Assembly: GCF_019320115.1 (NCBI RefSeq)
Contig: NC_089593.1
Location: 17,716,870 to 17,780,869, forward strand
Direction: 5' to 3'
Length of the DNA stretch: 64,000 nt
Origin: Miscanthus floridulus
Taxonomy: Eukaryota; Streptophyta; Magnoliopsida; Poales; Poaceae
The notes under the pieces were generated by a model, which was not told where the DNA came from, made no database searches, and saw only the letters and a list, made by a program, of their open reading frames with translations. The position numbers and the translations under genes were made by a program. Positions 1 to 64,000 of this stretch are shown one piece after another (the stretch's first letter is position 1; the number at the start of each line of letters is the position of its first letter).

Positions 1-1597
1 CATTACGGTTTCGAGTACTCTAGGGTGGAGGACCCTTCTCGTATGGTCCCTGCCCTTGAGTTGACTGATGAGGAGGTGCTCAAACATCTTCAGAAGATGC
101 TGAAAGGAGTAAGCATCGCCCCGCTTGCTGTCCTTGAGTACAGTGCTAACAACCCACCCCATGCTGTGAGTTGTTCTTTTCTTATGCGGGTACTTTTGAA
201 TGTCTTTTGTCGTATCCACTTTTTGCTTAATCTTCCTTGTCTTGTTGTTTTACTCTTTTGTAGGAATTGGGGCATAATTTCGCTGATCCAATTCCCCTTG
301 ATGATTTCTCTGCAAATATGGAGCCTAGGGGTAGTCTAGCTGGGGCGTCCTTGACCAGTAAGTTTCAGACCACCACAATATTTCCAGGTGTTTCTTCTGC
401 AAACCTTGATGTGTATGTAGAGTATGTTCCTCATCCAGGTCCTCGAGCTCCTCATACTTTCGGAAAGAGGGGGCGAGCGGATAGTTCTTCTGCTCCATCT
501 GCTGCTAAGAAGTCTCGCCAGTCGAGTACTCGTCCAGGTACTCCAATTGTAGCTAGCATGCTCTTAGGTGAGCATATTAATACGCTCTGTCCTTTTGTTT
601 TTTGTTTTTATCTTTGACCGAGTACTTTTGTCCTTTTTTAGCTAGTGCTATGGTGGACTTGGTCGAGAGTGAGGAAGAAGTGGATGATGATGCCGCCCTC
701 GTTACTCATCGGTGAGTTCTTTTCTCATTTTCCTGTTGTTGAACCCTTCTTTTTGTTTTGACTTTGGTCTTGTTCTCTTGTAGCAAGCGGTCATCGGGTT
801 CGAGTTCTTCTGGGGCTCCAGTACCAGCTGCGCCGCTCCTGTCTTAGAGTGGCGGTGATGTTTTTGCCGCTGTGGTTCCCCCTGTGAGGTCTTCTTTTGG
901 TTTTATGAAGAAGAAGATAGCTGAGTGAGTGAATTCTGGTTTTATTTCTTTACTTCTGTTCTCCTTTTTTCTTATTCTTATCGATGAGTTTCCTTGTCAA
1001 CTTTCAGGCCTTCGTCTTCCCTGAACCCTCAGTCGACTTCTTGTCAGCCCTCTGGTGCACCCTTATGTACTGAGTCTCAGGACTCAGAACGCACGGTCGT
1101 CGAGGTGGCTGTGAGGGGGACAGAGTACGCAGCCGCTGATTTGCTGACTCTTGAGGTGACCGTGGCCATGGCGATGGATTCAACTGAGGGGTTGGCCATG
1201 GCTTCCCAGGAGATTGCCCTGGTCGTGCCCTCTTTGCATCGGTTGGCTTCTCCCTCTCCTCTTCTTGCTTTAGGTGGTCCGTTTTTGGCTGATGACGTGA
1301 TGCAGCAATTTGATGCCACTCATCGATTGTCAGAGCTAACCGCCGCCTAGGGAAGCTTGTCGACCCTTGCGACTTCTTTTGGGGAAAAGCTCTAGGTAAG
1401 TTTTTCTGAAGTTCTTTCTTTGGATGTTCATTTTTCTTCTGTCCTTACGTCTTGTTTTTCTCTCTCTTTTTGCTCAGTCTTTTTCTCATGATCGTACCGG
1501 CTTATTTTTCTCGTCTGAAAATGAGAAAAAGTTGTCTTCTGAGGTAAGTACCATGAAGGCAGAGCTTGACCTCTATCGGGCCGAGTTGGAGACCAAG
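1..1597 (+). pseudogene. Antisense ORF (aORF) of element A, 5' part, multi-exon, split by element B
   Basis: Several open segments are joined by good GT-AG introns. Exons by eye: up to 165; 264-567; 642-711; 784-924; 1008-1395; 1478 onward. The protein is low-complexity and Ser/Pro/acidic-rich, with a KKSRQSS basic patch near 510 and an acidic stretch (ESEEEVDDDA) at about 668-697. It then enters a charged coiled-coil region (from about 1520) that breaks off at 1597, where element B begins. The coiled coil resumes at 28117. By layout and composition this is the antisense gene of Tat elements that carries the 'putative gypsy type transposon' domain (PF04195) in its N-terminal part, which would lie left of the window. 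The function of these proteins is unknown. Intron boundaries are inferred; no transcript evidence is available here. Confidence 0.65.
1593..1597. repeat. Target-site duplication of element B, left copy
   Basis: CCAAG immediately precedes the 5' LTR of B; CCGAG follows the 3' LTR at 28112-28116. The copies match at four of five positions, differing by one transition. The interrupted aORF continues on the other side. Confidence 0.7.
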
Positions 1598-4500
1598 TGT
1601 AACACCCCCGGTGTTTATGACCAGCATTTGGGCACTACAAATCATGCATATTATGCATCATTAAGCATCCTAATCATACATGCCTAATCATGTAAATAAT
1701 AACTGAAACCCTGCTTCGAAACATATGAAACATGCTCGCGAAACATGAATGTTGCATACACTTGTTTAGAGTTGTTTTTGCCCTAATTATGCTTGCTAGG
1801 TTAATAAAACATGTTTGGCTATGATTGTAAATCATCTAGAATTATTTAGCACAAGTTTTGGAGCAAAGTTTGTATTTAAATTATTACCAAATTTTACTTT
1901 AAGAATAACTCTCCAAAATTAAGGTTTTGAGTTAAAAATTGACTTTAATTTTATAATTCAAAATCTAGCAAGAATTGGACTTTGGTCATAAAAGCAAAGT
2001 TGTAGAGGATTAAATTCTAAGCCATTTTTATTTTTGGGACATTTTCAAAAGATGTCATTTTCTTGCTCAAATGATTTTTGAAAACTGGTATTTGAAAATT
2101 TCTTAAAAATAGAAATTGAGAAAAATGTTTTCTCCTTTCGCGGGCCGTCGCCTCCTTTCTGGCCCACCAGCCAAAGCCGGCCCACGTGTCACACCGTCCC
2201 GCGCTGCGCTCGCCTCCGCCCAGCCCAGCTCGTGCGGCAGCCACGGCCTGCCTCCGCTTCCACGTGCCCGCCTTCATCTGCTGACCCCGCCGCCCTCGCT
2301 TTCACTCTCCCACGCTGCCTCTCTGCTTCGCCCGCATCGAGCTCGCTCTCTCCCCCTCGCCGCGGCCACCGCGCCATTCCCGCAGCCGCCGAGCTCCACC
2401 TTGGCGCGCCAGCAGCTCTTGCCCACACTGCTGCAGCTCTGCGCTCGTCTTCGTCACCAGCACGGAGAAGGTAGTGGCCACAGGCCCTTTCACTTCTTCC
2501 CTTCTCGCTCTCCCGTGCGCCCCCGCTCGTCAGAGCTCAGCTCTGTGTTGATGGCGCCGCTCCGCCTTCTCTCTCTCCTCCTCTTCTCGCGCTTCGGGTC
2601 CGCCGTTGCCTTGCCGTGCTCATGTGCGCCTCACCGGACCGCGCCATAGCCGGTTTGGAAAATGTTTGTGTGCTCATTTTGGCTCCAAATTTGTTGAAAC
2701 AAATTTTTCTAGGTTCCTTGTCACCAGATCTACATGATAAAAATATTGCATATCATTTTTGGGATACTTTTATGTAGAGCTTTAATTAATTCTTCATATT
2801 GCTGATATCTTGTAAAATGGTTAGTAAATCCTATATGCATCAGAAAAATAGGATTTCCAAGTTTGTTACTCTTCTTGTGTAATGTACTTCCTAGGAAAAA
2901 TATGTGTCATGCATGTACTGTAGAAAAATTATGAGGTGTAGTTCAAGTGCCTTTAATGGCTGATTTTTGTTATTTTTGCTAGAGAGCAAAATTTGTACAA
3001 AACATGCATGTGATAATTTTTATACAGTGATTATTTGTTTGTAGAACATAGGAAAAATATTTCATCTGTTGTTTGACACTTTTCAGAGTACAAAGTATTT
3101 TCATGCTCATAATCATACCATAGCTTGTTATGTTTGTGTAGGCTAATCCATTCATTCAAATACCATAAAATCTGCTGGTAGACTACTTAGGGTAGTACTG
3201 AGCTAGGGTAATTTTCTAAGATTTTTCTGAGCTATAAAAATAGATGTTGTTATTCGAACCTATTATTAACTAGGGTTAACCAAATGTTACTTTGTGTATG
3301 CTTAAGGAATTAATGAAGCTTTGGTGTATCTTTGAAGCATTTAATGAGATGTGTTAACTTGGCATATTAGTAGTAGAAGAGAATATAGTAGATGACATGT
3401 GCTTGTAGTATATGTTCTTGGATGATGTTGACTACCTCGCATTCAAGCATATCCATTGTATTCATCTCATCCGATGCACCGATTGCATAAGCACTTACGC
3501 ACATTGCATCATACAGGATCGCAAATCGAGAATCCAGTCGTCATACCCTAGGAGCCCGAGGAGCAGCTCAAGGTGCAGCCGCAGAAAGTGCCCGAAGCCG
3601 ACGAGGAGGACATTGAGGAACTTCTGGAGTGCCCCGATCATCGCCCGAGCTCCTTCGAGAGAGGCAAGCCCCGGAGCATTTTCTCCCCAGTTTGCAATTA
3701 TTAATTAAATGCTTTCCTTTAATTGATGCATTACATTCAGGAGTTGTTTGCAACCGTTGCTGCATTATACCTTGTCTACCTTTGTTATACTATATCCTTG
3801 TTACCCTAGTATCTGCCGTCGAGTCAATGCTTAGCTGGCTTAGACCGGTAGAAGTCGGGTGATTTCCTGTCACTTGCGAGCTATAGGTGGTTACCTGGAT
3901 CTGCTTGGATGACTATGAAGTCATGGTATAACTAAGTGTTAAATGAAGTTGAGACCAGACAGAGACTTATAGAGTTTTGGACTGTAGTGCTTTCCGTCTG
4001 TGTCGATTAAGGACCGACCGTTGTTGGGCCTCGAGTCTTGTTGAACGCATGCCTTACATTTAGCTGGCCGAATAAAGTACCTTTCGACCATGAAGCTGGG
4101 AGATTATTCGGGCCGAGTAGATTGCCCGCAGCGCACTGTGCCGGAGCAGGTGTGGTAGGACATGGGGGCGAGATGATAAGACCAAAGTGCAGTCGGTTGG
4201 CCCCCGGGTACATGTGGTTCCTAGCAAACTCGAGATTCCTAGATAGTTGACTCGGTGACCGATACCTCACTTTAGCGGGTGAGTGAGGTTTGTGTAAGGA
4301 ATAAATCACCAGCTGGTTAGGAATCGATTCGAATCGTCATCGCTCCTGGATAGTTGGCACTTGACTTGAGTTACTTCATCGTAGTAATGTTGATGGAACA
4401 CTTGGACAGTTATAATGAATATGACAATATGGAAGTTGTTAATGATCATTGGTTATCATTATCTGCTTAATCACATGTTTGCTCTAGTGTAGGTGCAAAT

Positions 4501-5135
4501 CTAGTCGACAGGTTATAAATAATTAACTTGACAATAATGCTTTTAGAAAGGTTCTTGAAATGCTAAAAATGCTTCTTTTTGCAAATGAGTCAACTACCCT
4601 ACCATAAAGCCCTTCATAATCCTTGGTGTCACTTATTTTCGGTTATGTCGGGTAAGTCTAGCTGAGTACCTTCGCGTACTCAGGGTTTTATTCCCACTTG
4701 TTGCAGATGGGCAGATGTATTACGGCTACTGTATCAACAGCCTTTATCCTGCGATGGGTGATGCTTAGGACCATGGGCATAGTCATTCCTTACGTCTCGT
4801 CTGATGCTTTTGTTGGAGATGATCATTAGCTGGCACTGTATTTAAATTCCGTGTGAGTGTGTGTGGTTTTGAACAAATGGCTTCCGCTACTTCTATTTAA
4901 ACTCGTTTTGTAATAACTATGTTTAAACTCTGATGTATCTGAGATGCGAACTTTTTATGTAATATGTGATGGTGATCGCTAGACTTATTATGATCTTGGC
5001 TGGTATGTGAGTTGGTTTGAAAATCCTTCGCGATTTCACGAACTACCGGGTTATACGGGCTTAAGTTTATTAAATCGTCTGCGCTGGCGGATGATTTTCT
5101 TACTTAATTTCGTATAATTGGTCGGTTCTGTTACA
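1598..5135 (+). repeat. 5' LTR of element B (3538 bp)
   Basis: Starts TGTAACACC and ends TCTGTTACA (imperfect terminal inverted repeat TGTAACA/TGTTACA). It aligns along its length to 24135-28111. Two blocks present in the 3' LTR are missing here: about 95 bp at about 2231 (3' LTR about 24770-24865) and about 345 bp at about 2651 (3' LTR about 25286-25630). Otherwise the copies differ by scattered substitutions and small indels. A GC-rich block (about 2130-2650) is embedded in otherwise AT-rich LTR and looks like a CpG-type promoter or leader. The open frames inside it are best read as compositional, not as genes. Confidence 0.9.
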
Positions 5136-5137
5136 GC

Positions 5138-5149
5138 TAGCATCAGAGC
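5138..5149 (+). promoter_or_regulatory. Primer-binding site of element B, initiator tRNA-Met type (degenerate)
   Basis: TAGCATCAGAGC lies two bases after the 5' LTR end. It differs at two positions from TGGTATCAGAGC, the usual PBS complementary to the 3' end of plant initiator tRNA-Met. Confidence 0.7.
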
Positions 5150-5924
5150 ATAGTTTAGCGTGTTACTGTTCACAAGTGTATTTAAAACAAAAAGGCATTT
5201 GAAAAACGTGATTTCCAAACTAAAAAGTGTGCCAGTGGTCATATCCTTTATGCCCAGTTAAGGACTTTAGGTGGCTTAATTAAGTACTGACTTGGGGTTA
5301 TTGCATCATATTCTCTTTCGTCGCTCATACGGCGTGCTATTGTATGAGTGTCGCTTATATTGAGTGGTAGTGTATGGATCAATTGCCTCTGTGCCTCGGT
5401 AAGTGTGAGTTGTGAGAGCATGATCGGATACACCGCCGATCTAGGGTGAATGCTTATATGATGCTGGAGTAATTACATGTTCTACGCATGTTTTTTAAAG
5501 GTATCTCATGTATGGGTATTCCGTCTGTTGAGGCGATGCCGTCAATAGGACGATGGTTCAGGTAGTTACTACCATTGTACACATATCTGGGGATTCGTGT
5601 AGAGCGTATAGCTAACATTTACTGCTTTTATGCATCCATTGGGAATTGGGCTAAAATGAATTTTCTGTAGGTACATAACAACGCTATCGTGTAGAACGTA
5701 TTAGCTACGTAATTGAGAGATCGTTTGTATGCCACCGAATTCGTCACTAGAAATTATTTATTTCATAAGTTTGTGAGAACGTACAGCACGTACATACATC
5801 ATATTACTTGTGCATTTCATTCATGTCATGCATTCCTCCCCTTATAAATTGATTATCTCTTTTTGATAAAAGTGTATCACCTAAAATATGTTTCCACGGG
5901 GTAATAAAAGAATTTTTGCTACAG
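5150..5924 (+). other. Untranslated leader of element B
   Basis: No convincing coding sequence lies between the PBS and ORF0. The last bases before the ORF0 ATG (AATTTTTGCTACAG) look like a splice acceptor, so the leader may contain an intron or be used for a spliced ORF0 mRNA. This is inference only. Confidence 0.4.
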
Positions 5925-6914
5925 ATGGCCCACACGAAGCAGACCGCCCGTAAGTCCACCAGAGGAAGAGCACCTCGACGTCCGTTGGCCCTGAGGGAGC
6001 ACCGCACCACAGACACCTTCTTGAGCGAGTTTGGCATGCCAACCTTGCTTTGGAGAGTGCTCCATGATGTGGGGTACCTAGAGGGTCAAGAGCCGGTGTA
6101 CTCTTGGAATGAGAGCCAGTTAGCAGAGGATGGACTTGCAGTGGTAGAGATCACGGTTCCTGCTCTCAGTGATGCTCTAGATTGGGATGGTTGGCACTTG
6201 GAGTTTGAGGGTCGCACTCCTGCTGAGGGTGCAGAGGGAGCAGCTTTCCGTGTCATTAGGGATATCATGAGCAGATTTCCTAGTGAGCTTGCAGCAGCTC
6301 TAGCTAGCACCTTTCCTAGAGGTGATCCTCGTGATGCCATTTGGGTTCAGCCTCAGGGAAGTGCCTTGGTCAGAGGTCCAGCTGAGGGATAGGCTAGCGA
6401 CAATCATGCTATGAGTGCTATGTTCGCCGCCATCAGAGCGTATGAGGGTCTTGAGAGTACCTACTGGACTTTGACTGGCTTACGTGGTCATGATAAGCAC
6501 AAGGGGAGAAAGCAGAAGAAGAGACAGGCACATGCTATTGCTAGTTTGCAGGAGCAGTTGGCTGATATGAACTTACAGCGAAACCAGGCGGTTGAGAGAG
6601 GTGATAGAGCTATGCAGCGGGTGCATACGTTGACTCAAGCCAACAACAATGCAGACCGCATGATTGGACAGTTGGTTCAGGAGAGGAATGAAGCCTGGGA
6701 CGAGAGGGACCTTCTGCTGTAGAGGGTCGATGAGCTAGAGGAGTACAACATCAACCTGCATGAGGAGTTTCACGCGCTCTATAATGGGGTTGGCCCATAT
6801 GCTCCTCCAGACGCCACTGGCATGGACATCGACGACGACAATGAGGATGAGCCTGTAGTTTCACCTAGGGGCGATGGTGATGTCTCCGACCCTGACAACA
6901 GCCCCGAGGAGTAG
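5925..6914 (+). pseudogene. ORF0 of element B: histone-H3-tail-like N-terminus, coiled coil, acidic C-terminus; two in-frame stops
   Basis: One reading frame of 329 codons starts at ATG 5925 and ends at TAG 6912-6914, interrupted by TAG at 6390-6392 and 6720-6722. Residues 2-22 align with the mature histone H3 tail at 16 of 21 positions, including the block TKQTARKST (H3 T3-T11, with K4, K9 and S10). H3 R2 is His; K14 and K18 are Arg. After the tail comes a globular-looking acidic/hydrophobic domain (about residues 30-150), a basic patch (HDKHKGRKQKKR, about 6493-6528), a coiled coil (about 6540-6765), and a Pro/Asp/Glu-rich tail with DIDDDNEDE (about 6829-6855). There is no resemblance to the histone fold beyond the tail. 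Known: RIRE3-type elements carry an ORF0 of unknown function. Inferred: a chromatin-mimic or structural protein. An upstream in-frame TTG is not needed, because ATG 5925 aligns exactly with the H3 start. Confidence 0.8.
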
Positions 6915-7271
6915 GCTAGTTGCCTTGCGCTAGTATCTAGGTCCTGTCGCGATGACCTTTCTTTTGTTGGCATGTAACCTAATATATCTTGTTTCGAACT
7001 TATGAGACTAGACATGTGATTGGAACTTGGCTAGGGATGCGATATCTGAACGCATAAAAGTCCAGTGTATGTATGCTGGCAATTTGGTTGTATGGACGTA
7101 ATGTTTGCTTTCGAAGTAATTTAATTAGTGATGTTGTTTTAATTGGGATGCGATTATTGTGCCTCTATTTTATTGTATGAATTTATTCTCTCCAGTAAAT
7201 TCAGTACGGCATAATTTTTTCTTCACTCACAATTATTACAGCTTCGCTCAATCATTACTTGTTGCTGAAAA
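6915..7271 (+). other. Spacer between ORF0 and gag of element B
   Basis: AT-rich and without a coding signature. The gag ATG at 7278 is preceded by AAAAATGCAG, so an AG acceptor is possible here as well. Confidence 0.4.
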
Positions 7272-8405
7272 ATGCAGATGACAAATACTCGCCGTACCAC
7301 GTATGAGGCCGCTGAGCCCAGTGCTAACGGTGCGGGGACCGGTGGTGGTGGTGGAAACCACGGCAACAACAATGAGCCTCCCTATGAACCGCATTTGCCA
7401 CCTCCTCCCCCGTTTACCCTAGAGATGTTCCTCGCACAGTTGCTCGGAAGTCAGCGCAACACAAAACAATCCCAGAAGAACATGGAGGATTTTCTGCGTA
7501 CCATCGCCAACAACGTTCAGCGCGGTAACAATCAGGGTGGTGGCATTTGGGTGAATCAATATAGCAGCTTCAAAGATTTTATGGACACCAGGCCACCAAT
7601 ATTCAAGGAAGGAACAGAGCCACTCGATGCTGAGGAATGGATCAACACTATGGAAGATAAATTCCGTGTGTTGAGGATGACTAAGGTATTGAAAACGGAG
7701 TATGCTGCACATCAGTTGCAAGGACCAGCGGGAATGTGGTGGAAGCACCATCGCACCACCTTCCCTCCAAATGCTCAGATTTCGTGGAGAGAGTTCGCTG
7801 AGGCCTTCCGTGGAGTTTATATTCCACCTGGGCTAACCGAGATGAAGTTGGGAGAGTTCTTGGCGTTGAATCAGGGCACCAAGACCGTGATGCAATATTT
7901 GCATGCCTTCAACAACTTGTGTCGTTATGCTCCAGACATGGTTGACACCGATGCTAAGAGAATCGCTAGTTTCAAGAGGGGACTCAATCCAAAGATGATG
8001 AAGCATGTGGGTACCAACAACCGCGTCAGATTCAATGACTTCATCGACGATTGTTTGAAGCAGGAAAAGAACAACAATGCCAGCACTGCAGCCAAGACTC
8101 GCAAGAGAGCCCTAGAAGGTGGTCCGTCCCAAGCAAGAGCACCTGCGGGAGGTCATCCTCCCTATCGTCCATCAGCACCTGGCGCTAGGTTCAGGCCACC
8201 TTAGCAGAGAAGTCAGAATTTCTATGGACCCCAGAAGCCTTACAAGATGGCAGTACAGCCCAACAAGGCAGCCGCAACTGCGGTACAAGGCAGTTCTAAG
8301 GGAGCTATGGGATCTACTGGGACAGTGAGGGGACCCTGCTATAATTGTGACCAACCCGGCCACTTCTCAAGGTTCTATCCTTATCCGCCCAAGAAGCAGC
8401 AGTAG
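7272..8405 (+). pseudogene. gag of element B: capsid and zinc knuckle, two in-frame TAG stops
   Basis: The frame opens at ATG 7272 (second ATG 7278). It encodes a Gly/Asn/Pro-rich N-terminus, then a typical retrotransposon gag domain: FKDFMDTRPPIFKEG (about 7570-7614), AEEWINTMEDKF (about 7630-7665), the WW dipeptide region (about 7738), and the LGEFLALNQG region (about 7846). A basic linker follows, then a CCHC-like knuckle at about 8338-8379 (CYNCDQPGHFSRFY) in which the final Cys is Tyr, so zinc binding should be lost. TAG at 8202-8204 cuts the frame before the knuckle and TAG at 8403-8405 follows it; both read as CAG-to-TAG changes in a Gln-rich context. The frame continues without shift into protease, so Gag and Pol were originally one polyprotein. 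Confidence 0.88.
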
Positions 8406-10950
8406 ACTTATAATGCTAGGGTGCATAGTATGACTGTGGATGAAATTCTTGAGGGAGAGCCCGTAACCGCTGGTAAGTTTCCTGTCAATGAAAACCCTGT
8501 AGTTGTTCTATTTGATTCTGGATCTTCGCATTCTTTTATGAGTCAAGCATTTGCACAGAAACATGAACAACTATGCATAGAATTGGGTTATGGTTACCGT
8601 ATAAGTTCAGCAGGGGCTGATGTTTTGACCAATCGGATGGTTCGAGGGGCAACCCTTGAATTAGGTAGCAGAAAGTTTCGAGTAAACTTGATAGTTATGC
8701 TTGGACTAGTTTTGGATGTCATTATAGGGATGAATTGGATGAAGGATTGGGGAGCAGTCATAGATACCGGAAGTTGGGTACTTACCCTTAAGGATCCCCT
8801 GGGTGAGGGTACTTTCCAAGTACCATTGCCCCAGAGAACAGACCTTATAAGTGTGACATGTGCTACTGAAGTTATTCCTATTCATCAAATTCCGATAGTG
8901 TGTGAGTTTCCGGATGTATTCCCGGATGAGCTACCTGGTCTTCTGCCAGATAGGGATATTGAGTTTGGAATTGAGTTACTCCCCGGAACAGCTCCGATTT
9001 CAAGGAGACCCTATCGGATGCCTCCCGATGAATTAGTTGGGCTGAAGAAGCAACTAGAAGAGTTATCAAAAAAGGGGTTTATCCGGCCAAGCAAGTCTGA
9101 ATGGGGATGTCCCACCTTGTTTGCAAAGAAGAAGCAAGAGGGCACGTTGAGAATGTGCATGGATTACAGGCCACTTAACGTTGTAACCATTAAGAATAAG
9201 TATCCCTTGCCTCATATTGATGTTCTGTTTGACCAGTTAGCCAAGGCTAAGGTGTTCTCAAAAATAGATTTGAGATCCGATTATCATCAGATCAAGATTA
9301 GGCCACAAGATATACCGAAAACTACATTTTCCACCAGATATGGGTTGTATGAGTATCTTGTCATGTCCTTTGGCTTGACAAATGCTCCTGCATACTTTAT
9401 GTTTTTGATGAATACAGTTTTCATGCCAGAATTGGATAAGTTCGTGGTTGTGTTCATCGATGACATTCTGGTGTACTCCAAGAACGAGAAGGATCATGAA
9501 GAGCATCTGAGAATTATCTTGACCAGACTTAGAGATCATCAACTGTATGCTAAGTTTAGCAAATGTGAATTTTGGTTGAAGAAAGTTCCTTTCCTTGGTC
9601 ACATTCTGTCAGAAAATGGAGTTTCAGTCAATCCAAGTAAGGTGCAAGAGGTTATGGATTGGAAGGCACCGACCACAGTTCCTGAGATTAGAAGTTTCTT
9701 AGGATTAGCCGGTTACTACCGTCGTTTTATACCAGACTTCTCAAAAATTGCCAAACCTATGACAAGTCTGCTACAGAAGGATCACAAGTTTGTGTGGACA
9801 GAGGAGTGTGAAGCAGCTTTCCACACTTTGCGGAAACTGTTGACCACTGCTCCTATTCTTGCACAACCGGACATTGAGAAACCATTTGATGTGTTTTGTG
9901 ACGCATCGAAAACTGGATTGGGCCGTGTTCTTATGCAAGAAGGAAGAGTCATTGCTTATGCCTCACGTCAATTGAGAAAGCACGAGGTCAACTATCCAAC
10001 ACATGATCTCGAACTTGCTGTAGTTGTGCATGTCCTAAAAATTTGGAGACATTATCTACTTGGTAATGTGTGCAATATTTTCACGAATCACAAGAGTCTC
10101 AAGTACATCTTTACCCAACTAGAGCTGAACATGAGACAGCGTAGATGGTTGGAATTGATCAAGGATTACAACTTGAATGTGCAATATCATCCTGGAAAAG
10201 CCAATGTAGTGGCAGATGCTTTGAGCAGGAAGTCACATTACTTGAATGTGCAGCCATTACTTGAAGATGGGTTCGATCTGATGCATCCTGCTATGTCACA
10301 CAGTATTCAGATTAGTTGCTCTTTGGAGAGTAAGATAATAGAAGGCCAAAAAACCGACAAAGGGATATTCCACATCAAAGAGAAAATAAAAGACAAGCCA
10401 TCAAAGCACTTTAAAGTGGATGAACAGGGCGTGTTGTGATTTGACGACCGTCTTGTGGTTCCCAAGGATTGAGAGCTTAGGAATAAACTCATGGATGAAG
10501 CTCACCTTTCTAAGCTATCTATCCATCCGGGAAGTAGTAAGATGTATCAAGAACTAAGACCTCGTTATTGGTGGACCAAAATGAAGAAAGAAATTACAGC
10601 ATATGTTGCCAGATGTGACACATGTTGTAGAGTGAAAGCTATTCATATGAAACCTGCCGGTTTGTTGCAACCTTTGTCCATACCTAGTTGGAAGTGGGAT
10701 GATATAAGTATGGATTTTATCTCGGGTTTGCCCACTACTCAAAAGGGACATGATTCGATTTGGGTGATTGTGGACCATCTTACTAAGACCGCTCATTTCT
10801 TGCCTGTCAAGACAGAATATTGACCACCTCAATATGCCGACAAGTATATCACAGAAATTATGAGGTTGCATGGTATACCAAAGACTATAGTATCTGATAG
10901 AGGGCCACAGTTCACGGCTCACTTTTGGGGACATTTACACAAAGGCTTAG
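8406..10950 (+). pseudogene. pol of element B, 5' part: protease, RT, RNase H, N-terminal half of integrase
   Basis: Same frame as gag. The aspartic protease has its catalytic DSG at about 8514 ([12 protein letters not shown]). The reverse transcriptase spans about 9000-9700, with [23 protein letters not shown] and the active-site FIDD at 9453-9464 ([13 protein letters not shown]). RNase H follows at about 9870-10230 (DASKTGLG). The integrase zinc domain is at about 10500-10640 (HPGS then CDTC), with the first catalytic Asp in MDFISGLP (about 10712) and the second in IVSDRGPQF (about 10890). TGA stops occur at 10437-10439, 10470-10472 and 10821-10823. The reading phase is kept throughout. Coding is broken at 10950 by element C, between the second catalytic Asp and the Glu of the integrase triad. 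Confidence 0.93.
10946..10950. repeat. Target-site duplication of element C, left copy (CTTAG)
   Basis: CTTAG at 10946-10950 is repeated exactly at 23284-23288. Removing the bases between the copies keeps the integrase frame of B in phase. Confidence 0.9.
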
Positions 10951-12493
10951 TGTCGGTGTTTCGTACGAGCATCGGCAAGTAAATTTATAGTAATGCGCGT
11001 TAGGCTCGGATGGTGCGCTAAAGGACATAAGATTTATACTGGTTTGGGCTGAATGTCCCTACGTCTAGTTTGTTGCTGCTCATGTTATTAGCACCGTGAA
11101 CTGTCTGTAGTAAGGGGTACAAACGATCGAGAGAGGGACTGGTCCCAAGTCTCTGATGGAAGGGTTGAAAGGAGGTCAAGAGCTTCGTAGCCGCTTGACT
11201 GTGTGTATGTGTCTTCTTGTTCGGTTCCAAAAGTCCATCCCTTTGATGGAGGAAGCGCATCCCATTTTATAGATGAAGGGGCTAGCTTTACAAGGGTGAG
11301 GGCTTTAGGACACGTACTCTACTTAGTCTTGTGGCTCACGTCTACCCGGCCTGGTTCTTCATTTTGATGAGTGCGAAGGAAGATAAGCGCCTACAATACT
11401 GTCGATGTCTCTGTAGAATGTCAGGTTGGTTACAGAATGCTGCCCTACGCAGGGTATGGGCTGCAGTATAGTGGTTTTGACTTATGAGCCTCCCCCAGCC
11501 TTGCTCCGCACGCCTTCTAGTTCTCATGAGTCTTCGTCAGAGGGATGCGGGGTCAGGGTCCGGAGTAGCGCCGTGGCCAAGGTCTTCTGGCTTGGTAGAC
11601 CTAAGGGGCCGGGAAGCGGGCGCCGCTCCCTTGGGTCCATAGCACGGTGACGGAATATCCTTCGTTCGTGGAGATAGCAAATCCTTTTCTAGAGCGTAGC
11701 GGTTGTCGTATATCTTCATTGGGTTCCGTGTCCCAGAGCTGAAGGCGGCGCCTACAACTCTACAGGGCGAGGAGCACGCACCTGTAATACCTTTCGGGCT
11801 CTGCGGCGCCCGGAAGGGTCTAAAGCACCTGTCCCGTCGTTCCCTGGCAGTACTTTTCCTGCCAGGGCACAGGGTATGGTCCTTGGAGCCATGGTTGACC
11901 CAAACATCTTGTCCTGCCCTGTACCCATCATCCTCAAAGGCATCGGGTGAGGCGGCGACTAGCCCTGAGCCCTCGGGCGAGACCGTGCCCGCCCCAAAGG
12001 TGTCGGGCGAGATGGAGACTAGCCCTGAGCCCTCGGGTGAGGCAGAGCTACCCCAAAGGCGTCGAGCGAGGCGAAGACTAGCCTTGAGCCCTCGGGTGAG
12101 ACCGTGCTTGCCCCAAAGGCGTCGGGCGAGGTGGAGACTAGCCCTGAGCCCTCGGGCGAGACCGTGCCCGCCCCAAAGGCGTCGGGCGAGGTGGAGACTA
12201 GCCCTGAGCCCTCGGGCGAGACCGTGCCCGCCACAAAGGCGTTGGGCGAGACGGAGACTAGCCCTAAGCCCTCGGGTGAGACCATGCCCACCCCAAAGGC
12301 ATCGGGCGAGACGGAGACTAGCCCTGAGCCCTCGGGTGACGCAGGGCTACCTCAAAGGCATCGGGCGAGGCGGAACCGAACTCCTATCATTCGAGCAAAG
12401 GATGCTACGGCACCCTTATCCGTCCAGAAGTTTTTAACGTTTGGTGGTTATTGGTTCCACCATCTAGGGTACCCCGGTATTAGGTCCCCGACA
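10951..12493 (-). repeat. 3' LTR of element C (1543 bp, only LTR of this copy)
   Basis: The LTR has terminal inverted repeats TGTCGG / CCGACA. Orientation follows from the minus-strand pol genes and from the purine-rich tract just inside it at 12494-12512. It contains a 60-bp minisatellite. Without a second LTR the boundaries rest on the inverted termini and the CTTAG duplication. Confidence 0.8.
11937..12372. repeat. 60-bp tandem repeat inside LTR of C, about 7 copies
   Basis: The block GACTAGCCCTGAGCCCTCGG recurs at about 11957, 12017, 12076, 12136, 12196, 12256 and 12316, a period of 60 bp with one 59-bp step. Because 60 is a multiple of 3, long open frames with 20-residue repeats appear in several frames on both strands. 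These are a by-product of the period, not evidence of a gene. Confidence 0.93.
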
Positions 12494-12512
12494 GTAGCCC
12501 CCGAGCCTCCAG
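12494..12512 (-). promoter_or_regulatory. Polypurine tract of element C
   Basis: The minus strand reads GGAGGCTCGGGGGCTAC directly before the LTR end (TGTCGGGG). This is the expected place and composition for the plus-strand DNA primer of a Ty3/gypsy element. Confidence 0.6.
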
Positions 12513-12645
12513 GTAATTCAGATAGAACCGCCTGGAGGGTGCTTTTCGATTTTGTCGGAGTTACTTTGCCAGAGGGTGTGCGCGAGCGCACCCGATGGGT
12601 GTAGCCCCCGAGCCTCCAGGTGATTTGGATAGAATCACCTGGAGG
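12503..12645. repeat. Two tandem hairpins next to the polypurine tract of C
   Basis: A unit starting AGCCCCCGAGCCTCCAGG occurs at about 12497 and again at about 12604. The second copy holds a perfect 13-bp stem (CCTCCAGGTGATT, 12613-12625, with its complement 12633-12645) around a 7-base loop. The first copy holds the same stem with mismatches. Confidence 0.8.
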
Positions 12646-13075
12646 GTGTTTTCGGACCCTTCGCGGGTAAGGCTGAAGTACTTAGTTTTTCATCAACTGG
12701 ATATTTTTCGAGGGGGTCATGGTGTCCTGTTCGTGGGGATCTCATTCAGGGCTGACCTAGCCGGGGCTTGACCATGGATCGAGACCCTAGTAATGCTTGC
12801 GCCCTTGATTTCGGATCGTTCACTGATCTATCCTTAGTTGGGCCGGACGCCGAGCTTCTGGGTCCTAGGTGGGCCAAATAGAAAAAATCTTCGTGACCTG
12901 CCTTTCCCCGGTGGGAAGAGAGTCCGGATTTGCCTGGGGAAGGCGAACCGTCCACCGTGATTTTTGGTGGGGAAGGATAGGGACTGCGAGCACGTGTCCC
13001 GCGACGTGACGTGGCGGTGCGCGTGGTAGGCCCAGAAATCGAGGCGGACGGTTGCCCTTCTCGCGTCCGTCGCCC

Positions 13076-13083
13076 CTATAAAA
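13076..13083 (+). promoter_or_regulatory. TATA box of the antisense gene of element C
   Basis: CTATAAAA sits in a GC-rich context about 200 bp upstream of the aORF ATG (13285) and is followed by a C/T-rich leader. Together with the aORF downstream, it supports an independent antisense promoter inside the element. Confidence 0.6.
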
Positions 13084-13284
13084 CCACGGGGTTCGCCCCC
13101 AAGGTTCCGTATTTCACTCCCCTGCCTTTGCGTTCTAAAACATCCGCCGTCAATCGCCCCAGCCTCCTACGCCCGCATCGCCACCATCGACTGGCTTGCG
13201 TTTGTGTTTACAGCCACCGTCAAGCTTGCGCCTGCCCCGTAGTCACTGTCGAGCTCGCGCCCACCTTTCTCCCCAATTGCTTTG

Positions 13285-16200
13285 ATGGAGTTGTGGGGCA
13301 GATCTAGCATCACCCCACGGCATTTGGAGGGCCTCATCTGCCGCGGCCTTCTCCGCCCACTATCCGCCGTCCAGGAGTGGCTGCTACCTGGCGACGAGGG
13401 TGAGCCGGTGCCGCCCGATGGGTATGTCGTTTCTTTTGCCATCTTCCACGAGCGGGGATTCGCGGTACCCGCGCATAGATTTCTTCGGGGGCTGCTGGAT
13501 TATTATGAGGTGGAGCTACAGCATCTAACTCCCAACGGGGTTCAACACATGGCGGCATTTGTTGCCCTGTGCGAGGGTTTCCTAGGGATCGATCCCCATT
13601 TTGATTTGTGGCGGTATTTCTTTAACATTAGTTTGTCGAAGAGGAAGATTGGGGGGAAAGATGTGAACGCGCCAATGGGATGTGCCAGCATTCATCTGTG
13701 CCATACCCAGTCGAGGGGTTATCCATACATGCGTCTGGCGACATCCAACAAGGGATGGCACTCGCAGTGGTTTTATGTTAGGGACGATGCGAGTGCCACC
13801 CTTCCGAGGTACACTGGATGCCTTATTCAAGAAGCTCTAGAGTCGTGGAGCTGGGGCGTCCAGTCCAAAGACAAGAAACACCTCTCCGACCTTCTTTCCA
13901 CCCTTCAAGCCCTGAAGGATCGGGGTGTAAAGGGGACGGGGATTATCGGCGCCTATCATGCAAGGAGGGTGGTGCCGCTGATGGCGCGCGTGGTCCCCCC
14001 TGCATCGGATGACGCCCAGAATGTCATTCGGGGGGACGGTGCTTGTTGATGAGGCACTCCCTTTTTCAGAAGTGGCGCAGCGCATTAAGGAGGCGATGGA
14101 GCCGATGAAGGATTCCAAAGGCAGCGTCCTTGACATTGTGTATCCAGTGCCCGGACATCCCCCAATGCGGCCAGAACCTGGGTTCTTTGAATTCATAAGC
14201 CCCCTTCTCCTGTGCTCTTTTCTTTCTCCTAAATCTCCATTTTTTAATACTTGCTTTTTTGACGTTGGGACCAGCCGAGGGGGCTTGTCTTCAAGGATAG
14301 TCCGGTTCCACTGCCAAAGGACAAGGCCATGGCGGCGGCGAATCGACTCGCGGCCGAGCGGGACAAGAAAGCAAGGGAGGAGATGAAGAAGGCGAAACGA
14401 CTGAAGCAGGAGGCACAGCATCGGGGGGAGGACGTGAGCAGTGAGGATGATGATGATGACGATGACGATGATGACGAGGTAGCCGTCGGCATGGATTGGG
14501 ACGTCCTGGAGGACGAGGACACGTTGACAAGTGGTCGCCCGTCCATGCAGGGACCCTTCCCGTTCCACGCAGAGGAAAGTGAATCGGTGAGGTCGGTGGA
14601 GGCCGGCGAGTCCACCGCTTCGCACGGCGTGCCGGCCGAGGACCGGTGGATGGAGGAAAGTGGGCCTACCGCTGCCGACCCCGAAGCGATGGGGGAGGGG
14701 AGTGGCTCTAGTGCCGCGCCCCATGAGACGATGGAGGGGAGTGGCTCTGGTGCCGCACCCCACGAGGTGAGCCCCCCTGCCCTGGAGCAGGGGGTAGGCT
14801 CGAAACGGTCCCGCCCAGATGAGCCGGGGCAGGGATCTAGGGATCCGTCCCCAAAACGCTTCCACCGGCCGAGGACGTCAACATGAGCTGCTGATTCCTC
14901 TGTTTTCATCCTTTTTCCATTTCTATTTTGATCTAATGATTAATACCTTTGTGTAGGTTCTTGCGGACGGGTCACCCCCTGGGGCTGGCGCCCAAGAAGA
15001 GTCTCGCCATTCAAGTGGGATAGATGGCGTCGCCTGGCGTCACCCCTATTTCGGGCGGGAGTGGTGCCGATGTCGGGTCTACGTTGGCCAACCCGACGAT
15101 GTCTGTGGTGGCACCCACGCCCGTGGAGGTTACTGAGCAGGCAGCCTCCTCCATGGCGGATATGGTACAGCTGGCCGAGGGCCGCATATCGCCAGTGGAG
15201 GTGGTCATGACCGCGCCAAGCCAGGATCAGCCGGGCGCGGTCGTGGTGGCACTCGAGGGCGTAGTGCAATCCGCGCCACCGGGGGCCCAGGTGGATCCGC
15301 TCGTGGCGCTCGAAGTGGCCCAGACGGAAGAGGGTCCAGCCGGAGGGTCCTCGAGTGCAGTGGTGGTGCCGCATAGGGTCAGGAGGGAGCCGCCCATGGC
15401 CCCTTTCTTGGGAGGAAGCCGCTCTCCCGCGCGGGGGGAGCCGCCACTTCAGTGGATGGCCGCTCGGGACCCAACGTCGGCTCTTTTCTCGCTCGATGAT
15501 CATTCCGAGAGCATGGAGCGGGAGGGTCTTGACATTAGAATTTCGACCATGCTGGAGGCCCTCGACTAGGCCAGAGGAGCCCTGCGTGAAATCGTCGTTC
15601 CTACTACCCAGGTATTCGCTTGATTTTCTTCTTTCTCCACATGTTTTTGTGTTTTCGCATTTCTGATTCCAGTCTTCTTCCTCTTCAGGTTCTTGTTGCT
15701 CATAGCCGGAATAAATCCCGATTCCTCCGCGAGTAGAAGGCGGAGTGGGATCGCCTCTCCGAGGAGGCCCGGCTGCGAGTAGACATGGCCGCACAGCTTG
15801 CTACCGCCCAGGAGCGGGAGGCCCAGGCATGTCAAGACGCGGAGGAGGCCCATGGGATGTTCGAGGATTTGTCGGCGAGGTCCAAGCTGGATGGGGAGGA
15901 GATCACCAGGCTCCAAAAGGAGCGAGACGAGCTGCTGCAGAGGAACGCCGCAGCTAATGAGAAGGCCAGCGAAGTCCTGAAGGAGCTAGAGATGGAGCGG
16001 GACCTCCGGCGGAAGGCCGAGAGTAGGGCCACGGCCCTCCAGCAGAAGGTGGACGAGGACGTCGAGGTGGTCCGCTCTCTCCGGGCAGAGCTCGGTGATG
16101 CGGTGAGCCGAAGGTTGAACGCCGAAAACGTCTTTGTCAGGCTGGAAAAAGAGGCTGCCCATGCACGAAGGGCCCTTCAGGTTGAGAGCGATGAGCACGA

Positions 16201-16525
16201 TCTTCTGCAAGCTACGGTCGGGGTGGTCCTTAATGCCCTGAATGTGGTGGAGCCGGTGGAGACCAGCCCGCCCGCGGCTCGTGCCGCTGGTATCACGGCT
16301 CGGGTGGGCCAGCTTGAGGAGAGTGCTTTTCACGCCGGGATCACCCAGGCCTTCATCGTTGCCCATGCTCATTACGAGAAGGAAATCAACCTAAAGGTGA
16401 TGAGCGAAGGTTTCCCGTCCACCTATGAGGATGAAGAGCTAGAGGAAATGGAGAAGATGGTTGCTCCCCTTGCGAAAAACCTAGCGGATAGTCTTAAAGA
16501 GATGGTTCTCCCTTCGTGGGAGTAG
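13285..16525 (+). pseudogene. Antisense ORF (aORF) of element C, 'putative gypsy-type transposon' (PF04195-like), multi-exon
   Basis: Exon 1 (ATG 13285) encodes the conserved domain: SSITPRHLEGLICRGLL, then VSFAIFHERGFAVPAHRFLRG, PNGVQHMAAFVALCEGFLG, FFNISL, and WHSQWFYVRDD. A one-base insertion in the G run at about 14033-14038 shifts the frame; the protein continues in the next frame to about 14205. Further exons by eye: about 14272-14886, with KK/E-rich residues and a run of ten Asp at 14447-14476; about 14956-15611; and about 15690-16525, an all-helical coiled coil. In-frame TAG stops lie at 15567-15569 and 15734-15736. Known: Tat elements carry this gene antisense between pol and the 3' LTR; its role is unknown. 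It lies in the same relative place as the plus-strand gene of element A. Exon limits are inferred from GT-AG sites. Confidence 0.75.
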
Positions 16526-19500
16526 TTAGTCGAATAATTTTGAGAACAACTTATATGTAATATGTGGACAAGTGTCGGTATTTTTCGAGTCTGGATGTGG
16601 TTTCATGATTTTGCGTCGTAATTTCGTTTTGTTTGATTTTTTGCGATCTTACCAATCTGTTCCCCCGAATCTTGTCGCTGGTCTTGATGCGAGGAGATTG
16701 TTTCGAAAGAAAGAAAGGTGGTAGCCGTACCTTAACCAGCCCTCGAGTAAGGTCTGACCCCCTGCATTTGCTGGGGTCGGGGGTTACTGGAGATCGGAAA
16801 TGTGGTTTTGGTGACAGGGTCGACAAAGTCCTTGGATGACATTGCAATATTCCCCGCCCTGTCTTTCAATAGAAATCCCCAACCGAGGACTCTATGGGCT
16901 CGACAAGGTGGGGCCTTCGAACCTGTGTCCCTATATTGATTGGCTCGAGCCCCCGGGCCTTGTTAGGGTCTGATAGGGGTTGGCCATAATTTGCGTGTTA
17001 CCCCGTCCTCGATTTTCGCAATCAGAGGGGCTGAGTAAACGACACTTGCCTCGACGGCTCGAGTATCGCGCTCAACGAGCTCACTAATGGGTACGTTCGT
17101 GTGGAATCCGAGTCCATCATTTGCTGATGGGGTCGGCAGAGCCCTTTGGTGGCACTCCACAACTTCTTAACCCGCCTCCCGGCAGATGCCCGAGCCGTTC
17201 GATAGGCTCAGGTGGCCCGATGGCCTCTCCTCGATGGAGATTCTGTGGGTTTGGCTCGGGGTTAGAATTGAATGAGAAAAGGTCGAGACGTCCCTATCCG
17301 CTTTTGAGCGGGGTCGGGCAGGGCCGCAGGGGCTTGTCTCAGTTATTTCTCCTTGGCTCTGTTCGGCATGAGGCGGCCTCGAGCCCTTCGCGGGCCGACC
17401 TTCAAACCTCGGCCTGTGGTCGCCTATATTGAATGAGGCGACGACCGTTTCGTGATGCGACACGAAGCGTTGGGATGTTTCACATATGCATAATATAATT
17501 GAAGTGAAGGCGGGGTCGGTAACATTACCTTGGCGGTATGAGTGACGAAAAAGCTCTTAACAGATGCGTCCGTGCGGGGTTCGGACCCTGATGTTCGCGA
17601 TGAGGTTGGAGTAACCTGCATAAGAATCGCTATTCTTTGTTTTTCGTATCTCGGTGGCGGTCCAAGATGCTTAATTTAACTTGGGCAACCTGACAGCTTC
17701 CCCTTTGGGGGGGATTCTGTAGGCGGACCCCTCCAAACCCTTCTTGAGAAGGCAGACGTCAAGGCTAGAGACGCGAGGGGCGTTGAGCATGATTTTTCTA
17801 GCGAACAGAAACACCATAGCTACCGGGGCGTAGGGTCTGCTAGTTCGTCTAGTTTTACTCAAAGTTTTATGCCCGTATTTTGCATTCTTAGTTTCAAGCG
17901 TACGGAGGGGGTTGGGTGAGGAGGATGTCTAGATTGGTAGACATCCTCGGTAGCCCCCGAGTGATGTTTGTGTCCCCACCGTTTGACGGGGTCGGAAGCT
18001 CGAGAGATTAATTTTAACGCGTAAAGTAAGAAGGCTGAGGTGCTTATCTTTCTTTGGACGTTCGTTCGTCGTCTCTTCCGAGCCGAATGGCCGGCCCAGT
18101 AGATCCAAAAGGTCCTGTCGTCGGATCGTCCCATGGTCCTGCATGGGGCGGCAAAAAGTTGTCTGCCTATGTGGGCGCCTTAATCGCCACGTCCGAAGCG
18201 GGTCAGTGGCAGGCCATACCCAGGCAGTGTTCAGTTTGACCAAGGGGGGACGCCTCGTCGACCGGGGCGTGTCCCGTCAGTTCGGCGTGTCCCCTCAGGT
18301 ATCAATCAATATTGATTCCGTATTTAAAGAGCGGAAGGGAGAGGGTTTTTCGTCCAACCTTTCGCCTTTCCTTAGCTACAGTGCCTCCTCTTTAAATAGG
18401 GAGGGGAGGGGAGTTCTCATCCCACCTCCTCTTCTGCCTCCGAGCCGCTATCTCTCCTTCTTCTTCCTTTCCGCCGAATGCGTCCACCCGTCGCGGCAGT
18501 TCCTGAGTGAGGAAGAGTAATGCCAGAGAGAGAGAACTCATAGATTCACTCGTGAATCTGGAGCGTGATGTCGAGCCGGAGGTTATCTAGCGTAGATGAG
18601 ATGGTGCGTGCCACCCATGCTAAGGAGTCGCTGCTGCCGAAGGAGAAGAGGCGCCAGTGAGCGTCGTACGTCGTCGACTGCGCCGTTGTTCGTTGTGCTC
18701 CTCCTTTGGCAGGAGGCGTATCCTGCCCATACGCTGTTGTCAGGGTTGTGGCTAGGGATGACGGCGTAGTCCCCAGATGCCCTAGTGGAGGCGTCGCTGT
18801 CGGGGTTGCGGCTGACGACGATGGCGTAGTCCCCGGATGCCCTGGCGGAGGCGTTACAGATGGCGGCGCCTTCGAGGATCCTACGAAGCAGCGGGATATC
18901 AGGATGTCGCCGATGGAGAGCATGGCACGGCGACCGCAGTAGACGAGCTGGCCCGTGTACACGCCCCGGGCATCGCCGATGGAGAGCATGGCACGACGAC
19001 CGCAGTAGTACTTGTAGTAGAGCTAAGCAGAGACTGTAATTGAATAACTTTGTGGGGAAGCCCCCGAGTAAACAGTCCTCTGAATTTACAAGTATATTGT
19101 TCCTTTTTGTACTGAAATCGTTTTGTAAGTGATGAATTTGTGCAAAAAATGAACAAATTTACATCTTTTGCTTATTGCAAGCAATTTTTTATCTTTCTCC
19201 TTTTGGTAGAAATGATTCTAGTGCTTTCCGACCCTACTCACGGTCTAAGTCATAAGAAACTAGGAACGTGGGCGAACTAATTCTGATTGAGCTGGTGAGC
19301 AAAGAGGTTACAACTGCTGGGGTGTGGGTGTCCCGCAGTCCTACCAGTCGTATTCAGAATTGGTTCCCAAAATCTTAGCCCCTAGGACTCATATATGAGA
19401 GGAATGGAAAACTTAGAGAATGTTTATAACCATAACACAGGAGGTTTTTGCAAGCGCAATAGTTATATCATATATGTCACATGTTATGATCACATGCCAG

Positions 19501-19614
19501 CCCCCGAGTGAGGTCTGACCCCTCGCCACTTGCAGGGGTCGGAAGTCACTAAGGATTGGGGTTTTGTTATGACAAAATCTGATAAGGAAGAGTGTAAGCT
19601 TATTTTAAGGATAG
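16526..19614. other. Non-coding linker of element C between aORF and integrase 3' ends
   Basis: No credible long gene. It contains dispersed copies of an 'AGCCCCCGAGTrAGGTCTGACCCC...GGGGTCGG' unit (about 16738, 17950, 19500) and a short direct repeat around 18745-18850 (GGCGTAGTCCCC...GATGCCCT twice). A TATA-like TTTAAATAGG near 18391 with a C/T-rich leader could drive a short plus-strand transcript. Open frames here (for example 18546-18989 on the minus strand) show no recognisable domain. Confidence 0.5.
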
Positions 19615-22600
19615 AAACGACGTAGCTGCTCAATGTTCCAGGCATTGGTGAAGACCTCACCGTTGATGGTTTTCAACCGGTAGGCGGCTAGGTGAAGTAC
19701 TTCCGCGATGACGTAGGGCCCTTCCTAGGGCAGGGAGAGTTTGTGGCGGTCCTTGTTGCTCTGCACAAGACGGAGGACGAGGTCTCCGACGTTGAAGGCT
19801 CGACCTCGCACCCGTCGGCTGTGGTACCGTCGCAACGCCTACTGGTACTTAGCCGAACGGAGGAGGGCGATGTCGCGAGCTTCTTCTAGCTAGTCCATGG
19901 CATCTTGGTGGGATGCCTTAGCTCCCTGTTCATCGTATGCTCTGATTCTTGGCGCTCCATAGTCAAGATCCGTTGGAAGAATGGCCTTGGAACCGTAGAC
20001 CATGAAAAAGGGTGTGTAGCCAGTGGCCCGGCTAGGAGTTGTCCTTAGGCTCCAGAGCACGGCCGGGAGCTCAGCGAGCCAACGCGCGCCGAACTTGTTC
20101 AACCGGTTGAAAATTCTAGGTTTGAGGCCTTGAAGGAGCATGCCGTTTGCGCACTTGACCTGCCTATTCGTCTGGGGGTGTGCGACGGCCGCCTAATCGA
20201 TTCGGATGTGTTGTTCATCACAGAATCGAACGAATTTTCTGCCAGTGAACTGCGTGCCGTTGTCTGTGATGATGGAATTCGGTACTCCAAAGCGGTGGGT
20301 GATGTCGAGAAAAAACAGCACCGCTTGCTCGGATTTGATCGTGGATATTGGTCGAGCTTCAATACATTTTGTAAACTTGTCTATGGTGACAAGCAGGTGG
20401 GTGAAGCCCCCAGGTGCCTTTTTGAGTGGCCCAAGTGCCCAACCAGGTCAAGCCCCTAGACCGTGAAGAGCCACGTGATGGGGATCATCTAGAGAGCCTA
20501 GGCCGGGAGGTGTGTTTGCCGAGCATAGTACTGGCACCCTTTGCAGGTGCGTACAATTTGCTCGGCATCAGCTACGGCGGTGGGCCAATAGAAACCTTAT
20601 CGGAATGCATTCCCAACCAAGGTTCTTGGTGCAGCATGATGACCGCATACTCCGCTGTGGATGTCGCCCAGCAGGAGTTTCCCCTGTTCACCAGGGATAC
20701 AGAGTTGCAGAATCCCAATGTGACTTCGTTTGTAGAGCTCGCCTTCTACAAGAACGAAAGATTTGGTGCGTCGTGCGAGCCGTCGGGCTTCCGTCTTGTC
20801 TGCCGGTAGTATGTTGTGGAGGAGGTAGTTGAGGTAAAGCGTTCTCCAGTCATCGGGAGGGTCGGACTCCGCTGTTGGGTCCTCTTCGAGCTCCATGACT
20901 TTGGGGTCAGGCGGAGCGGTTGGAGGATCGGCCTCTGGGGTTGGACTAGATGGGCCATCATCGGCTTGTTCCGACCCCGTGTAGCATACCGAGGGTTTGT
21001 GTTGGTCACTGGCAAAGACGCCGGCCGGGACTGGCTCTCGGCTAGATGCTGCTTTTGTAAGCATGTCGGCTACTTCGTTGAGGCGCCTTGGGATGTGATT
21101 GAGTTCGAGGCCATCGAATTTGTCCTCCAGTCGTCGGACCTCTTGACAGTATGCCTCCATCTTGACGTCATGGTAGCTTGACTCCTTCATGACTTGGTTG
21201 ATGACCAGCTGGGAGTCGCCTCTGACGTCAAGGCGTTGGATGCCTAGCTCGATGGCGATTCGTAGGCCGTTGATAAGCGCTTCATATTCTGCAGTATTGT
21301 TTGATGAGGGGAAGTGGAACCGAACCATGTACCTCATGTGGACCCCGAGGGGAGATATAAAGACTAGTCCTGCTCCAGCGCCCTTCTTCATCAGTGATCC
21401 ATCGAAGTACATTGTCTAGTACTCTTGATCGATGGGTGCTGGTGGCATCTGGACCTCGGTCCACTCCGCGATGAAGTCAGCCAGTATCTGAGATTTGATC
21501 GCTGTTCGGGGGGCATAAGAAATGCCCTGATCCATCAGCTCGAGTGCCCATTTTGCGGTTCTTCCCGTAGCGTCATGGCTACGGACAACCTCACCGAGGG
21601 GGAATGACGTCACTACTGTCATGGTGTGTGACTCGAAGTAGTGGCGCAGCTTCCTCTTGGTGATGAGGACAGTGTAGAGGAGTTTCTGGATTTGGGAGTA
21701 GCGAGCTTTGAAGTCGGATAACACCTCGCTGATGAAATATACAGGGCGCTGCACCTTGAAGGCGTGCCCCTCCTCCTCTCATTCTACCACTAAGGCAGAG
21801 CTGACCACTTGGGTGGTGGCCGATATATATAGTAGGAGGGATTCTTCGTTGCATGGAGGAACTAGGACTGGAGGTTTAGTCAAAAATCGTTAAACCATGT
21901 CAAGCGCTTCCTGAGCCTCGGCTGTCCACTCGAAGCGGTCAGATTTCTTTAGGAGTCGATAAAGGGGGAGTCCTCATTCGCCGAGGCGTGAAATGAATCG
22001 GCTGAGAGCGGCAAGGCACCCTGTGATCTGCTGAACCCCCTTTATGTTTTGAATTGGGCCCATCATTGTGATGGCTGATATTTTCTCCGGGTTGGCTTTG
22101 ATGCCACGCTCGGAGATGATAAAGCCGAGCAGCATGCCCCTCAGGACCCCGAAAACACATTTTTCGGGATTGAGTTTGATGCCGTTTGCCTAGAGTTTTG
22201 CAAAGGTTTGCTCAAGGTCGGCGACAAGGTGGTCAGCTTGTTTGGATTTGACTACGATGTCGTCGACATAGGCCTCAACGGTTCGCCCAATGAAGTCTCC
22301 AAAGCAACTAAGCATACAGCGCTGGTACGTTGCCCCAGCATTCTTCAGACCGAAAGGCATCAAAATGTAGCAGAATGATCCAAAGGGGGTGATAAAAGAT
22401 GTCACGAGCTGGTCGGACTCTTTCATTGCGATTTGGTGGTAACCGGAGTACGCATCAAGGAAGCAGAGGGTTTCGCACCCTGAGGTGGAATCGACTATTT
22501 GGTCCATTCGTGGCAAAGGAAACGGATCCTTTGGACATGCTTTGTTGAGGCCGGTATAATCGACACACATTCTCCATTTCTTGCTCTTTTTTCGCACAAG

Positions 22601-23283
22601 AACGGGATTCGCTAACCACTCTGGGTGGTATACTTCCTTGATGAATCCTACGACCAGCAGTTTGGCTATCTCCTCGCCGATGGCCCTGCATTTCTCTTCG
22701 TCGAAGCGGCATAGGCGTTGCTTTACCGGCTTGGAGCCCGGGAGGATCTAGAGAGTATGCTCGGCGACCTCCCTCGGGATGCCCGGCATATCCGAGGGTT
22801 TCCACGCAAAGATGTCTTTGTTGTCAAAGAGGAAGTCGACGAGTGCGCTTTCCTATTCGGAGGAGAGCGCGGTCCCGATACGGACTTTTTTGCCCTCGGA
22901 GCTGCTGGGGTCCAAAAGGACCTCCCTGGAGCCTTTTGCCGATTCGAACGACCCGGTTGATTTCTTCGCGTTGGGTGCCTCTTCAACGACCTCTTCCCTG
23001 AGGGTGGCGAGCTCTTCGGAGGCGATGACTGCGGATGCGTGTCTGCAGCATTCGACTTCGCACTCGTAAGCACGCTGGAAGGAGGTGCCGATGGTGATGA
23101 CCCCACGGGGACCCGGCATCTTCAGCTTAAGGTACGTATAATTGGGGATGGCCATGAACTTCACGTAGCATGGTCGTCCTAGGATGGCATGGAAAGTCCT
23201 CGGGAACCCCACTACGTCGAAGGTGAGGGTCTTGGTCCGGTAGTTGGACCGATCCCCGAAAGTGACGGGCAGATCGATCCCCA
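19615..23283 (-). pseudogene. pol of element C: partial protease, RT, RNase H, integrase
   Basis: Read right to left. The protease C-terminal part starts abruptly at 23283 (IDLPVTFGDRSNYRT, then ILGRP at about 23180). RT covers about 22850-21900 with VCVDY-type WRMCVDYTGLNKACPK (about 22570), LDAYSGYHQIAM (about 22450) and the active site AYVDDIVVKS (about 22260). RNase H spans about 21750-20950, with its catalytic Asp in MYFDGSL (about 21410) and the NTAEYEALINGL block (about 21300). The integrase runs from about 20900 down and ends with NAWNIEQLRRFYP near 19620. Several TAG/TGA stops interrupt it, for example near 21418 and 22200. The whole N-terminal Gag and the catalytic Asp of the protease are missing because the copy is truncated, not decayed, at that end. 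Confidence 0.88.
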
Positions 23284-23288
23284 CTTAG
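23284..23288. repeat. Target-site duplication of element C, right copy (CTTAG)
   Basis: Exact repeat of 10946-10950 directly after the truncated end of element C. Confidence 0.9.
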
Positions 23289-24139
23289 GAACTAGTTTGA
23301 TTCGTAGTACCGCTTATCATCCTCAGACAGATGGTCAGACTGAACGAGTGAATGCTGTTTTGGAGGATATGTTAAGAGCCTGTGTGTTGTCTTCTAAGGG
23401 ATCATGGGAGTCATGGTTACCATTAGCTGAGTTTGCTTACAATAATAGTTATCAAGAGAGCATCAAGATGGCTCCATTCGAAGCTTTGTATGGCAGAAAA
23501 TATAGAACACCACTACATTGGGTCGAGCCAGGAGATAGAAGGTATTATGGCATTGACTTTGTAGAAGAAGCCGAGAAGAAAGTTCATATTATTCAGCAAA
23601 ATATGAAGGTGGCCCAATCACGTCAGAAAAGTTATGCAGACAGAAGAAGGAGACCTCTTGTATTTGAAGTTGGTGACTATGTTTATCTGAAGGTCACACC
23701 AATGAAGAAGAAAAGGTTTGGAGTCCGAAGAAAGCTTGCCGCTAGATTCGTAGGACCATACAAGATCTTGGAAAGAAGAGGTCCAGTAGCTTACAATTTA
23801 GAGTTACCTGAGACAATGAGTACCGTCTTCCCAGTTTTCCATGTATCACATCTCAAGAGGTGTTTGCGTGTTCCGGAGGAAAGAATAGAACCTCGAGGCA
23901 TCCAACTCAAATCAGATTTGGTGTATCGTGAGCAACCGGTCCGTGTGTTAGACACTAAAGAACGTGCTACTCAGAATAGTGTGGTGAAAACATACAAGAT
24001 ACAGTGGAATCATCATGATGAGGGAGATGCAACTTGGAAAACAGGACTATATCTACAAAAAGCTTATGAAGATTTTTATAACAAATGGTTCGTAACCCAA
24101 ATCTCAAGACGAGATTTTTATAAGGGGGGAGGGCCGTAA
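23289..24139 (+). pseudogene. pol of element B, 3' part: integrase C-terminal half and chromodomain
   Basis: This resumes the integrase frame broken at 10950. It contains the catalytic Glu region (HPQTDGQTERVNAVLEDML, about 23308-23364), the FAYNNSYQ block (about 23430), ALYGRKYRTPLHW, and the GPY/F-type segment FVGPYKILERRGPVAY. A chromodomain follows at about 23935-24100 (RVLDTKER ... YKIQWNHHDEGDATWK). Of the three aromatic-cage positions of HP1 chromodomains only the Trp is evident. Tekay-type chromodomains are known to be of this incomplete-cage class. No stop occurs before the natural TAA at 24137-24139, which overlaps the first bases of the 3' LTR. Confidence 0.92.
24122..24134 (+). 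promoter_or_regulatory. Polypurine tract of element B
   Basis: AAGGGGGGAGGG lies immediately upstream of the 3' LTR and overlaps the last pol codons. Confidence 0.75.
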
Positions 24140-27100
24140 CACCCCGGTGTTATGACCAGCATTTAGGCACTGCAAATCATGCATATTATGCATCATTAAG
24201 CATCCTAATCATACATGCCTAATCATGTAAATAATAACTGAAACCCTGCTTCGAAACATATGAAACATGCTCGCGAAACATGAATGTTGCATACACTTGT
24301 TTAGAGTTGTTTTTGCCCTAATTATGCTTGCTAGGTTAATAAAACATGTTTGGCTATGATTGTAAATCATCTAGAATTATTTAGCACAAGTTTTGGAGCA
24401 AAGTTTGTATTTAAATTATTACCAAAATTTACTTTAAAAATAACTCTCCAAAATTAGGGTTTTGAGTTAAAAATTGACTTTAATTTTATAATTCAAAATC
24501 TAGCAAGAATTGGACTTTGGTCATAAAAGCAAAGTTGTAGAGGATTAAATTCTAAGCCATTTTTATTTTTGGGACATTTTCAAAAGATGTCATTTTCTTG
24601 CTCAAAATGATATTTGAAAACTAGTATTTGAAAATTTCTTAAAATAGAAATTGAGAAAAATGTTTTCTCCTTTCGCGGGCCGTCGCCTCCTTTCTGGCCC
24701 GCCAGCCGAAGCCGGCCCACACGTCATGCCATCCCGCGCTGCGCTCGCCTTGGCCCAGCCCAGCTCGTGCGCACGGCCTGCCTCCGCGCTACACCGCGTC
24801 GCGTCCCAACCAGCGCCAGAGCGCGACCGCCGCGTGGCGACCATGCGCCGGCGACGCCCGTCACGCAGCAGCCACGGCCTGCCTCCGCTTCCACGCGCCC
24901 GCCTTCATCTGCTGACCCTGTCGCGCTCGCTTTCACTCTCTCGCACTGCCTCTCTGCTTCGCCCGCACCGAGCTCACTCTCTCCCCCTCGCCGCGGCCAT
25001 CGCGCCATTCCCGCAGCCGCCGAGCTCCACCTTGGCGCGCCAGCAGCTCTTGCCCGCACTGCTGCAGCTCCACGCTCGTCTTTGTCACCAGCACGGAGAA
25101 GGTAGTGGCCGCAGGCCCTTTCGCTTCTTCCCTTCTCGCTCTACCGTGCGCCCCTGCTCGCCGGAGCTCGGCTCCGTGTTGACGGCGCCGCTCCGCCTTC
25201 TCTCTCTCCTCCTCTTCCCGCGCTTCGGGTCCGCCGTTGCCTTGCCGTGCTCGCGCGCGCCTCACCAGACCGCGCCATAGCCGGTAATGGCCAGCACGCC
25301 GCGAGGCAGCGCCGCCGCTCCGCCATTGCCGTCGGCAAGCTTTGCTCCGGTGAACCGCCCCTCCCTTTTCACCTCTACCCGACGCGGCTTGGCGTGGGGA
25401 GCATGTTGGTGCCCTCCGTTTCGCCGGGGAACCTCGCCATCGGCGAGTGCGCACCGGTCAGCGCCGCCCCTGCTTCGGCCTGGCCGACAGGTGGGGTCGT
25501 TGACCCACGAGGGCCCGCTCGTCAGCGCCCTGGCTCGGGTCCGGGTGCACAGCACCGGGTGCACCCAACACTTTCGTCAGCGGAAGTTTAACAGGATTTC
25601 AAAAATGATTTTCAGATTCCTACTTAAATGCTTTGGAAAGTGTTTGTGTGCTCATTTTGGCTCCAAATTTGTTGAAACAAATTTTTCTATGTTCCTTGTC
25701 ACCAGATCTACATGATAAAAATATTGCATGTCATTTTTGGGATACTTTTATGTAGAGCTTTAATTAATTCTTCATATTGCTGATATCTTTTAAAATGGTT
25801 AGTAAATCCTATATGCATCAGAAAAATAGGATTTCTAAGTTTGTTACTCTTCTTGTGTAATGTACTTCCTAGGAAAAATATGTGTCATGCATGTACTGTA
25901 GAAAAATTATGAGGTGTAGTTCAAGTGCCTTTAATGGCTGATTTTTGTTATTTTTGCTAGAGAGCAAAATTTGTACAAAACATGCATGTGATAATTTTTG
26001 TACAGTGATTATTTGTTGTGTAGAACATAGGAAAAATATTTCATCTGTTGTTTGACACTTTTCACATTACAAAGTATTTTCATGCTCATAATCATACCAT
26101 AGCTTGTTATTTTGTGTAGGCTAATCCATTCATTCAAATACCATAAAAATCTGCTGGTAGACTACTTAGGGTAGTACTGAGCTAGGGTAAATTTCTAAGA
26201 TTTTTCTGAGCTATAAAAATAGATGTTGTTATTCGAACCTATTATTAACTAGGGTTAACCAAATGTTACTTTGTGTATGCTTAAGGAATTAATGAAGCTT
26301 TGGTGTATCTTTGAAGCATTTAATGAGATGTGTTAACTTGGCATATTAGTAGTAGAAGAGAATATAGTAGATGACATGTGCTTGTAGTATATGTTCTTGG
26401 ATGATGTTGACTACCTCGCATTCAAGCATATCCATTGTATTCATCTCATCCGATGCACCGATTGCATAAGCACTTACGCACATTGCATCATACAGGATCG
26501 CAAATCGAGAATCCAGTCGTCATACCCTAGGAGCCCGAGGAGCAGCTCAAGGTGCAGCCGCAGAAAGTGCCCGAAGCCGACGAGGAGGACATTGAGGAAC
26601 TTCCGGAGTGCCCCGATCACCGCCCGAGCTCCTTCGAGAGAGGCAAGCCCCGGAGCATTTTCTCCCCAGTTTGCAATTATTAATTAAATGCTTTCCTTTA
26701 ATTGATGCATTACATTCAGGAGTTGTTTGCAACCGTTGCTGCATTATACCTTGTCTACCTTTGTTATACTATATCCTTGTTACCCTAGTATCTGCCGTCG
26801 AGTCAATGCTTAGCTGGCTTAGACCGGTAGAAGTCGGGTGATTTCCTGTCACTTGCGAGCTATAGGTGGTTACCTGGATCTGCTTGGATGACTATGAAGT
26901 CATGGTATAACTAAGTGTTAAATGAAGTTGAGACCGGACGGAGACTTACAGAGTTTTGGACTGTACTGCTTTCCGTCTGTGTCGATTAAGGACCGACCGT
27001 TGTTGGGCCTCGAGTCATGTTGAACGCATGCCTTACATTTAGCTGGCTGAATAAAGTACCGTTCGACCGTGAAGCTGGGAGATTATTCGGGCCGAGTAGA

Positions 27101-28111
27101 TTGCCCGCAGCGCACTATGCCAGAGCAGGTGTGGTAGGACACGGGGGCGAGATGATAAGACCAAAGTGCAGTCGATCGGCCCCCGGGTACATGTGGTTCC
27201 TAGCATACTTGAGATTCCTGGATAGTTGACTCAGTGATCGATACCTCACTTTAGCGGGTGAGTGAGGTTTGTGTAAGGAATAAATCATCAGCTGGTTAGG
27301 AATCGATTCGAATCGCCATCGCTCCTGGATAGTGAGCACTTGACTTGAGTTACTTCATCGTAGTAATGTTGATGGAACACTTGGATAGTTATAATGAATA
27401 TGACAATATGGAAGTTGTTAATGATAATTGGTTATCATTATCTGCTTAATCACATGTTTGCTCTAGTGTAGGTGCAAATCTAGTCGATAGGTTATAAATA
27501 ATTAACTTGACAATAATGCTTTTAGAAAGGTTCTTGAAATGCTAAAAATGCTTCTTTTTGCAAATGAGTCAGCTACCCTACTATAAAGCCCTTCATAATC
27601 CTTGGTGTCACTTATTTTCGGTTATGTCGGAGAAGTCTAGCTGAGTACCTTCCCGTACTCAGGGTTTTATTCCCACTTGTTGCAGATGGGCAAATGTATT
27701 ACGGCTACTGTATCAACTGCCTTTATCCTACGATGGGTGATGCTTAGGACCATGGGCATGGTCATTCCTTACGTCTCGTCTGATGCTTTTGTTGGAGATG
27801 ATCATTAGCTGGCACTGTATTTGAACTCCGTGTGAGTGTGTGGTTTTGAACAAATGGCTTCCGCTACTTCTATTTGAACTCGTTTTTTAATAACTATGTT
27901 TAAACTCTGATGTATCTGAGATGCGAACTTTTTATGTAATATGTGATGGTGACCGCTAAACATATTACGATCTTGGCTGGTATGTGAGTTGGTTTGAAAT
28001 CCTTCGCGATTTCACGGACTACCGGGTTATACAGGCTTAAGTTTGTTAAATTGTCTGCGCTGGTGGATGATTTTCTTACTTAATTTCGTATAATTGGTCA
28101 GTTCTGTTACA
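24135..28111 (+). repeat. 3' LTR of element B (3977 bp)
   Basis: Aligns with 1598-5135. It begins CGTAACACC, where the 5' LTR has TGTAACACC, and ends TCTGTTACA. It keeps two blocks of about 95 and 345 bp that are missing from the 5' LTR, including the longer GC-rich stretch to about 25590. A GC-rich plus-strand frame (from ATG 24660) is shared with the 5' LTR but has no recognisable domain. Confidence 0.9.
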
Positions 28112-28116
28112 CCGAG
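28112..28116. repeat. Target-site duplication of element B, right copy
   Basis: CCGAG, against CCAAG at 1593-1597. Confidence 0.7.
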
Positions 28117-28863
28117 CATCAGACGCATCAGAAGGAGGAGAAGGCTCTCCATGCCCGGGTAGTTAAGGCAGAAAAGCAGAGGGATGCAGCTGCCTAGGAG
28201 GCCTTGAAAAACGTGGAGGCCATGAAGAAAGGGTGCCATGGTATTACGAGTTCTTTTTCATTTCCTTTTGTATTCAAATTTGCCTTTTTGCTGACTTGTC
28301 TTTTGTTGCCTGGTCTAGCTCTCTAAGTTGAAAAGCAGAAGCTCTCGGAGGGTATCGAGGAGATGAAGACACATGTTTGTACTAACCACAATAAGGCTAA
28401 GGAGGTAATTACTCGAGCTGAAGAAGAACTCGCGCTTGCTAAGTTGATTAGGCGTGGAGCTGACAGGGATCTTGTGCAGGCCCAAAAAACTGTTGAAGAC
28501 TTATCTGGCAAGTTGGCAACGGCTATTGAGAACTGGAATGCTTTGTGGAAGTCTTTTTGGTCAGTAGCCGACCTTCTCCAGACTCCAGCAGATGATGGTC
28601 ATTCTTGGGCTCAGTTTATTCCCCAAGTGCCGACCTGTTTCCAGGAGTTCGTGAAGAGGTGTGCCCATCTATGTACCAGGAATGTTCTTGCCCAGGTCCG
28701 GCTTCTTTCTCTAGAGTTTCCTTTGTCCAAGGTTGCCGATGAAGCTGAGAGTCAAGAGTATCTGGATGCTGTTGAGAAGTTGGAGCCTGAGGTCGAAGAT
28801 TTAGCCAGGAAGATTGTAGATAATCTTAACATTGATATTTCTTCTCCTGATGACAACGCTTGA
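28117..28863 (+). pseudogene. Antisense ORF of element A, 3' part (coiled coil)
   Basis: Continues the coiled-coil frame cut at 1597: KEEKALHARVVKAEKQRDAAA up to a TAG at 28195-28197, then an exon to about 28240, an intron to about 28318 (TGGTCTAG acceptor), and a last exon to TGA 28861-28863. The last exon begins with a stop-containing stretch and then encodes a long helical region (KAKEVITRAEEELALAKLI ...) ending in an acidic segment (VEKLEPEVEDLARKIVDNLN). It matches the C-terminal layout of the aORF of element C (coiled coil, then an acidic helix), although the two differ in sequence. Non-functional in this copy. Confidence 0.65.
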
Positions 28864-29553
28864 TGTAATCGACCTTTGTATTCCAGCTTCTGTAATAGAA
28901 CACTATACTTGAAGATTGAATGGAGATTTTTTATTTTTTGTTGATGTCTTCTTTGTCTGTATTTCTTTGTTTTGTAAACAACCCGGTTTAGGTAAATCAT
29001 TGTCTTGACAAACTTTCTTGTTCTACCGAGTGCTTTTCTGGCTTTCGTTTGTGTCTTGTAAATAACTCGGTATATGTAGATTGATGTCTTGACAGACTTC
29101 CTTGATTTGTCGAGTGCTTGTCTGGCTTTCATCTGTGACTTGTAAACAACTCGGTATAGATCATTGTGCTTTTTCTGGCTTTCGTTTGTACCTTGTAAAC
29201 AACTCGGTATAGATCATTGTCTTGACAATCTTTGTGTTCTTGTTAGTACTAAAAAGACTTAGGAGATCTCGAGTATCTTCAGGTTCTTTTTGGTTGAACT
29301 AAAGATATGGTTGGCGTCTGGTCCTTTCCTTGGTTGCAAAAACATCCTAGGATCGTCAAGCCCCCGAGCACTTCATGGTAGAGCTCTGGAAGCCTCGTCT
29401 TGTTCCTTCAGGTCCTGCCGAGTAGGTACAAGCGTCGTCTGAGTGCACTCACTGAGTGAAACTGTGTAGTGCTTCTTGGGATCTTCTGAGTGTAGCCCCC
29501 GAGCCTCTTGCTATTTGGAACAAGGAGCTGGAGGGTCTTGTCGTAAAATTGCT
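28864..29553. other. Linker of element A between aORF and tandem array
   Basis: T-rich, with three or four degenerate copies of a short unit built on CTTGTAAAcAACTCGGTaTA (about 28970, 29050, 29130, 29190). Two 'AGCCCCCGAGC' motifs (about 29360 and 29494) are shared with element C. No gene seen. Confidence 0.55.
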
Positions 29554-30230
29554 CTGATTTATGCTCAGGCTTAGTTTCAGTCGTTTTGCTTTTTGGCTCG
29601 GGTGTTAGCTTATTAGCTACCCTCATCAGTGGGCTCGAGCATCTTTTCGGCTCTTTTGCTCTCGGCTGGTATGCTCAGGCGTATTTTCAACCATTTTGCT
29701 TTTTGGTTCGGGTGTTAGCTTGTTAGCTACCCTCATCGGTGGGCTCAAGCATCTTTTTAGCTCTTTCGCTCTCGGCCAGTATGCTCAGGCGTCTTTTCAG
29801 CCATTTTGCTTTTTGGTTCAGGTGTTAGCTTATTAGCTACCCTCATCGGTAGGCTCAAGCATCTTTTCAGCTCTTTTGCTCTCGGCTGGTATGCTCAGGC
29901 GTATTTTCAGCCATTTTGCTTTTTGGTTCGGGTGTTAGCTTGTTAGCTACCCTCATCGGCGGGCTCAAACATCTTTTCAGCTCTTTTGCTCTCGGCCGGT
30001 ATGCTCAGGTGTCTTTTTAGCCATTTTGCTTTTTGGTTCGGGTGTTAGCTTATTAGCTACCCTCATCGGCGAGCTCAAGCATCTTTTCAGCTCTTTTGCT
30101 CTCGGCCGGTATGCTCAGGCGTCTTTTCAGCCATTTTTCTTTTTGGTTCGGGTGTTAGCTTGTTAGCTACCCTCATCGGCGGGCTCAAGCATCTTTTTAG
30201 CTCTTTTGCTCTCGGCCGGTATGCTCATTG
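29554..30230. repeat. 110-bp tandem repeat of element A, about 6 copies
   Basis: ATGCTCAGG recurs at 29671, 29781, 29891, 30001 and 30111, then in altered form at 30221: exactly 110 bp each time. A diverged partial copy precedes them. Each unit carries TTTTTGGTTCGGGTGTTAGC and CTACCCTCATCGG. Known: Tat/Ogre/Retand elements often carry tandem repeats between pol and the 3' LTR, which can seed satellite DNA. Confidence 0.95.
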
Positions 30231-30405
30231 GAAACAACTCGGGGAGAGCCATAATAAGACATATGTTGTCGAGAAAGAACCATCTTTATTGATCATGAAC
30301 ATTGATAAGTCATAATAGTACATATGTTGTTGATGAGCACCATCTTTATTGATCATGAACATTGATCTCTTGTGGCTTGTGTATATATTTTCCCTTGAGT
30401 TGTTT

Positions 30406-33400
30406 TCATGCGTAGAATCTTCTTAGCTGGCTGATGTGCCATGTATTGTTGACTTCTTTTCCGTCTTCAGTTACCAACTTGTATGTGCCTGGTCCGGTGA
30501 CTTTTTTGACGATAAAAGGACCATTCCATGGACTGAGTAGTTTATGGCGTCCGTCAGTTTTTTGTATTCTTCTTAGTACTAGGTCTCCGACTTGTAATGA
30601 TCGAGACTGGGTATTCTTGTTGTAGTGGCGCCTTAATCCTTGGAGGTATCTTGCTAATTGAAGGGTAGTGTTTACTCTGACTTCTTCTATATAGTCAAGC
30701 TCTAATCTCTGGGTGTGTTCTGCTTCTCCTTTGTCATATTGTTCTATCCTTGGTGACATCCAGATCAAGTCGGCAGGTAGTATGGCTTTAGATCTGTAAA
30801 CCAGGAAGAAAGGTGAGTATCCGGTGGCTCTACATATTTGAGTCCGTAGCCCCCATATGACCTTGGGTAATTCTTCAATCCATTTTGATCCATAGTTCAC
30901 TAGTTCTTCATACAATCTTGGTTTTAATCCTTCTAGTATGAGTCCATTCGCCCTTTCTACCTGTCCGTTGGCCTCTGGATGTGTGACTGATGCGTAATCT
31001 ATTCTGAAGCCGCAGTCCTATGCCCAACTTTGGAATTCTGCGGCTATGAAGGGAGAACCCAAATATGTGATGATTTGATTGGGCATGCCGAAATGGTGCA
31101 TAATGTCTTGGATGAACTTGACTGCTTTGGCTGTGCTGTATTTTACGAGTGGTTTGTATTCAATCCACTTGGTGAACTTGTCAATTGCTACGAAGATGTA
31201 CTCGAAACCGCCTTTTGCTTACTTGAGAGGTCCTACTTGATCTAGCCCCCAGCAGGAGAAAGGCCAAGTGGGTGGGATGCAGATGAGATTGTGAGCTGGC
31301 ACATGAGCTTGTCTTGCGAACATTTGACAACCTTTGCATCTTTTGAAAAGTTCTTCTATGTCTTTCAAAGCGGTTGGCCAGTAGAATCCAGTGCGAAATG
31401 CTTTGCCGACTAGTGTTCTTGAAGCGGCGTGATTTCCATAGCAACCTGAGTGTATTTCGTCTAGGATCTCTTTGCCCGCTTCAAATGAGACACATTTTAG
31501 GAGTACTTCTGATGATGCGGCTCTTCTGTAGATTTTGTCTCCCACTAGGACGTAGTTCTTGCTTCTGCGAACAACTCGGGTAGCTTCCTCTTTTTCCGCT
31601 AGCAAATTATTCTCTTTGATGTAATCAATAAAAACCTGAGTCCATGAAGTGGTGATTACCAAAATCTGGGTGCCTTTAGCTGAGATTTCAGGGGTTATCT
31701 CACCGGGTTGTTTGATAGAGGGAGCTGATAACTCCTCTATGAAAACACCGGGTGGGACCTTCGCCCTGTCTGATCCGAGCTTGGCGAGGACGTCTGCCGC
31801 AATATTAGAATCACGCAGGACATGTAGAATTTCTAATCCTTGAAAATGTTTTTCGAGCTTTCGTATTTTAGCACAGTAGGCACCCATGTTTTCTTTGGTG
31901 CAATCCCAATCTTTGTTGACTTGATTGATGACTACTGTTGAATCGCCGTATATGAGTAAACATTTGATTTCGAGGGTAATTGCCACTCGTAGCCCGTGGA
32001 TGAGGGCTTCGTATTCTGCTTCATTGTTTGTAGCTTGCCATAGTATCTGAAGGACATACTTGAGTTGTTTTCCATCTGAAGAAATGAGGAGAACGCCTGC
32101 ACCGGCTCCGCCTAGCTTGAGTGATCCATCAAAGTACATCTTCCAATGATCAAGGATGGTATTTGACATAGGTTGTTGAATTTCTGTCCACTCGACAACA
32201 AAATCGGCCAGGGCTTGAGATTTAATTGCCTTCCATGGGGTGAAATCGATATTGAGAGCACCAAGTTCAACTGCCCACTTAGATATGCGCCCTGTTGCGT
32301 CTCTATTGTACAGGATGTCTCCGAGTGGGAAATCTGTCACCACGGTAATCTTGTGGCTTTCAAAATAGTGGCGAAGCTTGCGTGAAGTGATCAGGAGGGC
32401 GTAGAGTAATTTTTACACATGTGGGTACTGGATTTTTAATTCTGACAGTACTTCGCTGATATAGTATACGGGGCGTTGTACTTTATATACAAGCCCTTCT
32501 TCTTCTCTTTCTACGACAATCGTTGTGCTGATCACAATAGAAGTTACCGCCATGTACAGCATCATGTCTTCGTGTTTCTTTGGAGGTGTGAGAATGGGTG
32601 AGGAGGTGAGGTATGCCTTGAGCTTCTTGAAAGCTTTGTTGGCTTCTTCTGTCCACTCGAACTTGTCTGTCTTCTTTAGCAATTTAAAGAAAGGTAACCC
32701 TTTTTCGCCCAGTCTTGATATGAAACGATTGAGGGCCGCCATGCAGCCTGTTAGTTTCTGCACATCTTTAACACTTCGAGGAGGGCCCATCTCTGTTATG
32801 GCTCGAATTTGTTTGGCGCTTGCTTCGATTCCGCGATGACTGACCAAGAATCCGAGTAGTTGTTCTGAAAGAACTCTGAATACACACTTGTTTGGGCTCA
32901 ATTTCCACCTCCATCTTTTTAGGTTTTAGAAGGTTTGCTTTAAGTCTTCAATTAGTGTATCCGGGTTCTTTGTCTTTACTACTACGTCATCCACGTATGC
33001 CTCTATGTTTTCACCGATCTGATCACCAAGGCACGTTTGGATAGCTCTTTGGTAAGTGGCACCAGCATTCTTGAGTCCAAATGACATGGTTTTGTAGCAG
33101 TAGCCACTGAATGGGTGATGAAAGATGTCTTGCTCTGGTCTTGTTCCTTTAATGCGATCTGGTGATATCCTGAATAGCAATCAAGGAAGGATAATAGGGT
33201 AGATCCTGCTGTTGAATCAACTATCTGATCAATGCGTGGTAGCCCGAATAGATCTTTCGGGTAGTGTTTGTTGAGATCTGTGTAGTCGACACACATGCGC
33301 CACTCGTACGTATTCTTTTTCTGTACTAGAACTGGGTTTGCTAGCCAATCTGGATGGAGGATTTCTCTGATGAATCCGGTTGCCATTAGTTTTGTGATTT

Positions 33401-34250
33401 CTTTTTAATTGCTGCCTTCTTGTCGGGTGAGAATCGTCGTAGTCGTTGCTTCACAGGCTTGGAGCCTTCATTGATATCAATTCTGTGCTCAGCCAACTCT
33501 CTTGGGACCCCTGGCATGTCGGACGGCTTCCAAGCGAAGATATCATTGTTGTCCCAAAGAAAGTTGGTGAGCGCGAGTTCCTATTTTGCCAAGAGGTGGG
33601 CGCTGATGGTTGCCGTTTTGGAGGGATCACCGGTGCCTAGGTCGATTTGCTTGACGTCGGCATCTTTTGGTGGTGCTAGGATGCTGGGTTTTTTAGCCGC
33701 TATTACTAACTTTTCTGGGCTCATTTATGCTGCGACAGTGGCTATTTCTTTTCTTCCATCGACGGCCTGTGCTTTTGCTGCAATTTGGATTGCCTGAATA
33801 TCGCAGTCAAAAGCGCACTTCAAATCACTCCGAAGAGAAAGGACACCGTTAGGCCCTGGCATCTTAAGCAACAGGTATGGATAATATGGTATTGCCATGA
33901 ATTTTGCTAGTGCTGGGCGTCCGAGGATTGTGTGATATGATGAATCGAAATCCACAACTTCAAACTTGATGAACTCTATATGATAGTTCGAGGGAGTCCC
34001 AAAAGTAATCGGTAGAGTGATTTATCCAAGTGGCATTGCCACCTTGCCGGGTACTATGCCATAAAAGGCGTGCTTGTTGGTGTAATCATCCCGGCGAGTT
34101 GTAGTCCCATCTTCCTTAGAGTTTCTAAAAAAATGATGTTGAGTCCGGCTCCCCCGTCGATTAGTACTTTTGTGACAGTCATACCGGCAATAGTTGGATC
34201 TAGAACCAGTGGGTAATGGCCTGCGTTTCCCACGCTAGTCCATTGGTCTT
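30406..34250 (-). pseudogene. pol of element A: protease, RT, RNase H, integrase
   Basis: Read right to left. The protease has KVLIDGGAGLNII at about 34160 and ILGRP at about 33920. RT spans about 33390-32400, with CVDYTDLNKHYPKD, FLDCYSGYHQIAL (about 33180) and the active site AYVDDVVVKT at about 32981-33002. Around 33100-33130 the frame shifts between 'TSFIT' and 'FSGYCYKTMSFGLKNAG', so RT is broken there. RNase H spans about 32340-31750 (MYFDGSLKLGGAGAG, about 32140; NNEAEYEALIHGL, about 32010). The integrase zinc domain and CKGCQ motif are at about 31350, and the C-terminal part (HISQLRRFY) reaches 30406. The sequence is clearly diverged from element C but collinear with it. Confidence 0.88.
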
Positions 34251-36222
34251 CTCTTGAAAATTGGATTGGATACTGTGACCAATTGAGATATCTTGGTGTA
34301 GCCAGTTCTGCTGCCATGATGGTTTGTAACGCTAGCTTTTCTTGATGTTTGCTTCTGGAATCTAGAACCCCGGCAAAGATTACTGCTACTGTCCCCCTAG
34401 ATTTTTGGAATCCCTTGTCTTCGTGGTTGTCTTCTTCTTTTTTCTGATTGCCTTCTTTGGTATTCTCCTTACTAACTTTCCTTGTGTATCGATCTTTGAA
34501 GGTGTAGCAATCTCCGATGGTGTGATTTCCTTTGGGGTGCAAGATGCAACACATGTTTTCAATGCCGTCATACCTTTTGGGCTTGGAAAACTTCCTTGAT
34601 TTGTCAGTCACTGCTATGGTGTTGTCTGGTCTATGTTTTCTTTCCTGATGTCTGTTCTTTCGATGATTTTGCTTGTCCGGGTTGTCTCGGTTGTTTCTAT
34701 CCAGGAATCTTTCTCGCGTCTTTTCCTCTGCGGTAATCATCTTTTCCACTATTCGTCTGAATTCTTCATTATTTCTTGGGTTTTCTTTGCAGAAGTCTTG
34801 AAATTACCACCTAGCCATGATTCCGTGAGAGAAAGCTTCGATTACTTCTCGTTGTGTGATGTCATGTACTTGAGCTCGTAGTTCGCCAAATCGTCGATAG
34901 TAATTTTAGAGACTTTCACCTCCTTTCTCCTTGAGTCCTTTTAACTCTGCGTGGGTGATTGGGTGTGTAATGATACCCATGAAATTTTCATAGAAAGCTC
35001 TTTGTAAGTCCTCCCAATTTCTGATTGATCCTGGATTCAATTTGTCAAACCATTGAAGGGGCATGGTTTCTAGGGCCATGGGAAAGAACAAGGTTTTGAT
35101 GTCGTCGTCTCCTCCGGCCAATTCAATCGATTGCGAGTAAATCCTGAGCCACTGCCTTGGTTTAGTCTTGCCATCATACTTGGAGTGGTTGGACGGCTTG
35201 AACTTGTGAGGCAGTCGTATTGAAGCAAGTCTGTTTGCAAAACAGGGGAATCTATCGTGCGTTCTGGCTTCTGTGTATTCTGATTCAGCGCCCCCTTCTT
35301 GCCAACTGTTGTCTTGGTGAGAGTAGTTTTGCGTGGCTGTCCGAGTAGGTGCTTTGCTTCTGGCCTTTCTTAGTTGTTCGACTCGGTCATTTTGACTATG
35401 ATTTCTTCTACTTTCTCTGTTGTGACTTCCACTTGGTCCAAGTCTCTCAAAAGTGGACTTCCTTTGATTTTGATCTTCCTGCTCATGAGATGTTGACCTG
35501 TCAGGTAGTCTTGAGTGGGCCCTTTCATCGTGCGTCCTTAGGACTGTTGATCGGAGGAAGTTCTGGAGCTGTTCTTGTTTTTCATTGGGATGTGAAGTCA
35601 CCCTGAGTTCTTCTAGTGCTTCTCGGATCTTATCGTAGGGTGTATTCGCTGCTCGTCCTTCTTTGACCTCTCGCTCTGATTTTCTCCTATTGTACTCGGC
35701 TAGGTATGACTCATATTTGATCTAAGCTTCCTTGCGCTGCTTAGCATGGCATTGACGTCCTTGTTTCAATTTGTTCTTTCTCTCTTTGGCTTGCCTTTGA
35801 CTCTTGGTCTCACCATCGTGCCCCTAGGTAAATGGTGATATGTTGGATTCGGATTCATCTGAAGACCTGACGTCGGGCGCTTCTGGGGGGACCAATGGTG
35901 ATCGAGGACGACGAATCATGAATACTTCTCGAGTGTGAGTTGTTCTGTCATCAGCGTTGGTTTCTGTATTGTCAGAGTTGTTGATAACTTCAGTAGAGGC
36001 TTCAGGGTCGCAGATCGAGTCTCCTTCTTGGTAGGGTAGAGCTATTGTCGTTGTTGTGTCAACTAGCCGGGTACTGCTATCCTCAGGAACAGAACCTGGC
36101 CAGTGGATGATGTAGTCTTGAGATGTTATGGTTAGTACGAGACCTTTCTGAGCTCCTGTCAGTGGCATTCTAAGCACTAGATTAAGAGATCTTTTGAGCT
36201 GTGCCCGGTAAGATGTTGCCAT
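34251..36222 (-). pseudogene. gag of element A
   Basis: Starts at MATSYRAQLKRSL (36222) with an acidic/Thr-rich N-terminal segment, interrupted by a stop at about 35824. A Glu/Lys/Arg-rich region follows, then the retrotransposon gag domain (KFKPSNHSKYDGKTKPRQWL, about 35195-35130; WEDLQRAFYENFMG, about 35010). Beyond a further stop comes a very basic segment (DNPDKQNHRKNRHQERKHRPD, about 34680). A Cys/His cluster CCILHPKGNHTIGDC (about 34550) matches the short zinc-binding motif seen before the protease in Tat elements. At least three in-frame stops. Confidence 0.8.
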
Positions 36223-36629
36223 GTTGCCGAGACCAAACGGAAAAGGACCCGTCTTCCTTAGAGTACTCTAAATGTACTCCGAGTTGTATTCTTGATAGGT
36301 TGATGTCGTGTTCCAGAGCCTTATTGGAAAAGAACTCAGATCAGACTCTGTCTCGGAAGCGGAGCCTGAGTTTGAATTGGATGTGTGAAGCCACGAAATC
36401 TAAGTTGAATCGGACATCGCGAGCTACACGAATCTTCCAGCAAGTTGATCTATCGTAGTCACTGAAATAGAATGGTCTTCATGGTGATCTGAATTTTCGA
36501 TGAGACGGCCTTGGAGCTTGCCATTGTCACCTGCCTCACAGATCCATGAACCGAAGATGAAGGTTGATCCTATCGAGAAGATCATGTTGTCGAGGTCCAT
36601 CGAGCTCTTAGATGCAAAGTCGCCGAAAG
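36223..36629 (-). other. 5' untranslated leader of element A
   Basis: Lies between the PBS and the gag start on the minus strand. No coding signature. Confidence 0.5.
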
Positions 36630-36647
36630 CCCCTACCTAGAGCGCCA
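36630..36647 (-). promoter_or_regulatory. Primer-binding site candidate of element A
   Basis: The minus strand reads TGGCGCTCTAGGTAGGGG two bases after the LTR end. It begins TGG, as needed to pair with a tRNA 3' CCA end. The tRNA could not be named with confidence. Confidence 0.55.
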
Positions 36648-36649
36648 GC

Positions 36650-37049
36650 TGTCGATGTTTGACCACCGATAGCCTGCCACGGGGGTACCCGGGGCAGTAT
36701 GTTTGGGCTTCAGCGTATGCGGAACTCGACGGTTAACGCAAGAGACAGTCGATTTATCCTAGTTCAGACCCTCGATCTTTGATCGAGTAATAGCCCTACG
36801 TCCAGTCGGCGTTAGCCTTTGCGTTAGATTGATTGTAAAGTGTTGTGTTGCGTTATCTCTAAAGTCCCGTCTCTAGGAACCCTGCCCTCCTTTATATAGT
36901 CTGGAGGTCAGGATCCTAGTCGGTTTACAATGAGAGAATCCTAGTAGAATTACAGAATAATACTACTACTAAGATTATATGGGAGGAATCCTAGTTAGAC
37001 TAGATCTTTTTCCTTCCTTGTGCGGTATCCCGTAGGTCCCGCACCGATA
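36650..37049 (-). repeat. 5' LTR of element A (400 bp)
   Basis: On the minus strand it runs from TATCGGTGCGGGAC (37049, evidently from TGTCGGTG by one transition) to AACATCGACA (36650). CTTTATATAG near 36890 could serve as a TATA element on either strand. No second LTR copy is in the window, so the limits are by terminal motifs. Confidence 0.7.
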
Positions 37050-37050
37050 G

Positions 37051-37200
37051 GTTGTTCATCCTCTGTTTGTCCCTCTCAGCCAAGGGACCATAGGTGACTG
37101 AGCGCGAATCTTCAACTCTCCTCCTAAACCACATGAAAAACCAAGCAGCCACTGCAACAACCACAGCAGCGGCAGCCCTTCGCCTAGCTTCAAATGCCAT
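37051..37200 (-). pseudogene. First exon fragment of a PIF/Harbinger-nuclease-like (ALP1-like) host gene, cut by element A
   Basis: From ATG at 37200 (minus) an open frame encodes MAFEARRRAAAAVVV, a hydrophobic Ala/Val stretch, WFFMWFRRRVE and then YGPLAERDKQRMNN, where element A begins. The start, a short basic/hydrophobic N-terminus followed by 'ERDxQRxNNL', resembles the N-terminus of plant proteins derived from PIF/Harbinger transposase nucleases (ALP1-like, DDE_Tnp_4). This is recalled family knowledge, not a search result. If right, the DDE nuclease part should lie left of element A, outside this window. The alternative is an unrelated small membrane protein. Confidence 0.45.
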
Positions 37201-38040
37201 GTCTACCAACAGGATGGAGGGCAACATTAGAAAGGGAGCATGCAACATGGGTGTGTACTGCTTAGCAAGCAAAAAATCAGATAAAATAAACTATGAAAGA
37301 CGCGGCTGCCACACCAAAGGGTGCTCCTCCAGCGTATACTGTTACACAATCAACATCAATGACCTCTAGGCACTTTGCTCAGTGTGTACAATAAAATAGG
37401 CATCAGCATGTACAAGATCTACACAAAACATGAGGTATAAACCAAATACGAAGCATCATGCACAAATCTGAGCTAGGAACAGGTAAATCGAGTATAGCAT
37501 CGTACAGTTCTAAGGATGTCAAACCAAGAACACTGATTCTTGGCATTTCAAGCAAAATCCACCAACAAATCAACAAAATCAAAACTAAAGAAAGAGGAGG
37601 GGAAGAGCGCAGGTGGCATATATACCGTCCAAGCGCCGGAGGACCGAGAGAAATCCGCCGGCGAGGGTCGCCTCGGTAGGGCTACCGAGGTCGAGGGGGA
37701 GCAAGACGGGAGTTCGCACCGGAGCTATGGCGGAAGGTGAGGCAAAGAGTGAGGGTGGTAACCCTAGCCGAGACCCACGCACGCTTTTATGGCCCGGACG
37801 ACCTCATCTCCCGCGCTCGGCGCGAAGGTTCCCGTCAAGCACCGAGCGAGCCTGCACCGAGAGGGAAGTGGGGATCGAGAAGACGGCGCCATCCGGGATG
37901 GAGGAGCGAATCTGCATGGGAGAAAGCAGAAGAAAGATACGAGTAGAGCACCCAAACATAGATGAATGCACCAAAAATACAGAATGGGCCAAATGACTGT
38001 CCGATTCAGACAACCAATCACGCTCTTACTGGCCCAGCAT
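37201..38040 (-). other. Probable upstream region/leader of the interrupted gene
   Basis: On the minus strand, about 37990-37560 is C/T-rich and GC-rich and resembles a plant 5' leader. Polypyrimidine stretches follow toward the ATG. Open frames exist on both strands but show no domain. Confidence 0.35.
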
Positions 38041-41000
38041 GACTGCATTAGTGACACAGTGACACGACAAGATCACTAGATCAGCATGCATACTTGCATA
38101 CTCCTGCACGGACGTTGCATGCTCACGTACGTACATCAAGTGGCCGAGAAGGCGACAGCCACCGTAGGACCTGAGCGTCGCTGCGTGGGCCTGAGCTGAA
38201 CCTGACACTACGGGGGCAGATGCACCTAGCCACCAGAGGGCCGGCCCCATGGGCGAGTGCTCGAGGAGGCGGCCCACGCCGGCAGCTCGGCACCCTGGTC
38301 GATCGATCGACAACGACGTCGTCGTCCTCGTCCTCGGCCTCGGCATGCCATGGCCATGACACACGATGTGTCATTCAGTTCAGGCGGTGTCGTCGCCGCC
38401 GCTGATCTGGCCTGGGCCCGGGCCCGGGCCCCAAGTGGCACGAATCATTAGCGGGCCTTTTAATTTGGATCTACTTACTGCATGCGTCATCTACCCTGAT
38501 CCTGTATCTATCCTCACCCACCCCCGGCCACCCAAGAGGACTAGACAAGAATAAGAGCTGCTGTGAGCTGTTTTATTTGTCAAATACTAATTTCTAAAAT
38601 AATTTCACCTGTGAAGTTGTTTTTCTTCTTCTCTCACAGAGACACAAGAGTATCATAGCTCACTGTTGTGAGCTGTTTTATTTGTCAAACACTCGTTTCT
38701 AAAATAATTTCATCCATAAAGTTATTTTTCTCCCGCTCTCATAAATACATGAGTTGGGACAAAGCTAAAAAAAAATAACTTATCTTAGCTCTATCCCTCA
38801 TTTCTCTTTCCCATCCCTGCATGAAGCTGTTTTGTCAAACATTTTTTTTAAAACAGCTTAGCTTCACCTAAAAAGTTACTCATGAAGTTGTTTTTCAAAA
38901 AACAGTTTTACTAGTAAAGCTAAGCTATGCCAAACAGTATGCATGTAATGTACCCGAGCAGTGGCACAACAGCGTCATGCATGCATCACGCATGCAGCTG
39001 CTGCGCGCACGCCGGCCGTCGCGTACGTGGCCACGCACGCGCTACAGGACGGCGAAACGGATCGCCACTGTGTGCCGCGCTAGCTGCAGTGGCCCTGGCC
39101 GGCTTGCAGTTGCAGGACAAACTTACAGTACAACTGTACAAGTGATGTGAGCTCGCCGGCCAGGTAGGTAGGTGCCCAACTGCGTGCCCATACATCACCT
39201 CAGATCATACAAGCTAGAATGACGTTACGCATTCGTCGTCCTTGCACCCTGCAGCTTGGCATGGCATGGCATGCACGCCGGCCGTTCCACCCGAGCACTG
39301 TGTCTCTGTACGTGTGCGCCGGCCGGATAGGTAGCTAGCCGTGACGACTAGTACAGGGCATGCATGCATGCCTGTTGTGACTGACTTGTGTATGTATATA
39401 GAAGCTGCGCGTACGCACGTACAGTGCCAAAAGCAGTGAAGCAAAGACGAGAAAGGCAGCACATTATGCATGTCATACGTACGTACGTACGTACATCGTC
39501 AGAAGCAAGGCAGGTAGCGTACATACGTACATCACGGGCACTCGAGCCGGCAGTAGAGAGTAGAGTCACCCACCCCATTTACAGATTCGTACCACGATGG
39601 ATGGATGGACGACCTGTCTGTGTCAAACGTGTGATAACGATCGCAGGATGTGGATGCATGACTCTACTAGTCCTGTAGAGCACGAAGCAGCACTCACGCG
39701 TCAACCTTTCCTGCTGTCTTCCTTCCCCGGCCCACGCGCCCATCACGGACGACGGCGGACGGGGCTGGCTATCGGCGACGGCGAGGGATCGGAGCGAGTC
39801 CGTCCGCCCATGCATGCTACCAGCGTAGACTGCCCTCTAGAGTCTGGACCGGCCGGCCGGAGGGACCGCGCTAGCTCGTGCCGGTGCACGCTAGCGGCCG
39901 CCGCGCGGGGGGCCGGCAGGTGGTGCGCGCGGGCGCACGCGACGCGCCTAACAAGGCCGCGGCGCGGTGGGGGTGGGGGAGACCAAGCGCTAGCTAGCTG
40001 CTGCTTGGCTGGGGCAGAAGCAGAAGCAGCAGCAGCCGCCAGCCAGAGCATGCGAGACGACGACGACGAGCCGTGCTGTGCGTGCCAAACTATCCGCGTC
40101 GCGCAGTGGCGGAGCCACAGGGAATGCCGGTATGTACCTGCATACCCTACAAAGTAATATATATATACTATATAATACAGTGTATACGCTGTATTTATTA
40201 AAAAAATGAAAAAACATACCTAGACACCAAGCGATGTATATTAGAAAACTGAAACGTCGCGTCGCAGACTCGGAGGGGCCGGGGGCCGGGCCCGGGCCAG
40301 GACGCCAGGCGGGGACGGAGAGGACAGGGGCGGAGGAGAGGACAACGCCCGCTCGCCCAGCCGGCCGGCCTGATGCCTGATGGGCGCAGCGGCAGCAAAG
40401 CGAGCGTGCCCGGCCTGGCTGCTGCACTACTGTCTGCGCCTGGCTGGCTGCCTGCTCCTGCTGCTGCTGTGAATCTGTGACGCACGGATCCAATGGAGAC
40501 GCATGGCGCCTGCCTCACGCAACCCTCGCTCGCTCCCTCGCCGGCCGGGGAGGTCGTCGTCATCACTGCCGACTGCCGTAGTGCCGTGCCACGGGCTCTG
40601 TTCATGCTCCCTGTTAGCGTGAACCGGTGTTGATCGCTGGTTCGTTCGCGGGCTAGCTGCTGCCATTGCTGCTGGTGGCGCCGTGACACGTGCCGCCTGC
40701 GTACGATGCATGCGCAGCTAGCATCCTTCGTGCTCATGGTCTGTCTGTTCCCTTGCGACAGCGAGTTGCGTGCCTTTGCGCTGACGTACAAACCGTCACT
40801 GCCACTTACTACCGCTTTCTCATGGCACTGTTCGTTCATTCACCGCCTAGCTTCTCGCCTTCTCCTTCTCATCAGTTCGCTTTTCAGTGACTCCTTTTCC
40901 GGTCGTGCAGTGCAGACCAGCTGCGCTGCGCTGTGTCCCTGCAGGCTCCCTGCACTGTAGTCTACCCTACCAGACTGCTAAGGTGAATTTATAATAACAG

Positions 41001-41390
41001 AAGGAACGTGGACGCGAGCAAAAAGAAAGTAAGACTGCTGAGTTCATGTTCATCATCAGTACCTTTAACTGTAGTAAAAAGGCTGTAAAACTCTGTCACC
41101 TTTGGCTCGGCCGCTCGTGGTAAATAACCTGGCCCTGGCTTTCAGTTTCGCCGTGGCTGAAAATACTGTTCACTAATTTACTATAAAAAAATATTATTCA
41201 TTCACAGAATAAAAAAAATATTATTCATTAATTTATTATAAAAAATATTATTCATTCACTGAAATAATAGACAAGCCAACAGGGCCTCCGGTGTCCAGTC
41301 CTCCACTGTCCTCCGTGTCTGCTCCTCAGACGGCCTTCCACGCTGACACAAAAGCGGACGGACGGGCTGGGCCACGTACCATTACCAATA
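38041..41390. other. Intergenic region with diverged repeats
   Basis: No gene recognised. Contains a near-direct repeat built on GAGCTGTTTTATTTGTCAAA (about 38567 and 38667) inside an AT-rich repeat that ends near 38938, an ACGT microsatellite at 39476-39495, a GC-rich stretch (about 39720-40560) with spurious long frames, and an AT-rich array of TATTATTCATTCA units (about 41160-41275). Confidence 0.5.
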
Positions 41391-41609
41391 CTTTCTCCCT
41401 CCTTAAATAAATGCACTTCTAAAATTTAAAAATTATCTCAAAATAAATACACTTTTAGACATAAGACAAACCAACTCTAGTTGTTGTTTTTCTACTTTCT
41501 TCTTTACTGAAGTGCAATGATTACATCTTTAGAGGAGTATAAATATAATTTCTCACTAGCATTATCTTTACACATCTAGAGATGTATATTTCTTTTTGGA
41601 TGGAGAGAG
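41391..41609. mobile_element. Stowaway-like MITE
   Basis: Ends CTTTCTCCCTCC / GGATGGAGAGAG, flanked by TA on both sides. AT-rich interior. TA duplications and CTCCCTCC termini are typical of Stowaway (Tc1/mariner) MITEs. Confidence 0.75.
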
Positions 41610-42245
41610 TAGTCCAGTACCACACCACACCAGCATGACACCATGCGTGCTTGCATGTCGTCCCTGCCTCCCTGGCCGTGGCATGGCCTGCCGAGGGCCA
41701 AACTGTGAAGGACTCACAAAACACGCCAGTTCCTGCCTGCTGCTTCTCTCTCTCTCACTGTCCATCATCGATCATCGCCCTCAATCTCCCCCTGACGGCT
41801 GGCCGCCTGGCCTTCTCTATCACGTCACTCCGCTGTCCGTCCGTGTCCGGTGGCAAGAGGAAGGCACGCTCCAATCTGGTGGCGACGGCGACGACATCAT
41901 CATCTGCTTGCACTGCAGCAGCTTCAGGCAGGCACTGTGCTGTGCTCCTCTCACCCTTCCAACTTCCAAGGCCTTGGGGTGCCGACGGTGCGGTGGTTCA
42001 CCACGCATGCACGCATTCCCGGCCGGCCGCAACCCGCAGAGGATCTGCCCAAAAGATCACGAGTTTTTATTTGCGCCCGCAGTGCAGAAATTTAGGCAGC
42101 TGCGCACAAGACGACACCACCATGCGAAATCATGCATGGAGCCGTAGGCTTCGGTGAAAAAATACGCTCAAATAATGTTCCGTCTGCTGCGAGAGAAAAT
42201 ACTATTGTGGCTGAAAAAAACAAATTAAAAAGTACGGATTATCGT

Positions 42246-42378
42246 CCTGTTCGCTTAGGCTTGTTTGGCTTATAAGCCATATTTTTTCAGCCAACGAACA
42301 ATATTTTTCTCTCGCACTAAATCAGTTAACGGTACTTTTAGCCATGCCTTATCAGCCAAACAAGCATAAACGAACAGG
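42246..42378. mobile_element. Foldback MITE, CCTGTTCG termini
   Basis: CCTGTTCGCTTAGGCTTGTTTGGC at the left is mirrored by GCCAAACAAGCATAAACGAACAGG at the right. Related copies occur at 44816, 49538 and 63357. Confidence 0.7.
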
Positions 42379-42514
42379 TCATATAAGAGAAGCAAACAGG
42401 GCCATGGAGTGGGACTTGGAGCTGCTTCGGCTACCAAATTTTTTATGTTTTAGCCTTTTTTTGAAAATTTTTCACAAATATGTCCCTGGATGAAAATTTT
42501 CAAAATCTAGATCC

Positions 42515-42710
42515 TTAGCTCGGCGCAATCGTTGCTGGCGCGAGCTTACACGTCTCGGGGCCAGCCAGCAACTCTGGCGCCGAGCTCTTAGGCTCGAAGC
42601 AGATGTGGCGGTGACAAGGCAGGAAGCTCGGCGCCAGTCACCGTGGCGCCGAGCTCGGTGTCGTAGATCTTGACGTCGAGCTCGGCGTCAGGGTGACTGA
42701 CGCCGAGCCT
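42515..42710. repeat. Series of GC-rich hairpins built on GCTCGGCG
   Basis: Three inverted pairs follow one another. AGCTCGGCGCCA (42625-42636) pairs with TGGCGCCGAGCT (42644-42655). GCTCGGCGTCA (about 42680-42690) pairs with TGACGCCGAGC (about 42698-42708). An imperfect pair lies at about 42518-42585. Confidence 0.8.
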
Positions 42711-42719
42711 GTTTTACGT

Positions 42720-43736
42720 ATAGGCTCCAATCCTTTCTCTCTTCCTCTCCCCCTCTCTCTGGCACACATTCACAGTCAGTCTCGATGTGTGCTGTGCGGA
42801 CGAACGGAACGAGCTCCAATCCAATGATGCACGATTGCACGCGGTTGCGCTGCTGAATGCCCAGTGCATGCATGTTGCCGCCCGATGCCTTGGTTCGTTC
42901 AGGTTCAAACCGTTCAACGAGCACTCGATGAAATCAAGTAAAGCATACATATGGCTGCTGGGTCTGCTGAATCTTGAATCTTGGTCAAAGTTTAGGCCTC
43001 CTGCAACCGCAACTCAACTGTCAGTGATGATAAAAACAAGTCCAAGTCCACCCTACTGTTCCTCTTCTAATTTCTAAACAACACGCCTATAGCCCTATAT
43101 ATACACTTACAGACTGATTATTGTGTCTGCTCCGTGTTTTGACCGAGGTATAATAAATAACTACTAGAGAATCTATTGCACATGCACGCGTCGCTATGGA
43201 AAGGAGACCCTACCCTCAGGTAAAAAACCGGAGTGTTTTAAGGTTTTTTCCAAATCCGGGCCCTCATCATTCCGGGGTGGAGCTGCGATCGAGTAACCAT
43301 CATCCACTTTTTCTTGACACAAAAGATTCCATGGTAAAACCACCAACGTGGACTCGGTCGTGCATGCATCATACGCCCTGGAGATGCTAAACATAGACCA
43401 ATACTTTACTCCAAGCATATGCATACATCATGTATGTATGTATGCATGCAATTAACTAGTGTCACTAGTACTACTACTCTCTAAGCACACCAATCACTAG
43501 CATGAAGCCGAACAGAACTTTTATCGCTGACTTGTTTTGTTGCGTACTACCGGTAGTAATCTCTACAGTATGCGCATGCACGCGGGAAGAAAGCGTAGAA
43601 TAATTTCTAGGGATCGGTAGGGGACTGATAGGTGCAGTGCAGTGCAGTGCAGGGTATCCTAAAACCATGAGGACGGACAAGACGTAGTAGTACTACGCGC
43701 GGTGAATGAATTAGGGACAAAAATCTGCATCACCTG
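42720..43736. other. Intergenic
   Basis: No gene recognised. Contains ATGTATGTATGCATG-type microsatellite sequence near 43430 and a (GTGCA)4-like tract near 43633. Confidence 0.4.
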
Positions 43737-43969
43737 GGCCTCGTTTAGATTGGGGTTAAGAATCAGTATTTGGTACTGTAGCACTTTTGTTTGTATTTGA
43801 CAATTATTGTCCAATCATGGCCTAACTAGGCTCAAAAGATTCGTCTCGTAATTTACAATCAAACTATGTAATTAGTTATTTTTTTATCTATATTTAATAC
43901 TACATGCATGTGTCCAAAGATTTGATGTGACGGAGAGAGAGTGAAAAAACTTGCAGTCTAAACAAGGCA
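43737..43969. mobile_element. MITE, GGCCTCGTTTAG termini, TSD CTG
   Basis: Ends GGCCTCGTTTAGATT / AGTCTAAACAAGGCA; CTG on each side. The interior shares CAATCATGG, AAAAGATTCGTCTCGT and GGAGAGAGAGTGAAAAAACTT with its neighbours. Confidence 0.85.
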
Positions 43970-43985
43970 CTGATTCGCCAACTTG

Positions 43986-44227
43986 GGCCTTGTTTAGATT
44001 GAGAAAAATTTCAAACTGATGAATAGTAGCACTTTCGTCTTATTTGGTAAATATTGTCCAATCGTGGACCAACTAAGCTCAAAAGATTCATCTCGTGATT
44101 TTCAACTAAACTGTGTAATTAGTTATTTTTTTTACCTACATTTAATGCTCCATGCAAACGGCTAAAAATTGATGTGATGGAGAGAGAGTGAAAAAACTTG
44201 AAATTTTGTGGCTATCTAAACAAGGCC
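43986..44227. mobile_element. MITE, GGCCTTGTTTAG termini, TSD TTG
   Basis: Perfect GGCCTTGTTTAGAT / ATCTAAACAAGGCC ends; TTG on each side. Nearly identical to the copy at 47758-47997 and only 17 bp from the previous MITE. Confidence 0.9.
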
Positions 44228-45993
44228 TTGTTGGAAATTGGAGAAGAGGGGGCGTGGGGAGATCTCTGGCGCAGGTCCAATCCTTTTTTTTTTCTCGTCT
44301 CCCATTTCAGCCAGCCAAAGATTTTTTTTTCCTTTTGCATTTGGGAACTTGGAGCCTCAGCGACAGCAAGGCAGCAGCAGGACGCAACAGGTAATGCCAA
44401 GGCCACGTGAGGTGGTATAAATCCCACACGCACTTCCTATCATTTTTTTCCCTGCAGGTGAAAAGGTTATTAGTACAGCAGAAAGAAATACTTATGACCC
44501 TACCTGGTTATTACCGGTGTCTGATTAAGCAAGTGACCACCAGCTGTGTTGTTCTTCTTTGTTTGTTCGAGAAAATTGACCACACCAACCAAATGCATGT
44601 TGCTAAACCAGATGCAATGCAATGCAATGAGATGAACGGGAAGCTAGCGATTAGTTATTCGAGATCCGTTCCGTTAGCGCACCGTTATGATTGGATTCCG
44701 GACAGTACAGTACAGTACAATAGCATCTGATGATATATAATAGCAGCACGCAGCACTCCTCTCCTCTTGTCTCGGCCCCTCCGGTTTCTCCAAAGGTTGA
44801 CAGGCCGAATAATTGCCCTGTTCGTTTGGCTGATAAGACATGACTGAAAGGACTGTTGATTGATTTGTTGTGAGAGAAAAATACTGTTCGTTGACCGAAA
44901 AAGTACGGCTTATAAGCAAGCAAAATACTCAGACATATATAAGCATGCATTAGCGCAAGAACAATGCATGCATCTAACCCACGCAGACGCAGGCCGGGGT
45001 TCAGAAATCAGAGCCATGTGACGGAATACCTGTCTCCAAAGAAGCAAGCAAAGCGACACCGGCGATTTCATATCCCCAGTAGTTTACGGAATCTGATACA
45101 GATCTGCCATTTGAAAATGCTAAATGCATGGGACGGACAGATCATCTGGTGCCCTGTTGCCCAATCTTCCAACAACAGGAGGTGCCTCCCAAATGCCTCA
45201 TTAACAACCGCTAATTATATATATATATATATAATATAATCCTCCAATGCCAATGCCAACCACAGACAGAGGTAGCAGGAGGGGCAGGGCACAGTCGTCG
45301 CTTTGCCCCCACGCAAGCCTCGATGGCCACCATGTTGAAGGCTCGGCTCCCAGTCCCAGCAGTGCAGCGTCCGGACCAGGGGCAGCTCAGGTCGTCGTCC
45401 TGCACCCATGGTTTGAATGGGAATAATGCAGCAGCATTGCAGTGCAGTAGGGTAATTCAATGAATTCATGGCCTCAATGGTCATGGGGGTGGACAGCCAG
45501 GCCTTCAATGGTTAGGGTTGCAATCCAACCAAAAGCCAGCTCCCTCGCTCACAAGTCTTGTCCTCTCAAGAGGAAGGGGGTGGACGGACAGGCCTTCAAT
45601 GGGACTGACCGAGCCCCTTGGTGGTGTTGAATCTGAGACCAAAAACAAGTGGCTGGTTCCAGTACAAGCTGCTGGTGCATGATAATCTACTAGAGCTGCA
45701 CACTACTACTCCTACTAGCTCAGAGCCCATGCAATGCAATGCAATGCATACAGTACACTCAAATGTCACATCTACTTATACTTGTCTCACATCTCTGCTG
45801 AAATTTGACCACGCTGGTTTGTTTTTGATGTTAGAGAAAAATACTATTTATTTGCTGAAAAATAATGTTAAAATAGTTCAACCGAACGGGCCGTAGCCCA
45901 TGAGTCATGGTATGAACAAGTTATTGCCCACCAGCTCCTAACTCAGCTAATCCAAGTGGCCACTACTCTACTGCAGGGATGAAGATGAACTGA
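44228..45993. other. Intergenic with MITE remnants
   Basis: No gene recognised. A degraded CCTGTTCGTTTGGCTGATAAG foldback lies at about 44816-44925 and a fragment of the same family (GAGAAAAATACTATTTATTTGCTG) at about 45830-45895. An (AT)n microsatellite is at about 45217-45235 and a GCAATGCAATGCAATG tract at about 45730. Confidence 0.45.
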
Positions 45994-46224
45994 GGGCGCG
46001 TTTAGTTGGCAAATTTTTTTTTGTTTTGACAACTGTAGCATTTTCGTTTGTATTTGGCAATTAGTGTCTAATTATAAACTAATTAGGTTCGAAAGTTTCG
46101 TCTCGTGATTTCTTACTCTACTGTGCAAGTAGTTTTATTTTTCGTCTATATTTAGTACTCTATACATGTGCCATAAGATTCGATCGATGTGATACTTGAA
46201 AATTTTTGGAATCTAAACCGGGCC
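45994..46224. mobile_element. MITE, GGGCGCGTTTAG termini, TSD TGA
   Basis: GGGCGCGTTTAGTT / AATCTAAACCGGGCC ends flanked by TGA. The interior is of the same family as 43737. Confidence 0.85.
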
Positions 46225-46439
46225 TGAACTGAACTGCTGCTGCCTCTGCCTGCCAGCAGTAGAGGCAGACAAGGCCAGCAAAACCTGTCAATCCACCCAT
46301 CTCTTCAGGTTAATCCATTCGGTTCCAATCCACCCCCGTACGGGAAATTGACTCGCTTTCTTGCAGTGTCCAGGACTCGCTTTCTTGCACCTTCCCGAAG
46401 CCAAATGGAAACTGAGGATGTTACATGGTGTCGCATTGG

Positions 46440-46725
46440 GTATTTGAATATTAATAAAAAAACAAATTATAGAATTCATCAGTAATCCGCGAGGCGAATT
46501 TATTAAGCCTAATTAATCTATCATTAACATATGTGTTACTGTAGCACCACATTGTCAAATTATGACTAGTTAGGTTTAAAAGATTCGTCTCGCAAATTAG
46601 TCACAAACTATGCAATTAGTTAATTTTTATAATATATTTAATACTTTATGTATACGTCTAAACATTCGATTGAACGAACGATAAGTAAACTTTAGGGAAA
46701 GAAACTAAACATGACCGGAGTGGCC
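46440..46725. mobile_element. Degraded Tourist-like MITE
   Basis: The interior (GCGAATTTATTAAGCCTAAT, GTTACTGTAGCACCACATTG, AAAGATTCGTCTCGCAAATT) matches the intact element at 61371-61713. The left terminus is lost. Confidence 0.65.
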
Positions 46726-47450
46726 TGAAACACTAGGAACCTGGACCTCTCTACTCTACTGCAAGCAAGCATGAAAAGAAGGTGAGAAAAAAAGAGAGAG
46801 AAACAAACATTAAGGGATCGTTTGGATTACGGGATTTCCATGAGAAAAATGAAGGAAATAAAAATGTAGGAAAGGAAGATGAGCAGGGTGTTTGGATCAA
46901 AGGAATCGGACAGACCCTTTCCTCTGAAATACTGTAGAGGCAACGAGATTTCACAGAAAAATAAACATCCGCTCCCACCTCTGTTTTTTTTCCTGCGCTG
47001 AAGCCCGAGGCAGCCAACTCATCTGGCACTGTCGAGGAAATGTGGCGTAGGCAGGCGGCCCAATAAGCAAGACACAGTGAGCAGGGTCCACGGACCGCAC
47101 GAACAGGGCTGCGACGGGTGTCACCGCGGCACAGGAATAAACGGGAAGCAGGGACTGAACAGGCACGGCACAGCGGCCCAGTGTGGAGTAGATTAATTAT
47201 TCCTACGTTATAAATTCTTTAGTTTTAAATAGCCTAAATTTTCTGTTTCTGTATTTTAAAATCCCGTAGTTTTCCACTTTTTATCATACCTCATTCCTGT
47301 ATTTTTTTTTCTACGAAGGAGTTCATCAGGACAGTGGTCATGCATGCGATGCATAGCAATAGCGTAGGCCCCAACCACCCCTCGCACATGGAAAGGCCCC
47401 AACCGCTACAGTGTATTTTGCCAAATTTTTTGGCATCTAAGTCCTTGTTT
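46726..47450. other. Intergenic
   Basis: No gene recognised. 'GGATCGTTTGGATTACGGGATTTCC' (about 46815) and 'GGGTGTTTGGATCAAAGGAAT' (about 46890) look like inner and terminal parts of another decayed MITE. Confidence 0.4.
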
Positions 47451-47680
47451 AGTTCCACCCCAAATTTCCAAAAAGGTGCTTCAGTACCTGTCACATCGAA
47501 TGTTTACGGCCCGTGCATGGAGCATTAAATATAGACGAAAAAAACTAATTACACAATTTGATGAGAAAGTACGAGACGAACATTTGAGTCTAATTAGTCC
47601 ATGTTTAAACACTAATTACTAAATAAAAACAAAGGTACTACAGTACCCTAAATTCCAACTTACTATAACTAAACAAGGGC
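47451..47680. mobile_element. MITE, GTCCTTGTTTAG termini, TSD TAA
   Basis: GTCCTTGTTTAGTT / AACTAAACAAGGGC ends with TAA on each side. Confidence 0.85.
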
Positions 47681-47757
47681 TAAACAAGGCCGAGGCGCCA
47701 AGTTTTTTTGTGCCACTACCTGATCATTCCTCAGCGGCTACACTGGGGGCTAACCTC

Positions 47758-47997
47758 GGCCTTGTTTAGATTGAGAAAAATTTCAACCCGATGAATAGTA
47801 GCACTTTCGTCTTATTTGGTAAATATTGTCCAATCGTGGACCAACTAAGTTCAAAAGATTCATCTCGTGATTTCCAACTAAACTGTGCAATTAGTTTTTT
47901 TTTTACCTACATTTAATGCTCCATGCAAATGGCTAAAAATTGATGTGATGAAGAGAGAGTGAAAAAACTTAGAATTTTGGGTAATCTAAACAAGGCC
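47758..47997. mobile_element. MITE, GGCCTTGTTTAG termini, TSD CTC
   Basis: Perfect GGCCTTGTTTAGATT / AATCTAAACAAGGCC ends with CTC on each side. It lies about 250 bp upstream of the TATA box of the B3 gene. Confidence 0.9.
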
Positions 47998-48248
47998 CTC
48001 ACCACCTTTGATTCTTCCTGTCTACCTAGGTTAAAATAATATATACTAGCTGTACTCTCTCTCTCTCTCTCAAGATCAAATGCACATGCACCAAAGACCA
48101 CCTAAGCAGCAAAATGTCAGTCTCCTACTCATCATGCATGTACATGTACTCCTACCATGGAAATTTATTATATATCAATAGAAGAGTACATGTACAGGCC
48201 TCCCTGACCATCTAGAGTTTCTTCTGCTACCGCTACTTGGGTGGCTGG

Positions 48249-48258
48249 CTATAAATGG
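48249..48258 (+). promoter_or_regulatory. TATA box of the B3 gene
   Basis: CTATAAATGG lies about 155 bp upstream of the chosen ATG (48407). A start of transcription about 30 bp downstream falls after the in-frame upstream ATG at 48272, which argues against a 45-residue N-terminal extension. Confidence 0.65.
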
Positions 48259-48406
48259 CTGGCCATGACATATGCATGCCTCCCTCTACACAGCACACCA
48301 CCACCACCACTCTCCCTCCCCTCGCTGCCAATCTTTTGGCAAGAACCTCTCTTTCTATCTTCCGCGGTTAGCAGCTTTAGCATTCCTCCACACCACCAAG
48401 GCAAGA

Positions 48407-49432
48407 ATGGCTATGCACCATCTCGCCCAGGGGCACCCCCAGGCGTGGCCGTGGGGGATGGCCATGTACACCAACCTGCACTACCACCACCAGTACGAGA
48501 GGGAGCACCTGTTCGAGAAGCCGCTCACGCCCAGCGACGTGGGAAAGCTCAACCGCCTGGTGATCCCCAAGCAGCACGCGGAGAGGTACTTCCCCCTCGG
48601 CAGCGAGAAGGGCCTGCTGCTGGCCTTCGAGGACGAGGCCGGCAAGCCGTGGCGGTTCCGGTACTCGTACTGGACCAGCAGCCAGAGCTACGTGCTCACC
48701 AAGGGCTGGAGCCGCTACGTCAAGGAGAAGCGCCTCGACGCGGGCGACGTCGTGCGCTTCGAGCGGGTGCGCGGTGGCCTCGGCGCCGGTGACCGCCTCT
48801 TCATCTGCTGCAGGCGCCGTGGCGAGAGCGCAGCAGCACCGGCACCGACGCCGCCACCGCCCGTGCGCGCCCCGGCGCCCGCGCTGAACGCCGCTGGCGA
48901 GCAGCAGCCGTGGAGCCCCATGTGCTACAGCACGTCGGGATCGTCGTACCCGACCAGCCCCGCCAGCCCGTACGCCTACCACAACGATACGCCACACGCA
49001 GGTAACAAAGCATCCAAGAACAGAACAACACTTTTTTTTTTATGATTGATGTGCGCAAAGGTAGAAAAGAGCAAAGATTATGTCAGCTCACGCCATTTCC
49101 GGTCGATGACTGCAGGTGAGGCAGACGCCAAGAGCAGCGGCACACCTACAGCGCCGTCGAGGAAGCTCCGGCTGTTCGGCGTCAACCTCGATTGCGGCCC
49201 GGAGCCGGAGCCAGAGACGCCGACGGCAATGTACGGCTACATGCACCAGAGTCCCTACGCAGCAGTGTCCGCCGTTCCCAGTTACTGGTAAGTAGGAGTG
49301 TTACAAACATCACCGAGATCAGTTGCAATATACTACTAGTTGAAGCTGATACAATTGATCAATGAAAATGAACAAGTATAAGCAAAGCATCAGTATGTTT
49401 TGTGTTTCTTTGTGAACAGGGGCAGTTCATAA
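48407..49432 (+). CDS. NGATHA-like B3-domain transcription factor (RAV/NGA subfamily), three exons
   Basis: Exons 48407-49001, 49116-49287 and 49420-49432, joined at GT-AG sites, give 259 residues ending in SYWGSS. The N-terminus ([17 protein letters not shown]) leads into a full B3 DNA-binding domain at about residues 32-138: [30 protein letters not shown], then [20 protein letters not shown] and [11 protein letters not shown] Pro/Ala-rich linker follows, and exon 2 carries [10 protein letters not shown], the (R/K)LFGV repression motif of RAV/NGA proteins. No AP2 domain is present. The short length and 'LFGVN(L/M)xC' fit the NGATHA-like (NGAL) group, whose Arabidopsis members restrain organ growth and leaf-margin outgrowth. 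It resembles rice B3 protein Os11g0156000 as recalled. Nuclear; expected to bind CACCTG-type sites and repress. The domain looks intact. Confidence 0.92.
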
Positions 49433-49537
49433 AACAGAGGAGAGGAGGAAGGAGATCTGAGGCCATGCTCTGCGCAGCAGCCTAACAACCAGCAATGAAG
49501 AAACTAGCTACCACTACTACTGTTCTCTACTCTTAGC

Positions 49538-49653
49538 CTGTTCGCTTGTTGGTTTCAATCAGCCCAAACCAGCCAGCCAGCAGTGTTTTCCTCTCACAAT
49601 AAACCAGCACCAGCCAGCCCAAACCAGCCCAGAAACCAACCAGCGAACACACC
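49538..49653. mobile_element. Foldback MITE, CCTGTTCG termini, downstream of B3 gene
   Basis: CCTGTTCGCTTGTTGGTTTC is mirrored by GAAACCAACCAGCGAACA. The interior is rich in CCAGCC. It lies about 105 bp after the stop codon, perhaps within the 3' UTR. Confidence 0.65.
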
Positions 49654-49956
49654 GTCTGTACTGAGCGACAGGTTTGAATTGACCAGCGGAATGAAAAGGA
49701 AGGCGGGGGTGAAAGAGATCCCATGTTTCCCGGACTGGCCCTTTTTCTCCCCACACGTTGCCTTCCAGAAACCCTACGTGCAGTACGGGGTCCGGCCGGG
49801 CCCCGTGCGGCCGCAGCAGGAGGTAGCAGTAGCTAGGAGGTTTCAGGAAACAGCAGGTTGAAAAGGAGGGGTAGCTAGAGAGACAGATGGTGACACATGC
49901 AAAAAAAACAAAAGGACATGCTTTCAAGCATGTACTGTATGTGCGTGTCATCTGTG

Positions 49957-50203
49957 GTCCCGTGTTTAGTTCGCGAAATTTGGATTTTAGAGCTACTGTA
50001 GCATCTTCGTTTTTATTTGACAAATAGTATCCAAATATTGACTAATTGGGTTTAAAACGTTCGTCTCGTAATTTCCCACCAAACTATGCAATTAGTTTTT
50101 CTTTTCGTCTACATTTAATGCTCCATGCACGGGCCGCAAACATTCGATGTGACAGGTACTGTAGCAACTTTTTAGATTTTAAGGTCCAACTAAACAAAGG
50201 CTC
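49957..50203. mobile_element. MITE, GGTCCCGTGTTTAG termini
   Basis: Same family interior (GCTACTGTAGCATCTTCG, CGTTCGTCTCGTAATTTCCC, CATTTAATGCTCCATGCACG) and the ending CCAACTAAACAAAGGC. A TSD was not clear. Confidence 0.7.
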
Positions 50204-51107
50204 ACGTAGGAGTACTGTACGTGTGAGATGTGGGTGGGCCCAAGAATGGACTGTGATGCATGAAGCTTGACTCCTGTCCACTCGGTTCTCGTGGGGTGCT
50301 TGTTTCTCATCAGCTCATCTATTTTTTTCATCCGGTTTATATATTTATTTTGGCTTATTCTTATTCACACAAATACTAGTCGAAATACCACCTGCAGAAC
50401 ACGGCCCCTCGTCTCCCTCTCCTGCTCCTTCAAGGAACAGAGAAATGTCCTCATTGGGATTTTGTTCTTCTCTCCCTGACTCCCTTCTTCTGTTTTTTTC
50501 CTACTGTTCGGTCTTTATGCACTCTGTTTTTTCAACTTTCTAAAACAGGGGTTTAGATTAGACAGAGAAAGTTAAATGATCTAATCCCAGTTCATGGACC
50601 TGAATTGTCATTTAAGCAAGGAAAAAGGTACATGATAAGAGGTCAGGAGAGCAAAAGAAAGATAACTGTAAATGGCCAAAGGCTGATCCAGTGATTGCTT
50701 CAATGCTTTCTACTCTTATCTGTCTGCTTCATACAACCAGTCCATCCAAACCTTTCACCTCTGATGATGGTGGATGTGCAATGGCGTTGTCAGCCTTCTC
50801 CAAACAACCAAACCAAACAACAGGGTAAAAAATATCAGATGCCCAAGAACCATACATTAAAGAAGCTGCGATGCCGACACATGGGGATTTCCATGTCCCG
50901 ATCCCTCACTAGAGTAGGAGTACTAGGCTATCATCAGTGGCAGTGGGCGGTTCTCCACCTTTTTTTTTGTTCCCTCGGGAAGGAAAGGCTCGGCAAAAGT
51001 TTCAGTGTCCAAGTGGAAGTGGGCTCAATTTGCCCTAATAGGATACTCAATAAAAAGGTCTGGCTGGCCAAGCTGACGGTCTTAGGGTTCGTCTAGTACT
51101 AAATTTA
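50204..51107. other. Intergenic
   Basis: No gene recognised. Open frames (for example 50695-51096 on the plus strand) have no domain or codon bias. Confidence 0.4.
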
Positions 51108-51339
51108 GGTCCTGTTTAGATTCCAAAAATTTTCACCTCAAAGTGTCACATCAAATCTTACGGTACGTGTATGGGGTATTAAATGTAGACGAAAAACAAA
51201 ACTAATTGTACAGTTGAGTGAGAAATGGTGAGACGAAACTTTCGAACCTAATTAGTCCATAATTAGACACTAATTGTCAAATACAAACGAAAGTACTACA
51301 GTAGCCAAAACCAAATTTTTTTGCCAACTAAATGCGCCC
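51108..51339. mobile_element. MITE, GGTCCTGTTTAG termini, TSD TTA
   Basis: GGTCCTGTTTAGATT / AACTAAATGCGCCC with TTA on each side. Confidence 0.85.
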
Positions 51340-51342
51340 TTA

Positions 51343-51497
51343 GTAGCTTTTAGTCACTTTAGTAACTTTTTAACCAAACGCTATGACTAAAAACTACTAA
51401 AAGAGTTTTAGTCCTCTTTAGTAACTCTACAGTTACTAAAAGTGACTAAATTGTTTAGTAGCTACTAAAATTTAGTAGCTCGAACCAAACACCTCCG
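51343..51497. repeat. Diverged foldback repeat (TAGTAGCTTTTAGTCAC)
   Basis: Rich in TTTTAGT/ACTAAAA units in both orientations, ending CTCGAACCAAACACC, which resembles a Tourist terminus. Directly adjoins the previous MITE. Confidence 0.5.
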
Positions 51498-51582
51498 CTT
51501 AGAGGCAGGTTTCAGACAGGGGATGGGGCAAGATTCCGGTTTCAGACAGGGGAGGGGGCAAGATTCCCCGTAGCACGTATCA

Positions 51583-51819
51583 GACCTTGTTTAGTTCAAA
51601 AAGTTTTCTCAAAAAGTGCTATAGTATCCATCACATCAAATCTTGCGATACGTGTCTGGAGCATTAAATATAGACGAAAAAAGTAATTACACAGTTTTGT
51701 TGGAAATCGCGAGACGAACGTTTTGAGTCTAATTAGCCCATGATTGAATACTAGTTGCCAAATAAAAACGAAAGTGCTACAATAGCAAATTCCCAAATTT
51801 TCTCCAACTAAACAAGGCC
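51583..51819. mobile_element. MITE, GACCTTGTTTAG termini, TSD TCA
   Basis: GACCTTGTTTAGTT / AACTAAACAAGGCC with TCA on each side. Confidence 0.88.
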
Positions 51820-52272
51820 TCAGAGGATTGGACGCAGATCTGGCGGGCTGGCCCTTTTCTTGCCTGACCTGACTGCCTACTCCTACATCGGAAAGCCTTG
51901 TAGTACGAGGCTAAACCACAGGTTACGTTACAAACTGATCTTTTGGCCAGGGCCAGCCAGCCAGCCGGCCGCCGGTCAAATAATTCAGAAGATGCCTAGA
52001 GAAACCTGACCTCACCAAGCTGACGCGGCGCAATCAGCCTGGAGTATATAATTAATTGTTAAGGGAAGGCTGTAGCTAGCTAGCTGTAATACTAACACAG
52101 TTGCATTGCCTTCGTGGCCACTTGTGTTAAGCACAAGGGAGCTTAAACTAAGTGCATCAAGAATCTAGAGTGGCAGCCCCTTACCTTAGGTCACCTAATA
52201 GGGTATGGAAGAGCATCTCGCGGTGTAAAGACTCTCCAGCCGCAAGTAGCCTGAGAGAGAGAAGAGATACAT

Positions 52273-52518
52273 ACTGCATCGGTTCTTTTCAGAAAAGAAT
52301 GCAATTCTATGTTTGGTCAGAATTTAGATTTAAGCGAGTTCTTAGAAAATAACATTTACGACTCAAATATGTATATTATCACAATATATTCTATGATAAA
52401 TATAATGATACTCATTTAGTATGATAAACGTTAATATCTTTGAAAATAAACTTAGTCCAACTTAAGGTAGTTTGACTAAACACTATTGGAGAATTGTATT
52501 CTTTTTTGGATGGAGGGA
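52273..52518. mobile_element. Diverged Stowaway-like MITE
   Basis: AGAAAAGAATGCAATTCTA at the left is mirrored by GAGAATTGTATTCTTTTTTG at the right. The right end GGATGGAGGGAG is followed by TA. The left terminus is decayed. Confidence 0.6.
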
Positions 52519-54147
52519 GTATATATAGTGCAATATGACCATGATAAACTGTACCAGAACATAAACAAGATCCTAGAAAACTGTGCTGATTAGGGAAAAA
52601 AATAATTGGGATGCAGGTTTCACATTCATCGAATGTAGCAGCAGCAACTGTGGGAACAAAGATTAAACATAAACATTAACTACCGTATCAACAGCAGGAT
52701 TTGCTGTCTGCTGCCGATTGAGAACAGGAGCCATGTGCAGGAGCGGGAGGCCTTCCCTAATGACAGGCATGAACCTTATCCGAGGCACTCCAGAGTGACA
52801 TGATTAACACCTTTGAACATCAGATAATATACAACTAAAGCGTCATGTGAGGGCCATAATGGTAAACTTGACTCTAGCCTACTATATATGCTCAACATAT
52901 ACCGAGGAAAGGAAGTGTTTCTTCATGCAAGAAGAAGAGTTGTCAAAGGATACATACTACTATTCCAAAGTACAAATTAAACTAACCACGTCATTCAAGT
53001 AAAGGTTCGGTCCAGCTAAATAAGCAGTTTTTTTCCTTGTCTGCGAACAACGTAAGAAACCCTTTCCCTAATAATCACCTTGAAAAGTTCAATTTCAGTG
53101 TCACTCTCTAGGATAAATATATGAACGACTATGGGTGATCAGCAAGAGCAAGGAAAACCAAGAATTACTCTGACAATGTCTGGTCTGATGGAAAGCAGAC
53201 AATGATGACCACTACTAGCCGAGAATCCGAGAGACCGAGATGAATGTGCATGATGGCTCACGCACATGAGTGAACGAGTCCCAGCCTCCCAGGATAATTG
53301 AGGTACCAGAGGGCTGGCCCATGAAACTGGTCGGGCCTACAAAATGCTATGACCGATAAACCCATCAGGCATCAGCCACATGAGGCCGATGACCAACCAT
53401 AATATGGTTGGCCCACAAGAAATGGCTAACCTGATGAATAGTCAATGATCTCTAGTGTCTATTATTTGCCCTTTCCTCAGTACCTGCTAGTGGTTCTAGA
53501 CGCCAGCTTTTTGTACGCACGCAGTACATTTCCGGAGAGACAGATGTAAACATGGGCAGATGGTGGACCAGTCGAGGCTCTGTAGGACCTAAGATATGTC
53601 AGGTTGTACCAAACTATGCATAGCTCAGTTGGCAAAGATGATCAGATGACGAGTATTTTCACTTTATTGGTACTTCATATGTTACACTGTATAGTGCAGA
53701 GAGTTGAAAAGATCTTAAAATTGCTATCAGAAAAGCAACAAGATGGCAATGTACTAGACTAACTGGTAATTGGAATGGGTACAAGCCATCAAAGCCACAA
53801 GATGGTAATGTACTATATAAATGTTTCATTGCTAGTGCTAGGAAACACTGGCTTATGATGTATGATGACAAAAGCACTGTACAAGGTACGCTTTTGTAGG
53901 TCACACTACCTACTCTTATAATTAACATTCAAATGATAGTGTTGATGTTACACTAGATGGGGCTAGGAGCATGACATTAACATTATTGACTTCAATGACA
54001 ATGTTAACAGTAGAAGTGCTGACATTTACCTTCTCTGCAGCGTGCCACACTGCCACTACCACAAGGCAATAATTTAATATATGATGAGAGTGTAAGGGTG
54101 TTGGAGAGTCATAGACAAATGCTTGCTATTCCTCATTTAGTCCTCAA
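52519..54147. other. Intergenic, downstream of the PPR gene
   Basis: No gene recognised. Two near-identical 'CACAAGATGGTAATGTACTA'-like segments occur at about 53739 and 53801. Confidence 0.4.
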
Positions 54148-54312
54148 TTACCAGAAGTCCCCATAAGAACATGGGCCATGCTTAAAATTCCGAGATTGTT
54201 TGATCTCTTTGACCATGGACAATGCTGATAGCAACCTCCATTAGTGAATGATAGTCTGCACAAACAGCTCCTCTTTTTGCTCACAACCAAAAATATGAGA
54301 ATTACCCTTTGC
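54148..54312 (-). pseudogene. Relic of the E+/DYW C-terminus of the PPR gene
   Basis: In the same frame as the PPR gene, after its TAG stop (54313-54315), 55 further codons read AKGNSHIFG ... then a TAA (54241-54243), and end in NFKHGPCSYGDFW before TAA 54148-54150. The last residues are the standard C-terminus of DYW proteins (CSCGDFW type). The body of the DYW deaminase domain, with its HxE and CxxC zinc motifs, is missing. This reads as an internal deletion plus stops, leaving the two edges. Confidence 0.75.
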
Positions 54313-55818
54313 CTAGATCCAACTTGAGCCCATATCTTTCCTTGCACCAGTATCATTCAAATATTTCCTTGCCAACACAGCATTCTCCCAGCTTCCGCTG
54401 GCAGCATATACATCCGAAAGCAAAACATGGTTCCCACCATTTTCTGGTTCAAGTTTGAAAAGCTGTTCAGCTGCTAGTCTGGCTATTCCGACATTCCTGT
54501 ACTTACGGCATGAACCAAGCAAAGATCCCCACATAGAAGCAGTTGGTTCAAATGGCATTTGTTGTATCAGTTCCCAAGCCTCATCAGTCTTCCCAGATCG
54601 CCCCAAAACATCAACCATGCAAGAATAGTGAAGGACATTAGGTTCAACAGACTGATCAGAAATCAGCAGGCCAAAGTAGCATCGGGCCTCTTCAACTAAA
54701 CCTGCATGACCACACACGGACATCAAGGAGACATAAGTAACTTCATTCGGAGATATCCCTGACTGCTGCATTTTCTCAAATAGAACCATTGCTTCCCAAG
54801 ATTTGCCATGCCTAGTAAAACTAGCGATCATTGCATTCCACAGGACGACATTCTTGTGTTTCATATCAGCAAATACTAGATAGGCTTCCTCAATCTGCCC
54901 ACACCTTGCATAAACATCCACAAGAGATGATGCCACAAACAAATTACCATTAAAACCATGCTTGATAATAACTCCATGCAGCTGCATTCCTTCAATCATC
55001 AATGCTAGGCTTGCACATGTACTGAGTATAGCAGAAAGAGTGAATTCAGTCAATTGTATTCCTTCCCTTTGTGAACTCTGGAATAGACGCAATGCATCTT
55101 CGTGAAGATCATTTTGCACGAGTCCGGCAAACAATGTACTCCATGTAACTGCAGTTTTCTCAGGAATCTTCTTAAAAACCAAACAAGCATCATTAATCAT
55201 ATTACATTTTGCATAAACATCAACAACTGCAGTTCCAACAAAACTATTAGAGTCCAATGCAAGCTTGATTGCGATAGTATGTAATTGTCTGCATTCTATA
55301 GTAGCATGTTCTGCAGCACATGCACATAGGGTGCTGGACAGGGTAAATTCACTCATCTGTGTCCCTTCTTGGTGCATCTTTGAGAAAAGCTTCAGAGCCT
55401 GTAAACCATCTCCACTGCAGGTATACCCAGCAATCATGGTATTCCATGAGACTATGCTTCTGAAAGGCATTGCATCAAAAACATCGCGAGCGCAATCATT
55501 CATGCCACATTTTGTGTATAAGTTGATGAGAATATTGCATGTGATAGTATCAGTTGCCAAACCCAAATGGATGGCTAAACCATGGCAGCCTTTCCCAATC
55601 AAGAGGGACCTCATCTTTGTACACTGTTGCAAAAGTTCATGTAGTGCAAACATGTCAATCAAATTCCTGTCAAACCTAATAAGGCTTCTATCTTTTAGGG
55701 CAATTCCATGGTTTATCTTGTGACAAAAAGAACGAGCACCAAAATGAAGTCCCGAGAATACAGCAATAAGAGAATTGGCACACTGTTTTATAGCATGATG
55801 GTTAAACCAAATGCCCAT
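54313..55818 (-). CDS. PLS-class pentatricopeptide repeat (PPR) protein, DYW subgroup origin, truncated in the E domain
   Basis: Single exon of 501 codons from ATG 55818; the frame is open a little further upstream but without ATG. PPR motifs run almost the whole length, with typical blocks: NILINLYTKCGMNDCARDVF, VSWNTMIAGYTCSGDGLQAL, VGTAVVDVYAKC, VTWSTLFAGLVQND, VASSLVDVYARCGQIEEAY, VLWNAMIASFTRHG, PNEVTYVSLMSVCGHAGLVE and VLHYSCMVDVLGRSGK. The E domain follows (PTASMWGSLLGSCRKYRNV, then LEPENGGNHVLLSDVYAASG) and ends GSSWI-stop. Layout and wording resemble Arabidopsis At5g04780, as recalled. Such proteins bind organellar RNA base by base; DYW members edit C to U. This one has lost its own deaminase, so it either acts with a separate DYW partner or is a decaying gene. 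An organelle presequence is not obvious, and an upstream exon may exist. Confidence 0.8.
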   Translation of the reverse strand: MGIWFNHHAIKQCANSLIAVFSGLHFGARSFCHKINHGIALKDRSLIRFDRNLIDMFALHELLQQCTKMRSLLIGKGCHGLAIHLGLATDTITCNILINLYTKCGMNDCARDVFDAMPFRSIVSWNTMIAGYTCSGDGLQALKLFSKMHQEGTQMSEFTLSSTLCACAAEHATIECRQLHTIAIKLALDSNSFVGTAVVDVYAKCNMINDACLVFKKIPEKTAVTWSTLFAGLVQNDLHEDALRLFQSSQREGIQLTEFTLSAILSTCASLALMIEGMQLHGVIIKHGFNGNLFVASSLVDVYARCGQIEEAYLVFADMKHKNVVLWNAMIASFTRHGKSWEAMVLFEKMQQSGISPNEVTYVSLMSVCGHAGLVEEARCYFGLLISDQSVEPNVLHYSCMVDVLGRSGKTDEAWELIQQMPFEPTASMWGSLLGSCRKYRNVGIARLAAEQLFKLEPENGGNHVLLSDVYAASGSWENAVLARKYLNDTGARKDMGSSWI

Positions 55819-56879
55819 CCAAGCAAGGCAGCTGCCCCAAGCTCTTTCAGTTTTAATTGAAGGCAAACTTCATCAAATGGAATTTGTTACTCATGAAAAG
55901 GGAATTTTAAAAGGAAAATCATTTGGATCCTTGCCTGACGCTAAGAGCAGATCAAATTTTCTGCAGACTTAACTGTGAATGTTTCAGCTTGTTTATCCAC
56001 CTTCAGAAACTTAATAGACCATTGCATTATATCGCCAAAAGAAATAGCAAGTTAATACAAGTAACAACCTTGTGATACTCATCACAGTTTGGTGCATCTT
56101 CTGCTATCAAATTTAATTAATCCTGAGAAATAAGATCCCATCAGAAAAGGAACGCAAATTTAATTGAAATCAAAATGAGAAAATACATTGGAATTTCACT
56201 AAAAGCTGTATAATGGTTGAAAATGAAATAAGACAACTTAAAAAATAAATCAGGAACTGAAACTAATGGAGCTGCTGGTTTAACACCTTGGGGCTGTGCG
56301 AGCAGAATTCAGCATGGCACTTATACTGTGGCACTGAACACTAGTATTCCAGTGATAGTATCTCCATGTTTCATATCCATTTTTCAGTCTTGCAGAATGT
56401 ATTTACTCGAATAGAATTGATAGATAACCATAAAATCAGAGGGGTTAGGGCACGACCATTTGGAATGACAGAACAAGAGTACTGAAGGATGAAACGATTT
56501 GGTGCTTTGACCGAAAGCTACAAACATGAATCCTTTTGAAGCTAACTAATGCGACCACTAATTTAATACAGGGCCTTTTTGTTGTCCAGAAGAGCTCACC
56601 CTGAATCAGGATGGCGTTAAACACAAAACTCATGTTACTTCGGGCTTATCTCAATCAGACTTCTACAAAAAGAAAAAAAACGATCCAATTCTCATCACGA
56701 AATGAAACCACAGGGACTCTGCTCATATCATGCAGAAACTCAGAGGCAATAAGATTGTAAAAGGGGAATGACAGATACAGAGCACCCAAAACTATACCCT
56801 GCATGCAGCAGCAGGAGTGTAGGACATATTTTCAGTGCAACCAGCAGCAGGGCATGTTTTCAGTACAAACCTACGTAGC
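55819..56879. other. 5' flank of the PPR gene
   Basis: AT-rich. No gene recognised on either strand. It could hold an intron of the PPR transcript. Confidence 0.4.
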
Positions 56880-57421
56880 ACTGACACTATAGCACATCAG
56901 TTTCGAGGATGGAGAAAAAAAAAGGTACGGTCAGAGAATACCCGCTGACTACCTCTCTCTCTATCTCTGGGTCATTCCGTCGAACGCCCTCGGCGCAGAG
57001 GCAGATGTTGCCCCACCCACCGAGCCAGCACCCGCTGCGCGCCTCTGGGGAGCGGTGGGATGACGAGGAGGGGTCTGGAGCTCGGAGGGGGACGATAATT
57101 CGAAGGACGAGGAGATACCGAGGAAGCTGCCGATTCGGAACCAGGCTGCAACACGTGGAGGGAGGAAGACGAGGAAGGGAAGCGAGGTGCAAGAGGCGAG
57201 CGACGAGAGGAAATCGCGAAAGCGATATCGAGCGCGCGCCCTGGTGGCCTGGACGCCTGGTGGGGGAAACTCAGGATGGAGGCAGCATACGGCCCGAAAG
57301 AGTGCGAGGATTAGCAGCCCAATAGCAAGGAGCCCCTTCCTTAGGCTGATTGGGCCCATTGCCTCGTGGCAAGTTTCGGCCCATTGCCTGCACCTACGCG
57401 GTGTGTTGTGCGTTCTGTGGC
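56880..57421 (-). promoter_or_regulatory. Probable promoter/5' leader of the PPR gene
   Basis: This GC-rich, C/T-rich (minus strand) block is unlike the AT-rich DNA on both sides. A minus-strand frame of 158 codons spans it, but its composition is that of a grass 5' leader. If it is transcribed, a leader intron of about 1 kb would separate it from the PPR coding exon. Confidence 0.4.
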
Positions 57422-58401
57422 GGAAAAAGTCCACGTTACTTCCTCAACTTTCGCGAAAATCCGTTTTTTCTTCCTGAACTCTAAAACCAGGCAAAACACC
57501 TTTCAACTTTTAAAACCGTTCATTTTACCTCCCTATCTCTGTCATAAGCAGTTTTGAAGGAAGTTTTGTCTTTTTCTTTTTTATTTATTTTGGCTGAATC
57601 TTTAAAAAATTATAGTAAATCATAGATCATTTATAAAATGGAAAATCCAATTTTGTTGGACTCCACATGAGTAGATCTACACAGTGAACATATAATATGG
57701 TATGTTTTACTACAAAATTTTTGTTGTGGCTTTAGATCTATGCTTTTCTATAATTAATTAGAATAATTCATAGCTACAATTTCTATGGTTCAATTGTGAT
57801 AAAATTTTTATGGTGGGCTAATTATTATATGATTGAACTATAGTAAAAATTACATACTCATTGGATCATGTATAGCTTAGTTATAGATTTATTTATATTT
57901 AACAAGCATAAACCTAAATAAAATCTAGAACTAAGCTATATATGATCCAATAAGTATGAAATTTTTACTATAGTTCAATCATATAATAATTAGCCCACCA
58001 TAAAAAGTTCATCACAATTAGACCATAGAAATTGTAGCTATGAATTATTCCAATTAATTACAGAAAAGCATAGATCTAAAGCCACAGGAAAAACTTTGTA
58101 CTAAAACATACCATATTATATGTTCACTGTGTAGATCTACTCATGCGAAGTCCAACAACATTGGATTTTCTATTTTATGATTTTTTCTGTGATTTACTAT
58201 GATTTTTTAAAGATTCAGTCGAAATAAATAAAAAAGAAAAAGACAAAACCGCCTTCAAAATTGCTTATAACAGGACCAGGGAGGTAAGATGAATGGTTTT
58301 AAAAGTTGGGGGAGGTGTTTTGCCCGGTTTTAAAGTTCAGGGAGAAAAAACGGACTTTCACGAAAGTTAAAGAGGTAACGTGGACTTTTTCCTTCTGCAG
58401 C
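57413..58401. mobile_element. Foldback element 1 (57422-58392) with 9-bp TSDs, Mutator-like
   Basis: Two arms of nearly 480 bp are inverted copies of each other along the full length: GGAAAAAGTCCACGTTAC at 57422 mirrors GTAACGTGGACTTTTTCC ending 58392, and the arms meet near 57900. Flanks TTCTGTGGC and TTCTGCAGC match at 7 of 9 positions, differing by two transitions. A 9-bp duplication with long terminal inverted repeats is typical of Mutator-like elements. No transposase. Confidence 0.85.
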
Positions 58402-59073
58402 TTTTTTCCTCAGGTTGGTCATGGCCCATGGTTTACCCAAAAAGTTCAGGACAAATGTTCAAAAAAAGAGTCCAGGACAAGTAATTTGGATTTCAAAGAA
58501 ATTCAGGTTTTCAAAACCCGAAATTTGCCTAAAAAATAACGATAAAGCCAACTATATATGTTCCTAAATTATCGGTTCAACCAGTGTTCAATTCAAAGTA
58601 AACATAAATACCATGTGTCACCAAGTATTCCAAGTGTATATGTATACGTTAGTGATTAATATATACATTTATAGTTTATATAAATCGTGAGAAAGTGTAC
58701 CATTAACAAACCAAACTCTATCACAATAAATTTTGTAAGTAATTTTTTTATATACATTTTGACTAAAACATATGATATATCAAAACTTGTACTTTTATTG
58801 TAAGAATTCTATTTTTAATAAAACAATATTATTATACATCTGATTCTTTAATAGAGGAAAGTTCAGCATTCTGAGTGTCGTGATGCAGGTTGACACTATT
58901 GTTTATGTCATTGTAATAACTAATAAGAGTATAATGTATGATTAGAATCTAACAAATATAATAGGAAAATTTAAAAACTAAATATAGATCTATGATGTCA
59001 CAAAAATAGGCTAATGTTTCAGCAAAGCATATTACAAACTGGCAAAGGTACAATAGACGAAAACACCTGTGCA
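58393..59073. other. AT-rich intergenic
   Basis: No gene or clear repeat recognised. Confidence 0.4.
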
Positions 59074-59206
59074 CCCGTTTGGATGTAGATATTCACTCAA
59101 AATTTGGAGTTGGTATTGGCCTATTGGCTAGCTCCAAATGGGTTGTTTGGATGGTTAAGAATTCGTAATTGGAATTGGACCCAAATACTATGTGGTTTTT
59201 ACTATA

Positions 59207-60121
59207 TGTTGACGTTAGATTGTGATCTAAACCACAGCAAGGGCTATCTCGCCCTAGGTTGCACACAACCTGAAACACGCAGCAAACAACTCCAAGAACG
59301 ACTAAACCGATATAGATCTACAGCTCGTCCAACGCTGCAAAAGCCTAGGAACACCTCCCGGGAGGACTCGTCGGAGAGGAGCACGCTTAGGGTTGTTCTA
59401 GGACCAGCAAGGCCACCTAGAACGCCGATGAATCTCGCGAAAAGATGCAACGAACAACAGAAGGGTTGGAAAAGGATAAAACTAGGTAGTAGATGTATTT
59501 TTTGACGATTGAGTGTTGGATCCTTCGATCGGCCATGATCCTCTCGTATATATAGAGGGGTTGGTCTTATCCCAATAGGAAACATCTCTAGATCGTGATC
59601 TCCAAGTTTTCTATGCGAAAACGCGTCCAAAAATCAATTTGGAAAGTGTTTGGTTCGGACTTGCACAGGCAAACCGCCCTAGCCGGTTTTTGCGGGGGGT
59701 TGCACAGCCCTACTGCCAGGCAAACCGGCCTGGCTGGTTCTACTGCAGCCAAACCGGCCTAGCCGGTTCCAAAACCGGTTTGGCCGGTTCTGCTGTGCGT
59801 CTAGGGCAGACCGGCTTCCGAAAACGACAATTAATTCGTCCGGACTCTGAACGGGATGAACTATATATGTTTTTTGATCAGCTCGACGAGAGAAACATAA
59901 TGGTGCAATCCAATCTTGCATTTGAAGAACTTGCCCAAACCGGCCTGGCTGGTTTAGGAACCAGCCTGGTCGTTCTGGCTGGGCCAGCACTCCCGAATCG
60001 TTGTTTCTTTCTTCATTCGGGCTCCAAATAAGATGATTCAAATATGTTCTCTGACCATCTTGAAGATAGAAACATGATGGTAGAGTCCATTATAAGCTTT
60101 GATCACTTTTGGTTGTCAACA
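59207..60121. mobile_element. Solo LTR (915 bp), TSD CTATA
   Basis: Terminal inverted repeat TGTTGAC / GTCAACA, flanked by exact CTATA at 59202-59206 and 60122-60126. It contains a TATATATAG box at about 59550 and many copies of a palindromic AACCGGCCTGGCTGGTT-like unit (about 59670-59980). No internal retrotransposon genes. It is therefore best explained as the product of LTR-LTR recombination. The family is not determined; the termini fit Copia-type LTRs. Confidence 0.8.
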
Positions 60122-60230
60122 CTATACTTACAACCCCTCATCTTCAAGGAGCTAACCCCCTCCATATTGCTCAATATTCAACAGCCCCTGACGCGTCATC
60201 CCTGACCCGTCCCCGATGCAACCCACCCGA

Positions 60231-60232
<2 letters not shown>

Positions 60233-60276
<44 letters not shown>

Positions 60277-60280
60277 ACAG
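60233..60280. repeat. Poly-C (30) followed by (AC)n
   Basis: Thirty consecutive C at 60233-60262, then eight or nine AC units. Confidence 0.95.
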
Positions 60281-60500
60281 ACACTCGTCTCCCCACCTAT
60301 GCTCCTCTGCCCCAACGCAGCCCATGGCCCCTCCTCTGCCACCTATTATGCTCCAAAAGTGTATCCAATTGCTCAGTGCCCCTTCCAGATTCTATACATC
60401 AAAACAATAAAATTTGTATTGTACCGGATTTCAATACCAAAGATGATTTGGTATTGAGCCCAATTCAATTCCAGCACCTCCAGTATCTATATCCAAACGG

Positions 60501-61370
60501 ACTCTAGAGTAATTGGTAGAAAATTATCAGAACTGAAAAGAGATTATAAAGTATCTAAATGTTATTTTGTTGCAAAGAAACAGAGAATAAAGATGATCAA
60601 CTTTTATTAGCTATGAGTTATAAATTTGTCCATAGACTTAGGCGGTGGCGTGGTGCAATGCAATAGTGTAAGAAGGTATGGATCACATCAGAAGATCACC
60701 ACTCAGTTGATCAGTTCACGTCGTTCGAGTCTTTTTTGTCCTCCACAATACATGAGGATAGCCAGGAATCATTCCAGCAGCCTGGGTGCATTCCTCTTCA
60801 AATTTCACCTTCTCGCTACGGGGCCTTTCCTCGCATCAAATAGGTTATACATTTCATGCTCGTCATCTCATCTGGACTTCACCAATGCAACAAGGTGGGT
60901 GATCAGTTTTTCCACGCTGCACTTTTCGGAAAGAGATGGTCATTTACACCCACCGATCCATGTCGCTGAGTGCGTGCCGAAACTCTCTTATAATCAACCT
61001 TTTTTAACACTGAAACTTGATACCATACGCCCACGCGTAAGTCGTCATTTTCAAGTGATGGCGACGCAAAACACCTGAGGAGTTGCATTGCACCAGGTTC
61101 GTTTATTGTTCCTGAAGTGACACCTATCGTGTCCAAATCTTTTGCTCCCTAAAGGTCAAATATATGAAAAGATTCGAAGCAGGCAAAGTACAACCAGTTT
61201 TCTTCCTACCGAAGAATACAATGAGCGCACTTTCTTTTTCTTTGTGAGGAGCAGTGAGCAGACTTGAAGTAAACAACTAAAAATTACACTGTATAAACAG
61301 AGAGATTAGGCCCTGTTTGATCCAAAGAACTAACAACTAGTTGACTAATCTTTAGTTCCTAAGTATCTAA
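60501..61370. other. Intergenic
   Basis: No gene recognised. The plus-strand frame at 60626-61078 has no domain. Confidence 0.4.
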
Positions 61371-61713
61371 GGGGGTGTTTGGTTTTTTAGTCGCTCTTAA
61401 AATTCATGTCACGTCGAACGTTTAGATACTAATAAGGAGCATTAAATATAGATTAATTACAAAACCAATTACATAGATGGAGGCTAATTTGCGAGACGAA
61501 TTTTTAAGCCTAATTAATCCATTATTAGCATATGGTACTGTAGCACCACGTTGTCAAATCATAGACTAATTAGGCTTAAAAGATTCATCTCGCAAATTAG
61601 TCGTAAGTTGTGCAATTAGTTTCGTAATTAGTCTATATTTAATACTCTATGCATGTGTCCAAACATTCGATGTGACAGAAATTTTAGAAGTGGCTAAAGA
61701 ACCAAACAGGGCC
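61371..61713. mobile_element. Tourist-like MITE, TSD TAA
   Basis: GGGGGTGTTTGGTT / AACCAAACAGGGCC ends with TAA on each side, 343 bp; the interior is partly self-complementary (GCGAGACGAATTTTTAAGCC against GGCTTAAAAGATTCATCTCGC). A typical PIF/Harbinger MITE. Confidence 0.9.
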
Positions 61714-61810
61714 TAAATAGACATACTAATTCTTAGTCCACTAGTAATGAAATAGTTGTTAGTTCACTAATTCACTCATATGAGTTAATAGAACTAGTTG
61801 TTAGTCCTAG

Positions 61811-61964
61811 GGAGTGTTCGGCTGGCTGGTTGAATAAGCAAAAATACTGTTCCGGTTCGATTATTGCGAAAGAAAATCCTATTCTGACTAAAAGACACTG
61901 TTCATGTGAACAGTGCCCACGTGAGTGGGCTGGCCAGCACCAGCCAGCCAGCCGAACACGCCCC
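61811..61964. mobile_element. Foldback MITE with TGTTCGGCTGGCTGG termini, TSD TAG
   Basis: GTGTTCGGCTGGCTGG at the left mirrors CCAGCCAGCCGAACAC at the right; TAG on each side. Confidence 0.75.
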
Positions 61965-61987
61965 TAGTCCATCCAATCAGCCCCTTA

Positions 61988-62999
61988 TTTTCTTAAGGGT
62001 AAAGTACACTTTCCAACCTCCAACTTGCACTGAAGTTCGATTTTCAACCTTCAACTATGAAACCGGGTAACAAACACCCTCCAACTATCAAAACCAGACA
62101 AATTTGGTCCTCGGCTGGTTTCAAAAACGGTTTTCTATTTTTGGGGGGCGCCGAAATTTTATATTATTTTTTTGAGCCTCTTAACGTCCTCAAATGAAAA
62201 AAATTTAAAACTACAAAGTTGTAGATCTCATTGAGAACTACAACTTTGGTATAAAAAGTATCTTCGTTTGACTCCATACAAAAAATATATTATTTTTCTA
62301 ATGCGGCAAGCGCTATTATGATGCTGAAATTTTATATTATTTTTTGAGCAACTTAACGTCCTCAAATTAAAAAAATTAAAACTAGAAAGTTGTAGATATC
62401 ATCGAGATATACAATTTTTATATAAAAATCATCTTCATCCGATGTCGTATTAGTTCATTTTTATATAAAACAAGCTTTTTCATTTTCGAAAGTTGTTTTG
62501 TCACGTGAGAAGATGATTTTTATATAAAAATGAACTAATATGACGTCGGATGAAGATGACTTTTATATAAAAATTGTAGATCTCGATGATATCTACAACT
62601 TTCTAGTTTTAAGTTTTTTAATTTGAGGACGTTCAGTCGCTCAAAAAATAATATAAAATTTCAGCATCATAATAGCACTTGCCACATTAGAAAAATAATA
62701 TATTTTTTGTATGGAGTCAAATGAAGATACTTTTTATACCAAAGTTGTAGCTCTCAATGTGATCTACAACTTTGTAGTTTTGAGTTTTTTCATTTGAGGA
62801 CGTTAAGAGGCTCAAAAAAATAATATAAAATTTTGGCGCCTCCCGGAAATAGAAAACCGCTTTTGAAACCAGCCGAGGACCAAATTTGTCTGGTTTTGAT
62901 AGTTGGAAGGTGTTTGTTACCTGCTTTCATAGTTGAAGGTTGAAAATCGAACTTCAGTGCAAGTTGAAGGTCGGAAAGTGTACTTTACCCTTTTCTTAA
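61988..62999. mobile_element. Foldback element 2 (61997-62990) with exact 9-bp TSDs, Mutator-like
   Basis: GGGTAAAGTACACTTTCC at 61997 mirrors GGAAAGTGTACTTTACCC ending 62990. The arms are inverted copies over almost 500 bp each, meeting near 62490. TTTTCTTAA flanks both sides exactly (61988-61996, 62991-62999). No transposase. Different in sequence from foldback element 1 but of the same size and design. Confidence 0.93.
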
Positions 63000-63235
63000 T
63001 GCAGAAAGATACTGTAGAAACATAGTAGATCAGCCTGAATGCCTGTTTCAGCAAACCACCTAGTTCAAGTAAAATTGCCACATAATACCTGTTTCAGCAA
63101 ACCACCTAGTTCAAGTACTTATCTTTGTATTTCTCTCTTGTATGTACTGTAACATTCACTGCATGGGGCATGGAAGAATCTCTAAAGCTATATGTAAACT
63201 GCTACAAATTAAGTCCAAAAGGCACCCCCTCCCCC

Positions 63236-63236
<1 letters not shown>

Positions 63237-63268
<32 letters not shown>

Positions 63269-63300
63269 ACCACCACCCACACACACACACACCACCACCA
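63237..63300. repeat. Poly-C (32) followed by CCA/CA repeats
   Basis: Thirty-two consecutive C at 63237-63268, then CACCACCAC and (CA)n. Confidence 0.95.
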
Positions 63301-63356
63301 CCAAAAAAAGAATCATCAGTTGCGTTTGATTGTGCACAGTCGTTTAAGAGATTCTT

Positions 63357-63474
63357 AGCATGTTCGCTGGTTCGATAAGTCGTCTGTGCTGATTTGTACG
63401 GTTGATTTATTATGAGAAAAAAACACTGTATCATGGCTGATAAGCTCTAGCTGAAACCAATAAGCGAACATGCT
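63357..63474. mobile_element. Foldback MITE, AGCATGTTCGCT termini
   Basis: AGCATGTTCGCTGGTT mirrors AGCGAACATGCT. The interior GATTTATTATGAGAAAAAAACACTGT matches the CCTGTTCG family. Confidence 0.7.
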
Positions 63475-63863
63475 GTCTGAAGGTGCAACCAACTGCAAAG
63501 CGTAGTGCAGTGGAAGTGGAACACATATGTCTGCACTCACTAACTGCCATCAGCTAGCACCACTATTGCATTGCCTAAGCAGGCCACAGGATTTGGACTA
63601 AAGAAAAACAAATGCACCCATTGGGCATATATAAAATATAAAAAGGCGATGAACGCTTGCCTGAAATGGAACCAAACGACGCTCACCATTCTCCTTTTGT
63701 CAAATGCCCGGATCGGATATTATAAACCTCCGAAACGAAGTGTCGGCAAATGGTGCCTCTACTACGGGACTGAAATTCTGGGAACCAAATAGAACCTGTG
63801 TGCCGTTGCTCTCACTCTCAGGCTGCACTCCACTCTCGGTGTTTTCAGTTGGGTGGTGAATCG
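63475..63863. other. Possible upstream region of the right-edge ORF
   Basis: No gene recognised. Confidence 0.3.
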
Positions 63864-63986
63864 ATGGCGGTGGAAGAAAACTTTAATCCCTCCATGCAGC
63901 AGCCGCCCTCTGCTCCTGAGTGGATAAAGGATTTGATTCTCGCAGTGATAGATCGTTTCGGAGACATAGAGAATGAGTTATCTTGA
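63864..63986 (+). CDS. Possible small exon or ORF of unknown function at window edge
   Basis: ATG 63864 opens 40 codons (MAVEENFNPSMQQPP, then PEWIKDLILAVIDRFGDIENELS) ending in TGA 63984-63986. The composition is protein-like, with an amphipathic helix. The true gene could be spliced before the stop and continue to the right of the window. No family recognised. Confidence 0.3.
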   Translation: MAVEENFNPSMQQPPSAPEWIKDLILAVIDRFGDIENELS

Positions 63987-64000
63987 CATCTGGAGATTTC

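What the first reader, a model, noticed from the sequence alone, without database searches (positions are those of the whole stretch)
5925..5990. Retrotransposon ORF0 begins with a histone H3 tail mimic
Seen: residues 2-22 of ORF0 match the mature H3 tail at 16 of 21 positions, with TKQTARKST identical, so K4, K9 and S10 keep their exact spacing from the N-terminus. K14 and K18 of H3 are Arg here, which keeps charge but removes two acetylation sites; H3 R2 is His. Nothing after residue about 22 looks like a histone. Known: RIRE3-type elements have an ORF0 of unknown function, and short H3-like tails in viral proteins can be read by host chromatin enzymes. Inference: the ORF0 product could recruit or sequester H3K4/K9 writers and readers, or the element's own particles could be marked by them. 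I know of no description of this.
Basis: partly seen in the sequence, partly recalled or inferred. Interest (0 to 1): 0.9.

Follow-up and report, generated by a model that had tools for sequence, protein, structure and literature searches.

The report
Retrotransposon protein wearing histone H3 tail
A plant jumping-gene protein begins with a near copy of the tail of histone H3, found in every relative whose start could be read, with the silencing-mark lysine always present and the neighbouring lysines nearly always gone, which suggests that it baits the host's silencing machinery.

Summary
ORF0 of a Tekay-type LTR retrotransposon (5925-6914) starts with an H3-tail copy, 16 of 21 residues; the next best of 127,876 peptide windows scores 8. 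It is a family feature: in 73 N-termini (72 database proteins and the window; 129 of 202 proteins examined lacked the region), 71 match H3 at 13-20 of 22 residues; shuffles reach 10. K9 is kept in 73 of 73; K14 is K in 2, K18 in 0, K23 in 1. Between sequences the tail is about as conserved as the best-kept part of the domain behind it and far more than the linker. Two AlphaFold models show a disordered tail and a dsRBD-like fold; the full-length one adds a long coiled coil.
Best reading, function inferred: a histone mimic offering H3K9 writers and readers a K9 bait without the lysines that help switch on CMT3 and MET1.
'No description' is probably wrong: I recall, unread, a 2011 paper reporting partial histone H3 similarity of chromovirus extra ORFs; a 2024 paper reports a DRBM-like fold. 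The listings of my ten literature searches showed neither this residue pattern nor this mechanism.

The parts
1598..5135 (+). 5' LTR, about 3.5 kb, starts TGTAACAC and ends TGTTACA
   Evidence: Three blocks align with 24136-28128 at 97.3, 96.2 and 93.1 percent; ends read from sequence
5925..6914 (+). ORF0, 329 codons plus stop; two in-frame TAG in this copy (6390-6392, 6720-6722)
   Evidence: homologues
5928..5990 (+). histone H3 tail-like segment, residues 2-22 of ORF0; K9-equivalent codon at 5952-5954
   Evidence: 16 of 21 identical to H3; PDB profile hits to H3; present in 73 N-termini
6030..6284 (+). dsRBD-like folded domain, residues about 36-120
   Evidence: AlphaFold models of two relatives and structure comparisons; placed here by alignment
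6504..6779 (+). predicted coiled coil, residues about 194-285
   Evidence: weak Pfam match of a coiled-coil family, E 0.018, below its cut-off; helix 160-296 in the full-length relative P0046
6828..6911 (+). acidic C-terminal tail of ORF0
   Evidence: translation; acidic ends in P0002, P0020, P0036, P0046, P0094
7272..8204 (+). gag
   Evidence: Retrotrans_gag E 1.5e-18
8406..10979 (+). pol: protease, reverse transcriptase, RNase H, first part of integrase; reading frame lost from about 10980, probably by an insertion
   Evidence: Pfam RVP_2, RVT_1, RT_RNaseH, Integrase_H2C2; reading frames
23240..24139 (+). rest of integrase (start approximate) with a divergent chromodomain-like stretch at about 23939-24064
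   Evidence: translation; SH3_Tf2-1 E 8.9e-24; Chromo 13.1 bits, below its cut-off of 25.1
24135..28111 (+). 3' LTR, preceded by a polypurine stretch; flanks CCAAG (1593-1597) and CCGAG (28112-28116) agree at 4 of 5 bases

Best explanation
ORF0 is a histone mimic whose N-terminus probably comes from a host histone H3 gene. Shown: an H3-like tail at the exact N-terminus, disordered in the models, ahead of a dsRBD-like fold, a coiled coil and an acidic end; K9 invariant in 73 sequences; K14, K18 and K23 almost always replaced. Inferred: after removal of the first Met the free ARTKQTARKS-type tail is methylated at K9 by host H3K9 methyltransferases and engages H3K9me readers such as CMT3/ZMET2 and ADCP1. 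It lacks K18, whose readout activates CMT3, and the K14/K18/K23 positions whose doubly ubiquitylated forms stimulate MET1. It would occupy the machinery without triggering DNA methylation: bait without trigger. The coiled coil would present several tails at once, and the dsRBD-like domain, which lacks the usual RNA-contact lysines, would bind a protein partner, perhaps of the small-RNA pathway. The net effect would be weaker silencing of the element.
For: Tail in all 73 readable N-termini; K9 in 73 of 73, one of 4 invariant columns of 86; K18 kept in 0 of 73. Over 2267 sequence pairs mean identity is 0.75 in the tail, 0.75 in the best-kept domain part (32-61), 0.62 in the domain 32-86 and 0.37 in the linker. 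Among the four main subfamily consensuses, tail exceeds residues 32-61 in 6 of 6 pairs. dsRBD-like fold in models of two subfamilies; KKxAK-like lysines absent. GC3 of codons 2-12 is 0.91 against 0.54 from codon 23 on. CMT3/ZMET2 use bivalent readout of H3K9me2 and H3K18; mutating the K18-contacting residues of CMT3 largely abolished activation (PMC9256654, passages). H3 analogues doubly ubiquitylated at two of K14, K18, K23 raised MET1 activity 2-fold (PMC12474915, passages). ADCP1 contacts R2, K4 and K9me2 (PMC6318295, passages); ORF0 keeps R2 in 59, K4 in 46 (R in 26) and K9 in 73 of 73.
Against: No binding, modification or expression evidence. Loss of K14/K18/K23 may date to one founder and need not be adaptive; Arg or His at 18 might still be read by CMT3. 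T22, which ZMET2 also contacts, is lost as well (T in 2 of 73). R2 is His in this copy. The tail is not clearly more conserved than residues 32-61 over all pairs (higher in 1224 of 2267); in the six least biased sequences it is higher in 7 of 15 pairs. The subfamilies were formed from residues 23-90, so its 21-of-21 result is partly built in. Codons 13-22 have GC3 0.30, and 8 other 11-codon windows are as GC3-rich as the first. The MET1 effect was modest, VIM1 itself did not enhance MET1, and work cited there finds no H3 binding by the VIM1 PHD finger. The queries held the tail, which favours tail-bearing hits; 120 of 321 hits were listed. Foldseek gave no match at E 0.001 or better (best 7.7e-3) and also lists ribosome hibernation factors.
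Confidence: 0.37

Rival explanations
1. Chromatin tether: the H3-like tail, once methylated, is bound by heterochromatin readers and brings the element's particles or integration complex to heterochromatin, replacing the methyl-lysine reading that its chromodomain-like integrase end may lack.
For: The integrase end has only a weak Chromo match; type II chromodomains usually lack two of three cage residues and their partner is not known. ADCP1 is a multivalent H3K9me reader in heterochromatin.
Against: No evidence that ORF0 binds Gag or integrase. Loss of K14/K18/K23 has no obvious role in this model. Retrosat2 and homologues are described as dispersed and not concentrated in specific regions (PMC3485330 abstract).
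Confidence: 0.2
2. Basic nucleic-acid-binding or nuclear-import tail: the element took a ready-made basic, disordered peptide from H3 and only its charge matters.
For: Lysines 14, 18 and 23 are mainly Arg or His, so much charge is kept. Grass Tekay 5' ORF proteins were predicted nuclear (PMC11728184).
Against: Charge alone does not explain K9 in 73 and S10 in 70 of 73, or A7 (68), G13 (67), P16 (68) and L20 (68 of 73), nor the exact distance from the N-terminus.
Confidence: 0.2
3. Passenger relic: a captured H3 5' end that persists because it carries the start codon.
For: GC3-rich first codons; all tails may go back to one capture; no codon-level test of selection.
Against: Between the four main subfamily consensuses the tail is 0.76-1.00 identical while the linker next to it is 0.22-0.44 and residues 62-90 are 0.21-0.52.
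Confidence: 0.13

Closest known systems
5' extra ORF (ORF0, 5' aORF) of grass Tekay/Del chromoviruses: RIRE3, RIRE8, Retrosat2 (Gao et al. 2012, PMC3485330; abstract, three sections and passages seen)
   Same: ORF0 upstream of gag, LTRs of about 3 kb, gag-pol order
   Different: Its main text does not contain the word histone and it proposes hydrolase-type functions; here the N-terminus is an H3 tail followed by a dsRBD-like fold. I did not have the RIRE3 sequence to compare.
Chromovirus extra ORFs with partial histone H3 similarity (Steinbauerova et al. 2011, Genetica; abstract recalled, not read; citation)
   Same: As I recall it, the same class of grass elements and the same H3 resemblance, ascribed to transduction or recombination
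   Different: I recall no analysis of which residues are kept or of mimicry; could not be checked, paper not held
Tekay 5' aORF proteins of maize and sorghum with DRBM-like structure (PMC11728184, 2024; one section and passages seen)
   Same: Weak fold similarity to a DRBM protein (TM-score 0.35-0.37) and a suggested role in RNA silencing
   Different: No occurrence of histone in its main text; no tail described in what I saw
Influenza A NS1, RNA-binding domain plus short H3-like tail (review passages)
   Same: H3-like peptide on a protein with an RNA-binding domain, used to hijack chromatin factors
   Different: NS1's is a C-terminal, imperfect mimic without a free N-terminal amine; ORF0 has the tail at the true N-terminus over about 21 residues; no common descent implied
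PAF15, whose N-terminal VRTK resembles H3 ARTK (PMC8034647 passages)
   Same: Non-histone protein with an H3-like N-terminus tied to maintenance DNA methylation
   Different: PAF15 is ubiquitylated on two close lysines and so activates DNMT1; ORF0 has lost the H3 lysines 14, 18 and 23

Membership tests
Tekay/Del chromovirus (RIRE3 group) | Long LTRs and gag, protease, RT, RNase H, integrase order | tested here: met
Tekay/Del chromovirus (RIRE3 group) | Type II chromodomain at the integrase C-terminus | tested here: inconclusive
   Chromo 13.1 bits against cut-off 25.1; read by eye, one aromatic at the expected place (sequence)
Tekay/Del chromovirus (RIRE3 group) | ORF0 upstream of gag, same strand | tested here: met
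   ORF0 5925-6914, gag 7272-8204
Tekay/Del chromovirus (RIRE3 group) | Reverse transcriptase falls in the Tekay clade | not tested
   no reference sequences fetched
Histone H3 | Conserved N-terminal tail | tested here: met
Histone H3 | Histone fold behind the tail | tested here: not met
   H3 similarity stops by about residue 30; models show an alpha-beta-beta-beta-alpha domain instead
Histone mimic (viral or cellular) | H3-like peptide in a non-histone protein, kept by selection | tested here: inconclusive
   amino-acid conservation seen; no codon data
Histone mimic (viral or cellular) | Peptide is modified or bound by chromatin enzymes | not testable with these tools
   needs biochemistry
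dsRNA-binding domain (dsRBD) | Alpha-beta-beta-beta-alpha dsRBD fold | tested here: met
dsRNA-binding domain (dsRBD) | Basic KKxAK motif at the start of the last helix (motif recalled) | tested here: not met
   columns 99-104 are mainly P, x, E, G, A, x with at most 0.10 basic; column 105 is 0.68 basic
dsRNA-binding domain (dsRBD) | Match to the Pfam dsrm model | tested here: inconclusive
   not among the 25 families shown of 46 for 70 members at E up to 1, nor in the full lists for P0046, P0052 and P0128 at E up to 10

The most novel reading that the evidence does not exclude
Grass Tekay retrotransposons encode a two-headed anti-silencing protein: a captured H3 tail tuned to recruit H3K9 writers and readers while lacking the lysines that activate CMT3 and MET1, joined to a dsRBD-like domain that engages the small-RNA machinery. 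It would hit the histone, DNA-methylation and RNA arms of transposon silencing at once, and be a transposon-encoded histone-tail decoy.
Probability: 0.25. Interest if true: 0.92.

Novelty: new variant of a known kind. Interest (0 to 1): 0.7.

Why it matters
If true, an abundant class of grass transposons carries its own histone-tail decoy. That would explain a long-puzzling extra ORF, give plant epigenetics a natural H3-like tail in which K9 is uncoupled from K14, K18 and K23, and link H3K9 and RNA silencing in one parasite protein. It is testable with synthetic peptides.

Tried and rejected
Chance match: rejected. Quirk of one copy: rejected; of 72 relatives 33 match H3 better than the window copy, 12 equally and 27 less well (scores, window 17 of 22). 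Whole-histone capture: rejected, no histone fold follows. Docking of the tail onto the element's own chromodomain: set aside, because type II chromodomains usually lack cage residues. Canonical dsRNA binding: doubted, basic motif absent. VIM1 PHD finger as reader: weakened by work cited.

Led nowhere: searches for ORF0 relatives in viral and bacterial/archaeal contigs; whole-genome search of the window's assembly, never answered. dN/dS could not be done without DNA of relatives; the metagenome contig collection has a cap of zero and was not called. Folds not listed are not excluded.

Selection of the 73 N-termini: of 201 database proteins plus the window, 73 had at least 20 residues before an FLxEFGM-like anchor; 129 were dropped as starting later or lacking the anchor. 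P0018, among the dropped, has unrelated sequence upstream and no anchor, so it is no test. In the first two searches 6 of 6 proteins with the region have the tail, though those queries also held it, wholly or in part. Counts differ slightly between the ungapped count (K14 in 1 of 73) and the gapped alignment (2 of 73).

Full report
The observation. Translation of the + strand from 5925 reads MAHTKQTARKSTRGRAPRRPLA and continues to a stop at 6912-6914, with two in-frame TAG codons on the way. Residues 2-22 match mature histone H3 at 16 of 21. Among 127,876 windows of the six-frame translation the next best score is 8, and 20 shuffled sequences give 7 to 9. The H3 N-terminus finds this place by tblastn with E 1.7e-7.

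The element. Two LTRs (1598-5135 and 24135-28111) enclose ORF0, gag, protease, reverse transcriptase, RNase H and integrase. The integrase frame is lost at about 10980 and resumes at about 23240, ending in a weak chromodomain match. The flanks, CCAAG and CCGAG, agree at 4 of 5 bases. This architecture fits grass Tekay chromoviruses with an ORF0, such as RIRE3, RIRE8 and Retrosat2, described by Gao et al. 2012 (PMC3485330; sections read). I had no RIRE3 sequence and made no RT tree, so the family name is an inference.

The tail is a family trait. Three protein searches gave 201 database proteins. With the window copy, 73 of 202 extend at least 20 residues upstream of an FLxEFGM-like anchor, and all 73 carry the tail, two of them weakly (P0163 at 8 and P0184 at 11 of 22). 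The other 71 score 13 to 20 of 22; 14,600 shuffles reach at most 10. P0052 and P0103 differ from H3 in the first 22 residues only at K14R and K18R. Caveat: the third query contained the tail and only its best 120 of 321 hits were listed. In the first two searches, whose queries held the tail wholly or in part, 6 of 6 proteins with the region have it.

Which residues are kept. In the gapped alignment K9 is K in 73 of 73, one of four invariant columns of 86 examined. K4 is K in 46 and R in 26. K14 is K in 2, K18 in 0 and K23 in 1 of 73. S10 is kept in 70 of 73. Many other changes (R to H or C, G to R) look like methylation-driven decay of dead copies, which lysine codons escape, so invariance of K9 alone is not proof of selection.

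How conserved is the tail? Grouped by the sequence behind the tail, the proteins form four main groups (27, 19, 17 and 7 members) and three single ones. Consensus tails beat the domain in 21 of 21 group pairs there, but the groups were formed from residues 23-90, so this is partly built in. One search compares sequences without grouping: over 2267 pairs the mean identity is 0.754 in the tail, 0.747 in residues 32-61, 0.615 in residues 32-86 and 0.366 in the linker; the tail exceeds residues 32-86 in 1811 and residues 32-61 in 1224 of the pairs. Between the four main consensuses the tail (0.76-1.00) exceeds residues 32-61 (0.73-0.80) in 6 of 6 pairs. In the six least biased sequences the tail exceeds residues 32-61 in 7 of 15 pairs. 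So the tail is conserved like the best-kept part of the folded domain, across a variable linker; it is not clearly more conserved than that part.

Origin. The profile of ORF0 N-termini matches histone H3 chains of the PDB at E 1.3e-7, and all 60 shown of 130 are H3-type chains (same picture with a larger alignment, 60 shown of 146). Codons 2-12 have GC3 0.91 against 0.54 from codon 23 on, but codons 13-22 have 0.30 and eight other 11-codon windows of 317 are as rich; this is compatible with, not proof of, an H3-gene origin. Two divergent relatives extend the resemblance to about residue 26 (P0128, P0184).

Mechanism. CMT3/ZMET2 are activated by joint readout of H3K9me2 and H3K18; R17, L20 and T22 also make contacts (PMC9256654, passages). 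H3 analogues doubly ubiquitylated at two of K14, K18 and K23 raise MET1 activity 2-fold (PMC12474915, passages). ADCP1 reads K9me2 with contacts to R2 and K4 (PMC6318295, passages). ORF0 keeps the recruiting lysine and has lost the activating ones, hence the proposal of a bait without a trigger. All steps after the sequence pattern are inference. Founder effect, a simple basic tail, chromatin tethering and relic remain as rivals.

Prior art. The listings of ten searches of the held library showed no description of the tail or of a retrotransposon histone decoy. The library lacks most subscription journals. From memory, unread, Steinbauerova et al. 2011 reported partial histone H3 similarity of part of the chromovirus extra ORFs; the reference appears and the paper is not held. 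I therefore treat the resemblance itself as probably published, and the residue pattern, the combination with a dsRBD-like fold and the mechanism as additions.

Verdict.

Noticed in passing
5399-5924: A strong splice-donor-like TCG|GTAAGT at 5399 (25 of 3661 GT sites score at least as high) and TTTTTGCTACAG directly before the ORF0 start codon; 16 of 19 upstream ATGs lie between them, but no branch-point-like match was found in the last 60 bases. Of ten relatives with residues before the start Met or tail, nine have Q just before Met (P0134, P0136, P0137, P0148, P0150, P0156, P0176, P0199, P0202; not P0184). This may be a leader intron.
   Followed up: partly
10980-23240: About 12 kb lying within the integrase gene, containing a Transposase_28 (putative gypsy type) match at 13282-14046, a reverse-strand RNase H-like frame at 20600-21412 and a 60-base tandem array at 11935-12374.
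   Followed up: no
57422-58392 and 61995-62992: Two stretches of about 1 kb that match their own reverse complement at 89 and 92 percent, like large fold-back elements.
   Followed up: no
29560-30227: Tandem array of a 110-base unit, 6.1 copies, 92 percent matches.
   Followed up: no
54316-55866 (-) and 48272-49042 (+): Likely host-type genes: a pentatricopeptide-repeat protein with E motif, and a B3 DNA-binding domain protein.
   Followed up: no
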